Shown here: positions 1 through 64,000 of the stretch, piece after piece
Numbering within the stretch: position 1 is the first letter of the stretch
How the letters are laid out: every line of letters starts with the position of its first letter
Source of the DNA: Colletotrichum lupini
Lineage: Eukaryota; Ascomycota; Sordariomycetes; Glomerellales; Glomerellaceae
Direction of reading: 5' to 3'
DNA length: 64,000 nucleotides
Assembly (NCBI RefSeq): GCF_023278565.1
Contig: NC_064676.1
Span: forward strand, 7,254,001-7,318,000
Notes under the pieces: model-generated
The model's database searches: none
What the model was told of the DNA's origin: nothing
Seen by the model: the letters and a program-made list of their open reading frames with translations, nothing else
Position numbers and translations under genes: made by a program

Positions 1-1
1 G

Positions 2-649
2 GCGCGGTTCTCCTTCACAGACTTTCAAGGATGCAGCATTGCCACGATTATCGTCCTCCTTGCCGGAATCCTGGACCGTGATTCTGGGTACGAGGGGCGG
101 GTGGCTTTTGGACTTGACTGTCTCCGCAAGATGTCCAGCTTCGGGAACACGACAGCAAAGATGGGAGTCCGCTTCGTTGAGGCCCTACAGTCCATCACGA
201 ATGAAGCTAGGTCCAAGCTGGTGATGGCTCGGAGAAGAGAGATGAGTCAGGCTCAAGAAGCCTTATCAGGACAGGCAGAGGGCTACGGACGATGGGCAGA
301 ATGGCTGGCGACTGCTGAGGTGGTTGGCAGCCCTTCGAGCGACGAGTCCGATCTCGAGGGGGAGCAGTCGGGGCAGCCGCCGGCTCCTGCTCATGGCCCA
401 TTGATATCACCAGACATCATGCTCTCGTCTCCATGGGAAGAAGCAGCAGCTCTCCAGTTACAAGAGATGTCAGCCTCGAGTTTCGGCATGCCAGCGCCGG
501 AAGGGGTGGCAGCTGATGAAACCACGTTGATGCCCTTGCCCACGGGAGAAGAAGCCTGGCTGCCATCTTTTGCATGGAATGATGACCAGATGTACTTGAT
601 GGGTTTGACTGGTATGGATGGACTAGACTTCATGGGAGGGATTTCATAG
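2..649 (+). CDS. C-terminal part of a fungal C6-type transcription factor (5' truncated by window edge)
   Basis: The frame is open from base 2, well upstream of any ATG in this window, so the gene starts outside. About 215 residues are visible. The first 80 (a hydrophobic stretch with ..CSIATIIVLLAGIL.., then a helix of the type LDCLRKMSSFGN) resemble the last helices of the fungal-specific transcription factor domain that follows a Zn2Cys6 finger. The remainder is acidic and Ser/Pro/Met-rich with no conserved fold visible, as expected for an activation tail, and ends in MGGIS. The DNA-binding finger itself is not visible, so the family call rests on the C-terminal pattern. Target genes cannot be inferred. 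Confidence 0.6.
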   Translation, partial: ARFSFTDFQGCSIATIIVLLAGILDRDSGYEGRVAFGLDCLRKMSSFGNTTAKMGVRFVEALQSITNEARSKLVMARRREMSQAQEALSGQAEGYGRWAEWLATAEVVGSPSSDESDLEGEQSGQPPAPAHGPLISPDIMLSSPWEEAAALQLQEMSASSFGMPAPEGVAADETTLMPLPTGEEAWLPSFAWNDDQMYLMGLTGMDGLDFMGGIS

Positions 650-788
650 TGCTGTCGGTTTGCCCTTTGGACATAAACGGAGCAAGGATACATACAATCT
701 GAAATGGCAACTGATCATGTCCACTTGCTAGGGCCAGCTCCTTGTCATCTGAGTTCACCCTCGTTCCCCTCGACTGCTTTGGATTTGG

Positions 789-1508
789 TCACTTTTCCAT
801 TGCCTCCAATACCTGCTCTTGGCACTCGTCTGGATGCTTCGAAGTGTCGACGACAACCACGTTGCCGTCGGGTCTGTACGGGTTCTCAATCCATCTTCGA
901 AACAAGGCCTCCTGTTCGTCTCGTCCTTGGCACGCATTGCTGTCAACCGGAGGACTATATATCCCCGTACGCTGACTTCTCATCGCTACCCTCTTCTGCA
1001 ATCTCTCATCTAGCACATCAATGTCGACTTGAGGTCTGCACTCGATGTACCAGTACTCAAAATCTACTTTTTCCGCCAGGGCTCTCCCACTCGTGATTAC
1101 TTCTTCGTAGTTGCAGGTGCAGTCTACAATGAGATTGCGGCCCTGTATGAGCATGCTGCCGGCGAGCGCCCAGAGCGTTGAGTAAGCTAGCTTTGCGGCC
1201 TGCTCAAATAGTACCCCATTATCGAGGAGAGAGGACTTGATAACGTCAAGATCGAGGATGACGGCATCAAGAGGCTGGGCTAGGAGATTTGCTGTGGTGC
1301 TTTTGCCCGCGCCCGGCGCTCCTGACATCTGGAGGAAAAGCCGCCGTGGCGGACTAGAATCTTGAGAAGGCATTACGATAGCTGAGACGCTGAGTTGACC
1401 GTGTCTGTTACCAAGCGGGCTGCTGACCAGGTTTCCTCTGGCGCTGTGGCTGCAGAGTGTCTGCACAGACTCGAAGTCTTCGGGTGAAGCAAAGAAAGAG
1501 GCAATCAA
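789..1508 (-). CDS. P-loop ATPase/kinase-like protein (AAA_33 / zeta-like fold)
   Basis: A 239-codon uninterrupted frame. Residues about 62-69 read GAPGAGKST, a perfect Walker A loop preceded by a hydrophobic strand (RLFLQMS). A second strand, NLIVDCTCN, near residue 125 resembles the Walker B/acceptor strand of small P-loop kinases, and arginine-rich helices follow (LDERLQKRVAMRSQR). This layout suits AAA_33-type nucleoside or polynucleotide kinase-like proteins; the substrate is unknown. The first 45 residues are low-complexity and poorly conserved in style. The Met at 1371-1373, directly ahead of SQDSSPPRRLFLQ, is an alternative and perhaps better start, giving 194 residues. It converges with the transcription factor at the window start. 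Confidence 0.65.
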   Translation of the reverse strand: MIASFFASPEDFESVQTLCSHSARGNLVSSPLGNRHGQLSVSAIVMPSQDSSPPRRLFLQMSGAPGAGKSTTANLLAQPLDAVILDLDVIKSSLLDNGVLFEQAAKLAYSTLWALAGSMLIQGRNLIVDCTCNYEEVITSGRALAEKVDFEYWYIECRPQVDIDVLDERLQKRVAMRSQRTGIYSPPVDSNACQGRDEQEALFRRWIENPYRPDGNVVVVDTSKHPDECQEQVLEAMEK

Positions 1509-1821
1509 GCTTAGAAGTACTTCGTGCTTTGAATATATTTATCGTGTCCCTTTGGCGTTTAAAGCCAACACTGAATCACTGACGAACATTCCTCCCAAAA
1601 CCTGATCTCATATACTTTGTGCGTGCACTGCCACAGTGACGTGTCTCGATCTGCAGCATTCACTTAGCTCCCAGCCACAACGAACCGACGCCGCAATGTG
1701 AATGCAGCCTGAACCATTGGTACTTGCTTCGAACATCGACGCCTAGACTCCTAAAGCCCATCACCGAGCTCTCTCTAGTTGATTGCTGTTTCCTTGCCCG
1801 ACCACTTGCTTCTCTGTCATC

Positions 1822-3135
1822 TCATGGACTAGGGCTTCTCCTAGTAAGCTCGTGTCCCTCCGGATCCTGTCCCAGTGGAATCCTTCCCCTCCTCCTAGAC
1901 AGCCCATGCTTCATGGTTGCAAAAAACCCGGGCATGTCCGACCCTTCACCATTCATTATCATAGCCGGATGTACCACGTTGAAGACCGCAATGGCGAGAA
2001 GCATCGGCAAAGCTTCCAAGACGTAGAAGTAAGCCTCGTGTGTAATCAAGACATTGTCAATCCCATGGCCCGAAGAAAACTCAATCAGGCGGTAGATGAT
2101 CCGTACTGAGATCATGCCGAGGGAAAAGTAAAGCGCCCAAAGCAGAGGTTTCCAGGAGCGGGATTGCTTCCCGGAAAGCTTGTCTAGGCTTTGCATCTCG
2201 ACCTGGAACTTCAATGCCAGGGCGACGAAGATGAGGATGAAGAACTCTTGGAGTCCGATACCGCCCATGTAGATATGAATCGCCTTCATCTGTTCCGCGG
2301 GTGGCGCTGTTGGGCCGGCCATGCTGCCTCCAGTGAGTTGAACAGCAAATGATATGATGTCAAGTGCGACAAAGATCGCGGCGAATGTTGCGGCGGGAAT
2401 GCGGAGGAGAGAGCGCGAGGGGTGAAAGAAGTAAATCATGCGGCCCAAGGTCATGTATGCAAAGGCGTTTACCCCTGAGAAAGCGTTAGACTTCTTTCAG
2501 TGGAAATGCAGCTCAGATCTTTGTACTTACAGATAGGCGCAAGCAAGATGAAAATCTGAAAAACGAGGTAGATGCCGTTACTCTGCTGATTCTTGCTGCT
2601 TGCAGCTCGGAAGATGAAGGCCAGAGTTTCCCAAATGCTCGCCATTATAATAACCCAACACCATCTCTAGATGCTAGTCAGATACTGAGCAACTCACGTC
2701 GACTTACTAGCAATGCTAAAACGTACGAACCTTCTTGTGCTTGGCGGCCTGCCAGATGTGGACGGCGGTCAAAATGCCGAAGAGAGCCGCAAACACCGCC
2801 GCAGCCGCGAAGCTAGGGTAGTAGTTCCAGATGGCACCGCATTCGCCGGGTGGGATGTAGCCATTGGCATCGGGCTCGATCGTCTGGACACACGTTGGGA
2901 TGGCGATATCGATGGTCTTTGCTGGGACTGTGACGTAGCTATTCGTAACGCCGAGAATGGTGATGTACTTTGTCGCGATGAAGTCTCCCGTCGGAATAGA
3001 TGATGTTGATGAAGAAGTTACAGTAGAGTCTTGACGATTTGCCAAAGAATTTGGCAAAGTGGGCGTGGGTGAAGGTCCTGATGGCAAAGCCAGGGCGGTC
3101 GCAGCCGCGGCCAACGTGATCCAAGACAAGTGCAT
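1822..3135 (-). CDS. RTA1-family multi-pass membrane protein
   Basis: Three exons are inferred: 3135-2731, 2666-2531 and 2474-1822, giving 397 residues. The second intron (2530-2475, GTAAGT..CAG) is clear. The first (donor GTTCGT at 2730, acceptor TAG before 2666) is less certain, and a GTACGT donor 4 bp further on is an alternative. The N-terminus is a signal-like segment and a Ser/Thr-rich luminal stretch. The RTA1 core follows: NYYPSFAAAAVFAALFGI..H.WQ, then W..LAFIFRAASS, LLAPIWVNAFAYMTLGRMI, a GG.GLQEFFILIFVALA helix and RIIYRLIEF. This is the seven-helix family of yeast Rta1/Rsb1, plasma-membrane lipid translocators linked to toxic sterol or lipid resistance. The tail is basic and cytoplasmic. 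It lies next to a same-strand Zn2Cys6 regulator, 404 bp away. Confidence 0.85.
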
Positions 3136-3539
3136 CGTGATGAGTGTCGAAAGATGTGGAATGACGAGGAGAATTGAGCTTGATGATGTTGAATTTTCTT
3201 CATCTTCACAACGAAGTCTGCCATTCTCGCCTTTATAAGTGAGATTCTTAGGCCTTCATCGCTGGTGTAAGTGAATGTCGATAATCGCGGTGCCTGGCGA
3301 TGCACAGCCCCCCACGTTCGCAGCTGTTATGTAAAGAAGCGAGCCGACCAATCGTAGACTCTCAAGGGGCGCAGCTTGTCGATGATAGCAATGTAGAGTG
3401 TGAACCCCTGCAATGTCAGCACGGTAGCTTGAGACCTGGCCGCGTGTGAGGCGTAGCCTTCCTTCGAGAGGTTTAGCGTCATCGAGAGAGAGACGTGCGG
3501 AGGGAAGCAGGCCCTGGGCAAAAAATAGCAACTAGATAA

Positions 3540-5147
3540 TCATGGCTTGCGCTTCAATTGTACTCGAAACCACTCCTCCTGGACAGTGATAGGCCCTCCG
3601 TGCTCCCTCATCAAGAGAGCGACCTTCTTCCACATGGCGATACCGCCATTCTTCTCGTGGACGAAGCGTACCTCATCTTGCATAGCCGAATCTTTAATTC
3701 GCCGTCCTTCCGGTGGTAACGTCCCGTCATCGACGACATTGGCAATATGCTCATCGTGTCCGAGGTCCAGCTCGTGCTCAAACTCGACAATCTTGCGTCC
3801 GAACGCCAGAACAGTGTTGAAGTCCCAGAGGTTCTCCCTCTCGTGCGCAATCGTCTTCATGAGACTCAAGGCGGCGATTCGCAGTGACAAGGACCGGCAC
3901 TTGATAAAGACGAATCCTAGCAGTGGGCTGAAACCCATCTCAAAGGTGAACTTGGCCCGTCCGATCCTCTGCCACATTTCTCGGAAGATACTTTCGACTT
4001 CGCGACCAAGCTCGATGATCCGTTGGAACTTGTCCAGATGTAGATCGTATACCAATTCGCCGCGAGAAAAGCACGTGCTGAGCCAAATCTTGCCTACGTG
4101 CCACTTCATCTCAAGCAGGCGTTCAACGAGCTCTTCTCGCATGGCGGCGCGCTGGCAATTATTCGGGGACTTTTGCACCATGTACGCTTGAAATGCCGCA
4201 GCCCAGTCATCTAGCAACTCGTCCATCTCATCTCTTTCCTGCATTGTTAACATATCCGGCTTGGGATGCGTCTCATCACCAAGGCGATATTCGTCAGCGG
4301 CCCGTACAAAGCGAATCGCGCGCACAAGTAACGGGTCCAGCGCTGCTTGAACCTGCTTTAAATTGTAGAACGGGGGGACTGGAACTGGATACGAGTCTGG
4401 TATGGCCGGAAACGTTTCCGGTCGGGCACCGAAGAAGAAAGGGAACACTCCAAGGCGACAGAAAGCCGGCGTGAGGTGCTCTCGAACGAATCGCGACGTA
4501 GACCTGGAACCATTGAGGATGTTTATGCCGTGCCTGCAATGGTCGATGGCACCCTTGCATTCGCCACGGAGCATATCGATACAAACGAAGAGGATGCACA
4601 CAAACAGGACCGTCTCCTGGTTGTTTGTTGTTCGGAGGTGTTTGATCGCCTCGTTGTAATGCGCAACCGCGAAGGAATTCTTCTCCGAATGCCGGTCTAG
4701 GGGATCCTCCTTGAACTTCTCGTACAGCGAACTGATGGCCAATGCGGCATGTTTCGCAGCAAGCTCCTGGTGAGAGACCTGAGAGACAAGATGGGTCCAG
4801 AAGTAACTATCCAAGGGCCCGGACAAGACGGGGGCGACGACTTTGCGGAAGAAACTCAAGGCCCGGAGTTCTGCGTCCGACGCGGCCTGGGTCGGAGGTG
4901 GATGGATGCGGAGCAGCTGAGCCCAGGAATATGTCCCCGTTGGCGGTGTCACATAGCCATCGCATCTCCGGCCCGTGCTGACGCACCTGTTGCATGCCGG
5001 GCGTGCTTCATCACATTTAACTCTTCGGATTCTACGTTGGTTAGCTCTGACGTACGTGTATGAATGATGCCGTAGAGCTTGCGGCTGTTGGACTCACTTG
5101 CAGGTTACACAGCCCGTCTTAACCTTTGCTACCCCGAGTCGAGCCAT
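3540..5147 (-). CDS. Zn2Cys6 transcription factor with fungal-specific regulatory domain
   Basis: Two exons, 5147-5098 and 5031-3540, separated by a 66-bp intron (GTGAGT..GTAG), give 513 residues. The intron splits the zinc cluster, as often seen in this family. Joined, the six cysteines fall at residues 13, 16, 23, 30, 33 and 40 in C-x2-C-x6-C-x6-C-x2-C-x6-C spacing, with the basic RRVK just before the third Cys. The rest is the helical fungal-specific transcription factor region: an HAALAISSLYE motif near residue 110 and ..NQETVLFVCILFVCIDMLRG.. further on. It is a nuclear DNA-binding regulator by family. The nearest likely targets are the RTA1 gene downstream and the P450 upstream, but this is inference from proximity only. 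Confidence 0.88.
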
Positions 5148-6586
5148 TTGCGCGCCACAAGAACAAGCAAGCAATCAAGCGAGATGTTAGGGCTGTGTGG
5201 TTGTTGTGTGATGGAGGTGGAGATGCGCCCTGAGAGACGCGTTTCTCACCTATCTCGTAAAGATGCGAGGTGGCCTATGAAGAGACAGGGAGTCGATAGT
5301 AAGGTATGTTTGTTGTCAGGGAACGAGCCTCCTCAAGTAATGCAAGCTTGCGTATGACTAGTCCCCGCGCCCTCGTGTCGACTAGGTAGGTGGACGGACT
5401 AGGTGATGTGCCATGGAACTGAATCCCGAGCCACATAGCGTGACGTTGTCGTTCGACGGTGTTCGTTTCAGAAGCGGACAAGAGAGCCTGAGACCAGAAA
5501 CGCAGCATAATACACAGTTTCCTGGCGTGTCTTTGTGTCCAGGTTGACCACCCTCCCTTGCACACAGCTCGTGTCACCATCAGCCACCTACTCCCATCCA
5601 CGCAACTATACCAAAAGAAGATCGGCCGGCCGCTTTTGAAAATAAGCCCCGAATCCCTCAAGTAAGAGTCCACTCTCTGCGGGGCAAATGCGACCGGGCC
5701 AATCGGGCGCCGTGGACTCTAAATAAGGTCTGCTTATCTAAGTTGTTCTCTCTCGCTTCTTCCTTCGCTTCAGTGTCATCTCAACTTCAACAATGACATG
5801 ACAAGACACCTTCATCTTTGTCTCATTACATGATTCCGTCATTACAGAGTCCAGACGCATTACCGCGTTACCGAGCAAGAGGAACCTTCCAATAGTGGCA
5901 TTCAACCTATTGATGCCGAGCCTACTCGAAGTCAAGCGCGTCTACAGTCCAACGAATCACCTCTCGATGAACACGAAACTGTGCTGATAAGTAATGTCGG
6001 TGCTCATCCTCAGCACCGCTTCTAGGTCGAACTAAAAGAACGGGAAAACGGCCCGCAAGAATGCGGGAAGCTTCGTGGGCATCCGAGATCGGGCCCGGGA
6101 GGCATTTGGCATACCGGCCGATCTTGAAGACGCCGGCGATGGAGCAGCGGCACGACAAGTGAACACGCTGCCGTCGGATCTGATCGAGCATAGATATTGT
6201 GAATCATCAAGTCATATTCTCGAGCTGGCTTCTGGTAGATGACGGCCTCACGAAGCCGTGTCCGACACTCCCAGCTCTTCCCAAAGCGCTCAGCAAGATA
6301 GCAACGAACCAGACCTCCAGCTTCTACGTCCTCGTCGCATCTCCGACTTATCCGGCCAATGCTACATATGGCTCTCCGTCCGATGTCGTCCTTCCGACCC
6401 TCGCTAACTTTCGAAGCCCCGCTGGAGCCGGGCGAACATTGAGTCCTCGACCTGGCCGAGACTTTCCCCGCGTGCGCATTCACCACGGCGGACAAGGCGG
6501 GATTACGACGACACCGATGCCCGACCTCCCCGAACTGTTGCCCCCGCACGTCACTTCTGTCAAGTTGTCAACACACCTCGAAACAC
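5148..6586. other. Intergenic region, no recognisable gene
   Basis: It contains the 5' region of the Zn2Cys6 gene and the 3' flank of the P450 gene. Open frames of up to 175 codons exist on the minus strand (6022-6549), but their composition is Arg/Ser/Pro-rich shadow-like sequence with no family resemblance. No repeats or RNA genes were seen. Confidence 0.5.
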
Positions 6587-8389
6587 TCAGTCAGACCTCT
6601 GTCGCAGCTTGACGTGAACCGGCATCCCGTCAGAAATCTGCGGTGTGCCCTTTTCAGTCTGGTAGCACCGGTCTCCCTCCACAAGCATTTTGGGGTTTGT
6701 GGTATTCCCGCTGCGCAAAGAGTCAGCATTTAGGTCCCCATGATTGAACGAGTTCTTGAGGTATGCGGTTTTGGGAACTTACTTGAGGGCATCCCACTCA
6801 TCCCAGGCGCAGTCAATCTCAAAGTTGCGCGCGAGGGAGACCAGGACCAACTTCATTTCAACTACGGCTAGCTCTTGGCCAATACAGGCACGGCTTCCGA
6901 GTCCAAAGGTCCTCCATCCGTGCTTCTTTGGGTGCAATGGATCTTCCGGGTCTGTCGTCATCCATCGCTCTGGCACGACCTCGTTGCCTCTCGGCCACAA
7001 TTCCTCGTTGCGAGACTGCGAACGTAACCCGTCCCATATGAGGAATCCGCCGGTGGGATATTGCTCTCCTGTGATGCTGTCGGTGATGCGATAATGCGAT
7101 TGTCCGTCTCGAATGACAGGAGGACCGGGAAACAAGCGCAGTGCTTCCTTGATAACTCCGCCTGTGTAGAGGAGGGAGTTGAGCAAGTGCGGCGACTCTC
7201 TGATCTTGGCGGTTGCATCTGCGGGGTCTTTGCCCAAGACTTCGTCGTGTTCAGCCCGTAGCTTTTGGCCAACTTCGGGATTCTTGGCGATGCAGTGTAT
7301 CGCCCAGCAAAGAGCCGTGGCCGTCGTATCGTAACCGGCAAACATGAAGATCTTGAGCTGGGAGACGACTGTCTCTAAAAATAACCGGTCCACATTGACC
7401 ACACCAGACATGGGCTTCAGCGCCAAGTCGATGATGGTCTTCAGCCCCTCCTTCTTCTTTGTTCCTTTGAGGGATCGCTCGATCGATGGTAGTAGTTCGC
7501 TGTACATTGTCTCCCTGTTCTCTTTGATAGCAGCCAGCCGCCACGGGCTGTACCACTTCCACATGGTGACAATATTAAGATGGAGAATCACCCTAGAAAT
7601 CTGGTCCATGAGAGCACTTCTGAATCTGCTAGGTCCGTTTGTCTGCTCATGAAGCTCGATATCAAGCACCGCTCGGCCGATGACATCCATGGTCAAGTTG
7701 GTCGTGGTCTCCACGAGCGGAAACACATCACCCCAAGAGCCGTCGACGCCAGCTTTTTCCCGCATAATATCGGCGAACACCTCGACATCCTCCAACATTC
7801 CGGGAACAAGGCCGAGAACGTTTTTGTTACTGAAACTGGGGTTGAACCTCGCGCGCCACGTCTTCCACGGCTCGCCTACCAAACATGCGAGGTCCATTGC
7901 TTCCGTGATCGGGGCCAATGCCTTCTTGGTCCAGTCACTACGCGGCACGCTGGCGTCGAACATGTAGTGGCCTGCTGCTTCCGGGTGCACAGTGAAAACT
8001 AGCGGAGGACCCATAGGCCACATGTCGGCATAGATTGCTGAGGGACACGACGTCCGGCCGGGGAAGAGCGTTTCCCAGTTGTCGACGATGGCTTGAGCAT
8101 AGTAGTTGAAGTGTACCTCTTTGGGTAAGTGCGAGGTGAGCTTCATGAGTAGGCGCAAGTGGCCAAATAGAAGCGAGTGAGGCATCATTGGCTATGTCGT
8201 GTTAGAAGCCTGGCTTCCCAAGTGTGCTTGAAAACTCACGACTCCTTGTCTCTGAAGCTTGCGAAACGTCATTCGCTCTTGGACCATTCGAGCCAAAACG
8301 TAGCCGATGCCAAGTGCTGCGGCCAGACCCAAAAGGCGGAACATCATTGCCATGGGGCTCTCGACCCCCGAAGCTGCGAAAAAGCCCAT
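6587..8389 (-). CDS. Cytochrome P450 monooxygenase, membrane anchored
   Basis: Three exons, 8389-8240, 8191-6783 and 6710-6587, give 560 residues. Introns are 48 and 72 bp with GTGAGT and GTAAGT donors, and the frame is kept across both. Residues about 14-35 form an N-terminal membrane anchor, followed by QGVPMMPHSLLFGHL, the usual proline-rich hinge. The catalytic core has the oxygen-binding I-helix AGYDTTA (335-341), the K-helix ExxR (399-402), a PERW motif (457-460) and the haem loop FGLGSRACIG (479-488) with Cys486 as iron ligand. It should act at the endoplasmic reticulum with NADPH-P450 reductase. The substrate is not predictable. The regulator and exporter nearby would suit detoxification or a small secondary-metabolite module. 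Confidence 0.93.
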
Positions 8390-9538
8390 TTGAGCGGTCT
8401 CCTCTCTGATGTTCCGGCAGAATCTGCGGGTTCTCTCTCAAGTCACCTTCGTAGCTCTCTCTAGCGACAAGAGTGCCGAACCACCGTCTCTCTTATACAT
8501 AAGTATAACGGGAGGACCCGTCAAGGATTGACATATGCCGCGGTCGTAAAATGACAAAAGGCAAGGCCATCATTGGTTCCACGATCAAATACCCCTCTCA
8601 GACCAACGGTGGTATCGCAGGCCGAGGAACAAGACTGATGTAGAGTCGGCCGCCTTCTTCATATGTGCATGCCCCCGCGGGACTCTGCATCGGGATTCTC
8701 CATTCTTCAGGCTTGGCTTTGCAGAAACGGGTCGAGAAAGCCGTTCGTTGCGGGTGCTTTGTGGGAACTTTGGGCGGGGATCTGGCGGCTTCTGGATCTG
8801 TGAGCAAGGGTTGTGCAGGGCTTCCGAGGGTAACCTGACTTATCGTAACTGCGCCGTTGGTCGGTTGGTTGAGTTTGGTTCTTTGGTATGCGTAGTGTAA
8901 CGGTGTAACGATCGACAGCGGATAAGTGATATGTGCTCGCATATCCGTATTGGTGTTGGTGTCGCACATCATTTGATCATCGCGAGGTGGCTCTGAGTAC
9001 CTCAACTTCGAGTGGTGTCATTGGAAAACTTTCTTGGTACCACAGCAGCCTTGACGTGACAAGTATCTTGACGTGATTGCAATTACTCGACGTACAACGA
9101 AACTCGTTGTTTCTTTCACTTGCCGCATTAACTACATCGTCGCTTGTTCCCAGGTGAACACATCTTACCTACTTCATCAACGAGGCCTTAATTGATACAA
9201 ACTTTCATGTTATGAGAGACCCTGTATATTTTTCTCGGCCCATATTTCGTTGCACTGTCATTCAGCTCAGCCCATTCTGTGGCTGGAAATGTCGCCAGGC
9301 GTCTTCATACTATTTCGGGGTGAGTCATGCGGCAAACACAACTAACCCGATGAGACTCAACACATAATTAGAGCGCGATCTGAGCAGCGCCACCAATACA
9401 CCTTTAAGAAGGAGGCAAAGACCCTTCTCTAAATCGAGATACTTACTAAAGAATAGTTATGGTTCAAGAGACCAAAGACCAAATTCATTAAGTGGGGTAA
9501 TCTTTTCTTAATAAACTCACCTTCGTCCCCAAATGACT
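8390..9538. other. Intergenic region upstream of the P450
   Basis: This is the P450 promoter side, then plain intergenic DNA up to the copia element. A TATA-like ATACATAAGTATAA lies near 8493-8506 on the + strand. A 135-codon minus-strand frame (8598-9005) has no recognisable features. Base composition is normal here, and the change to AT-rich, CpA-poor DNA at 9544 is abrupt. Confidence 0.5.
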
Positions 9539-9543
9539 GCCAA
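9539..9543. repeat. Left target-site duplication of copia element 1 (GCCAA)
   Basis: Five bases GCCAA sit directly left of the LTR. The right copy at 16350-16354 reads GCTAA. The single difference is C to T before A, a RIP-type change. Confidence 0.7.
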
Positions 9544-9745
9544 TATTAGTATCCCTATTACAGGGTAGTTAGTTCGAACCGTAGTTAACGAAGAGATCAA
9601 TTGAACTATCTAGATATCTACGTAGGTATAAAAAGGAGGTTCTAACCGTAGGTTAGGCTAGCTATAATAATTATAAATAGGGCCCCTAATTAGCCCCTAC
9701 GTAATCGGCTATATGCCGCGGTCAAATTAGACTTCTAATCTAATA
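9544..9745 (-). repeat. LTR of copia element 1 (3' LTR in coding sense)
   Basis: 202 bp, aligning end to end with 16148-16349. The outer end keeps some CA/TG (for example TTACAGGG and ATCAATTGAAC) that are TA in the partner LTR. Confidence 0.88.
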
Positions 9746-12700
9746 CTAACTTTCTCTTTCTTTTATCGATTTAACCGCTATAGTTAGAAGTATAATTCGA
9801 CCTCGGGCCCGTTTACTAAGTCGTCTCCTTTTCCCCCTTTTCTCTATTCTTTTTATATAACCTATCCCTCTATTTATATAATAACTTTTCTACTACTTAC
9901 GAATTACTCTAATCCCTTATTTAGTACTACTTTTATAAAAGCGTTTGCGAGGTTATCTTTACTATTAATCTAACGGATCTCGAGTATCTTGCGCCTTTCG
10001 TACGATTACCTAAGGGCTATAATATTAATTATAAGCCTCTTTTCCTTCGTCGTTCCTAATTTAACGAGGTATTTGTATAGCGAGTAGGAATCGGTATAAA
10101 TAACCGTTAAAATAAGTAAAAGGCTAATTCGATTAGTAATTTTCTTTAGCGTCGTTAAAATTACGTAGGAGAGGTTAACGCTATTAACTATACTATAGAC
10201 TTCCGACGCTAATATACTTCTCGTTACCCGCTTACTTTTAATTAACGAGTAATAGATTATATTACTATATATAGTAAATTCGCTCTCGCTTATACTCTCG
10301 TTAGTTAAGATAATAATATACCCTAATTACGAAGTAAGGTCGTTATTATTCGTAAATAACCTATTAACAAAGACGTAGAGCTTACTAGTTATAAAGTCGA
10401 TTAGGTAGTAAACGAGACCTCGATCGAGATTTATCTACTACTACTTAAGCCGCTTATTAAGTACCTCGACGTCTCGTTTAGTTAGATCTATAACTTACGC
10501 TACCCTAACGTAATTAAAAGTTATTTTAGGCTAATAAATACTTATAATATATACCCCTTGCGTAAGCTTAGCCTTATACCGCTTTTTAATATTAATTACG
10601 TTCGGGTCGACGAGGTTAATCTTCTCGCCCTACCCCTTTTATTAAAAAACGACGGTTTCCTTTTTAATTATAAAAATCCCGCCGTTAAATACTAGGGGGG
10701 TATTTATTATAAGGACCTCTTTTAGCTTTATTACGAAGCCCGCTTTTTAGAGCTCCTTATCCTCCTTTTTTATAAAATTAATATCGAATAGGCTTAATAT
10801 ATCGTCGGTCTATATTTTAATAATCCTAAATTAGTCGCCTTTATACTCCGCGATTAATAAGAACGGGTCGTACGTAAAAGTAACTATTAATAATTAATTA
10901 ATATAAAAATCGTAATAGGTAGCCTACTAATAGGTACCCGATTTTGTGAGCCTATATAGTAGCTTAAGTACTTTAATAATCGTACCTTCTAAGTACTTAC
11001 TAGCTATTTCTTTTAGTAAATAGGCTAGGATTTTCCTTATGAGCCCTATAGCCGATTGGGTATATACCTAGGTAATATTACGGCTCTAAATCTCGTATCC
11101 CTTCTTCCGTAGTAATATTATTAGTACTATTATTAATTATTAGCTATAGCGCTATATAGTGGGCGATTATATAAGTAGCGTCGCCTTTTTAACGTCGCCG
11201 TACTCCTAAATTACGTATCTAGACTTCTCGTATAGTTAGGGTATTCCTTTTTTTTTAATTTTACGAACTATTCGCAATTTAAATATATAGAGGTTTGCAT
11301 ACTTTTCTAAATCGTAGAGGATAAATCGATAAACCCCTCGATCGCGCAGAGTATTTACTTCGATAAGATCTAATCCCTTATACGGCTTTTTAGTAGTTAT
11401 AATTACGCCTTCTTTATATAGTTTAACTACTAGCTCGAAATCGGCTTTCTTTTTTACTATATAAAAGGTATTAATTACCTCGTCGCTAGTAATAAATTGC
11501 CGCGTTAGTACTTACCGTCGTAGTCTCTCGCGACGTATTAATACCCTTTTAACAATTTCCTCTTCCTTATTATTTATTAGTACTATTACGACGATTTCGT
11601 CGAGGATAATTTCCTATACCTCTATTACAAGTTATATAGCTTCCCCTAGCTCTTCTTCTTTTTATAGGCTAAAAATTACCTCGATAGGATCTATATAATA
11701 TAGTCTAATTACTATAATTAATACTTCGAGTAGCTAGTTACGATCTCTCGCAACTATATAAGAACGCTCGTTAACGGAAATTAATTTATATAGCCTAGCC
11801 TATTATTAAGTAATTTCGCGCTATACTCGTATATCTGAATTTAGGGGCATATTTAAATTAACCTCTATATTGGGCCTATTGCGCGTAGTAATTACTTTAT
11901 TAACTTATTTTCTTACGCTTACCTCGCGCAGTACCTATATTATTTTTTTAACTACTTAAGCTCGCTAGCTTATATCTAGCGACGGTAGCGAGGCTAAGGT
12001 CGTTTTTAAATATACTCTAAATACTAAAAGCGTCGGTATAAGCCCGTTAGGCCCTATAGTATCGTTATAGTATTTAAGTACTGTTTAGAAACATTCGTCG
12101 TCATTAGAATCGGGATTTTCCTTTTTAATAATTTTAAACGCTCTTTTTAATTACTAATACGCCCTTTCTACTTTTTTAATACTATAGTGCGCTTCGACGG
12201 GCACGACTTTTAACTATATACCGTAGGCCGTCGCATTTTTTTTAAATTTTACTAATTTAAAACTAATACTAGCGTCGGTTTTAATACCGTCTAGCGATCC
12301 TTAGTATATATCGATCTAGCTTTTTCGTAGAGCTACCTATATTATTTTTACTTATAAATCCCGTAAGAATTGCCCTACTTAGAATAATATAGCCTCGTCG
12401 ATTATATATAGGACCGGTCGACTATTGAAGTAGAAGATATTAACGACGATCTCCTAATTAAAGTTAAGCTTATTACGTAATTTAAATTTAAATTTGCGTG
12501 GGCTCTGCGCATTTATTTAGCATTAGTAGTATACTTTCGTTAACTACTCTAGCGCCCCTATTTCGATATTATTATTACTTAAATATTTTAAGAGGTTATA
12601 TAGCCTCGCGACCGACGGGTAGCTAAATCTCCGGTATAGTTATCTAAGCTTACTTTCCGTTAAGTAATTAATCGACTTCGTATTATTAATAAGCCTTATA

Positions 12701-15700
12701 AACGTATACCCCTATTATCGTTCGACTATTTCGAAGTGCTTGCGGCTAGAGATTCTATTCTTTGTATTATCGAATATAATACCTAGTCGATCTATATCTT
12801 TTAGATATAAGAGAAATAGGGTATTAACGGGTAAGATATAAAAAGTTATCGTTCCGAAGTGCGTTTCTATTTTTATTATACTTAGGGCGACGATTTCCTT
12901 ACTTAGGCCGAAGCTAATCCTCGCAATACCCGCTATTAACGTATTAAGCGTTACTAGTGCGATTTTCTATAGCGCTTAGAATTACCCTTTTCCTCTTATT
13001 AACTATTACGATGCCCTAGTATCTAGGATAATCCTATAGAAATTATCTAGGCCGTACCTTTTATTCGCATAAAATACTTATACGAGCTTAGTATTTAAGT
13101 AATTTAAGTAGTATAAAAAGGACCCCTCTAGCTACCCCTAGAATTACTTAGCACCCTATCTCTTTTCTTTAGATATTAAGAGAGTAGAATTTTGCGCTAT
13201 TAGATTCGTCCTTTTGCCTACCTCCGTATCCGTTATCTAAGGGACCTTCCCTTACTATCCGTAGATAAAAGCCTGCTTATTAAGGGCTTCTACTACCTTT
13301 TATTTATTTAGCCTCGTATATCCTCCCGAGGCTAACGGGGCAAAAAAAGAGTAGTTAATATCGTTAACTTCGTTATAATCTAATTCGTTAGTATAGGGGG
13401 TAAGATCTTCTTTATTTTCCGAATCTCCTATAGGGTATAGGTACTTTAGGCCGCTAAATTAGCTACTTTCGCTAGGTTCCGTACCCCCGGATCTGCCCTT
13501 ATATATAACGAGGAATTAGTTAAATCGATAAGGGCTAGTTTTACTATCTACTACCCTCGATTTTCTATATTATTCGTACGATTTAGTACGCTCTTCCTCG
13601 GAGTAGTTACTTAACTAATATCTATCCTTTTTATAAATAAAACACTACTTTTTCTATTACCCTACTCGCGAGTTAAATCTCTACTTATTTAATAAATCTA
13701 GGATTCCCTACTAGCGATTACCGTACCTAGCTTCTTTTCCTTTCTTATTATACGTTTGGTTAACCTAATACTATTAGTAAGGGCCGTTATACGCTTAGAG
13801 GTAGGTTTAGCGCGGCATTCTTATTTTAATATTAAAGCTAGATCTTAGCCTTAAGTAGAGCGTCTCGTAGTCTTCGGGTACTTAGTATAGAGTTATTTTT
13901 GCCTTTAGAACGCGCTAGATTGCGGTATAGAGATATCTAACTTTCCGCTCGTTAGTCCCCTTATTTAGCTAGGTTTTCGCTAGCTTATTAATTTAATCGA
14001 TAAGCTCTTCGAGGATTTTTACTCGCGATTTGCCCTCTATTATCCTAGCTATAAATATAAAAAAAATCGCTCGTAGCTTAAATAGGAGCTCTAGGTTCCT
14101 ATTATAGGTCTCGAAGCGGCTTCGGATTGCGTTAATTATATTAAAAAAGTCGTTTTAATTAAGATTACGCACCGCTTCGTAGTAGTAATTAGAGGCTTTG
14201 CCTATGAGTATAATATTAACTACTAAATAGTACTAGTATTCCCTAATTCCGACTTTTTTATAGTAATTATAAAACATCGTTAGGGTTTTTTATAAGACCT
14301 TATACTTCCCCCTAGAGTATAATTTCTCTTTTAGGAAGATCTTTTTAAGGTTTATAAACTGCCTCGTATTCGCCGCTAGATTTTTAGTATCTATATACGA
14401 TCCCTACGTCGCTACGTATTATTAGTAACTTCGGGTAGTCTACCTCTTTTCTTACTAGCCGATTAGTACCGAATTTCGTATTAGTAGCGGCGACGAGCTA
14501 TAGATCGAAATAGGTAGAATTATCGATTATCGTACTTCTAGTACTATATTTTACCTCTATATATCCTTTTATAACAATAGATTACCGTTAGTAATTATAA
14601 AAAAGAAATCTAGGTCGTTTACCCTTTTTTTAAATTCGTTAAAGCGATTATATACCCTGTCGACTTGTGCCTAGGTCTATATTACGAATTCCTCCTCTAT
14701 AATCGTCGCTACTAAGATTTCGTAAGGTTCTCGCGATTATAATTACGCTAGTAGTACCCCTCGCCTATAAAAAAATCTATTAATCGCTTTCGCAATTCCT
14801 AGGCTTATACTTACGAACTATTTATCTAACTAATAGCTAAGGTCGTCTACGATCTCGTAAAATAGGGGTTGCCCCTATAGTCCCTTTTTCTCGTAGACCT
14901 TAGTTAAATAGATTAATACCGTATTAATTTACTTACCGTTAGGCTAATCCGCGATTCTATATATCTACGTCCCTTAATAATCCGGGTTAATATTTACTTA
15001 CTTATAAGGGATAGGGATTCTATCTAGGATCGGGTTTCGCCCTCTCCTTCTTTACCCTAACTTACTAAGGGTCGTGCCCTAGTTTATGCCCGTATTAGTA
15101 GTTACTAGCGTATTTAATCTTAATAAAGATATATCTAATCCGCGCGCTAGTTATAGCAAATCCGTACTTTTACTACCTAACGAATTTATCGGGGTCTAAG
15201 AGATTCCCGCTTCCTCTTACTATCTTACTACTACTCTCGTTTCTACCCTCTTTAGTAATTACTACTACCCTTTTAGATCGCTAGCTATCGTACCTATTAG
15301 GATCCTCCTTTTTATTTAATATAAAAGGGTAGGTTTTAGTAGTTCCTTTTTTTAATAGTAGCGGTAGACGTTTATATTACCGTAAAACAATATAATAATT
15401 AGTCTTGGGATCTTTACCGGTTACCGATTTCCGCTTTTCTATATATTTCTAGCCTCCTAAGCCTCGTGCTCTCCGTAATCTCTAAATCCCCTCCTCCCTC
15501 GTTAGACCGTCCCCTATACTATATTCCTAAGTAACACTCGGGGGGTAGTTAAGGGAGCTACGGGGAGGTCGTTTAGATCGCGGGCTTAAGGTCGTACCTA
15601 TAAGATCTTAGTAATAATAAACTTTTTCTATATACTATAGATCTCTTAGCTTAATAACTTTTATATACTTCTTACTACGCTAACTAAGAATATTTACGTT

Positions 15701-16147
15701 TAGAGATCCCTTTTTTTAATTGCGCGGTACTCTTTTATACTATATTATTAAGCTCGCTCGTTGTGCTAATTAACTAAGCGGGTAGTCGCTATATAGGTAT
15801 TTCTTTTTATTAATTTAACTAGTTAATTTCTAATCGCGGGCCGGCCGCGGAAAAGTTATTTAATAAAAAGGCTACTTAAGGCGATAGTAAAAAACTAGTT
15901 ACTTAAGTAGTTCCGTTAATTAACTTAATTAACGTAGTTTAATATAGTAGACGTCGACCTCTCGTAAGTAATAAAGGGCTACGATTACTTAATTCTATAC
16001 GGTATTTAAGAATCGCCCCCTTTTTCGTCTACTTTTATAAGGTTAATTAGTACGAATCTCTTATCCCGTGCGGTATTAAGAGGTCGTCTTTTTTATATAG
16101 CAAAATACCTTACTAATCTACGATAATAAAATTTAATTACTAATTAA

Positions 16148-16349
16148 TATTAATATCCCTATTATAAGGTAGTTAGTTCGAACCGTAGTTAACGAAGAGA
16201 TTAATTAAACTATTTAGATATCTACGTAGGTATAAAAAAGAGGTTCTAACTATAAGTTAGGCTAGCTACGATAATCGTAAATAGGGCCCCTAATTAGCCC
16301 CTGCGCAGTCGGCTATATGCCGCGGTCGAATTAGACTTCTAATCCGACA
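16148..16349 (-). repeat. LTR of copia element 1 (5' LTR in coding sense)
   Basis: 202-bp partner of 9544-9745. The right end ...AATCCGACA preserves the CA terminus. The left end TATTAATATCCC is a RIP-mutated form of TGTTAGTATCCC. Confidence 0.88.
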
Positions 16350-16354
16350 GCTAA
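16350..16354. repeat. Right target-site duplication of copia element 1 (GCTAA)
   Basis: Partner of GCCAA at 9539-9543 with one C to T change in a CpA context. Confidence 0.7.
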
Positions 16355-16410
16355 TCATAAGTAAGAAGCACCCACAGGCAATTGGAAATTATCGCTAGAA
16401 CATAACCACA

Positions 16411-16875
16411 ATGTCGGAGATCGACCCTTCAAGCCCACATATTGCCACCTTCATAGCCAAAGTCTCCGCCGAGCTCAATATTTCTCTTTCGCCACCCAAG
16501 GATGTAACAGCTTTCGGCGACAATCCGGCCTTGAAAGACGAGCTTCTGGATCTTCTGCCTCAGGGCAAGAAAACATCTACAACAACCTGGCCAATCCCTG
16601 AAACGCTTCATTGGGGAGTTAGTGACCTTTCCATTATACTTGACGGCAAAGGAGAACCAAGGGCTATCATTAAGACAACGTCGTTTGAGAGATGCAAGTT
16701 TCGGGATGTAAGGGAGGAATTCGCGCTTGCGGAGGGAGAGGGGAATTATCAAGAATGGAGAGACGGGCACAAACGATATTTCGAGCGCAGCGAGAATTCA
16801 GAGGATTTCAGTGAAGACGTTGAGGTGCTATGCGAGTGGTTTGAAGTAGTGTATCCTCAAATTACGAGGAAGTAG
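16411..16875 (+). CDS. ASCH-domain protein, YhfF-like
   Basis: A single-exon gene of 154 residues starting 62 bp right of copia element 1. Residues about 36-145 follow the ASCH (PUA-like beta-barrel) pattern of bacterial YhfF relatives: FGDNPALKDELLDLL..GKKTSTT, then P.P...W.VSD.SIILDG.GEPRAIIKTT, F.DV.EEFALAEGEG, W..GH..YF and a closing CEWFEVVYP. ASCH domains bind RNA or modified nucleosides, and some hydrolyse N4-acetylcytidine; the exact ligand is unknown here. The frame is fully intact although it sits between two RIP-destroyed elements. Single-exon structure and a mainly bacterial family leave horizontal transfer possible. Confidence 0.8.
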   Translation: MSEIDPSSPHIATFIAKVSAELNISLSPPKDVTAFGDNPALKDELLDLLPQGKKTSTTTWPIPETLHWGVSDLSIILDGKGEPRAIIKTTSFERCKFRDVREEFALAEGEGNYQEWRDGHKRYFERSENSEDFSEDVEVLCEWFEVVYPQITRK

Positions 16876-17071
16876 AGTCGAGCAAACCCATGTTGGTGAA
16901 GAGAATATGAAAACCGCTTTGGCTTGGATCAACAAATATCAACAGATAAGAGCTAGTAGAGCAAAAATTGTATCAAATAATCTTCTCCAAGAGCAATTGA
17001 CGTGTATGGAAGTGCTCCGAGGCAAAAGAGAAGTGATCTGCATCTTGTTGCCTCGAAATGCAAAAGGGTTG

Positions 17072-17158
17072 GGCCCTAACCAGGATTCGAACCTGGGACC
17101 TCTCCCAGACGTGTCGTGAAGACCCTAAGGGAGAATCATACCGCTAGACCATCAGGGC
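17072..17158 (-). tRNA. tRNA-Pro (AGG) with a 15-nt intron
   Basis: Read on the minus strand, the acceptor arms GCCCTGA and TTAGGGC pair (one G-T), the D arm is TGGTCTAGCGGTA, and the anticodon stem CTCCC/GGGAG encloses TTAGGG with anticodon AGG. The T arm CCAGG-TTCGAAT-CCTGG is perfect. Sixteen bases separate base 37 from the 3' stem, leaving a canonical 15-nt intron. It is the only RNA gene between the two copia elements. Confidence 0.92.
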
Positions 17159-18550
17159 GGTTGAACTCAAACTGAGCTTGTGATCGATGAGGTCGGAGGC
17201 GAGATGCCAGACTATGTTGTGTTTGTGGGTGGAATAGGGCTTTTGTCGCTCGTGGGGACGTTTGGGGGCCGAAATGAGGATCCGCGGGCCGGTCCCGGAC
17301 GCCCACAACCCGGAGGGACCGGCTCTGGTGTGCCGGAACCCCGTGGTGCAGTGGTCCTGTAATCTGGCCAGCGGGCGCGGGTTGAGCTTGAAAACTGGCG
17401 CAAAGGGTGCTGCATATGGGGCAATTTGTGATAGGATCCAGGTCACAAGCGCACCAGCGAAGCCGGCTTTCTTTTTACACCAATGAACATTGAAGTCTCA
17501 AGAGTGAGAGACGAGTTCCTAGACTCTAGTCACTTGGGCTACATTCTGGACGCATCGAGAGTCTGCCCTTGGACGTACTCAAATTTCGACCCCAGGAATT
17601 CATTCCAAAGATGTTGGGCTCTCATTCCCTAAATTCCCGAAAATGGGCTCCTCATCTAGTTCCATGGGGATTTGGTGCCCCGCTGTGTGCACCCCACGTT
17701 GATGTGGACAGCTTGCATGGGATTTTTTCTTTCCAGCATGTTGCTGGACCTCTTGTGGGTTCACAAGTACAACGCGGCAATCCGGCAGAAAATTTTGGGA
17801 AGAAAGGGTGAGACTACAAATACTAGAGCAATAGTGTTGTGGTTTTCAATTTCTTGCCAGTCGCCAAGCGAAATGGAGTACTCTCGATTTCATCATGCAA
17901 TGTGTAGAGGTGAGTCGAGCCGGCGGTGTGCTTTGCGGGACTAAGGAGACGGGGAATGCGGAGAAGATCTCCGAATGTAAGATCTTGAAAACCCGAAAAG
18001 AACTGCTTTCGAACCTCAGAAGCACAGGCGTGGTCTCGGACCTGGACGCTCATTTTGAGCCAAAGAGTGCTGTATTGCTGCACCCGTGCAGAGTTGGGGA
18101 ATCTTAGAAACATTGCATTCCAGTTGGTCCCGGTTCTGGAGCTTCAAGCATAACTGTGACTAGCTCTCTCGTGAAGCAGATCACCTCAAGTGCTTACTTT
18201 CGAGCCGTAAGCTTATGTACATTAGTGCGATACCAGTCTCGTAGGCTGGACTGATACATCTAAGCTGCATTATTAATGCTCTTTGACGCTTGAGCCTGTG
18301 ACACTACCAACCAAGTTCGCGTCATAACATGATGAACGCGTACGCCCAATGCCTCGATTGATCCGGCAGTCCGGGACAAACTTTGAGGTCGATATTTTCT
18401 TGGGTGAACCTTGATGTCGCATGTCTTCTCCTGGGAACATGCAAACTCTTTATGAATCTCCATTGCCCCAAAGATTCGTACATCAAGACGACTGAAAGCT
18501 TGACCAACATCCATAAGAAGAACTGAAATCATAGAGCGGCCTATATAACG
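17159..18550. other. Intergenic stretch between tRNA-Pro and the split GDSL gene
   Basis: Normal base composition and no RIP signature. Several frames of 60-100 codons occur on both strands with no recognisable domain. The last part (about 18450-18550) is the presumptive promoter of the GDSL gene and contains a CTATATAA TATA-like box at 18541. Confidence 0.45.
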
Positions 18551-18655
18551 ATGCTCAGTTATAGAATTTGGATTGCGTTCCTCGCAACGGCTTACGCTAT
18601 AGTTCTGCCGTCAACGCAGTTGCTACGTGAGGTCAAAGCCTCTTCTATCTCTAGC
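18551..18655 (+). pseudogene. 5' fragment of a secreted GDSL/SGNH esterase gene, interrupted by copia element 2
   Basis: Thirty-five codons starting with an ATG 11 bp after a CTATATAA box. The hydrophobic start (MLSYRIWIAFLATAYAIVLP) is a plausible secretion signal. The fragment ends in ...SSISS exactly at the retrotransposon border. The continuation at 25629 begins IVVFGDSFSDNG, the block I serine motif of the SGNH/GDSL family. Removing the element and one copy of its 5-bp duplication joins the frame without a shift: 105 bp is an exact 35 codons. The gene is therefore broken only by the insertion. Confidence 0.85.
18651..18655. repeat. Left target-site duplication of copia element 2 (CTAGC)
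   Basis: Lies within the GDSL coding sequence. The right copy at 25624-25628 reads CTAGT and is followed by A, so it is a C to T change in a CpA context. Confidence 0.75.
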
Positions 18656-18857
18656 TATCGGATTAGAAGTCTAATTCGACCGCGGCATACAGCCGACTGC
18701 GCAGGGGCTAATTAGGGGCCCTATTTACGATTATCGTAGCTAGCCCAACCTATAGTTAGAACCTCCTTTTTATACTTACGTAGATATTTATATAGTTTAA
18801 TTAATCTCTTTATTAACTATAGTTCGAACTAACTACCCTATAATAAGGATACTAATA
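18656..18857 (+). repeat. 5' LTR of copia element 2
   Basis: 202 bp beginning TATCGGATT, a RIP-altered TGTCGGATT, and ending ..GATACTAATA for ..GATACTAACA. The outer end keeps CA pairs (CGGCATACAGCC) that are CGGTATATAGCC in the 3' LTR. Confidence 0.9.
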
Positions 18858-21800
18858 CTAATTAGTAATTAAATTTTACTATCGTAGATTAGTAAGGTAT
18901 CTCGCTACGTAGAAGAGACGACCTCTTAATACCGCACGGGATAAGAGATTCGTACTAATTAACCTTACGGAAGTAAATAAAAAAGGGGGCGATTCTCGAA
19001 TACCGTACGGAATTAAGTAATCGTAGCCCTTTACTACCTATAAGAGGTCGACGTTTACTACGTTAAACTACGTTAATTAATAGAACCGCTTAAGCGACTA
19101 GTTTTTTATTATCGCCTTAAGTAGCCTTTTTACTAAATAACTTTTCCATAGCCGGCCCGCGATTAGAAATTAACTAGCTAAATTAATAAAAAGAATTCCC
19201 TATACGACGACTACTTACTTAATTAACTAGCGTAACGAACGGGCTTAATAATACGGTATAAAAGAGCACTACGTAATCGAAAAAGGGGATCTCTAAACGT
19301 AAACATTCTTACTTAGTAATAAAGGTAACCCTATAGGAGTTATTAAGCTAAGAGATCTATAGTATATAAAAAAGTCTATTACTACGGGGATCTTATGGGT
19401 ACGCCCTTAAGCCTACGATCTAAACGACCTCCTCATAGCTCCCTTAACTACCCCCCGGGTATTACTTAGGAATATAGTATAAGGGACGGTTTAATAAAAG
19501 AGGAGGGGATTTAGAGGTCCTAATAATATCGAGTTAAGAGTATTACGGATCTCGGAGATTAACCTAAGAAGAAAGTAGCTACCTTAAAGTAGTCCTGCGA
19601 CCTCCCGCTAGAGTTACTATTAGCTTAAAAAAAGGCTAAAAAGACGAGGATCTGAGGGAAAAGAAAAGAATCCTCTAGAGGGCCGCTAAAGGGCTTCTTT
19701 TTATACTAACTTACGGCGCAAGATTACTAATTTTAAAAAATCGGTAACTAGTAAAGATCCCGAGACTAATTACTATATCTTATTATAGTAATATAAACGT
19801 CTACCGCTACTATTATTAAAAGGAACTACTAGAACCTACCCTTTTATACTAAACGAAAAAGAGGATCTTAGTAAGTACGATAGCTAGCGATCTAAAAGGG
19901 TAGTAATAATTATTAGAAATAATAAAAACGAGAGTAGTAGCAAGACGGCGAGAAGAAGCGGGAATTTCTTAGACCTTAATAAATTCGTTAGGTAGTAAAA
20001 GTACGGATTTACTACGACTAGCGCGCGGATTAAATATATCCTTATTAAGATTAAATACGCTAGTAACCGCTAATATAAGTATAAGCTAGAGCACGACCCT
20101 TAGCGAGTTAGGGTAAAGAAGAAGAGGACGAAACCCGATCCTAGATAGAATCCCAATCCCTTATAAATAAGTAAATATTAACTCGGATTATTAAGGGACG
20201 TAGATATATAAAATCGCGGATTAGCCTAACGGCGAGTAAATTAACGCGGTATTAATCTATTTAACTAAGGTCTATAAGAAAAAGGGGCTATAGGGGTAAC
20301 CCCTATTTTATAAGATCGTAAATAACCTTAGCTATTAGCTAGACGAATAGTTCGTAAGCACAAGCCTAAGAATCGTAAAAGCGGTTAATAAATTTTTTTA
20401 TAGGCGAGGGGTATTACTAGCGTAATTATAATCGTAAGAACCTTACGAAATCCTAGTAGCAACGATTACGGAAGAGGAATTCGTAATATAGACCTAGGCA
20501 TAAGTCGACAGGGTATATAATCGCTTTAACGAATTTAGAAAAAGGGTAAACGACCCAGATTTCCTTTTTATAATTACTAACGGTAATCTATCGTTATAAA
20601 AGGATATATAGAGGTAAAATATAGTACTAAAAGTACGATAATTAACAATTCTGCTTATTTTGATCTATAGCTCGTCGCCGCTATTAATACGAAATTCGGT
20701 ACTAATCGGCTAGTAAGAAAAGAGGTAGACTACCCGAAGTTACTAATAGTACGTAGCGACGCAGGGATCGTATATAGATACTAAAAATCTAGTAATAAAT
20801 ACGAGGCAGTTTATAGACCTTAAAAAGATCTTTTTAAAAAAGAAATTATACTCTAGAGAGAAGTATGAGGTCTTATAAGAAACCCTAACGATGTTTTATA
20901 ATTACTATAAAAAAGTCGGAATTAGGGAATACTAGTACTATTTAGTAGTTAATATCGTACTCGTAGGCAAAGCCTCTAATTATTACTACGAAGTAGTACG
21001 TAATCTTAATCGAAACGACTTTCTTAGTATAATTAACGCAATCCGAAGCCGCTTCGAGACCTATAATAAGAACCTAGAGCTCCTATCTAAGCTACGAGCG
21101 ATTTCTTTTATATTTATAGCTAGGATAATAGAGGGCAAATCGTAAATAGAAATCCTCGAAGAGCTTATTAATTAAATTAATAAGCTAGCGAAAACCTAGC
21201 TAAATAAGGGGACTAACGAGTAGAAAATTAGATATCTCTATACCGTAGTCTAGCGCGTTCTAAAAGTAAAAATAACTCTATACTAAGCACCCGAAGACTA
21301 CGAGACGCTCTGCTCGAGGCTAAGATCTAGCTTTAATATTAAAGCGAGAATGCTATGCTAAACCTACCTCTAAGCGTACGACGGCCCTTACTAATAATAT
21401 TAGGTCGACTAAATATATAATAAAAAAAGAAAAGAAGCTAAGTACGGCAATTACTAATAGGGAATCCCAGATTCGTTAAATAGGTAAAGATTTAACTCGC
21501 GAGCAGGGCAATAGAAAAAGTAGTATTTTATTTATAAAAAGGATAGATATTAGTTAAGTAACTACTTTAAAAAAGAGCGTACTAAATCGTATAAATAATA
21601 TAGAAAATTGAGGGTAGTAAATAGCAAAACTAGCCCTTATCGATTTAACTAATTCCTCGTTATATATAAGGGCAGATCCGGGGGTACGGAACCTAGCGAA
21701 AGTAGCTAATTTAGTAGCCTAAAGCACCCGCACCCTATAGGAGATTCGGAAGATAAAGAAGATCTTACCCCCTATACCGACGAATTAGATTATAACGAAG

Positions 21801-24800
21801 TTAATAATATTAACTACTCTTTCTTCGCCCCGTTAGCCTCGGGAGGATATACGAGGCTAAACGAATAAAAGGTAATAGAAGCCCTTAATAAGTAGGTTTT
21901 TATTTATAGATAGTAAGGGAAGGTCCCTTAGATAACGGATACGGAAGTAGGTAAAAGGACGAATCTAATAGTATAGAATTCCACTCTCTTAATATCTAAA
22001 AAAAAGAAATAGGGTACTAAGTAATTCTAAGGGTAGCTAGAGGGGTCCTTTTTATACTACCTAAATTACTTAAATACTAAGCTCGTATAAGCATTCTACG
22101 CAAACGAAAAGTATAGCCTAGATAATTTCTATAGGATTATCCTAGATACTAGGGCATCGTAATAGTTAATAAGAGGAAAAGGGTAATTCTAAGCGCTATA
22201 GAAAATCGCACTAGTAACGCTTAATACGTTAATAGCGGGTATTGCGAGGATTAGCTTCGGCCTAAGTAAGGAAATCGTCGCCCTAAGTATAATAAAAATA
22301 GAGACGCACTTCGGAACGATAACTTTTTATATCTTACCCGTTAATACCCCATTTCTCTTATATTTAAAAAACATAGATCGACTAGGTATTATATTCGATA
22401 ATACGAAGAATAGAATCTCTAGCCGTAAGTACTTTAAAATAGTCGAACGACAATAGGGGTACGCGTTTATAAAGCTTACTAACGACACGAAGTCGATTAA
22501 TTACTTAACGAAAAGTAAGCTTAAATAACTATACCGGAGATTTAGCTACCTATCGGTCGCGAGGCTATATAACCTCTTAAAGTATTTAAGTAATAATAAT
22601 ATCGAAATAGGGGCGCTAGAGTAGTTAACGAAAGTATATTACTAATACTAAATAAATACGCAGAGCCTACGCAGATTTAAATTTAAATTGCGTAATAAGC
22701 TTAACTTTAATTAGGAAATCGTTATCGATATTTTTTACTTAAATAGTCAACCGGTCCTATATATAATCGACGAGGCTATATTATTCTAAGTAGGGCAATT
22801 CCTACGGGATCTATAAGTAAAAATAGTATAAGTAGCTCTATAAAAAAGCTAAATCGATATATACTAGGGACCGCTAGATAGTATTAGAACCGACGCTAGT
22901 ACTAGTTTTAAGTTAGTAGAATTTAAAAAAAATGCGACGGCCTACGGTATATAGTTAAAAGTCGTACCCGTCGAAGCGTACTATAATATTAAAAAAGTAA
23001 AAAGGGCGTACTAATAGTTAAAAAGAGCGTTTAAAATTATTAAAAAAGAAAATCCCGATTCCGATAACGACGAATGCCTTTAGACGGTACTTAAATACTA
23101 TAACGACACTATAGGGCCTAACGGGCTTATACCGATGCTTTTAGTATTTAGAATATATTTAAGAACGACCTTAGCCTCGCTACCGTCGCTAGACGTAAGC
23201 TAGCGAGCTTAAGTAGTTAAAAGAATAATACGGGCACTACGCGAGGTAAGCGTAAGAAGGTAAGTTAATAAGGTAATTACTATACGCAATAGGCCCGATA
23301 TAGGGGTTAATTTAGATATACCCCTAAATTCGGATATACGAGTATAGTACGAAATTACTTAATAATAGGCTGGGCTATATAAATTAATTTCCGTTAACGA
23401 GCGTTCTTACGTAATTACGAGAGATTGCGACTAGCTACTCGAGGTATTAATTACGGTAGTTAGACTATATTATATAGATCCTATCGAGGTAATTTCTAGC
23501 CTATAAAAAGAAAAAGAGCTAGGGGAAGCTATATAACCCGCAGTAGAGGCATAGGAAATCATCCTTAACAAAATCGTCGTAGTAGTACTAATAGATAACG
23601 AGGAAGAGGAAATTACTAAAAGGGCACTAATACGTCGCGGGAGACTACGACGGTAAGTACTAACGCGGCAATTTATTACTAATAACGAGGTAATTAATAC
23701 CTTTTATATAGTAAAAAAGAAAGCCGATTTCGAGTTAGTAATTAAACTACGTAAGGAAGGCGTAATTATAATTACTAAAAAGCCGTATAAGGGATTAGAT
23801 CTTATCGAAGTAGATACTCTGCGCAATCGAGGGGTCTATTGATTTATCCTTTACGATTTAGAAAAGTATATAAACCTCCGCATATTTAAATCGCGAATAG
23901 TTTATAAAATTAAAAAAAAAGGAATACCCTAACCGTACGAGAAGTCTAGATACGTAATTTAGGGGTACGACGACGTTAAAAAGGCGACGCTACTTATATA
24001 ATTGCTTACTATATAGCGCTATAGCTAACGATTAATAATAGTACTAATAGTATCGCTACGGAAGAAGGGATACGAGATTTAGAGCCGTGATATTACCTAG
24101 GTATATACCCAATCGGCTACAGGGCTTATAAAGAAAATCCTAGCCCATCTACCAAAGGAAATAATTAGTAAGTACTTAGAAAGCACGATTATTAAAGTGC
24201 TTAAGCTACTATATAGGCTCGTAGAATCGGGTACTTATTAATAAGCTACTTACTACGATTTTTATATTAATTAACTATTAATAGTTACCTCTACGTACGA
24301 CCCGTGCTTACTAGTCGCAGAGCACGAAGGCGACTAATTTAGGATCGTTAGAATATAGACCGACGATATATTAGGCCTATCCGATATTAACTTTATAAAA
24401 AAGGAGGATAAGGAGCTCTAAAAAGCGGGCTTCGTAATAAAGCTAAAAGAGGTCCTTATAATAAACACCCCCCTAGTATTTAATAGCGGGATTCTTATAA
24501 TCGAAGGGGAAACTATTATTTTTTAGTAAAAGGGGTAGGGTAAAAAGATTAACCTCGTCGACCCGAACATAACTAATATTAAAAAGTAATATAAAGCTAA
24601 GCTTGCGCGAGGGGTATATATTATAAGTATTTATTAGCTTAAGATAACTTTTAACTACGCTAGGGTAGTATAGGCTATAGATCTAACTAAACGAGACGTC
24701 GAGGTACTTAATAAGCGGCTTAAGTAATAATAAACGAATCTCGATCGAGGTCTCGTTTATTACTTAATCGACCTTACGACTAATAAGCTCTACGTCTTTA

Positions 24801-25421
24801 TTAATAAGTCATTTGCGAATAATAATAACCTCACTTCGTAATTAGGGTATATTATTATCTTAGCTAACGAGAGTATAGGTAAGAGCGAATTTATTATATA
24901 TAATAATATAATCTATTACTCGTTAATTAAAAATAAGCGGGTAATAAGAAGTGTACTAGCGTTAGAGGTCTATAGTATAGTTAACGGCGTTAACTTCTCC
25001 TATGCGATTTTAACGATGCTAAGGAAGATTACTAATTGAATTAGCCTTTTACTTATTCTAACGGTTATCTATACCGATTCTTACTTACTATATAAATACC
25101 TTATTAAATTAAGAACGACGAAGGAAAAGAGGCTTATAATCGATATTATAGCCCTTAGGTAATCGTACGAAAGGCGCAAGATACTTAAGATCCGTTAGAT
25201 TAATAATAAAAATAACCTCATAAACGCTTTTATAAAAGCAGTACTAAATAAGGGATTAGAGTAATTCGTAAGTAATAAAAAAGTTACTATACGAATAGAG
25301 GGATAGGTTATACGAAAAGAATAGAGAAAAGGGGAAAAGGAGACGACTTAGTAAACGGGCCCGAGGTCGAATTATACCTCTAACCGTAGCGGTTAAATCG
25401 ATAAAAAAAAGAGAAAGTTAG

Positions 25422-25623
25422 TATTAAATTAGAAGTCTAATTCGACCGCGGTATATAGCCGACTGCGCAGGGGCTAATTAGGGGCCCTATTTACGATTAT
25501 TATAGCTAGCCTAACCTATGGTTAGAACCTCTTTTTTATACCTACGCAGATATTTATATAGTTTAATTAATCTCTTTATTAACTACGGTTCGAACTAACT
25601 ACCTTATAATAGGGATACTAACA
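25422..25623 (+). repeat. 3' LTR of copia element 2
   Basis: 202 bp ending GGGATACTAACA, with the CA terminus intact, and preceded by a purine tract. It aligns without gaps to 18656-18857; the differences I could see are C/T and G/A. Confidence 0.9.
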
Positions 25624-25628
25624 CTAGT
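25624..25628. repeat. Right target-site duplication of copia element 2 (CTAGT)
   Basis: Partner of CTAGC at 18651-18655 with one RIP-type C to T change. Confidence 0.75.
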
Positions 25629-26679
25629 ATTGTAGTATTCGGTGACTCTTTTAGCGATAACGGTAAGCGATCGGTGGTAATTCGACGGACTTGCGTTTAG
25701 GATGGATATGACTGACGGGATGCGAGTTATAGGGAACGGGGCTGCTCGAGTATCGAATAATGCCTGGCCTATAGACAAATAGTCAGTGAACCCCTTTCCG
25801 CTATGTCTGTTCTAGTTTAATTCATGTAACAGCCAATTCAGCTACAAGGGTCGCTTTTCGAACGGCATCGTCTGGGCAGAATATGTAGCAGCTAACCTCT
25901 CATTACCCCTTTACGACTATGCGGTAGGAGGTGCAACGACTTCGAATGCCCTTGTCCAGGGCTACACAGGCGCAAAGGGTGATATCGCTGTACCTTCTGT
26001 TCTTGATCAAGTCGTCTCGTTCTTGGGGAAGATAAATCCTCAAGGAGGAGCCTTCGAAGCGTACGATTCGATGGCAATGGAAAGCCCATTGCTGATAATG
26101 TTTGCTGGTGCCAACGATATCCTGTTTAACGCCAACATCAGTGCTTCGCAGTCGTATCAAATTCTTCGTCAAGCCGAAGCACAGCTCCGCGATGCGTACC
26201 CAAGTGCAAGAGTCTTGACTCTAACCCCGCCCGATATCTCCAGACTTCCGTATGGCTTCTACTTGGAAGACAATCTGGCAAAAAACCAGTTGCGAACTTT
26301 CACAGGCCAGCTGGGAGAACTACTCGACAGGTCAAAGACGGGAGCCGTCAACCTTGATCTTCGGCCGCTCTTCGACGACTTTGAGTACTATGCTTCTCCT
26401 CGGGCGTACGGATTTGACCCACTGGGAAAGTACGGCAGTTGCCTCGAAGGTGCATATGGCGAGACGCCGAACGTGACGATCTGCGGAGACCCAGATAGGC
26501 GGGTATACTGGGACGAATACCAGTGAGTTTTGGCTGGGCTCTTCTTTTCGATTCTTTTCCGAGCCGACTTGCCGTTTACCCAGCCTTCAGCTCTCATTCT
26601 GACGTCGTGCAGTCCTACAACTCATACACACTCGTGGATTGCCAAGGAGGTTCTAGACGTCCTGAGAGGTCCGTTCTGA
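25629..26679 (+). pseudogene. Main part of the secreted GDSL/SGNH esterase gene, separated from its 5' end by copia element 2
   Basis: Exon pieces 25629-25662, 25733-25781, 25833-26522 and 26613-26679 join in frame, with introns of 70, 51 and 90 bp and standard GT..AG ends. With the 105-bp 5' fragment they make 945 bp, or 314 residues. All SGNH blocks are present: FGDSFSDNG (catalytic Ser), an Asn/Gly block at GRFSNGIVWAEYVA and YAVGGATTSN, GANDI (block III) and DEYHPTTHTH (catalytic Asp and His). Length and layout suit secreted fungal GDSL esterases of the CE16/acetylesterase kind. No internal stop or splice-site damage is seen in this part. As it stands it lacks its own start, signal peptide and promoter, so it is probably silent. 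Confidence 0.88.
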
Positions 26680-28667
26680 TTACCTCTTGTGGTTGAGGGA
26701 GCGAAAGTTGGAGTTCCGTGGTTGTCGGTTTCGGCATAAATGGAAGAATGCAAGTATACGGGGGGCAGCGTAGAAGTTTTCTTGGAAGCAGTTTTACAGA
26801 AAGAGCGATGAACAAAAGCGAGACATTGGATCAGACGAAAGAAGCAAACTCGCTGGGCCAATACCAAGTTCCAATTCCAACTTCGGTCCAAGACCAGGGG
26901 ACCCCCCGCAGGTCTGTCCTGAAGAGGCGAAGGCATCCCAACCCTCCCCTGCCAACTCCACTTGACCCGGCTATTGTTGACGCCAACTCTCTGTGTCAAA
27001 CAAGCACGGACGAGTTGTTTGCGAGCTGAGGATACTGCGTCCCGCCCGTTGCCGCTGACAAAGATGCATCCTTCAGGGGCGGAGTTCTTGGTTCTTCGTC
27101 AAGCTGCTACGAAATCCGATGTGCTGACCATGGCTACATAAAAGTCAGACAGACTGAACTGGATCAGCTATGATTTGTGATAAGATAGAAACAAGCTCAG
27201 AGTATTGAACTAATTTTGGTGGTATTCTTTCTGCATGTTCATGCTTCGGACTTGTACGATGGATCTCCATTCATCCATATTGGATGGCGAATTTCGAGTA
27301 GAATATTTTGACATGGTCCACAAGTCTTGGCAAGGCTCGTTGTCACAGAAAGCACGGTACGAAATTCAGGGCTGGTGGCCGCGTCTTATTCTCTGCCCAT
27401 GATAAGCGGAAAATTGAACGCAATGACGTGGAAACAATTTGGCTTTAAGCGCTCTTGCGTTCCCGAAGCCGGACTTCCGGCCAAGGTGGATGAAGTTATG
27501 GTTAATTGGTTATTTGGTGATGTGGCTCAACAACAGACGAAAAGAGAAGCAATCTCGGAGGCGTCTCACCGATCAATGTCACAAGCCGTTGAAGCAGGGC
27601 AAGGCAATTCGCCAATAATGCGGACATGACTTCCCGAAAGCGTTCTTTGCAGTTAGTCGAGTGTTCCCTAACGCCGCGACTCTCCTGAGGCCCAGGAGTT
27701 TCCATCCCACGTTGCCGCCCAGAATTGTTTTGTTAAGGCTGGTCCCTGTGCAGGCATGTCCCCTGGCCTCATTTAAGCGCGACGTGCTGCCATCTGATGA
27801 CGCGTAACTAAGACATGGTCCGCCCCCGGTAGACATGGAGACTAAGCAGCGTCCCATCACCTCTCTGGACTCTGCATCCCCGTTAAAAAAACAAGTGAAA
27901 ACCCCCGAACTAGGAACAACGGCACCGTTCCCCTCGCCCTAAAATGTAAAGGTGAAACGAAGACGACGACGTCCCTCATTTACAGCAAACGCCCCATGGT
28001 CGGAAAATAAGGGAGCAGTGGGGACCCTGGACCCGTCTTCCTTGAAACACACGGCCGTGATGGGTTGAACATCGAAAGCCAACCACTCAGAGCCTCCCAC
28101 ACACACTCCAGTCATGTTCCCATCCTGGAGAAGATCTGTTGTTCCTTGGTCTGGTCTAGAACCCTCGAGGCTCGAGCAAGTTGTCGGTATCAGCACTGTT
28201 GACTCGCTGAGCTGCGCGCATCCACCCATCCATCTGCACCATCCACCCACCCACGCGGCATCCATACTCCTGATCCCGCCGCGGAAAGCTAGGCCAACAG
28301 TTGCCAAACTCCTGTTACCCCTGAGAACCCACCCGTTGGAAATTGACAGCAATATGGCGCCCATGCTTCTCACCACTGTTCTGTCTTGATCGAAAGCGGG
28401 AAAGTCGGGCCACCCTTCTATCCAAGCTGGACCTTGAGCCGCAGACAACTACCGAATAGTGGCAACTCGTCCGGGGCCAAAGTCGCCAAACATGGTTCTT
28501 GCTCTGCTAAACGCCCACATCCCGCCGGGCTGGGTCGGCTCCCCTTGTTGATCTGTGTCGTCCGATGGCGCAACAGTTCACCATGTTGCTCGACCAAGTT
28601 GACGCCATCCTGGCAAACCATGAGCCAAATCGGTGGCGGATGGCAACCGGGATCCCAGACGTCGAGA
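26680..28667. other. Intergenic region, no recognisable gene
   Basis: About 2 kb of normal-composition DNA. Frames of 90-170 codons occur on both strands (for example 27939-28448 minus), without signal peptide, domain or convincing codon preference. The right end is the promoter of the Gly/Pro-rich secreted protein. Confidence 0.45.
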
Positions 28668-28884
28668 TCGATATAAGATGCAGCTTTTCTCCTTCCAAGA
28701 CCAGTCTTCTTTTTGCTCTCCATCCCACTTCGTCTTCATCACTTTCATTCCAAACACATTGAAGCTAGTCTTCTTTTTCCGTTCTTGATACCAAGCCTTT
28801 CATTCGTTCCTTCGAACCACATTCATTACCAACCTTTCCCACCTCACAAAACAACCTCTCAGTCAATCTCATAACTCAGACAAA
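28668..28884 (+). promoter_or_regulatory. Core promoter and 5' leader of the Gly/Pro-rich secreted protein gene
   Basis: A TATA box (GATATAAGATGC, around 28670) is followed by long CT-rich runs and a leader rich in C and A that leads to ACAAAATGAAG. TATA plus CT blocks plus a CA-rich leader is typical of strongly expressed filamentous-fungal genes. Confidence 0.55.
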
Positions 28885-29469
28885 ATGAAGGCCAACGTTA
28901 TCGCCGCTACCATCCTTGCCGCCTTCTCGGCTGGCGCTTTCGCTCAGGACCAGGAGGCCGAGTTCCCCACTGGCTTCCCTACCGACCTCCCCTCCGGCTT
29001 CCCTACTCAGGTCCCCGGCGCCGCTAAGCCCTCCGGCGGCTTCGGCGGTGGCTTCCCCGGCTTCCCCTCCGGTGGCTTCCCCACTGGCTTCGGCGGTGCC
29101 CGCCCTACCCAGGTTCCCGGCGCTGCTCAGCCCTCCGGCGGCTTTGGCGGCAACTTCCCCGGCTTCGGTGGTCACTCTGGCTTCCTGACCCGCACCCGCG
29201 GCTCCTCCGAGGAGGCTGCTGGCTTCGGCGCTCAGGCTGTTGAGACCCCCTTCCCCACCGGCACCCAGTCCGGCGGCGCTCGCCCTACCGGCAAGGGTAA
29301 GGGCAAGGGCAAGGGCAAGAACCACGGCACCGGTGCTCTCCCCTCCGGTGTTCGCCCTACCCAGGTCCCCGGTGCTGCTCAGCCCTCCGGCGGCTTCGGC
29401 GGCAACTTCCCCGGCTTCGGTGGCGATGCTCCCTCCGGCGCTCCCTCCGCTGAGCCCACCTCCGCTTAA
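28885..29469 (+). CDS. Secreted Gly/Pro/Phe-rich repeat protein
   Basis: A single exon of 194 residues. Residues 1-20 (MKANVIAATILAAFSAGAFA) are a clear signal peptide with an AFA cleavage site. The mature part has no cysteine. It consists of FPTGFP-type repeats followed by three copies of a unit containing TQVPGAA(K/Q)PSGGFGG and FPGFGG, with a basic (KG)n run near residues 134-143. Codons end almost only in C (GGC, GCC, CCC, TTC), the bias of highly expressed genes. No enzyme fold is apparent. A wall-associated or extracellular structural or adhesive role is likely. The repeats are near-identical at DNA level, so unequal exchange could change the copy number. Confidence 0.85.
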   Translation: MKANVIAATILAAFSAGAFAQDQEAEFPTGFPTDLPSGFPTQVPGAAKPSGGFGGGFPGFPSGGFPTGFGGARPTQVPGAAQPSGGFGGNFPGFGGHSGFLTRTRGSSEEAAGFGAQAVETPFPTGTQSGGARPTGKGKGKGKGKNHGTGALPSGVRPTQVPGAAQPSGGFGGNFPGFGGDAPSGAPSAEPTSA

Positions 29470-30271
29470 GCGACAAAAACAACTTCGACGATGACAAATT
29501 CGGCTTATGGGTTTGACTTGGACCACTTGGTTCAGCAAACGGCTTTATCTGGAGCGTGTTTGGACGATTTCTAGTGATGGAAGATGTGTTTCTTTTCTTA
29601 CTACTCCACGTGGAGCTTTCATTGTATAAATACAAAAGCCACTTGGAGTAGCTGGCTGGTACATTGCATAGGCGTTTGCTTTTTGTAAACTTATCAAATA
29701 AGAGCATCCGTCTTTTTCAAACTTCTGGGCCATGAATTTGCTGTGATTGCTAACTGAGAGATGTATTCACATCAACTGCTTTGGCTAATTCGAAGATTAA
29801 TTCAGTCCCCGGAAGTTATAATTCGAATTTTCCCACTACGTTAGATGATGAACTTGGGATGCGCTTTTCATTCTTCAGCCGTATTTATTTGCTGTTCCGT
29901 CCTTTCCTACAAGCATGGTAAAATAATAGTAACGACGTCCGCGAAGCGAAGCAGTCAAACAAGGTTTGATCACAGATTCAGAAAGGTACAGTGCGTATTT
30001 AGCTTCTTGAGTTCTGAACCAAAGTCTAAAAGTACCTTTCAGAGCATTGGTTTCCATTCACTTACCCTGCACGACTAACTACATAGGAATGTCTGTAACC
30101 TCACACAACATTTTAATGTACCCCTATATCCGTCCGCGAGCCATTTACAGGCTCACGATGTTTCTTCTGTGGCACATTGCCAGCTACCTAAATCATGTAT
30201 GGCGGTGGCAGACCACTTGTATTACGCTTGCCTCATCTTCTCATCTAATCGTACCTCATGCTCCAGTCTCG
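29470..30271. other. Intergenic, 3' flanks of two convergent genes
   Basis: Nothing recognisable. It contains the 3' flank of the Gly/Pro-rich gene and the 3' end of the minus-strand GPI-type gene. AT content is moderate, without the CpA/TpG loss seen in the transposons. Confidence 0.4.
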
Positions 30272-30879
30272 TCACAGGAGTTGAGTTGCTGCCATAACAG
30301 CAGCCAACGCAAAGGCGATAGTGGCAGGCTGATTGCTGTTGGCAGCGCTGGCATCGGTGCTCGAAGTAGCAGACTAGACTCGTGTTAGATATCTTGACCG
30401 TGATCCATGGTTGCCCCAGACCAATGACCTACCGAGCTCGAGCCGGTGGCAGATGCTGTGGAAGATGCACCAGCGGTGCCGGATGTTCCTGCCGTGGTAG
30501 TCGCGTTGGTCGTGCTGTTGGAAGCAGTGACAGGCGTCGCGTCAAGGTTACATCCGTCCGCGGCTTCTGTGACACCGTCTCCGTAGTATTGCCAGATGTC
30601 AAAGGTATTCGCACACTGAAGACATCCCTCGAAGTAGTCCGTCCAAGTGGAGTTGGTGCAGTAGCCGTCCTCAGCTGCTCCAAGGATGGCGTAGCCTAGA
30701 TATTGTTATGAGTCTGTTTGATCCGGCGTATGGAGCACATCGAATCACATACCGCAGTTCTCGTGACACTCGTACTTGGCTCCGCTGGTGACCTGACGTG
30801 CGTGAAGGGGCACGATGGGGAGCCATTCCAAAGCCGTGGCAGTGGAGGCCAAGAGCGCGACAGCTGTGACGAGTTTCAT
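30272..30879 (-). CDS. Small secreted Cys-containing protein with probable GPI anchor
   Basis: Three exons, 30879-30753, 30695-30433 and 30373-30272 (introns 57 and 59 bp), give 163 residues. The start is MKLVTAVALLASTATALEW, a signal peptide. The mature domain of about 75 residues has Cys in ECHENCGYAILG..GYCTNSTWTDYFEGCLQCANTFDIW and near DGCNL, with N-glycosylation sites (NST). A Ser/Thr/Ala-rich linker and a hydrophobic C-terminal helix (ATIAFALAAVMAATQLL) follow, which is the signature of a GPI-attachment signal. The pattern is common among fungal wall proteins of unknown function. The third exon is short but supplies the anchor signal in frame. Confidence 0.8.
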
Positions 30880-32383
30880 GTTGACGACAATGGTGACTAG
30901 ATGCGAAAGGTGGCGGATGAACTCGATCAATAATGACGAGGCAATAACTAGCAAGAAGGCTGCGCGGTAGAGAATACGCGCTGCGCCGCATCTATATAGT
31001 ATTTACCACTGCAGCATCCCGAGCGAGCAGATTGTTTGCATACGCAACCTCTCCCGGGAATCCTCTTGGTGGATCGATAACTCGCAGCTAGATGTTCTTG
31101 GCTGGATGCCTTCTGCCGAAGGGCGAATCATGTTCTGGCGGCCGAGAGTGCCGAGGTGCTCAGGTCACATCGGCGCGGGTTGAAGTGGGGGATCAAGGAT
31201 TGTCACGTTGCGATGGGCAAAGTTTCGAGCAGATTTCTGCAATGTCATCGTTCTACAGCAAGAGGCACAGACGAAACACCAGTTTGCAGTAAGTTGAATA
31301 AGGTAAGTTGCTGTTAAAAGTCCAGTTCACTTCCCCGATGATGAACATAATCCAAGGCAACTGAACAACTCAGAAGACATCTTGCATCAACAAACTCACT
31401 GCTCACATTTCCACTCTTGAGAGGTATGCTCATCGGCCAGATCCAAGTTCCAACACAGGGTTCCCATGCCGATGTGGTAGGACAAGATCTGGGCGCATGT
31501 TATGATTGGTAGATGGCATCTTATCAGATCATCTGATATCCGCTCTGCAATCTCGGTTTCCCTCCACAACACGACACACCTGAGGCCAGCATCTCGGTGC
31601 TCCTTTTCTTCGCCTCAGGCCGTTAGGCCGAGACATCTCAAAGGTTCTCCTCCGACTCGGCCGGGACCTTCTCCGGCCAACGGACCACAACCGCCGAGGA
31701 ACACCGGCCGGATCGCCTCATTGTTTGAATGGAAGAAAAGGTTGGGCACGAACAGGCCCGGCCGCTGACACCCTTGTGATAATCCTGGTCCAATAATCCA
31801 CCATCATGTGGAGTTTCTTCCTTCGCAGTCTTGCGGTGTGGGCTTGCTCCCCGGTCGAATACGCACCCAACCCCGTTCGCGACCGTTCGACCCAATCACT
31901 CCCCCGACATGCTAGTCAAGGGTTTGTCGTCTTTTGAAAGATCCGGTTCGTCGCAACGTGCTCGCAGCGGATCCTCAACAAACGAACCATGGCGCAAAAC
32001 TCCCGATCGAGTCTTTGGACGAACCACGCGAGTTCTTACCGCCAAACTTCTAGCCCACAGATGCATGGCCAGCTCAGTTGTGCTAAACCCATTCCGCTCG
32101 TTCTTCAACGAAAGAGTCTTGTGCGCCGATGATGTTCCTGTGAATCGCAGGGGATCGTGAAAAAAACCACGGAAACCGAGTGGCTGGCCAACTCAACGCC
32201 CACCGCCTCTTACGCGCCCCGACTCGGCGTCCGTTGCCCGGGTGCTCAGTTGTTCGCCTCACGATGGCAGTCTATTGTCTATTAAAGACTGGCCAGTGGC
32301 CGCATCTCTTGTCTGAGTTTCTTTCTTGGAAGATATCCTCTTTCGAGGTCCACCTCGATACACCACCAAAACAATCATTCAAC
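30880..32383. other. Intergenic region between two secreted-protein genes
   Basis: Normal composition. Frames under 110 codons on both strands show no domain or signal peptide. A CTATTAAAG TATA-like box near 32279 lies about 100 bp before the next start codon. Confidence 0.4.
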
Positions 32384-32825
32384 ATGGCTCAGGCCTCGCC
32401 TTCGTGGCAAAGGCTGTTGGGGCTGCTGTCAGTGCTTCTGGCACTGATCCTCGGCGTCTCGGCCGGGGAGCACGGTGCTGCTGTCACCGGCTGCCCCGCC
32501 GATCTCGCCTCGGCCCCGGAACACACCTTTTCTGCCGGCTTCGACAACAGCACCGACGTTGCTGAGACTCAAGCAGAGCGCTCGCACGTCGAGAAGCTCG
32601 CGGCGACCAGCTTGCAAGGCATGGGTATGCTCCATCTCAACATCCCATGTGTTCTTGGGCCCACAGACTAACACTCCTTTCCCAGGCGCCCAATCCAGCT
32701 TCGAGGCTTTCCGAGTCGAGATTCCTGCCTCGTGTAACACTCCCAGCATGAAGAGCTCCCTCATCGAGCTTCCCATCAGCTTCGCTAGTCTGCACATGCA
32801 CCTGCAGAACATCCGAACCAAATAA
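32384..32825 (+). CDS. Small secreted protein, effector-like, function unknown
   Basis: Two exons, 32384-32624 and 32686-32825, with a 61-bp intron (GTATGC..CCCAG), give 126 residues. The Met at 32384 (context AACATGGCT) starts a signal peptide with hydrophobic core LLGLLSVLLALILGVSA. The mature part is acidic, about 100 residues, with two cysteines (TGCPAD and PASCNTP), a possible disulfide, and one NST glycosylation site. No known fold is recognisable. The upstream in-frame extension to 32180 lacks secretion features and would bury the signal, so it was not used. It clusters with other small secreted proteins. Confidence 0.65.
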
Positions 32826-33971
32826 CCTCGATGGCGGTTTGCCCAACACTCAAACCGCCGACACGAGATGAACTACTTCACCCGTGTTGGATTCGAACCT
32901 ACGATCTCCGACACACTTAAACCCTCACGTCGGGGTGTGCTTGGTGTACCATGATATTACACATTAAGCAAGTCCCGAGCCCGACTGCTCAAAGAGATGA
33001 GCCGTCACACAACAAACTATCTACGACAGGAACGACATGACTATAACGAAACGAAACTCACGACAAAAAAACAATGCAACGAAACACGATGTCACGGACA
33101 ATATCCCCTCAACCACATGACTGGTTGGGAAGTACGACGAACGACCTTTTCTTTACCTCTCAGATACCAAAACCTTCTCCCTCTTCACCGAGGTTTCAGC
33201 CACTTGGCTCTTTAAATACATCTTCTTTGTCTTGAACAAGACTTTCCGTCCCGATGCCAGTGAATTAACCCAAAGTCCGATAAGATTGACATGCTTCACT
33301 AATGTACAGAGTACTTTATGGGAATCTGGCGAGTTTGAAGTGATGCCGTTCTTGTCCACAAACGTTTAACTGAATAGCTTTCCATGCCCATACATACACA
33401 CAACGAGACATGTAGATCTGCTGACAGTCATTAGTGCTGGTGTGAGTCTTCCGCTGATGTGAGTCTGGGAGTCCCCCAATCGCGCAGATTTATGTCAGTG
33501 ATTTTGATAATAAAATTGACTTGAAGGCTGCCTTCTGTGGACGGCAACTAGTACGCATGCCATGCTGCAATCTATAAAACACTCCATGTAGACAGCAGAA
33601 GCGTCAGGCGCAAGGCATTATGTAAGAGAGCCCAGTGGAGGTATTGAAAGTGCATGTAACTTGAGTATAAGAAAGACGATGTGGAGGGAGAGAGATAAAT
33701 GTTTGTGGGAATACAGGAAGAAGAACTCAAGCGGCCGGCGTCTTCGAATGGTCAGACACCGAGGAAAGTGCCTGACATTATCCGAACTCGAGTTTCGAAA
33801 CCCGGACTTGGTTGACCATTCCGGTCTCAATGCCAGCCCAATCGTCACAAGGAAGACGGCTTGAGTCAGTTCCGCCATGACGAACGTCCTGATATGCTAT
33901 TCACCCATTACTCGGAATCCCCAGCGCAGATGCGCGCAAAAGGAGATTGCTTTACAAAGTAAAGTTAACAA
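32826..33971. other. Intergenic region with a degenerate tRNA-like sequence
   Basis: Around 32880-32955 the minus strand has a perfect B-box-like GGTTCGAATCC and a weak A-box-like segment, but no pairing acceptor stem, so it is not a functional tRNA. No protein-coding gene was recognised in the rest. Confidence 0.35.
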
Positions 33972-34557
33972 TCATTTCAGGGTACTTGCGATTCCCATCT
34001 CTTCACCGCACCAAATCGTATTTCCTCTCAATTCAATACGTTTATCTGTAAGATATTATGTCAGCTATTTCCACAAGGTTTTTCTTTTAACCAGTTTAAA
34101 ACTTACTAAGGTCAATGATGTTCATCTGCAATTCTTTATTGACTCCATCGGCGCAATAGCACGTCATCTCGACCTTTTTCTCGTTGGCTTTACCAAGTGA
34201 ACACTTTTCGCATGACTTATCAAAACCGCCTCTGGAGTGAAACGAAGAAGATTAGCGGGAAGAATTCAGGGGAGGCTGGGTGTGTTCTAACCGTCTCCTC
34301 CATTGTATTTTTCCATGGTCGTTGACGAGGCATAAGTTTAGATTTAGCTCGTTATCATACGGCTTGCCGTCCAATGCGGTGCACCCGGCCAAAACTTTGT
34401 AGAAGGCGCGTCTCGGACATTTTTTACATGGTTTATAAAATGCTTCCTTGAGACTGACTTTCTTGCAGGGTTCCATGAAGCCACCTTCAGATTCAGCGAA
34501 GGAGGTTGTTGCAAAGAAGGCAATAATTGCGGTGATGATGCCGGTCATGAGCTTCAT
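33972..34557 (-). CDS. Secreted cyanovirin-N-like (CVNH) protein
   Basis: Three exons, 34557-34292, 34231-34107 and 34045-33972 (introns 60 and 61 bp), give 154 residues. MKLMTGIITAIIAFFATTSFA is a signal peptide. The mature part shows the two tandem half-repeats of the CVNH lectin fold. Repeat one reads GGFMEPCKKVSL..., with a CTALDGK and NLNLCLVNDHGKIQW core. Repeat two reads GGFDKSCEKCSL...VEMTCYCADGV, then MNIIDLNKRIELRGNTIWC. CVNH proteins bind mannose-type glycans, and in fungi they occur as secreted or multidomain proteins. Extra cysteines in a CKKC and CEKC pattern are unusual for the family. The ORF extends upstream of the chosen Met, but only this start gives a secretion signal. Confidence 0.75.
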
Positions 34558-36399
34558 TTTCGCTACTCGTGAGGGACGATTGCGAATGAGACTGTGTCGT
34601 AGGGTGATGTGAATGGGAAGCAGGTCGAAATTCGAATACTGTTGCAATTGACTGTCTCCTATAGCGAGGCCGTTGTGTGATATATGAGTGCGAGATAGCG
34701 AGAGGAGGAAGTTCAAAGAGTAGACATTGGGATACCGGGCTATTTCAAGCCTAGTAACGAGGCCGTAGTCAAACCACTGTATGAAGGGCAAGGTAAGAAC
34801 GGTCGCTATGATTTCTATCATCTTTTCTTGTTTTAATGTCAGCATGCAGTGGGCGGTGAACGTGGACTGTGTCTGAAAGGAAACTGCTCAGATCTCAAAG
34901 GGGGAGGTGGTGAAGCTCGTGATGTCTTCTCCCCCAATTGGAGCCTGGGAAAGTGCGATTTGGGGGCTGAGGAGACATGGGGATAGAAAGAACCACTGAT
35001 TATTGTACTGATCTCTAATGTATATGGTGTCTGGCCTTCTGAGTAGGTGATCGAGGTTCTGATAGGTTGCAGAATGCCTCAAAGGCGGTCGTTCACGGTT
35101 CGTAACAAACATGTGAATAAGTGCTATGCACATCGTCTTTCTCAGCATGTTGTTTTTCCAGGGAACAGGAGAGAAAATCCACCAAGACTTACCGTCATTG
35201 CTAGCAGAGAAGGCTCGTTGGAGCGGGTTTCGGCGTTTTCAGGCTTGGCTATGAACACCGCCTTTGTTCCGCGGAACTTCATGAAGGCCAAGAGTTGTTG
35301 ATGTTCTCTCTCCAAAGAACCAACCACTCGATCCGGCATGACCGCCTCATCAAATGACATTCATAGGTGCGCAAGAAGCAGAGTTTGAAATCTTTCGTAT
35401 GGGTCCTCTACCTAAGACGGTCGATATACGGCACTCGAACCGACCGGACTGAGGGGTATCACCACTCACCTCGAGATACTCGCGTAAGTATTCTTGTTTA
35501 TACCAAACTTTTCCAGGTTTCTTGCGACCCTGCGTTATATCTTTTTTTTTTCCTCTTTGATCACCTGACCCGGTTGCTCCTTCTTTCCGAAGAGGCAGAG
35601 AAAAAAATGAGGCTCATGAACACCGGGGGATTTATTTCTCCACGGCAACCAAATTTTGCAGCCTCCATCTATCAACCTCATCCTCTCCCACTCTACCCTA
35701 CTACATTTTCTACTTTCCTACCGCACACAATTTCCAATCCTTTCCTTTCCAATATTATTTCATTTCACTATCAATTCAACAACCAACGCGGCCCGTCCTC
35801 GTCACACTCCTCTTCCCACGATCAAAGCACCACCAACCCAATAGCCTCATCGCTTCAATCACAGCTTTCCTGGACGATTCGCCATATCGAAATCTCACAA
35901 TGCTCGAATTTCCACGCATCTTCCCTCAGAGATTCCTTTCTTGACGACTGCGGGCCTTATCGAGTGAGGCAAGCTTGCCGGAACGCGTCACTCGCGTCGC
36001 CCTTCGGATCCTTACTTCACCTCCAGCTTGGCGCCACGGCATCTTCAACTCTTCTCTCTCATCGACGACTTCAAGCGGTCCCTCCAATACCAACAGCTCA
36101 GGTAAGTGTGAAGATATCCCCAGATCTAGGCGACCTGGAACCCTTCGTCCGCCAACGGATTCTCGAGGAATGCCCCCGTCTACGCGATCACTGTCCAATA
36201 TCGGTCCAGCACCCTCTTCTCATCATGTCCCATACTTACTCTTCCTTCCCTCAGAATTAGAGCCCAAAGAATTGATCGCTCTTGCTGCTTGAAAAGTCTG
36301 TCTAGAAGGCGGTGTGAAGCCTGCCAATTTTCTCCCCTTGACCTCACCTTCCCACCAGGCAAGTACTCATCTCCCCGATCTTTCGGCACAAAGCCGCCT
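34558..36399. other. Region with no confidently recognisable gene; pyrimidine-rich right half
   Basis: 34558-35370 shows nothing. 35370-36260 carries a 297-codon frame, but its sequence is Ser/Leu/His-rich translation of CT-rich DNA with no domain, and other frames are equally open. TGCTCGAA first appears near 35903, the start of a cluster of this short word that continues to 39.6 kb. Confidence 0.35.
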
Positions 36400-36409
36400 C
36401 TCCTTCGTC

Positions 36410-36720
36410 CCTACAATCTTCGTCTCTTCACACTTCGTCTTTCTCTCTTCGTCCTTTCACACTCAGTCCTTTCATACTTTCCCTCTACACACCTCGTCCC
36501 GTCGCACTTCAGCTTTTCACATTCGTCGCTTCATACTTCTTTTTTCCACACTTCCTCCCTTCATATTTCCTCCCTTCGCACTTCGTCGCTTCATACTTCA
36601 TCGCTTCATACTTCGTCCCGTCGGACTTCGTCTGTTCACACTTCGTATGTTCATACTTCGTCTCTTCACACTTCGTCTCTTCGCAATTCGTCTCTTCGCA
36701 GTTCGTCGCTTCTCTTGCTC
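36410..36720 (+). repeat. Degenerate 15-bp minisatellite
   Basis: About 20 units resembling TTCACACTTCGTCTC follow each other with substitutions and a few length changes. They are best conserved at about 36570-36715 (TTCATACTTCGTCCC, TTCACACTTCGTATG, TTCACACTTCGTCTC and so on). In frame it would give a five-residue period of the type TSSLH. A 15-bp period keeps every frame open, so the long ORFs across it are no evidence for a gene. Confidence 0.8.
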
Positions 36721-37619
36721 ATCGCTTTTCGTCCAATTCATGCTTCAATGCTTTCGAAATACCTATTCAACAAGTCTCTTTACTCATCGCTCTTTGCCTC
36801 AGTGACCCAAGGTTCACATGCTTAAGTCCACCAGTCACACTACAAAGGTATTTACATTTTCTGCTCTAGCATGAATCCCAGCTCTCAAATGCACACCATT
36901 CTAGCCCTACTCTACGACTTCACATTCTTACTGGAATTCTTGGCTAACTCATCGTGTTCTAGATACCAAAATCGGATGACGTTCACCGTCTGAAGAGATA
37001 CGACGAGAGATACGACGATGCCTTCGTCGCATCTTCGGACGTATCGTCGCATCTCTAGGATTATCTCAGTCCCGTCTGAATGCAACTTCCGACGGACATC
37101 GCCATCTCGACATGTCGCCTGACCACTACCAAGGTATGCGCTGCCATTGAGGTTACAATCGCTCTTGCGAAATTGCAGTCTCCAAAGGCTTGCTCGAATC
37201 ATGGCCCATAAGAAAGGGTTGGAATGTGTTTGTTCAAAATCAGGTACGTTAACTACACATTCAAGTAGAACATTACTTGTCTGAGAACGAGCTGGCTGTC
37301 CAGTCTCTCTCTGATCATTCCTCTTATTGGTGTCATGAATGTTTGCTAACAATAGTCTTTGCCAGACCTCTCAAAAGAGCATGGAGACAATAGAGCCTCT
37401 GCTCTCTCTATTGGTTTGTCTTCTCAAGACACAGCTTGTTTTCAGCCAGAAGATGCCAAGTTGAAACCAACTGCTCGAATAAGTCTACGTTTCCACCAGC
37501 GGCTCCAGCTCTGAGCAGCCTTTCGGCACTTCTTAGCGTCCCAGGCATGCCTGAAGCCATCGAACAACCGACGTGGCATCAACGAGGTCGGGGCTTGCTA
37601 CCCTGGCCTCGCATTTGGG
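36721..37619. other. Decayed, repeat-rich region, no intact gene
   Basis: Contains more TGCTCGAA words (for example about 37184 and 37464) and short inverted words around 37010-37050 (ACGACGATG.., CGTCGCATC). No intact frame with a known domain. Confidence 0.3.
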
Positions 37620-38335
37620 GTGACGTGGGAGACCACGACCACCCCGCGTGCATCACGGTCCCTCATACCGGCGTTGGAGTCTCCGTGTCCGCCAAAAAAC
37701 CTCAGTCAGCTGTCTGCGATGTGGTACAGCGGACACGGCGAGTCCAACGCGGGAATCTCGTACATGAGAGGGCCGAATGGCGAATCGGGGCCTGCCATTT
37801 CCATCATTATGGCAGATAAGTACAGCGATATCGACGTCGACCGAGGTGACGATATCGTCTACTGCGGAAGCAATTCACTTGATAACACCTCGAGTAACAC
37901 TCCCGCCGATGACGGACCGCCCGTTCGGGGTAATGCAGAGACTTGTTCGAAAATGCTTCAAGAAACCTCAATGGGCAATTCGAGATTCTGCCCAAAAGAC
38001 CCCCTAACCGAAGTTGACGTTCCCTTCCGGGAGTCGATGGCATTAATCATGGCCCAGCGCCTTCAATCATCATGGCAGACAAGTACAGCGACATCGACGT
38101 CGACCGAGGTGACGGCATTATTTACTGCGGAAGCAATTCACTTGACAACACATCGAGCAACACTCCCGCCGATGGCGGACCGCCCGTTCGAGGCAACGCA
38201 GCCCTATTCAAGCCCACAGAGAAGAATATTAGACTTGTTCGAATATGCTCCAAGAACTCTGAGGGGGTGACTCGGAATCCTGTTCCAAAGTTGAACAGGA
38301 ACTGGCGTTCTCGAGCCCTCAGAAAACCATTCTGA
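37620..38335 (+). pseudogene. SRA/YDG-like domain fragments in tandem, probably decayed
   Basis: Two copies of a block reading (I/M)MADKYSDIDVDRGD.I.YCGSNS, then SSNTPAD.GPPVRGNA, start at 37807 and 38072, 265 bp apart and therefore in different frames. A stretch before copy one (YSGHGESNAGISYM...GPAISII) matches the part that precedes this motif in SRA/YDG domains, which bind hemimethylated or 5-methylcytosine DNA. The usual downstream SRA motifs (PVRVLR, RYDGLY) are only vaguely visible after copy two (VTRNPVPKLNRNWRS). A tandem partial duplication followed by frame decay fits best. A functional gene with unusual introns cannot be excluded. Confidence 0.45.
37804..38200 (+). repeat. Direct repeat of about 130 bp, spacing 265 bp
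   Basis: 37804-37935 and 38069-38200 are the same sequence with scattered substitutions, many at third positions (ATATCGACGTCGACCGAGGTGAC against ACATCGACG...). A shared GACTTGTTCGAA word follows each at different distances. Confidence 0.8.
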
Positions 38336-39640
38336 GGGTATTTCCACCAGCTACACCGGCAACTTCCCCCAGACGGGCTATTCTCATGTACTTCCTCTAA
38401 GAGGGCCGGTCCTGGCTTGCTCGAATACCAGAACAATCAAGATGCGCGCTCTTCCATTGTTCGAATAGCTATACCTAGCCCAGCTTCCGGGCGAGACTTT
38501 TGGCTCAAGATACGCCATCAAGAGAAAGTTGGAGATCATCAAGAGGTTTCCGCCCGAGGGACGATCCGGAAAACAACATCGCGTCTTCACTTCGCCCGTC
38601 AGGGATATTTCAGCTTACCTTCTCTTCTCGAACGACTCGACGTCGAGAACACCATCCACCCACGCTTCAATCAGTGCTCGAATGCGGAAATTTATTTTGC
38701 TCGAATGCTTGACAGCAGCATCAGTTCGACAACAACGCTTCTGATGCCGACACTCCTGACAGCAACATGAACGCCCGACGATTTGCAGAACAGCAACGAC
38801 CAGGTTGTCGGTGGTTATCTTCAAGATCTCCCTGACCTCGATGATCTTGACGCTCACCTTAGGGACCCTAGCTCATTTGCTTTCACGGGCGCCGAGCAGA
38901 GTATCAACTTCCACACGAGTTTCGAGGGGATGCCCCCAAACGGTCCGGCCGACCAAGGCTTGGGCCCGACAGCCCTCCCAGAAATTGAACAGGCCAACAA
39001 CAACAGCAATGACCTTGATTTTTAAGACGGAGTTACAAACGCTGCTCCTCCTCTCGTCTATGGGCCCGCCACTGGCCACACTGCCATGTGGATATTTTAC
39101 GCTGTCAAGCACAGCAGCAGCAGTCCACTAGCAACGCGTCTTACTGCCACGCTCCTGGACAAGACACGGCGAACATGAAAGAGATCATGAACAACTACGG
39201 TCTCACGGCTGACGATAAGGACATTTCTCGCACACGCCCAAGTCACTGACACTATCACAATGATCGCCCACCACGCTCAGCAAGCCCACCCCGGGCCTAT
39301 TACCGCTCGCGGTTATTTCGAATCAGCGACATCAAAACCAACCCTCGGGGCAATGCTGGCTGCAACTACCCCCCGCGTTTTCCGGAAGGCGATGTTTAGG
39401 GGGCGTTTGGGGTCCTGCAGAATTCCCTGGTTCCACAACCCTGCTCGAAAGCTTGTTCGAAAGCCTGCTTCAAGGCAATTTTCAACTTTGCTTTCAACAA
39501 CCCCCGCAGGCGGGCGGCATTTCACGGCGCTGGACGCTTTATTTTTCTTCGACTTTCGAATGTTAGCGGCGTCACTACTCGAATAAGTTAAATAGGAGTA
39601 TTGGAAGCCTCCATTTGCTACTGGGGGAGCATCCCAGATT
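38336..39640. other. Decayed region with many TGYTCGAA words, no intact gene
   Basis: Frames up to about 117 codons, mostly low-complexity Ser/Asn/Gln/Pro-rich. TGCTCGAA or TGTTCGAA is seen near 38417, 38456, 38674, 38700 and 39450. Composition is normal (CA and TG present), so this stretch was not RIP-mutated like its right neighbour. Confidence 0.35.
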
Positions 39641-39645
39641 ATGTC
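39641..39645. repeat. Left target-site duplication of the gypsy element (ATGTC)
   Basis: The right copy at 47003-47007 is GTGTC. The left copy is preceded by T, so the G to A change is in a TpG context, again RIP-type. Confidence 0.7.
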
Positions 39646-39855
39646 TATCAATAGGTATACGACACAGGGAAGAAGCTCACAGAGGCCAACTGCTATTAGG
39701 GTCTAAAAGAGGAATTACTAAAATCTGCCCTTCCCTCGAGGTATACTACTAGCGCTCTATATATACCTAAGCTGCTCCTTTATTACTTAGTCCCCCTTTT
39801 TATACCCCCCTAAGCTATCCCTTAACTAACGAAGCCTAACTAGCGAGGCCTAATA
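39646..39855 (-). repeat. 3' LTR of the gypsy element
   Basis: 210 bp, partner of 46793-47002. Its outer (left) end keeps GACACAGGG, CTCACAG and CCAACTGC, which read GATATAAGA, CTTATAG and CTAACTAC in the other LTR. Confidence 0.9.
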
Positions 39856-42800
39856 GGGTGCTCCCTCCCCTAGGCTTCGTCCTAAAACCCGCTTACGGTT
39901 CGTATACGCTACGTTAATCCCTTACCTAGGAAGTCCTTAAATATATAGTACGAGGGTAGGTATAAGTAGCGCCCGTTAGCCCGAGTATAGACCCCTTACT
40001 CCGGATAATAGCCCTATAATTCTATACCCGGGTTACTCCTACCTATAGGCCGTCCTTATAACTGCTAATACCTAGGTAGTCGTTACCCTACTTTTATTTA
40101 CTAATATTAACCCCCTTCTAAGCTACTATAATTCCGAATTCCTTTTCTCTTTTTTTTATCCGTAGTTATCCTTTTTATATATAGTCTCTTATTTTTATTA
40201 GTATCTACGCTACTCCCTCGTTATATAAATATTACGGCTAACGAATATCTCTTAGATCCCTATTTTCGTATACTCCCCGTGCCTAAGTAAGTCTCTTTTA
40301 AAGTCGTTCCGTAGTCGCTATTAACTCGTTTTAATATAACTATAGCCCCTAATCGTAGCGTCGCTATTATTAATAATAAAACGGTCGTTAGTGCTATAGG
40401 TACGCCTAGTAGCAGCCGCAGTAGTAGTCCGCTTAAAAAGCCTAATATCCCTTTTACTCGCCCTAACTTCGTATATATATCGCTACTTATATACTACTTA
40501 TACTAACCGTTATAGACTCTTATTAAGAAAAAGAAAAAAGCGAACGCTAAAAAGATCGGGGTCGGCTAGGTACGCCCGCTCCCCTACCCCGCTTACGTTA
40601 TATATAAAGCGCTCGATCCGAAAGCTAAGTATTATAATTAACTAGGTTAGTAATTTATAGCCCCTAGTTCGCTCTTTTATCTAATACTTTTTTAGGATCT
40701 AGCGTGCGTTATATTAAGTATACCGCGCAGAACTATTCTTATAAAAATATAATAAGTGCTTAGCGCTATCGCTACTCCGTCGCTTCTCCTAAATATTATA
40801 CTAATAATATCTTAGGTCCCTAAGTCCGTAGAATTTATAATACGAACCTTTTAAAGTACTGCACTTACCTTTAATAATAACGTCTATAATTTAGAGGTTT
40901 ATTACTCCGTTATCGCTCTATTATCGCTACTACTTAGGTCGCTAATATTATTCTATAGTTTTAGTAAACTTACTAAATCGCTACTAGTAATACGCAGAGG
41001 GCGCTTAAGCGCGCTAGTAAAAAGGCCCGCTCGACCCCCGTTATTAATAGCGACGATAATAAAATAGCTACGAGCTCCTCTTATACTACGTCTTCGTCCT
41101 ATAACGACGCTATAATCGTACTATTTCGTACTATCCGTAATAAAGTACGCCGCTCTAATAACATTCTAACTAGTATATAGTCGCCCCGCCTACGCTCCGT
41201 ATTCGTAGCTAATTATTTATAAATTCGCTAATAATCAGGAGATTATTTCTTCCGTAACGACCCCTAGGATAATAGCTAGGGCGGCCCTTTTATATATAAG
41301 GGCGGTCCTTTTATAAATAAGGGCAGTCCTTCTACGCGTTATAAGGATTAAAAGAACGGTTAGTAATTAGTACGTTTGCGCTACTTAATTATAACTATAT
41401 AGCCCCTTTTTTTTATTATTAGTAGCTAGTTCGCTACGTTATTAAGCTCCTTAAGAGCTAGGGCGCGCTACTTAATTAAAACTCGTTCTTTATATATACT
41501 AATTAACGCTACGTCTTTAATATACCTAGCTAGCTCTTACGTATTTTCGTTATTACTATATCCCTTCTACCGGATTAGGTATTATCGCCTCCTCTTCGGC
41601 CCTCTATATTATATAATATCTTCTACTTCGTAAAGTAGCTCCCTATTTATATCCCCAATAAGTAAGGGCTTCCGAGGGGCTTCTTTGCGGTATTAATACG
41701 GCTTGAGTAAGGATATATAAAATATATCGTATATTTTATACTACGTTAATATTTCTAGTTAATAAGCGACCCCCGCCGTTCTAATTATTAATTTAACTTC
41801 GAATAGGCCTAGATACTTATTAGCTAACTTCTAGCTAAGACGCTACCTCCTAATATTCTTTCCTAATAATAGTACCTAGTTGCCCACTTTATATAACATA
41901 TCTATCCTAGCTTTATTAGCTTATTATTTATATATCTCGCGTGCTTTTTATATAAAGGGTCGTAGAGCTTCTTAGTTAGCTTATAGTCGGGCCGTACGCT
42001 CCTTAGCTAAGATATTCTATATACCGTCTCGAGTCCCTATTAAGATCGACATAGGGTACGTAAATAGGAACCCGAGTAGGGCCTTAGTAGGCGCTTTACG
42101 GATTACTAAATACTAGGCGTTATTATATATAAACTTAGCTAAGTAAAGACGCTATGCCTAATCCGATTAGTCCTAAGTATAGAAATAATAAAAGTACTAC
42201 TCTAAGTATTAGTTCTACCGTTCTATCTAACTATCCGTTTACGGGTAGAACGTAGTACTAAAACGCCTCTTTATTACTAAAAAGTAGTAAAAATAAGTCT
42301 AAAACTTACTTATAAATAACGACCCCCTATTAGAGATAATCCTTTTAGGTATTCTAAACTTAGTAAAGATCTTTACGAATAGGAGGTCTACGAATCCCTA
42401 GGCTATAAGGGTCGTCCTTATAGTAATATAGACGCTATACTTCGTAAATCGGTTTATTACGACGAGTACCGCGTCATAGGGGCGCCTCCCGATTAGCGTA
42501 GTTAATACGGGTAAGCCTATAATAAAATCTAGCGATATCTCCTATTATAGCCTAACCGGGGTAGGTAGGGGGCGTAATAAGCTATACGGCTTATAATAAC
42601 GAGGCTTCGTCCGCTAGTATACTATATAAGTATTAATATAACTTTTTATATCCTTACTCACTCTATCTTAGTAATAATAGCGTTTTAGTAACGCTATTAT
42701 CCGCTTTATACTATAATATCCCGCTATGGGCGTATCGTAATATACTTTAATAACCTCCCTCCTTAGCCCCTTATATAGTAGTACGTAGGCGCGGCTACTA

Positions 42801-45800
42801 TAATATAATAGCCTTTTAGAGTTATATACCTAGCTCTATCGTTACTTCTTCTTAACTAAGTAAGGCCGTTAGTTCCTCTTAATCTACTACCTATTTTTTA
42901 TAAAAGCGTCTTTTTATTAAGCGGCCCGTAGTCGACTTATTATTAATAACCCCTCCTCGCTAAATACTATTTTAAGTACTCTTATTATATTAAAGTCTTA
43001 TAAAATAAGTAGCTCGCAATTTATAGTTCTAATAGCAGGCTTAAGTAGCTCTCTAAGTACTATATTATAACTCTAACGCCCTAGGCTCGTAGCCCCGTTA
43101 TACCTCTCGAGGTACTCCTCGGAGTTCCCTCGAGCTAGAGCTCCTAACCTCCTTCGCTTACTTCTCCGTACTACTACTAGTTCCGCTTCTAAAATACTTA
43201 TTATCCCTTTTACTTAGGAGCTACTCCCGCGGCTCGTCCTCGTATACCTTATTATTACGACTCTAAGGGGCTTTTATATATTTTTAGCTTTATAAAGGTC
43301 TTCTCTTATTTTCGATAGTAGCTCCTCTGCTTTACTATCGTTACTACCTTCGCCGTAATTAGGTCTTCGTAATAATCTATCCGCTAGGTTTTTTATACCC
43401 GGCTTAAACCTAATCTCGATATTAAACACTACGAGTTCGTTTAGCTAGCGTAGCTATCTCCTATTTAGTCTCTTTTTTATATCTAAGAACTATAAGTTAA
43501 AATAATCTATAAATACTACGACCTAATCTCAGCTATAAGCGAGGTAGTATTACTAGTTCCTTAGCGCGTTTATAATAGCTAGTAACTCCGCGTCTCTTAT
43601 ACTATAATAGCTCTCTATATCCGTTAATTTCCTTAACTTATAAGTAATTAGGTACTAATTACCCTTAAATAATTACGTAATTACTAAGCTAATAGCTCGA
43701 GCCGAAGCGTTTATTTATAACCGTATAGGTAGGGTAGGGTCGAAATATCGTAACATTAGCGCGTTAGTAAATATTACTAATAGCTTTTTAAACGACTCTA
43801 CGGCTAGTATTAGTAGCTCTAATTATCCCGGTTTTGCCTTCCTTAGTAAGTCTATTAGAGGTGCCGTTATCTTAATATAGTTATTAATAAATCTGTAATA
43901 GAACCCCGTAAATCTAAAGAACGTTTATATATTTTTAACGCTCCTTAGAAGTAGCTAATTCGCTATAGCTTCGGTGCGCGCGGGTTCTATTTTTATACCT
44001 TCGTTAGATATAATATACCCTAAGAATCCTATACGTAATATATAGAACTCGTATTTACCGCCGTTTAGATATAGGTTCTATTACCGTAATTTTTATAGTA
44101 CGCTACGTACGTGCTCTTTATATACTATATAGTCGTTACTATATATTAAGATATTATCTAAGTATACGATATAGACGGTATTAACTAGGCCGCTTAGAAC
44201 GTTATTAATATGCGCCTAGAAAGTCGCGGGCGCGTTAGTTAGCCCGAAAGGTATAACTAAGTACTTAAACTACTCGTATTTAGTGCGAAAAGCCGTTTTT
44301 TACTTATCGCCCTTAGCTATACGTATATAGTAATACGCGTTCTTAAAGTCTAGCTTCGTAAAAATAGAGGTATTAAATAGTCTATTTAGTATCTCTCTAA
44401 TTAGTAATAGCAGCGTTCTATCTTTTTATATAATCTTATTAATCGCTCTATAGTTAACGTAAAGTCGTAACTCTCCTCTTTTTTTAGGTATAAAGAGGAT
44501 AGGTACTCTTATTAGGCTTATAGAGGGGCGTATCTAGCCCCTAGCCTCTATTTTTATTAAATAGTTACGTAGGATCTCGAGCTTATAGTTCGATAGTAAG
44601 TAAATAGGTCCCTAGGAAATAGGCGCTGCGTTATTTAGCTTAATATAGTAGTCGTGCGGTGCTCTATTTAGTAGCGAAATAGCCTTCTTTTTTAAGAATA
44701 AGTTATTAAAATCTTAGTAACGTAGCTTCTAGTCCTCGGCTACGCTCGCTAGTACTACGTCGCTATTTATAGCTAGGTTAATTATAATATGCGCGAGTAT
44801 TACTAAAACTAAGTCGTTTAGTAGCCCCTTCTTTAGGGTGTCTAAGCGGATATATCGTTCGTAAATTAAATACCGCTACTTTTTTTATTTCTAACTAATT
44901 AGTAAGTCGATATCCTCTAGCTAAGGGAAACCGAGGATAAGCGTAGGTACTATAATATCGGCTATTACGAAGCGATATAGCTATATCTCTATTACGTAGT
45001 CGTTATTAGTAATTCGAAGCCGTAGGTAGTAGCTTCTTAACGTTTCTATCTATTTACCCTCGACGTTTACTAGTTACGGCGATAGGTAAATTCGTAAATT
45101 AGTATTAAAGCTATTAAGTAGCCCGATACTAACTACGTTCCCTTTTACTCCCGAATCGATAAGGGCGCTTAGCTTCTCCTATACGTAGTTTAGGCGTATA
45201 TAGGTCGGGACGTCTAAGCGCCGCCCTTATTAATTACTAACTACTTTTCTTATTAAGATAGTATTCGAGCTCGTTACTAGTCCGCGCTACTTAGCTAGGG
45301 CGAAGTCTAATTAATAACTAGCGGCCTTATACCCCTTTTAATTATATCTACGGTATATAACGCTTAGGTAACTATTAGTAAAGTACCCGGTTTTACTATA
45401 GTTATAGTACTACTAATATTACTCCCGTAGTTGCGGGTAATCCCTTATAATATAGCCAGTCTCTTTATAATTATAATACGTAATATCCTTACTAAGTAAG
45501 TTATAGCGTGTTCTTTACGTATTCGACTTATTAGCACCCCGGTATCTTCCTACTAGCTCGTTCGAGTTTAAATTAGAATATTACCTAGGGGACGTTCGTA
45601 GGCTCCTTATTAATAACGAGGATTATTTAATACGTCTTACTAGCGATACTAGCTATAAGTAAGTCTATAAAAGTTCTATTTACGATACTATTATGAGGCA
45701 TAGTTCGGGCCGTAGCTTACTTATTAGTATAGAGATCCTCTATTTCTTTATCGGGATATATTCTAATTCTATCTCGAGCTTATTAATGTGGCTAATAAAC

Positions 45801-46792
45801 TCGTCGACTTTCTCTTTTTAGCCTTGCGAGGCGCTATCTAGTCGTATACTCGCTACTATTCCTTAGCTAGCGGGATTAGATAGGTTATTTTATAAAAAGG
45901 TCTTTAGTTCCTCTTATATAACCTAGTCTATTATAAAACCGGGGGTTCTTCGGTAGTTAAAGATATAATATATTTAAGAGGTTTTTATACCGCCGCTTAG
46001 GTAGCTAACTATATATACTACTTTATCGCGGTCTATTTTTATCTATTAAGCCTATAGGTCGAAGCGATAATAATAATTAAAAAAGAAGCTCTATAAATCC
46101 TATACCGATTTATTAGCGTATAATAGGTTAAGGAGGGATAGCGGTCTAAATATAAACGTTCTACTTACGGCGCTTACTTAAGTCGGGAGGGAGTTAGTAA
46201 ATAGGGGCTTAGGTAGTACGAACTCGTCGCTTTATTATCGCTCGAGCGGCGCTTTAAGTACGGCTTTACTTATCGAACTATCCTTAGTCCGGGGGTTTAT
46301 ATTTCCGTTTATATCGAAGTTAATATTTAAGGCCGCTATAACTAAGACCGTAGCCCTTAGCGCAGGGGCTAGGCTATCCGAAGAGCTTTATAAATATTTT
46401 AAATCTACTCGTTTTTTATATAAGCGCTCTTCGTACGTTATAATAAGGATTTCTTTTTTTAATTATTGTTCTTATTCCTATAGTTCTATTAGCCTATCGC
46501 TTATCGTTCGGTTTAGGTATTAGTAAGTAAGGGTAAGAAGTTCGCTATTTTATTTAAAATTCGTTAATACTCCTAGTAATATAGTCTTTTTATATTACTA
46601 CTACGTTAATAGTTCTACCGCGCTTCGTTCTTATATCGTTTATTAGGGGGGAGGCGACTCTAGGGGGTCCGATAGAAAAGAGTCGTCTTCTTCTTATTAT
46701 TATAGCGCCGACTACGCTCTCTCGCTACGTCTCGTTCTTACTAGTATTTTAAGCTTCCGGCCTAGTCCCCTTCGTAAATAGAGATTTTAAAC

Positions 46793-47002
46793 TATTAATA
46801 AGTATACGATATAAGAAAGAAGCTTATAGAGGCTAACTACTATTAGGGTCTAAAAGAGGAATTACTAAAATCTGCCCTTCCCTCGAGGTATATTACTAGC
46901 GCTCTATATATACCTGAGCTGCTCCTTTGTTACTTGGTCCCCCTCTTTATACCCCCCTAAGCTATCCCTTAACCAACGAAGCCTGACCGGCGAGGCCTGA
47001 CA
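46793..47002 (-). repeat. 5' LTR of the gypsy element
   Basis: 210 bp ending GGCCTGACA (TGTCAGGCC in coding sense). Its outer (right) end keeps TG/CA (GAGCTGCTCC, TTACTTGGTC, CCTGACCGG), which are TA in the partner. Confidence 0.9.
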
Positions 47003-47007
47003 GTGTC
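47003..47007. repeat. Right target-site duplication of the gypsy element (GTGTC)
   Basis: Unmutated partner of ATGTC at 39641-39645. Confidence 0.7.
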
Positions 47008-47014
47008 GGGCGTT

Positions 47015-47730
47015 CGCATAGTCGCTCAGAAGGAGATGGCCCCTCTATATACTCGTCTATGCACTGGGGAGGGGAAAGGAGCCCCCGAGGGCATCAAGGG
47101 TGCAGTGTGGGAGAGTTATGCTCGAAATGACTGCTCGAATAGAAGAGAGCGCTAGAACGCTTCTCGTCAGGTCTCAAGATTAAGCACATCAGGATCCTCC
47201 CGGTGGACTCTTGATCCTTTAGGAGTGTTTAGGGCACTCCCGAGGGCATCAAGGGTGCCGTCTGGGAGGCCTGATGAATTCGACTCCGAAACATTGCTCG
47301 GAAAGTTGTTCGAAAATTTGTTCGAAAAATTGCTCGAATGAAGGGGGGCGCCGGACACCTCTCGCGAGGTTTTGAAGATTGGGCATCTTCATGGTCTCCT
47401 GCTCCTCTGTGCGATCATCTCGCACAGAAGGAGATGTTGCCCTAGTCAACTGAGCGCATCGTTGAGGTCCAAGGCACACCCGAGGGCATCAAGGGAGCGA
47501 TTTGGGAAATCTGCAAGTGTCTCGTCGACGATTGGCAGATTTGACGACGAGGACCTCCAAGGAAGAACTCGGGCGCAGACAGGCAGCAGGAAGGACCACC
47601 GCCGCTGCAAGTTCAAGTACTACCAGCGCAGACAAAGCCGGTCCAAGTACCGCAACGTATACCGTTGCAAGGGCTATCCCGGAAATCACGATTGCAAGAA
47701 CATGCTCTACAACCCTGTCGTTTGCACCCA
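47015..47730 (+). pseudogene. KH-domain-like fragments, tandemly repeated and broken
   Basis: The words CCCGAGGGCATCAAGGG at about 47084, 47239 and 47478 each translate as PEGIKGA(V/I)WE. The first and third copies are preceded by VAQKEM or LAQKEM. The third continues IVEVQGTPEGIKGAIWEICK and CLVDDWQ, which resembles the C-terminal half of a KH RNA-binding domain as found in fungal PCBP/Rnc1-type proteins. A later frame has MLYNPVV, also reminiscent of these proteins. Stops and frame changes separate the pieces, so no working protein is visible. Family assignment is from memory of the motif. Confidence 0.4.
47082..47495 (+). repeat. Three-copy direct repeat (CCCGAGGGCATCAAGGG units)
   Basis: Units start about 155 and 240 bp apart. 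Units one and two are each followed by TGCTCGAAT(A/G), then GGCGC or GCGCT, and CTCTCG or TTCTCG with an AGGT motif, showing that the whole 150-240 bp segment was duplicated and has since diverged. Confidence 0.65.
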
Positions 47731-47789
47731 GTCCGATGCAACAAACATGGCGTCGATTTCTCACTTCTTCAAACAAGAAACGCGCTAAG

Positions 47790-48786
47790 ACATATGACCC
47801 AGCCAAGAGGATTCCAAGAAGCGTGCCACGATCACTCACGTAGAAAGGAGGATATGGGACGGAATAGTCTTCTGCTGGAGTCAGGCAAGCATCATCTTTT
47901 GAGCTGATGTTCGAAAACATTCTCAATAGGAGGAGCCTGTCCCAGGATGATGTCGATGGTTATTTCACTACAAGCCGTCAATCTCACCATCGACATCATC
48001 CTCGGAATACTTGAAGTCTTCGTCATCGCTTGGAGTCTGGTGGTTATCGGCTAGGCTGAGGGCCGCCGCAACCCTGATGACATTCCCAAATTGAAGTTGC
48101 GGGGGTGAGGGTATCGACATGGACGTGGGGAGTGCTCGAACAATGGGAGACACAGGTTTGAGGGCATGGATATGGATGATGGTGAAGGGTCAAAGGGAAG
48201 GGGTTACGGAGGTGGGGGTATCGATGTGGATTTGGGAAGAGACCGAAGAGCAGCAAGTACGGGAGTGAGGGGATGAAGGAAGCGAAAGGGAGTGTTCAAA
48301 GAGTCGTCTGAGGTTTGGAGGTTTGGACATCAAGCAATATCTGAGCCGAGGCGCTCTCTCATGGTCGGCGAGCCTACTACTCAACGTTTCGAACACGGTG
48401 TCCGAGAGCAGAGGAGTTGGACTGCATAGCTCGAAAGAAACAGAAGGAATTCATGGTGGAGAGGACGATAGGGGGGATTAGCTCAAGACTACAGAGCGTA
48501 CTCATAGAGAACGGACAAAACGCCTTTCTCAATGATCAAGTCCGCAAGTCAGTGCATTTGTGAGAAAGGCCTTGGCGAGGAAAACCTATCAGAAGCCATA
48601 GACGCAGGCTGGACTCATTCTGGGTGTGTTTTGCACGTCTTCATCAATCGAAATCTGCTAGGTATATTCATGTATCGTGACACCGCCTCGCCGGGAATCA
48701 TTCAAACTTTGGTGGATGTAGTCCACCTTTCATCGTAGTTTCAAAGAACTTCACTTCCCAATCGCCATTTTCATCTCTGCATCAGT
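47790..48786. other. No recognisable gene; short G-rich near-repeats
   Basis: Around 48100-48245 two related GGGGGTGAGGGTATCGAC and GTGGGGGTATCGATG segments recur. Otherwise unremarkable DNA, ending in the 3' flank of the sorbosone dehydrogenase-like gene. Confidence 0.3.
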
Positions 48787-50310
48787 CTAGAAAGAGAAGA
48801 ACGTCGCCGCCAACAGCGCAGCAAATCCAAGACCAAGGGAAGGCGCAAAGCCACTTGCAGCATCAGGCTTGGCCGTCGAGGTCGCGGTACCAGTGACAAT
48901 GGTGCCAGGAGTCGTCGACGTCGGCGTAGCGTCGGTCTGCTGCAGGATGTAGATCTCGCCCGTTGAATCGGAGGTCATGAACAAGCGGTTCTTGGAGTCC
49001 CAGGCGAGACCGACGGGGCGGAAGCACTGGTCGGGGCAGGTGCTGAGATCCTTGTTGTACATGATGTTCTTGAGAGCGTCGGTCGAGTCGCTCTTGGCGA
49101 CGGGCTCGCCGTTGGAGAAGTCGACTGCGGTGAGGGCGTAGCCGACGGGGTTAGGGCGGTTGACTGCGCGCTTTGTTAGCTTTCTGATGGACTTGTGACC
49201 AAGGGGGGGGGGGGGGACTCACAGCTGCCGCGGAACGACATGAATGCCTTTGACCCGTCGTTGTTGAACTTGAGGAAGACGGGGGATGAGTGAGACTGGA
49301 AGGTCAGGCGGGGAGCGACGTAGTCGTTGTGGCAGCGGGTATCGTTCATGGTCGAGTTCTGCTCCATGGAGAACTGGTCGCCGACGTTGAGAGAGCTGTT
49401 GAGCGGGATGCTAGTATCCCAGACTGCAAAGCACCGCGGGTAACCGTAGTTGCTGGCGTCGGTCTCGTTCGCAATAGTACCGAGCAGGTTGAGCTCCTCA
49501 CCGGGGTTGTTGGCGTGAATGTCGACGCCGTTGCGCGTGATATCATCAATGGAGTTGTCCATCGCCCAGACGTTACCCGTAGCCGGGTCCTCAGCAACGG
49601 CGACGGCATTGCGAATACCCCAGCCAAGAAGCTTGCCGTCCGTATTGAAGTCGAAGGGGTTGTTGCCGGACTTGCTCAGGTCAAAGGCCTTGACTTGAGC
49701 GTGGCCGCTGGTGGCATCGAGGGCATCAATGTCAAAGTTCTCGTCGACGCCGCGGGACACGACGAGCCAGTTGCTCGAGGCCTTGGACATGACCAGTGTG
49801 CGCGTGGTCTGGTCGTTGTTGGCCATGTTGTCAATGACGACGGCGGGTTCGGCGTTGACGGTGCCAGCCTTTGCGTCGTAGGCCCAGGCGAGGACTTGGG
49901 AGACGGAGGAAGCGTACAGGGTCTTGCCATCTTCTGAGAAAGCCATGCCGTGTGTGAGCTGGAGGATGACATGTTAGCACTATTACCACCTCCGGGGATT
50001 CAAGGAAGTGAAGCCTCACTTTTGTGTTGTTCACAAGTAGCTTGCTCTCGGTCAACGTCAGACATGTACCGCCATTGTCCTTGAATGTGACGCGGTGAAC
50101 ACCAACAGCGGCGTCCAGGACGAGCAGAGCACCCTCGCTGTCAACGTGAATTGTGCGAGGCTTCTTGAAGCCATTGGCGACGAGCTGTGCTTGCCAGCCA
50201 GCGGCGACCTGAGGAGCATTGTAGCTGGGGGTAATGATATCGGCGCATTGTTGCGCGAGCGCCGTGGTGGCGGCTGCTACCGCGAGCGCGGCAGTTGTCA
50301 ATCCCTTCAT
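48787..50310 (-). CDS. Secreted sorbosone/glucose dehydrogenase-like beta-propeller, probable GPI anchor
   Basis: Three exons, 50310-50020, 49958-49223 and 49163-48787 (introns 61 and 59 bp), give 467 residues. MKGLTTAALAVAAATTALAQ is a signal peptide. The body has the soluble quinoprotein (PQQ) dehydrogenase pattern: KPRTIHVDSEGALLVLD, LTHGMAFSEDGKTLYASS, GWGIRNAVAVAEDPATGNVWAMDN with NNPGEELNLLG, NYGYPRCFAVWD, and PVGLAWDSKNRLFMTSDSTGEIY. This is close to ascomycete L-sorbosone dehydrogenase-like and CAZy AA12 proteins, which oxidise sugars outside the cell. The end is Thr/Ser-rich with a hydrophobic tail (GLGFAALLAATFFSF), suggesting a GPI anchor. The second intron contains an uninterrupted run of 14 C just after its GTGAGT donor. 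Confidence 0.88.
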
Positions 50311-53300
50311 TTTGGCTGGGGTGGGGTAAAGGAGCAAATCTGGATTCAAGCAATCGCGAGAGGCTACAACGCTGTCACCTTTAAGAACTGTCGAGCGTAC
50401 ATAAATAAAATGCCCCTGATATATTCAAGGTGAGGGGAAGCTCAGTGGCAAGGTGAAGAGATCAGTTAGCCACAAAATAGCTTCGGAGCAGATTGGAACA
50501 TGTCCCGCGAGACGGGTAGCGAGGCATCTGTCGACTTTCAGGGTGGCTGTCCAAAACTCCACTTAAAAAACGAGAGAGACAAAGCTCTCTGGTTCGGGAT
50601 AAGATGCCCCTCCATCATCCCCCCTCCATCGCCTCCTTGTGCGGCGGCTCGCGAGTGGTTGACATGTACGCGAGCGGGCGATCCTCTGTGCCTCTTTGGG
50701 AGCTGCTCACCTGCTCTAGCGCAATCGGTGGACGGTACGGCGACTGGGCGGCGGAATGGGTGGGTAAGTCGACCCATGGGAGCTCTTAGGGTCTTCGTTG
50801 GATGAGGGGATCAGAAAGCCTGAGAGGGATGGCATGACTGCGATGACGGTGGACGGATGGAACGACGCCTCACATGTGTGTGTCTGGCCGTGTTGGGTCC
50901 CTCGCATTGAGCCAACGCGCCGGCGTTGCTTTTGCGGCCAGCCACTCTGCATGGCATTGCTGCTGAGTGATGCAGACGGCAGTTAATGAGGGTATCGCGA
51001 GGGTGAAGCATTGGGTCTCTGGCTACGGGCTCACTACTCAGGCCTCAAGATGCTTTGGTGTTGTGGCATGCAGTCAGGAATGTTCATAGTTGTTGCCCTG
51101 AGCATTGGACCTTGCTTGAAGACAATACATGGACTGAAGCGGAATGAGAAGTCTTCCTTGAGTATCTAACATCATGAGAGACAAGGTCCGAATCCGGCGT
51201 CGAGGCATCGCTTCCCACCCAGCGACACAGGTCTGTCTAACAAGATCTGGATTGGTGTGGCGGATTCAGTAAGGCGCGAAAAAAAAAGTTGTTCGAAAGG
51301 CGCACATTCTCTTCGTAGCGTCGCAGCGTCGCGCCATGCTATCGGACGGCTCACGTTTGATGTGGGGGAATAAGCATGCAAGACAACCTTAGCTGCGTCT
51401 GTTCAGTGGGCACAGGAGCGGGATCCACGACCCGACGGTGGCCGAAGGAGGCAGGTCGTCGGATTTCCGTCTGCTTGGAGCTGGGTCTAGGCGGATCGCG
51501 GGTGTGGTGATTCTGGCGATGAGGGGCAACCCATGTGGTGGTGGCCAAGGATCGTCGTCGAGATGTTGCGACTCGAGACTTCACCATGATGTTGAGAGGC
51601 ACTTACGGAACACAAGCATGGAGTTGCAAAGCCCAAGTCATTATCTGTATGTCTGTCGCTGATATGTCTTCACCGAGTTTGACACGATCGGGCAATACAG
51701 CGTCACGAGCGTGAAGAGAGAATGTGCGTCCACATGTCTCTCAAGGTGACGGATTCAGCTTCAGGCTAGCACCACCAGCTTGAGCTTCACCGCTGCTAGT
51801 ATGGCGTATCTGGGATGGCACATGTTGGTTCCTGAACGGCGTCTTGGCTGGACTCTGGTAGCGCCCACAGATACGGGTTGTGCTTGCTTTTGGATTCTCG
51901 CCAACGGGAATAGACCGAAGTCACGATGTTGTTAATAATCAACAAAAAGAAAGGCCGCAATGCAAGCAAGAAATCCTCCGCTCCCATAGAGTCCCCATTT
52001 CCGTAGGGCGAGTCCACTCTCCGGCCCTCTCCTCGGCGCATCTGTCGGGGCCTCGTCCTCTACGGAGTACAGATCGATCATCACATATCGTTACACTTAC
52101 CACACGGCATATCGGCTCTGTTAACCATGAATGAGTCTTGGCAAAAGTACGAGAAGAGCCAAGGCCTTGGTAGTGTCTGAACTCGTCCCTTTGCTTTGCC
52201 CTGACGCCCATTGACCAACCACCTCTCTGTGTGAGCTCACGCTTCGCAATCGCAACCATCCACCATCCTGCCATCCCACCACTTCGGACAAATATTTCTT
52301 ACACTCCATCTTCTGAGTCTTGACACAAGCAAATCAAAGCCAAGAGCGTTAAAGCGTCTGAGCTAGACCACTCCCGTGTTACACCATGCACTGCAATCAT
52401 GGTCGACTTTCGAAGACGCTGAGAATGTGCCCAGCCGATATTCTCATTTGATTTCTCTTGTCCAGTTAGACAACCTATGGTCGCGGACATGAAGTTTTTG
52501 CACCTCATAGCCCGCAGACCGCGAACATGCCTCGTCACTCTGTAAAAAGTGGAATACGAGGCTGAGTCCATATCTCGCATCCCGAGAATGGCGATAGAGG
52601 CCATTCTACGGCAACGGCACAGATAAATCAGCACCACCGCCCTCCTGTCACGCAAAGAAACCGCTTGGCGGCCATCAGACTTTGCTGCTGAGTGGTGGCT
52701 GCAGGGCAGGGCTTGCAAAGTTGCTTCCAACCCCGCACTAATCACTCTCTGATGGTGCCGGTAATAGGCTCATCGCCCATCCCATGGCCCGTATCGAGGC
52801 TGTTCCCTGTCTTCCCCGAGTCGTATCGCCCCTCTTCTCGACGAGAATCCCAAGTCCACCTTGCCTTGGCTCTAGCAGCTGTCGCTTCAGAAAGTTCAGC
52901 CCAGCCATCAAATCCCCTCCTCCCTCTGAACTTCCCTCTGAACGCGAAACGGAAGAGACACCGGCCCTACCTACACTACTGTGCAGTACAGGCGTTGCAA
53001 GTGGTGTTCGTCTGCTTTACCTGAGCTAAAACAGAGCTGTCTCCAGTTTCGCCTGTCAAACGTCAAGTTTGGGATCCTTCAAGAGGAGAACAGATGAGAC
53101 GGCGTTCGATCTTCTGAAGTCTTTAGAGATGCTAGTCACCACACCGTAAGTTTGTGATACTCAAATGTCAAGACAGACCGGCAAACTCAACAGAGGACAC
53201 TACGGCACTCCGGCACCGTGAATGGCGGCATGGCATACAGATAAAGTGAGTGCCTTTATGTTATTTACCAAACACGCAAATCCATGGCACGCCGTGAGAC

Positions 53301-54438
53301 ATGCGCCCAGAGCACGCCAACACTTGCTCGACAGGGGCGTTCCGGGTTCGAACCATTGATTCTGGAGCTTGCCGAGACAACAACGTGCTGAACTGATGGT
53401 CGACTCCGTCCAAGCTCCATCTTCCAAGACCACGGTGCCCATCTGTCTGCGCCCTTCACCCTATCACCAACCTCCTTGGCGTTCTCCGCCCATGATCAAC
53501 TGGTTGCCACGCTGCCGTGCCATGCCCGCGATTGTCTCTTGCCAAGCATGCGTTCCTCACGCCCAGCATCCTCCTCATTGGGTGCCGTATTGCCCATGAT
53601 CCAGCGCTGGACTGCTGGTCCCCTCGCCAAAATGGCCTTTAGGCTTGAGGGAGCGGGACATGCGGAGCACAAGAAGAAAGGCCATTCCACCTTGGATTTC
53701 ACCCCCTTCTCTTCTTTCCACTCGTCGCTAACTTGACTGGTCCGAGTCTTCCTCTTCCATTGAAGCCTTCAAGTTTCCTAGCGCCATCTGCTCTACTCTC
53801 CAGCCACCCAACACACACACGCACACACAAAGTGGTGCGCTACGCTAGCTCAACTGGCGCAACCAGCCCTGGACTTTGGGGACTCGGCTCGAACTCGAGA
53901 ATCGCGAACGAATACGGATACATTTGCGTGCTTACTTACTGCCGCCTGCATCCGCTACTGCTACCGCTGCTTTGCTACCAACGCCCAATGCCCCTCCATT
54001 CCATGTTCGTATGACGCGTTGCGAGACCCCAAGCCGGCAAACATCCGCTTCTTCTGGGTCCTTATTTTCTGCCCTTTCTTTCCTTGTGGATTCGCCTTGC
54101 TCAGCCGTGCCGCTTAATATTTGATACCCAGCAAGGTACGGCACGCTGAGCTGTAGAGGACCGGGACGAAGTGGTCCATCACCAGCCGATCTCTGCTTTC
54201 TCTTACGATCCATGTCGATCTGTTGTTCTTAGAGACGCAGCTCATTGCGACCTAGTTTCCCTCGAGATATCCTTCCCTCTCCTGCAACTTGAGACCTCTC
54301 ATCATATTGGAGCGAACAAAGGTGGACTCGACTCAGGAATATACGGGCGAGGATTCTTCTACCTGCACTTTCACCGACTGCGTCTGTGCTCCCCCGACAT
54401 CTGAAGCTTCGCACAGCATCGAGAGATCTTTCAACACC
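50311..54438. other. Long intergenic region, no recognisable gene
   Basis: About 4.1 kb of normal composition. Frames up to 148 codons (52299-52745 minus) have no domain, signal peptide or biased codons. A short (AC)n tract lies at about 53810-53830. The last 400 bp is the promoter and leader of the type I membrane protein gene. Confidence 0.4.
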
Positions 54439-55521
54439 ATGTTCACAAACACACAACGACTGCTGTCAGCCTTTGCGGCGACGGCTCTCTTGTTCGCAAC
54501 CTCATCATCAGCCGCGGCCGTCCAACCCCGGCAAGGTCCAGGTCCGGTCAACGACTGGATCTCCGTTGACTCAAATGGCAATGCCCGAACCATCTCACCA
54601 TCAGTCGTCACTAGCAATGGCGCACGCACAACAATCAGCCCGCCCCCATACTCATTAACAGGCTCAGTCTACACCGTCACGGCCACCACCGGTGGACTCA
54701 CAACCAGCACAGGCGTACCGCCGCCGCCGCAAGCAAGCAATATTCAGGGATTTGGAGGAGTTTTCGCCGTGTGCAACAACAGGGTCGGCCAGGATGGGCC
54801 GTTTTGTCAACCTCGACGGGGTAGCACTCTACACGTGGAGTCGACGTACTACAGTAAGCTCAAATTCATCCCGTCCCGTTCATGTCTGAATCGCGGGACG
54901 GCCTCTAGTACCTCAACCCCGATTTGCTAACGATATTCTTAAAAAGTCACTTGGGATACGACATTCTTCGCAGACCCCGCCACGCCCATTGGCATCGTCG
55001 GCTTCGATGTAGACAACGGCATCACCGACAACGCACCCGCATTCTCCGTAACAAACCTCAGCGGCGGCGATGGCTGGGTTCCCTGGACCCCCCACCTCAC
55101 CGACCTCGAAAGCAAGACCTCCAACAACATGGCCATCATCCTCATGTACAACGACCCGGACACGGGCGAAGAGAAAAACCTCACAGGTCCCGTATTCACC
55201 CTGAGAATGGCAATGGACACCGACGCACCCAACTCGAGACCGAACCTTCTGGCCATCCTATTACCCGTCATCCTCATCTCGCTCGCCATCGCCGCCTTCA
55301 TGGTATGGCTGTACATCAGGCGCCGCCGCCGTCACGCGGCCGTCGCTGCCGCGGTGGAACGCCAGAACGCGGCGCATCCCACGGGACAGCCGCGGAGCAT
55401 GCATGGGCAGAAGGGCAGCGCGGACATCCAGCTTGAGCCGACGAGTCCGCCGCCGGGTTCTATGCCGGGGAGAAATGTGTTCCAGGAGGAGGTCCGCAGA
55501 CAGGAGCGGGAGAGGGCGTAA
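54439..55521 (+). CDS. Type I membrane glycoprotein, Psg1-like
   Basis: Two exons, 54439-54853 and 54947-55521, give 329 residues. The 93-bp intron has a GTAAGC donor, a GCTAAC branch site and an AAAAAG acceptor. The N-terminus is a signal peptide (LLSAFAATALLFATSSSAAA). A Ser/Thr/Pro-rich luminal region (NDWISVDSNGNARTISPSVVTSNGARTTI) leads to a compact domain with VCNNRVGQDGPFCQPRRGSTL and TWDTTFF. One transmembrane helix follows (LLAILLPVILISLAIAAFMVWLY) with a basic RRRRR stop-transfer and a polar cytosolic tail. This layout recalls the yeast Golgi protein Psg1, which aids maturation of the plasma-membrane H+-ATPase; that link is from memory. The first ATG of the longer frame (54289) would place the signal peptide internally. 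Confidence 0.7.
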
Positions 55522-56638
55522 CGAATGAGTGATACGACATAGGCATTGGGAACGGGTAATGACAGGAACCTGGTCTGGCGGAGATCCGTTTAGACTTGAT
55601 GGAATAGGGAGGGGGTACTTCGTTCGGTAACGACTTTCCAGCGATATCCTCATCTCAAAATGAGGGCACGGGATCTATGACTATCTACATACCATGAATC
55701 AAGAGACGGATGGGATGTACCACCGCCCAACTTTGATGTTCTATCCTCAACAACAAGGCGGCGCTAATGCTATCAAATGTAGTGTGTGAGGTCTGACTAA
55801 ACAAACCCAACGTACCCAGGCGGCCATAATGCCGGGTTACCAGAGTCAACCTCTTGACTACTACCGTTGCATTCAGCGGTATACAGAGAATGGCTTTGTT
55901 GAAACCACTGCTCTGATTCAAAGGCAAATCATGACCGTTGTCCGTCTAGTACCATGTCCATTAGTCGACCAAGGTATTTCCAGCAATGAGTATCCATAGA
56001 GATCCAACATCATGGTGATCAATCTACTGCGGTGGACTGCCGGCCGCATCGGACCCGCGGGTGGCCGCGGAGATCCGTTCGCTTGGTGGAGTATCAAGGG
56101 ATCTATCACCACTCGCAACCTTCTGTTGCTCAACTCGGCTGCCACAATTTTGACTTGAGGGGGAATTTGGCCCGTCAAGTAGGAGTAACTATGAGCCAAC
56201 TGAACCATGGTCCAAACGGACAGAGTGCTAGTCACGATTGGGTATCAGCATCCATCCATGGCATGTTGCAAGGTGAGCGACTGGCAGCAAGGTTGAGCCA
56301 GTCTAGATCGGCCTCGAGCGGCCTCGAGCTTGGCCTCCAAAGATCGTTCTGCTTCATTCCGCCACACAGTGAGGTAAGGCGAAGATAGGCTTTCAATATA
56401 GACAGGTGCGTTCCAGTGACAATGGAGAAATATCGAGTTGCCCGAGCTCCACATGCAGTCGAAATCAACCGCTTCTTACAATATACACTGAGTGACTGAT
56501 TCCACGGAGACTGAGGTGCCGAGAGTAAAAGCCATAGACACTCTTTGGGTATAGTGAGTGGCATCGGCCCTTCGGGAACAGGCACGCTGACTTCTTCACG
56601 TTGTCCAGATCAAATCCATCTTCAGATCAAGTCCACTT
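55522..56638. other. Intergenic, convergent 3' flanks
   Basis: Frames under 120 codons with no recognisable content. No repeats seen. Confidence 0.4.
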
Positions 56639-58333
56639 TCATAACTTAGCGACGAACTTCTTGCCACCCTCCAAAGAACACAACCCGTTGGTCATCCGCA
56701 CTAGATCCCTCCTCAAAATCTTCCCCGTGGCGTTTCTCGGGAGCTTATCGACAATCCAGACACCGCCTCTAAGCTTCTTGTAACCGCTGACTTGCTCGTC
56801 TACTGCTTTGTGGATTCCCCTCAGAGCTCCAACAATCTCGCGCCCCTCCATTTTGTTCGTGTCGTCTTCTTTCAGCACTACCCATGCGGCAGGAACCTCC
56901 GTCAACTGGCTCTCGTCCCAGAGGGCCCCGACACCAGACTCCCTCACAAGAGGATGAGAGTTGATAGTCTGCTCGAGTTCCGTCGGACTCACCTGAAAGC
57001 CCTTGTACTTGATCAAATCCTTTGTTCGCCCAACAATCGACAGCCGTCCCTGCTCATCTATACGGCACACGTCTCCGGTATTGTACCACCCATCGACGGG
57101 GAACGCCTCCCTGTTGGCGCTCGGGTTGAATGCGTAGCCCCGCGTGATATTCGGACCCCGGAGCCATAACTCCCCAGGACCGCCCAGGGGTGCGTCTTCA
57201 GTCGTTCCTTCCTTATGAAGAGCGGCCTCTATACCGGGCAAAAGCTTCCCAGTACATCCATCGGGGACAACTTCGTCAAAACCCTGGTAGGCCACATACC
57301 CAGCCGCCTCCGTCATCCCGTACGCCTGAATGAGCCTCCAAGGCGCTCGGCTGAGTAGCCTCGAGAGTTGCGCCGGCTTCAGCAGCGCGCCGCCGATATT
57401 AATGACTTGTGCCTTGGAGAAGTCATATCGCTCCGTTACATCCGAGTTTGCCAGGCCCAGCACCACGCTCGGTACGCCTTGGAACATGGTCGCTTGTGTA
57501 GAGCCCACGAGCTTGCCAAATTCTTCGATGCTGTACTGCGGCATCGCGTGATGGAACATGCCGGTATACGGGCCGAGAAAGAGGGGAGCCGTGGTCATGG
57601 CGATGTGAGCCCAGGGTGTGAATGCGACGATTCTGCAGGCCGAGTTGAACATTTGGCGCTTGTGGTCTAGGGCGACGAGTTGCATGACGTTGGAGACGAA
57701 GTTGTAGTGCGTCAGCTCGACACCTTTTGGTTTCCCTGTTGTTCCAGATGAAAGGTGTATTGAGGCCAGTCGTTTCGAAGTGTCTGGCCAGTGTGGTATG
57801 GTGAGCTGACTTGAAGCCGTAAAGTCATCCGGAATATGTCTCGCTTGTCTGCTTTGTTCCACGATAGACAGTATTGGCGGTGGTTTCCAGAGTACTCCCT
57901 CCTGACGAAGCTCGCTCGCCGCCACATCCACAGCCTCCCGGATGACGGTCTCTAATATTGAACCATACGCAACGATGAAGTGAGGTCTTGAGACCGCGAT
58001 ACCGTGGCCAACCTCAGATGCCTTGAGAGCATGGTTAATGGGACACACAACACCGCCTGTCCAGAGGATGGCATGGAAGATCTCGAGAAACTCGACACAA
58101 TTTGGCACCACAATGACCCAGCGTGCCTGATCCGGTGGATTCAGCTTTTCCGCAAGCCCCCTTGCAATTCGGCCAGCGCGGTTCCGTAGCTCGCCGAGAG
58201 TGATGCTCCGGTTTGTCAAACTATCGGCAGCGATGACATGAGACTCGGGCATTGGGCTTGCGTTTGTGTGAAGCAATTCGGTGAGATTCAGTTCGCGAGG
58301 AATCTCGATACGTTTAGATCTGTATATTCTCAT
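56639..58333 (-). CDS. Acyl-CoA ligase (4-coumarate:CoA ligase-like), peroxisomal
   Basis: A single exon of 564 residues. All adenylate-forming enzyme motifs are present: A3 P-loop SSGTTGKPKG (195-204), A5 YGMTE (338-342), A7 GWYNTGD (415-421), A8 GRTKDLIKYKG (435-445) and A10 PRNATGK with catalytic Lys538. It ends FVAKL, a type 1 peroxisomal targeting signal (AKL). It would activate a carboxylic acid (aryl, branched or fatty) with ATP and CoA inside peroxisomes. The start at 58331-58333 gives MRIYRSKRIEIP, typical of the family. The frame stays open upstream to 58750, but that part has no family resemblance. It is divergent from the AtuA-like gene, sharing a 778-bp intergenic region. Confidence 0.93.
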   Translation of the reverse strand: MRIYRSKRIEIPRELNLTELLHTNASPMPESHVIAADSLTNRSITLGELRNRAGRIARGLAEKLNPPDQARWVIVVPNCVEFLEIFHAILWTGGVVCPINHALKASEVGHGIAVSRPHFIVAYGSILETVIREAVDVAASELRQEGVLWKPPPILSIVEQSRQARHIPDDFTASSQLTIPHWPDTSKRLASIHLSSGTTGKPKGVELTHYNFVSNVMQLVALDHKRQMFNSACRIVAFTPWAHIAMTTAPLFLGPYTGMFHHAMPQYSIEEFGKLVGSTQATMFQGVPSVVLGLANSDVTERYDFSKAQVINIGGALLKPAQLSRLLSRAPWRLIQAYGMTEAAGYVAYQGFDEVVPDGCTGKLLPGIEAALHKEGTTEDAPLGGPGELWLRGPNITRGYAFNPSANREAFPVDGWYNTGDVCRIDEQGRLSIVGRTKDLIKYKGFQVSPTELEQTINSHPLVRESGVGALWDESQLTEVPAAWVVLKEDDTNKMEGREIVGALRGIHKAVDEQVSGYKKLRGGVWIVDKLPRNATGKILRRDLVRMTNGLCSLEGGKKFVAKL

Positions 58334-59111
58334 GGTCGTGATGGTCGGTGCATTCTCTCTTTTGAGTTTTGCTCTCAAACACACTGTCGGATGAACGAGC
58401 TCTCGACAATGACATGAACAACCACAAGATCCCAGGATGAAAGGAATAGTCGCAGAGTCGTATTCTCGATCAGCGTCAGGAACAGTCGGTACGAAATAGT
58501 CCGACGATGACGGCGAGCAAAAGAGCCTCAACTTGTTTGAGCCGCTTATGCTGTTGAACTCGCGCTTACATCCCACCTTTCCTAGACAACTAGAGTTACC
58601 GCGCGGGATGAGTGAGCGGTTTCTGCGGACCTTATTCGACGATTCCCTGCGTCGAATAATGAGGCAAAAGGAGGGCGCGGAGTAGCAGGGAATAGGTTGG
58701 CTACTGAAAGGAAGATACTCCTTCAAGCGTCGCCCTAAGGCGAAATGCAATCAGCAACCCTCCACAAGGTAGAGGAGGGGGGGAGACCGAGACAATGATG
58801 TGCGGAGAAGAGAGCACCTCTGCATGAAACTTCTGAATCACCATGGTCTTGGTCGCACTCGGGGAGCATCCGCAGGCGCAACTCTGCCAAACAGACTTTC
58901 TGCGGTGATCCTTGTGGGACGCTGTAGGTGCGAGGTCAAAACGTCGAGGCGGCAGCTCGAGCGGCGCCGTCGGCACGGTTCGGTGTTTTGAAGGGCGAGA
59001 GGGTCATACGATGGCCTCAACGTCGAAACAACGTTTCTAGTGCTGGAATGATATATCCGCGGGCTCTTCGATTCAAGGTTAAGTCACACTAAATAACATT
59101 CATCCTGCCAT
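58334..59111. promoter_or_regulatory. Bidirectional promoter between the CoA ligase and the AtuA-like gene
   Basis: 778 bp separate the two divergent start codons. Sequence near 58592-58602 (TACCGCGCGG) is GC-palindromic, and AACGTTT occurs near 59029. No CCTCGG/CCGAGG hexamer is present here, in contrast to the hydratase promoter. Shared regulation is inferred from the arrangement. Confidence 0.45.
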
Positions 59112-60971
59112 ATGGATCCGCCTCGACGACCTATACGCATCGGCAATTGCTCTGGCGCCATCAACGACGGCATTGATCAGATATACCGCCTGGCCAAGTA
59201 CGGCAATGTAGACGCCATCACTGCCGACTACCTCGCAGAGTTCAATATCGCCTGGAAGGCAATCGAGCTCCAGACCCAACCAGAGCTGGGATACGAGCCA
59301 AACTTCATCGAGCAACTCGCCTGGCACAACGGCGACGCAGCGCGCCTCGTCGCCGAGAAAGGCATCAAAATCGTCCACGATGGCGGAGCCCTGAACCCCC
59401 GGGGCCTCGCCAACAAGACGCACGCATACGTTGAGAGCCTTGGCATCCGCGACGTCAAGATCGCCTGGGTAAGCGGCGACAACGTGACCGATGCCGTAAA
59501 ACGCGGCGCGTTCGGGCGAGTCATGCATCTCGACCAGCCCGGCGTCGAGTTTGATCCGCACTCGCAGGGTGACGATCTCCTCGCGGCCAACGCCTATACG
59601 GGCATGGCTGGCATCGTGCGTGCGTTGGAGCTCGGCGCCGACATCGTCATCTGCGGGAGATGCACCGATGCAAGTCCCGTAATGGGGCTTGCGACGTGGT
59701 GGCATGGGTGGAAGACGACGGAGTACGATGTGCTTGCTGCGAGTCTGATGGCCGGTCACTTGATCGAGTGCGGACCGTATGTGACGGGAGGGAACTACTG
59801 CGGTCAACGTGAGGTGCCAGATCTCCATCATGCAGGGTTCCCGATTGCGGAGATCGGAGCCGATGGCGGCGCTGTCATCACGAAGCCGGAGGGTTCCAAT
59901 GGGCTGGTGTCTGTTGATACTTGTAAGGCGCAACTGCTTTATGAGATACAGGGCGTCTACTATCTCAATCCGGATGTTGTAGCCAATATTGAGAAGGCAA
60001 CCTTCACACAGCTTGGTAAAGGTCGCGTTCGACTATCGGGTGTGAGGGGTTTGCCGCCACCGTCTACGACCAAGCTGTCCATCTGCTTGATGGGAGGGTA
60101 CCAGGCCGAGATATCGGCGTATGCGACTGGCCTAGACACCGACTTCAAGTTCGAGGTGCTTAAGAGCCAGGTGTTGGGCCAAATCAACCAGTCCGATTTT
60201 ACGACTTTGAGCATAGAGAAGTACGGTTCATCAGTGGCAGATCCGCGGTCACAAAAGCTATGTACGACGCAATTCCGCATGTTTGCACAGTCTCGGACCA
60301 AGGCAGCGTTTGAGCAGTTCAAGAAGGCAATCTTCTATAATGGCTTACAAGGCTATTGTGGTCTTCATCTAGGTATGGACTGGAGGACTATGGAACCGAG
60401 GCCGTACGTCAGGTACTTCCCGGCCCTGATACCACAGTCCCGGATTCCCCTGTTCGTGAGTTTCATTGGTGGTGAGAAACAGCATACCATCGAGGCACGT
60501 CAAGATGGCGGCACACCCCCTCGCCAGCCCGATTACGATGCCACAGTGCCGTTGTCGAAAGTCCAGCTGTCCAGGACAGTGAGGAGACCTCTGGGGGATC
60601 TCGTCTTTGCGCGGAGCGGCGACAAGGGAGGCAACGCCAACGTGGGCTTCTGGGTACGCAACGCTTTAGCGTGGCCATGGCTGCAGGCTTTCATGACAAG
60701 ACGGAGGCTCATTGAGCTGCTAGGAGATGACTGGCAAGCTCGTTACGTGGTGGAAAGGTGCGAGTTCCCAGGGCTCTGGGCGGTTCATTTTGTGATCAAG
60801 GGGATCTTACAGGAGGGCGTTAGCAGCAGCAGCGTGCTCGATGGGTTTGCGAAAAGCCTCGGGGAGTTTCTACGTGCCAGAGTTGTTGGCCTGCCGGTTG
60901 ACTTGGTCAAGGTTGAGGATGACCGCCGGCCACACAGATTTGAAAGCCGTGCCCGATCATCAAGGTTATGA
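59112..60971 (+). CDS. AtuA-like protein (DUF1446 plus C-terminal AtuA-like domain), peroxisomal
   Basis: A single exon of 619 residues. The N-terminal 460 residues match the DUF1446/AtuA family: IGNCSGAINDGIDQIYRL at the start, DAITADYLAEFNIAW, DGGALNPRGLA, ADIVICGRCTDASPVMG and GHLIECGPYVTGGNY. The C-terminal 110 residues form the small AtuA-like ferredoxin-fold domain with LVFARSGDKGGNANVGFWVR. In Pseudomonas, atuA heads the acyclic terpene (citronellol/geraniol) operon with acyl-CoA carboxylase genes; the chemistry of AtuA itself is unresolved. The protein ends SSRL, a type 1 peroxisomal signal variant (SRL). It is divergent from the CoA ligase and 373 bp upstream of the hydratase gene. 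Confidence 0.92.
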   Translation: MDPPRRPIRIGNCSGAINDGIDQIYRLAKYGNVDAITADYLAEFNIAWKAIELQTQPELGYEPNFIEQLAWHNGDAARLVAEKGIKIVHDGGALNPRGLANKTHAYVESLGIRDVKIAWVSGDNVTDAVKRGAFGRVMHLDQPGVEFDPHSQGDDLLAANAYTGMAGIVRALELGADIVICGRCTDASPVMGLATWWHGWKTTEYDVLAASLMAGHLIECGPYVTGGNYCGQREVPDLHHAGFPIAEIGADGGAVITKPEGSNGLVSVDTCKAQLLYEIQGVYYLNPDVVANIEKATFTQLGKGRVRLSGVRGLPPPSTTKLSICLMGGYQAEISAYATGLDTDFKFEVLKSQVLGQINQSDFTTLSIEKYGSSVADPRSQKLCTTQFRMFAQSRTKAAFEQFKKAIFYNGLQGYCGLHLGMDWRTMEPRPYVRYFPALIPQSRIPLFVSFIGGEKQHTIEARQDGGTPPRQPDYDATVPLSKVQLSRTVRRPLGDLVFARSGDKGGNANVGFWVRNALAWPWLQAFMTRRRLIELLGDDWQARYVVERCEFPGLWAVHFVIKGILQEGVSSSSVLDGFAKSLGEFLRARVVGLPVDLVKVEDDRRPHRFESRARSSRL

Positions 60972-61112
60972 AATCTCGAAAGTTTTGTGTATATGTGAAT
61001 AGACAGGCCCTCTCTCTGAGAAGTCACTAAAAGGGGATCGACAATACCTTGGACCGAGTAGTTCGCGGAGGGCTCTTTCGCAGTGTCAACATTACTTGTG
61101 ACCCACGACTGG

Positions 61113-61141
61113 CCGAGGGGATAGACTGCGGAGTACCTCGG
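61113..61141. promoter_or_regulatory. Inverted CCGAGG/CCTCGG pair in the hydratase promoter
   Basis: CCGAGG at 61113-61118 and CCTCGG at 61136-61141, on opposite strands 17 bp apart, about 205 bp before the ATG. CCTCGG is the known core site of FarA/FarB/CTF1-type regulators of fatty-acid catabolism in filamentous fungi. Binding here is inferred. Confidence 0.6.
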
Positions 61142-61344
61142 TCAAGGTTCAAGCGCCTGAGAGCGCCATTTCGGCAGTGCGACAGCGTGGTCAGTCGTCT
61201 TACTTAGCGGTCTGTGTCCCCTGGCATTTGAGCCTGTTGCTGAGGCCATGTCAATCTTCGTCAACCTCTCTAATATCAGCAACTTCATTAATCACCATCA
61301 TACTAAGTACTCGGTTCAACTCGATAGAAATAAGACTACACGCG

Positions 61345-62542
61345 ATGGCTCCGAACGATAGGCCGGTAAAGAACGCATCTGGCCTCTACGACAATGTTGA
61401 TTTCCGCAAAGCCGCCGGCTACGAACATGCCCCCATCAAGTGCGCCTACAACCGCCGTGATGTGCTACTCTTCGTAAGAAGCATCTCTGCATCTCTTGAT
61501 TATGCTCAAGCCATGTTCTACGAGTGGCTGCCATTATGTTGGGTCAATGAAAGCGCCAGCTAAACCACTTGCTAGGCGAATGCCATCGGCTGTCAGAAGG
61601 AAGAGTTACATTTCCTCTACGAATTGCACCCAAACTTTGCCGCCTTCCCCACGTTCCCAATCAATCTCGCCTTCAAGCAGACGGACCAAGATGTCTTTGA
61701 TTTTATTGCCCGTACCGTGACCGGCCACGTCCCGGGCTGTCCGCCATTCGACGCCCAGCGTTCCGTAGACGGAGAGAGAGGCATTGAGATCCTCCGCCCC
61801 ATCTCCGTGTCTTCGGATGGACTTGACTTGGAGGTTCGAAGCAAGGTCATCGGAGTCTATGACAAGGGTGCGCAGGCGTTTCGCAGGAAATCGCGAGATA
61901 CAAGGCTAACTCGCCTATAGGCGGCGCAATGATTCTTGAAGCAGAACAGCTGCTGGTCGACAAGAAGACCAACACAGCTTACACCAAAATGACATCCACC
62001 GCCTTCGGCATAGGACAAGGCGGCTACAACGGGCCCCGGGGCCCAACAAAGCCGGCCGTGAAAGCACCGGATCGCGCCCCGGACGCCGTGCACATCATCG
62101 AGACCACCCCGGAGGCAGCTCTTCTTTATCGCCTCTGCGGCGACTACAACCCGCTTCACGCAGACGAGGCATTTGGGCAGCGCGCCGGGTTCAAGGGGTC
62201 TATCCTCCAAGGGCTGGGCACCTGGAACATGGCTGCACACGGTTTGCTACAGAAGTTAGGCGGCGGCGACCCAAGTCGTTTTAGAGCGTACGGGGCCAGG
62301 TTCAAGAGCGTCGTTTATCCCGGAGACACCCTCGAGACGCGCATGTGGGTTGTCAAAAGCGGAGGCGGGGTGGACGATGTTGTCTTTGAGACGATCGTGA
62401 AGGATGATGGACGAGTTGCTCTGTAAGTCTACTCCAAGTGGCATCCTCACCGCCAAACCCTCCTTGTTGCGAGAAGGGACGCTGACAATCACGAAGGTCC
62501 AATGGCTACGCCAAGATTTTGCAAGCGAAACCAAAGATGTGA
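61345..62542 (+). CDS. MaoC-like enoyl-CoA hydratase 2 (double hot-dog)
   Basis: Four exons, 61345-61473, 61576-61867, 61921-62422 and 62497-62542, give 322 residues. The middle and last introns are 53 and 74 bp; the first is 102 bp with a CTAAAC branch site. The protein has the two hot-dog halves of peroxisomal hydratase 2. The N-terminal half carries RDVLLFANAIGC..ELHFLYELHP and FAAFPTFP. The C-terminal half carries the catalytic signature GDYNPLHADEAF (Asp215, His220), then AGFKGSILQGLGT. It hydrates trans-2-enoyl-CoA to (3R)-hydroxyacyl-CoA. The end, AKPKM, is a weak PTS1-like tripeptide. The last two introns are short and the final exon encodes only about 15 residues, so its boundary is less certain. 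Confidence 0.88.
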
Positions 62543-62997
62543 TCTTTATGCCGCGCACGTGGAAGCTTTCCAGGGATACAGCTCGTGGCCTTCAGAGGAG
62601 GTTTCTGTTTTTGAGGCAGAGTTTGCGCCGTGTATCATAGTCGTCCAAACTCGGACTCAGTCGCGAATATAGGTCCATCTGTGCTGCTGCAATACCGGTC
62701 GTCTTATGACTTTTCGAGTCAGAAGAAGTAGAAAGAGTTGTCCTTCTTGAGTCGGCAGAGTTCAAGTGAAGGAAACGACGACACTGGCCAACAGGTTGAG
62801 GTAAGGCTTGTCCGTGCAGATTGCGTGCTGTTTGAACGGAGCATCTCATCGGCATACCAGGCAATGCTGGCCAGTGTCAAGTAGTCAAAGTTTCTGTTGG
62901 AGAAGACCAAAGTTGACCTCGGCAGGCCACACATCCACGCAGAGATTGCATCAAAAATGAGGTTGGATTAGTCTACGAGGGCACAAAGAGCAAAAGT
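62543..62997. other. Intergenic, 3' flank of the hydratase gene
   Basis: No recognisable gene. Short minus-strand frames (62592-62934) lack any domain. Confidence 0.4.
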
Positions 62998-63078
62998 TGC
63001 GTCGAGGGGGAATCGAACCCCCGGCTCCCCGACGCTGCTTGATGGCAACGGAGAATTTTACCACTAAACCATCGACGC
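62998..63078 (-). tRNA. tRNA-Gly (GCC) with a short intron
   Basis: On the minus strand the acceptor arms GCGTCGA/TCGACGC pair perfectly with discriminator A, the D arm is TGGTTTAGTGGTA, the anticodon loop TTGCCA is closed by CTCCG/CGGGG, and the T arm is GGGGG-TTCGATT-CCCCC. Eleven bases between base 37 and the 3' anticodon stem imply an intron of about 10 nt. It sits 87 bp downstream of the crotonase stop codon. Confidence 0.92.
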
Positions 63079-63164
63079 GATTCATTGGATGAAAATAACG
63101 CGAGCTGTAAGATCTCTTGTAGCGAGCTTGCGTGACCGCCAAAATCTTGTTCAAACCCTCCCAG

Positions 63165-64000
63165 CTACAGATGCGAAGGAAACCACTTGGGGTCTCTCTT
63201 CTCACGATATGCCGCCAGTCCTTCAGTCGAGTTCTTGCTCCGAAGCATTGCCTCGGCCCATAACTCCTGTCCGCGCATAGTCGCTCTGCTAACGCCAGTC
63301 TCCCATGCTTCCCGCGCCGCCAATCGCGAGATAATGACGCTGTCGGGACTCAGTCCAGCGATCTGGCTAGCATAGTCGAGTGCTCTCTCCAGAAGCCTCT
63401 CTTGCGGCACAATCTCCTTGACCAATCCCCAGTTGTGTGCCTCTTCTACTGATAATGTCCGGCCTGTGAGTATAAGATCCATCGTCCGGTGATTACCAAA
63501 GAGCATCATGCAACGAGGCAATGCGCCGGCGAGGGCAGATACGCCGCGGAGGACTTCGGGGAGACGAAATGTTGCGTTTGGTGAAGCGAAGATGACATCG
63601 GCGTTGAGAATGACTTCAAAGCCACCACCTACATGCCCGTATTAGCTCTGTCTTAGCACCTGCATCCGCAGCATTGTCCTCAAATTCCAATGTCAAGCAT
63701 ACCGTGAGCGTGGCCGTTGCATGCGACAATGATCGGTTTCCTCCCTGTCCGATTGCTCATGCCCGCAAATTGACCTGGTGGGTAGTCAAAGGCGACGTCG
63801 TTTGTCTTGATGATATCCAATCTCTGCTTCAGGTCCATGCCGGCGCAAAAGGCCTTGGTTCCAACTCCCGTGAACACGGCGCATCGCAGCTCCGGTTCGG
63901 CATCATACCATTTCCACAATGCACCGAGTTCTATCGTCGCCTCCACGGGGAGACAATTCATATGCTCCGGTCGGTTTATCGTGACAAGAAGGATGTATTT
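63165..64000 (-). CDS. Enoyl-CoA hydratase/isomerase (crotonase), peroxisomal, 5' truncated by window edge
   Basis: Exons 64000-63703 (partial) and 63628-63165 with a 74-bp intron (GTATGC..TGTAG). The frame is open at the window edge and starts ILLVTINRPEHMNCLP, the usual first strand of crotonases, so only a few dozen residues are missing. The oxyanion-hole motifs are visible: FCAGMDLK and, across the intron, NGHAHGGGFEVILNADVIFAS. FRLPEVLRGVSALAGALPR and LTGRTLSVEEAHNWGLV follow. The protein ends KWFPSHL, with SHL a type 1 peroxisomal signal. It would hydrate or isomerise an enoyl-CoA, complementing the hydratase 2, ligase and AtuA-like proteins next door. Confidence 0.92.

What the first reader, a model, noticed from the sequence alone, without database searches (positions are those of the whole stretch)
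18551..26679. GDSL esterase gene split by a copia retrotransposon yet otherwise undamaged
Removing 18656-25623 and one copy of the 5-bp duplication rejoins a 314-residue secreted GDSL esterase in perfect frame, with all four catalytic blocks and all three downstream introns intact. The element is destroyed by RIP while its host gene shows no decay. Insertion and RIP must therefore have been recent and fast, or this allele is kept by recombination with intact copies. The locus dates RIP against normal mutation.
Basis: partly seen in the sequence, partly recalled or inferred. Interest (0 to 1): 0.75.

Follow-up and report, generated by a model that had tools for sequence, protein, structure and literature searches.

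The report
Esterase gene broken by dead retrotransposon
In one strain of a fungus thought to be purely clonal, a jumping element broke an enzyme gene and was then destroyed by a repeat-killing mutation process that also scarred the edges of the gene, which suggests recent sex or a sex-free version of that process.

Summary
The split is real. A 6,968-bp Ty1/copia-type LTR element (18656-25623) with a 5-bp target duplication sits in exon 1 of a secreted GDSL esterase gene of Colletotrichum lupini, the only copy found in this genome. A second C. lupini assembly and sister species encode the protein uninterrupted, and the halves match it end to end. "Otherwise undamaged" is wrong. Within 150 bp of the element 6 residues are replaced, including the relatives' start codon; CpA>TpA/TpG>TpA changes explain them all. 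The 248 residues further away equal the conspecific's. So RIP acted in place, after insertion, and leaked; the allele is null. "Recent and fast" holds: 20 sampled copies of the element differ by 9.1% transitions but 0.04% transversions (18 columns, each private to one copy). A second copia family, about 29 near-identical copies, is nearly free of RIP-type changes. C. lupini is published as asexual, so the likely order is: burst, RIP (by sex, or by Dim2-type mitotic mutation), later burst largely without RIP. RIP leakage is a known phenomenon; the in-place, within-species record in a "clonal" pathogen is what makes this locus useful.

The parts
18545..18655 (+). 5' part of exon 1 of the GDSL esterase gene (signal peptide region); relatives' start codon lost, next in-frame ATG at 18551
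18651..18655 (+). target-site duplication, left copy (CTAGC)
18656..18857 (+). 5' LTR (202 bp)
   Evidence: boundaries from LTR-LTR comparison and from the TG end kept in the neighbouring copy
18858..25421 (+). internal region of the RIP-destroyed Ty1/copia-type element; one frame read from 20903 to 25417 holds 99 stops (55 TAA, 42 TAG, 2 TGA)
25422..25623 (+). 3' LTR (202 bp)
25624..25628 (+). target-site duplication, right copy (CTAGT, one CpA>TpA change)
25629..25662 (+). rest of exon 1 with GDSL block I
25663..25732 (+). intron 1
25733..25781 (+). exon 2, carries the one downstream RIP-type replacement
25782..25841 (+). intron 2
25842..26522 (+). exon 3, identical in protein to the conspecific
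26523..26612 (+). intron 3
26613..26679 (+). exon 4 with the catalytic His block, stop codon included
9544..16349 (-). second copy of the same element family, inverted, RIP-destroyed; TSD 9539-9543 GCCAA / 16350-16354 GCTAA
16411..16872 (+). ASCH-domain gene, the esterase gene's neighbour in related species (synteny control)

Best explanation
In the lineage of C. lupini that gave this assembly, a Ty1/copia-type retrotransposon inserted into exon 1 of a secreted GDSL esterase gene, between the signal peptide and catalytic block I, and abolished it (shown from sequence). The insertion was one of a burst of nearly identical copies (shown for 20 sampled copies; several hundred in all is a rough count). 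[quoted passage not shown] RIP acted in place, because the two LTRs, which are identical at insertion in this kind of element, now differ only by transitions, and because RIP-type replacements spilled at least 110 bp upstream and 149 bp downstream into the gene (shown). The rest of the gene was beyond reach and too young to have decayed otherwise (inferred). RIP is normally premeiotic, so a sexual cycle after the insertion is the likeliest cause (inferred, about 0.55). A later copia burst largely escaped RIP, so RIP has hardly acted on that family (inferred).
For: Intact conspecific protein P0004 and uninterrupted proteins in C. filicis, C. melonis, C. tamarilloi, C. scovillei and C. simmondsii. 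Five of 37 residues upstream and 1 of 276 downstream differ from P0004; distances 32-110 bp and 149 bp; all 7 minimal base changes are CpA>TpA or TpG>TpA, against 3.6% of all possible replacement changes and 12.3% of replacement transitions in exon 3. C. filicis and C. melonis agree with P0004 at 6 of 6 sites, C. tamarilloi and C. scovillei at 5 of 6. Control gene (ASCH), compared with C. melonis because no C. lupini allele was listed: 2 of 12 minimal changes RIP-type (Fisher p = 7e-4). (CA+TG)/(AC+GT) is 0.15 inside the element, 0.53 in the first 107 bp downstream, 0.92 in exon 1, 1.25-1.33 upstream. LTR pair: 17 of 202 sites differ, all transitions, 12 in CpA/TpG context. Twenty copies over 4.5 kb: transitions 9.15%, transversions 0.041%, 18 transversion columns, all private to one copy. 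Both element copies in the window show one CpA>TpA difference in a target duplication. RID-like and DIM-2-like methyltransferase genes with open frames are present (the motif assignment EQT/ENV is recalled).
Against: No DNA of the intact conspecific allele could be fetched, so silent changes, introns and the promoter are uncompared, and the empty site was seen only as an uninterrupted protein. Exon 3 also has moderate CpA/TpG ratios in places (0.77-1.31), so the ratio alone does not mark the leak; the residue comparison does. Only 774 of 1442 transition columns have the mutated state mainly in TpA context, and 5 of 17 LTR differences are outside CpA/TpG context, so the mutation is not purely CpA-directed. 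Sister species vary in the same N-terminal stretch, although P0004, C. filicis and C. melonis are identical there.
Confidence: 0.85

Rival explanations
1. The CpA>TpA mutation happened during clonal growth through a DIM-2-dependent, mitotic RIP-like process, with no sexual cycle; heterochromatin spreading from the element would explain the flank changes.
For: Such a mutator is described for Zymoseptoria tritici with functional dim2, with >98% of C>T transitions at CA (PMC8016269, passages). An open DIM-2-like frame exists here. C. lupini shows clonal population structure (PMC10189766, passages). In the other, nearly RIP-free copia family 7 of the 18 variants are CpA>TpA/TpG>TpA, in 4 of 29 copies, which a weak ongoing mutator would give.
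Against: That second family, about 29 near-identical copies and an ideal target, has only 18 variants in all over a 1.76-kb piece, 11 of them in one copy, and 20 copies are identical; it may simply be too young. RIP of the sampled copies to about 9% pairwise difference with 0.04% transversions needs a strong mutator. LTR and copy differences are not confined to CpA.
Confidence: 0.3
2. Insertion and RIP are old and were polymorphic in a sexual ancestor; the clonal lineages merely inherited different alleles, so nothing happened recently within C. lupini.
For: Only two C. lupini alleles could be compared. Published TE insertions are mostly present in about half of 16 strains (PMC11645255 section 2.3).
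Against: Zero of 248 residues outside the leak differ from the conspecific. Copies of the family carry about 2e-4 transversions per site, all private, i.e. little time since the burst.
Confidence: 0.3
3. One reading: the allele is undamaged and kept intact by recombination with working copies.
For: Exons 3 and 4 are identical in protein to the intact conspecific.
Against: Only one match in this genome. Start codon and five other codons altered by RIP-type changes. No in-frame ATG ahead of the catalytic Ser block in the downstream half.
Confidence: 0.02
4. The apparent damage is natural variation of a poorly constrained signal peptide between lineages, not RIP.
For: The N-terminus is the most variable part across the 16 aligned sequences.
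Against: P0004, C. filicis and C. melonis are identical over that stretch. All 7 minimal changes are of RIP type, plus one in the target duplication.
Confidence: 0.05

Closest known systems
RIP leakage into single-copy genes beside RIPed repeats, AvrLm6/LmCys1 region of Leptosphaeria maculans (PMC2973834; abstract and passages seen)
   Same: RIP-type replacements in single-copy coding sequence, declining with distance from a RIPed repeat
   Different: There the species is prolifically sexual and the repeat lies beside the gene; here the element is inside the gene, the leak seen in coding sequence ends by 149 bp, and the species is published as asexual
RIP in 'asexual' Colletotrichum (C. cereale, Crouch et al. 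2008, seen only as cited in PMC5576322; C. higginsianum, PMC5576322, passages)
   Same: RIPed transposons in a species without known sex; RID and Dim-2 reported for C. higginsianum; the C. cereale authors are cited as proposing ancestral or cryptic sex
   Different: Here the RIPed insertion is tied to an intact allele in the same species and to flanking single-copy changes, which bounds its timing
RIP footprints as evidence of sex in Penicillium roqueforti (PMC3504111; abstract and passages)
   Same: Same inference from RIPed elements, copia among them, to sex events
   Different: No single insertion with an empty allele appears in the passages read
Ty1/copia LTR retrotransposons of fungi, e.g. 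Claviceps purpurea proteins named Reverse transcriptase Ty1/c... (P0112, P0116)
   Same: Reverse transcriptase/RNase H region about 44% identical with stops masked
   Different: This copy is dead
Fungal GDSL/SGNH esterases, CE16 among solved structures (7ztn, 8p1g) and thermolabile hemolysin 6jl1
   Same: GDSL block I and an Asp-x-x-His block at the C-terminus; N-terminus reads as a secretion signal (by eye)
   Different: Remote matches only; substrate unknown

Membership tests
Ty1/copia LTR retrotransposon | Long terminal repeats with TG...CA ends and short target duplication | tested here: met
   202-bp LTRs; 5-bp duplications at two copies; the TG end is kept at one end of the neighbouring copy and reads TA in this one; this copy ends in CA
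Ty1/copia LTR retrotransposon | Copia-type reverse transcriptase (RVT_2) | tested here: inconclusive
   24 homologues with stops masked; two source names begin Ty1/c and 3 of 24 carry PF07727; but 0 of 5 masked pieces matched an RVT_2 model in Pfam, and 0 of 20 fetched RVT_2 loci outside the near-identical group matched this element in DNA
Ty1/copia LTR retrotransposon | Integrase upstream of reverse transcriptase | tested here: inconclusive
   No integrase model matched the masked pieces upstream; RT/RNase H-like region at the 3' end fits the order
RIP | C:G>T:A transitions almost only | tested here: met
   17 of 17 LTR differences are transitions; 9.15% transitions against 0.041% transversions among 20 copies
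RIP | CpA preference | tested here: met
   (CA+TG)/(AC+GT) 0.15 in the element; 12 of 17 LTR differences; 7 of 7 gene changes. Preference, not exclusivity: 774 of 1442 columns
RIP | Confined to repeats, with short leakage | tested here: met
   Replacements only within 149 bp of the element; one gene match in the genome. Non-coding flanks had no comparator
RIP | RID (and DIM-2) present | tested here: met
   Open frames with DNA_methylase domain at C4:5961306 and C3:5036096; identity as RID/DIM-2 by recalled motifs, not by tree
RIP | Acts before meiosis in a sexual cycle | not testable with these tools
   Only the genome is at hand
GDSL (SGNH) esterase | GDSL domain | tested here: met
   Exon 3 alone: PF00657 44 bits over cut-off 23.6; relatives PF00657/PF13472
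GDSL (SGNH) esterase | Working gene in this strain | tested here: not met
   Gene interrupted, start codon lost, no in-frame ATG before block I in the downstream half; no expression data

The most novel reading that the evidence does not exclude
The genome of a supposedly purely clonal pathogen records alternating episodes: in a clonal phase one copia family exploded to several hundred near-identical copies, one of them breaking this gene; a single sexual episode (or a spell of sex-free mitotic RIP) then killed them nearly at once and scarred flanking genes; a second copia family has since expanded almost untouched. Insertions with leaked flanks and an intact sister allele, such as this one, would then mark on the strain tree when RIP last ran.
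Probability: 0.4. Interest if true: 0.72.

Novelty: new member of a known kind. Interest (0 to 1): 0.5.

Why it matters
C. lupini is published as asexual and probably purely clonal (PMC10189766 passages; PMC11645255). RIP footprints are hard to date when a RIPed repeat has no unmutated counterpart (general knowledge). Here the insertion site has an intact allele in the same species, the leak into single-copy coding sequence shows that RIP acted in place, and the copy family gives the ratio of RIP to ordinary mutation (about 224 transitions per transversion). Typing this site and its flanks across the sequenced lineages would tell whether RIP, and so probably sex, ran after the lineages split. 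It also names a gene lost in the assembly that the public annotation carries as a 'partial' protein beginning inside the LTR.

Tried and rejected
Rejected: the two halves belong to different genes (both match one protein in consecutive parts; ASCH and esterase genes are neighbours by locus number in C. jinshuiense and share a contig length in C. melonis, C. phormii and C. truncatum). Rejected: P0004 is an artefact of splicing the element out. Its sequence crosses the site without a gap, the breakpoint shows no usable intron ends (my reading), and it lacks the changes found here. Rejected: the element is a close relative of the other copia family; one 59-base match in 1 of 4 loci was found. Rejected: LTR divergence as a clock; all differences are transitions.

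Led nowhere: the DNA pattern scan (far too loose; used only to learn the genome's size and place). Pfam on element pieces. MAT alpha-box search (no match, but nothing rang in the controls either, so it says nothing). No relatives' DNA is available for this genome.

A paper that ran a RIP program on a set including the C. lupini assembly is now named.

Rows dropped: copy L043 from the 30 copies of the second family (its first 121 bases do not match the family; 78 variable columns with it; 13 without). Copies L108 and L109 from the 22 RIPed copies (41-42 transversions against this element; with them mean transversion 0.20%; without 0.041%). The 20 RIPed copies fetched are 20 of the 39 others listed as best-scoring (the first 14 in the list and 6 more that I picked), of 711 first-look candidates; the window's own second copy was added. 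They are not a random sample.
Full report
What the window is. The window lies at C3:7254001-7318000 of a 63.44-Mb genome in 12 contigs. Contig C3 is 7,882,614 bp, the length of the contig that encodes P0003, named Colletotrichum lupini. The eleven contigs whose lengths were printed add up to 63,407,421 bp, leaving 36,554 for the twelfth. PMC10076810 lists C. lupini RB221 at 63.41 Mb and 11 sequences (passages). PMC10189766 calls RB221 the lineage II reference (passages), and PMC11645255 calls IMI 504893 'CLUP02', lineage II-A, and gives genome sizes up to 63.4 Mb. That the window comes from this assembly is inferred from these matches.

The split gene. The 5' part of exon 1 (18545-18655) and the downstream part (25629-26679, three GT...AG introns) align separately to residues 1-37 and 38-313 of P0004, an uninterrupted 313-residue C. 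lupini protein on a contig of 456,575 bp, a length that none of the twelve contigs here has. P0003, the annotated product of the window's own locus, is labelled 'partial' and starts with five residues read from the LTR end and the target duplication. One match to the gene was found in this genome. The protein is uninterrupted in C. filicis, C. melonis, C. tamarilloi, C. scovillei and C. simmondsii. Its neighbour, an ASCH-domain gene (16411-16872), is also its neighbour by locus number in C. jinshuiense (EsH8_I_000154/155) and shares a contig length with it in C. melonis, C. phormii and C. truncatum. So this is one conserved gene at its ancestral place.

The element. It spans 18656-25623, with 202-bp LTRs that differ at 17 sites, all transitions, 12 of them with the mutated state in TpA context. 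The target duplication is CTAGC/CTAGT, the difference fitting a CpA>TpA change. A second, inverted copy lies at 9544-16349, 2.3 kb away, with duplication GCCAA/GCTAA and again one CpA>TpA difference. With stops masked, the 3' third matches 24 proteins, two of whose source names begin 'Reverse transcriptase Ty1/c' and 3 of which carry PF07727; Pfam recognises no retrotransposon family in the pieces. One frame read from 20903 to 25417 holds 99 stops, 97 of them TAA or TAG; six long stop-free fragments between 20936 and 25039 share that frame. The internal region has TA/AT 1.70 and (CA+TG)/(AC+GT) 0.15, the signature of RIP.

The gene is not undamaged. Compared with P0004, 5 of 37 upstream residues and 1 of 276 downstream residues are changed, at 32-110 bp and 149 bp from the element. 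The first is the relatives' start codon. Every change is explained with one or two base changes, 7 in all, each CpA>TpA or TpG>TpA. In exon 3 such changes make up 55 of 1549 possible replacement changes and 12.3% of replacement transitions, so 7 of 7 is far from chance (4e-7 under the milder null, taking changes as independent). C. filicis and C. melonis agree with P0004 at 6 of 6 sites, C. tamarilloi and C. scovillei at 5 of 6. Within 165 bp, 6 of 65 residues differ; beyond, 0 of 248 (p = 6.6e-5; the cut was chosen after seeing the distances). As a control, the ASCH gene differs from C. melonis at 11 residues with a mixed spectrum, 2 of 12 minimal changes RIP-type (p = 7e-4); this compares species, since no C. 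lupini allele of it was listed. RIP therefore acted in place, after insertion, and spilled at least 110 bp upstream, where the coding sequence ends, and 149 bp downstream. Non-coding flanks could not be compared; their CpA/TpG ratio upstream (1.33 in 18300-18544) shows no RIP.

Is the allele functional? Very unlikely. The downstream frame opens at 25599 inside the LTR without an ATG ahead of the GDSL block. The upstream frame from the second ATG ends after 54 residues. A leftover secreted peptide is conceivable but has no support.

How fast. A piece of the internal region gives 711 first-look candidates and the LTR 1423 (40 scored each), the 1:2 ratio expected for several hundred full copies; this is a rough count. 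Twenty-two copies were compared over 4.5 kb (the window's two, plus 20 of the 39 others listed). Two distant ones were set aside. The remaining 20 differ on average by 9.15% transitions and 0.041% transversions; 36 of 190 pairs have no transversion, and all 18 transversion columns are private to one copy. That is a star: one burst from a near-identical source, then RIP, with about 2.0e-4 transversions per site per copy since (18 in 88,845 bases). Not every transition sits in TpA context (774 of 1442 columns).

A family that largely escaped. In the same genome 53 RVT_2 matches include 33 without any stop; 29 of these form one near-identical group, 20 of them with a 1438-residue frame. In 29 copies of a 1.76-kb piece only 13 columns vary and 20 copies are identical (30 fetched, one truncated copy dropped, one kept copy has two stops). 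There are 18 variants in all, 11 in one copy; 7 of the 18 are of RIP type, spread over four copies. So it is nearly, not wholly, free of such changes. It is unrelated in DNA to the window's element apart from one 59-base match.

What it means. C. lupini is described as asexual and likely purely clonal, with no sexual state recorded (PMC10189766 passages; PMC11645255 abstract, part 1 of its Results, its Discussion and section 4.4). The latter's authors do not rule out rare sex, and the former reports past genetic exchange among lineages. 'RIP' as a word does not occur in PMC11645255. Two searches of the held library pairing 'Colletotrichum lupini' with 'repeat-induced point' (1 paper) and with 'RIP mutation' (0 papers) gave only PMC10076810, on C. 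graminicola; its methods say the RIP program RIPper was also run on a set of assemblies that includes C. lupini RB221, but no C. lupini RIP figure appeared in the passages I saw. Subscription journals are not held. RIP is held to be premeiotic, so a sexual cycle after the insertion is the plain reading. A DIM-2-dependent mitotic version is documented in Zymoseptoria tritici (PMC8016269 passages) and cannot be excluded, since a DIM-2-like frame is present and the second family shows a few RIP-type changes. P0004 probably comes from CBS 109225, lineage I (PMC11645255, PMC10189766), which would place insertion and RIP on the other lineage's branch. This is inferred, because the strain of P0004 is not stated. 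Inheritance of an older polymorphism also remains open.

Novelty. Leakage of RIP into single-copy genes is known (PMC2973834), and RIP in 'asexual' Colletotrichum is known (PMC5576322). The locus is a new, unusually well-bounded case of a known kind.

Noticed in passing
window 9544-16349 (-): Second, inverted, RIPed copy of the same element family 2.3 kb upstream, with its own 5-bp duplication; the linker between the copies holds an ASCH gene and exon 1 of the broken esterase.
   Followed up: yes
own genome, e.g. L017, L021-L042 (C1-C9): A different, AT-rich (32% GC) copia family with about 29 near-identical, mostly stop-free copies nearly free of RIP-type changes: a recent, largely unsilenced expansion in the same genome.
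   Followed up: partly
window about 40001-47000: Another AT-rich block (35-38% GC) that is not a copy of this element.
   Followed up: no
window 18551-18715 (+): Leftover 54-codon frame: signal peptide region of the broken gene fused to LTR sequence.
   Followed up: no
window 17071-17158 (-): tRNA-Arg gene predicted between the two elements.
   Followed up: no
window 6782-8191 (-): Long cytochrome P450 open frame (PF00067).
   Followed up: no
G000:C4:5961306 and C3:5036096 (L013, L012): Open frames of RID-like and DIM-2-like DNA methyltransferases, so the RIP machinery looks kept.
   Followed up: partly
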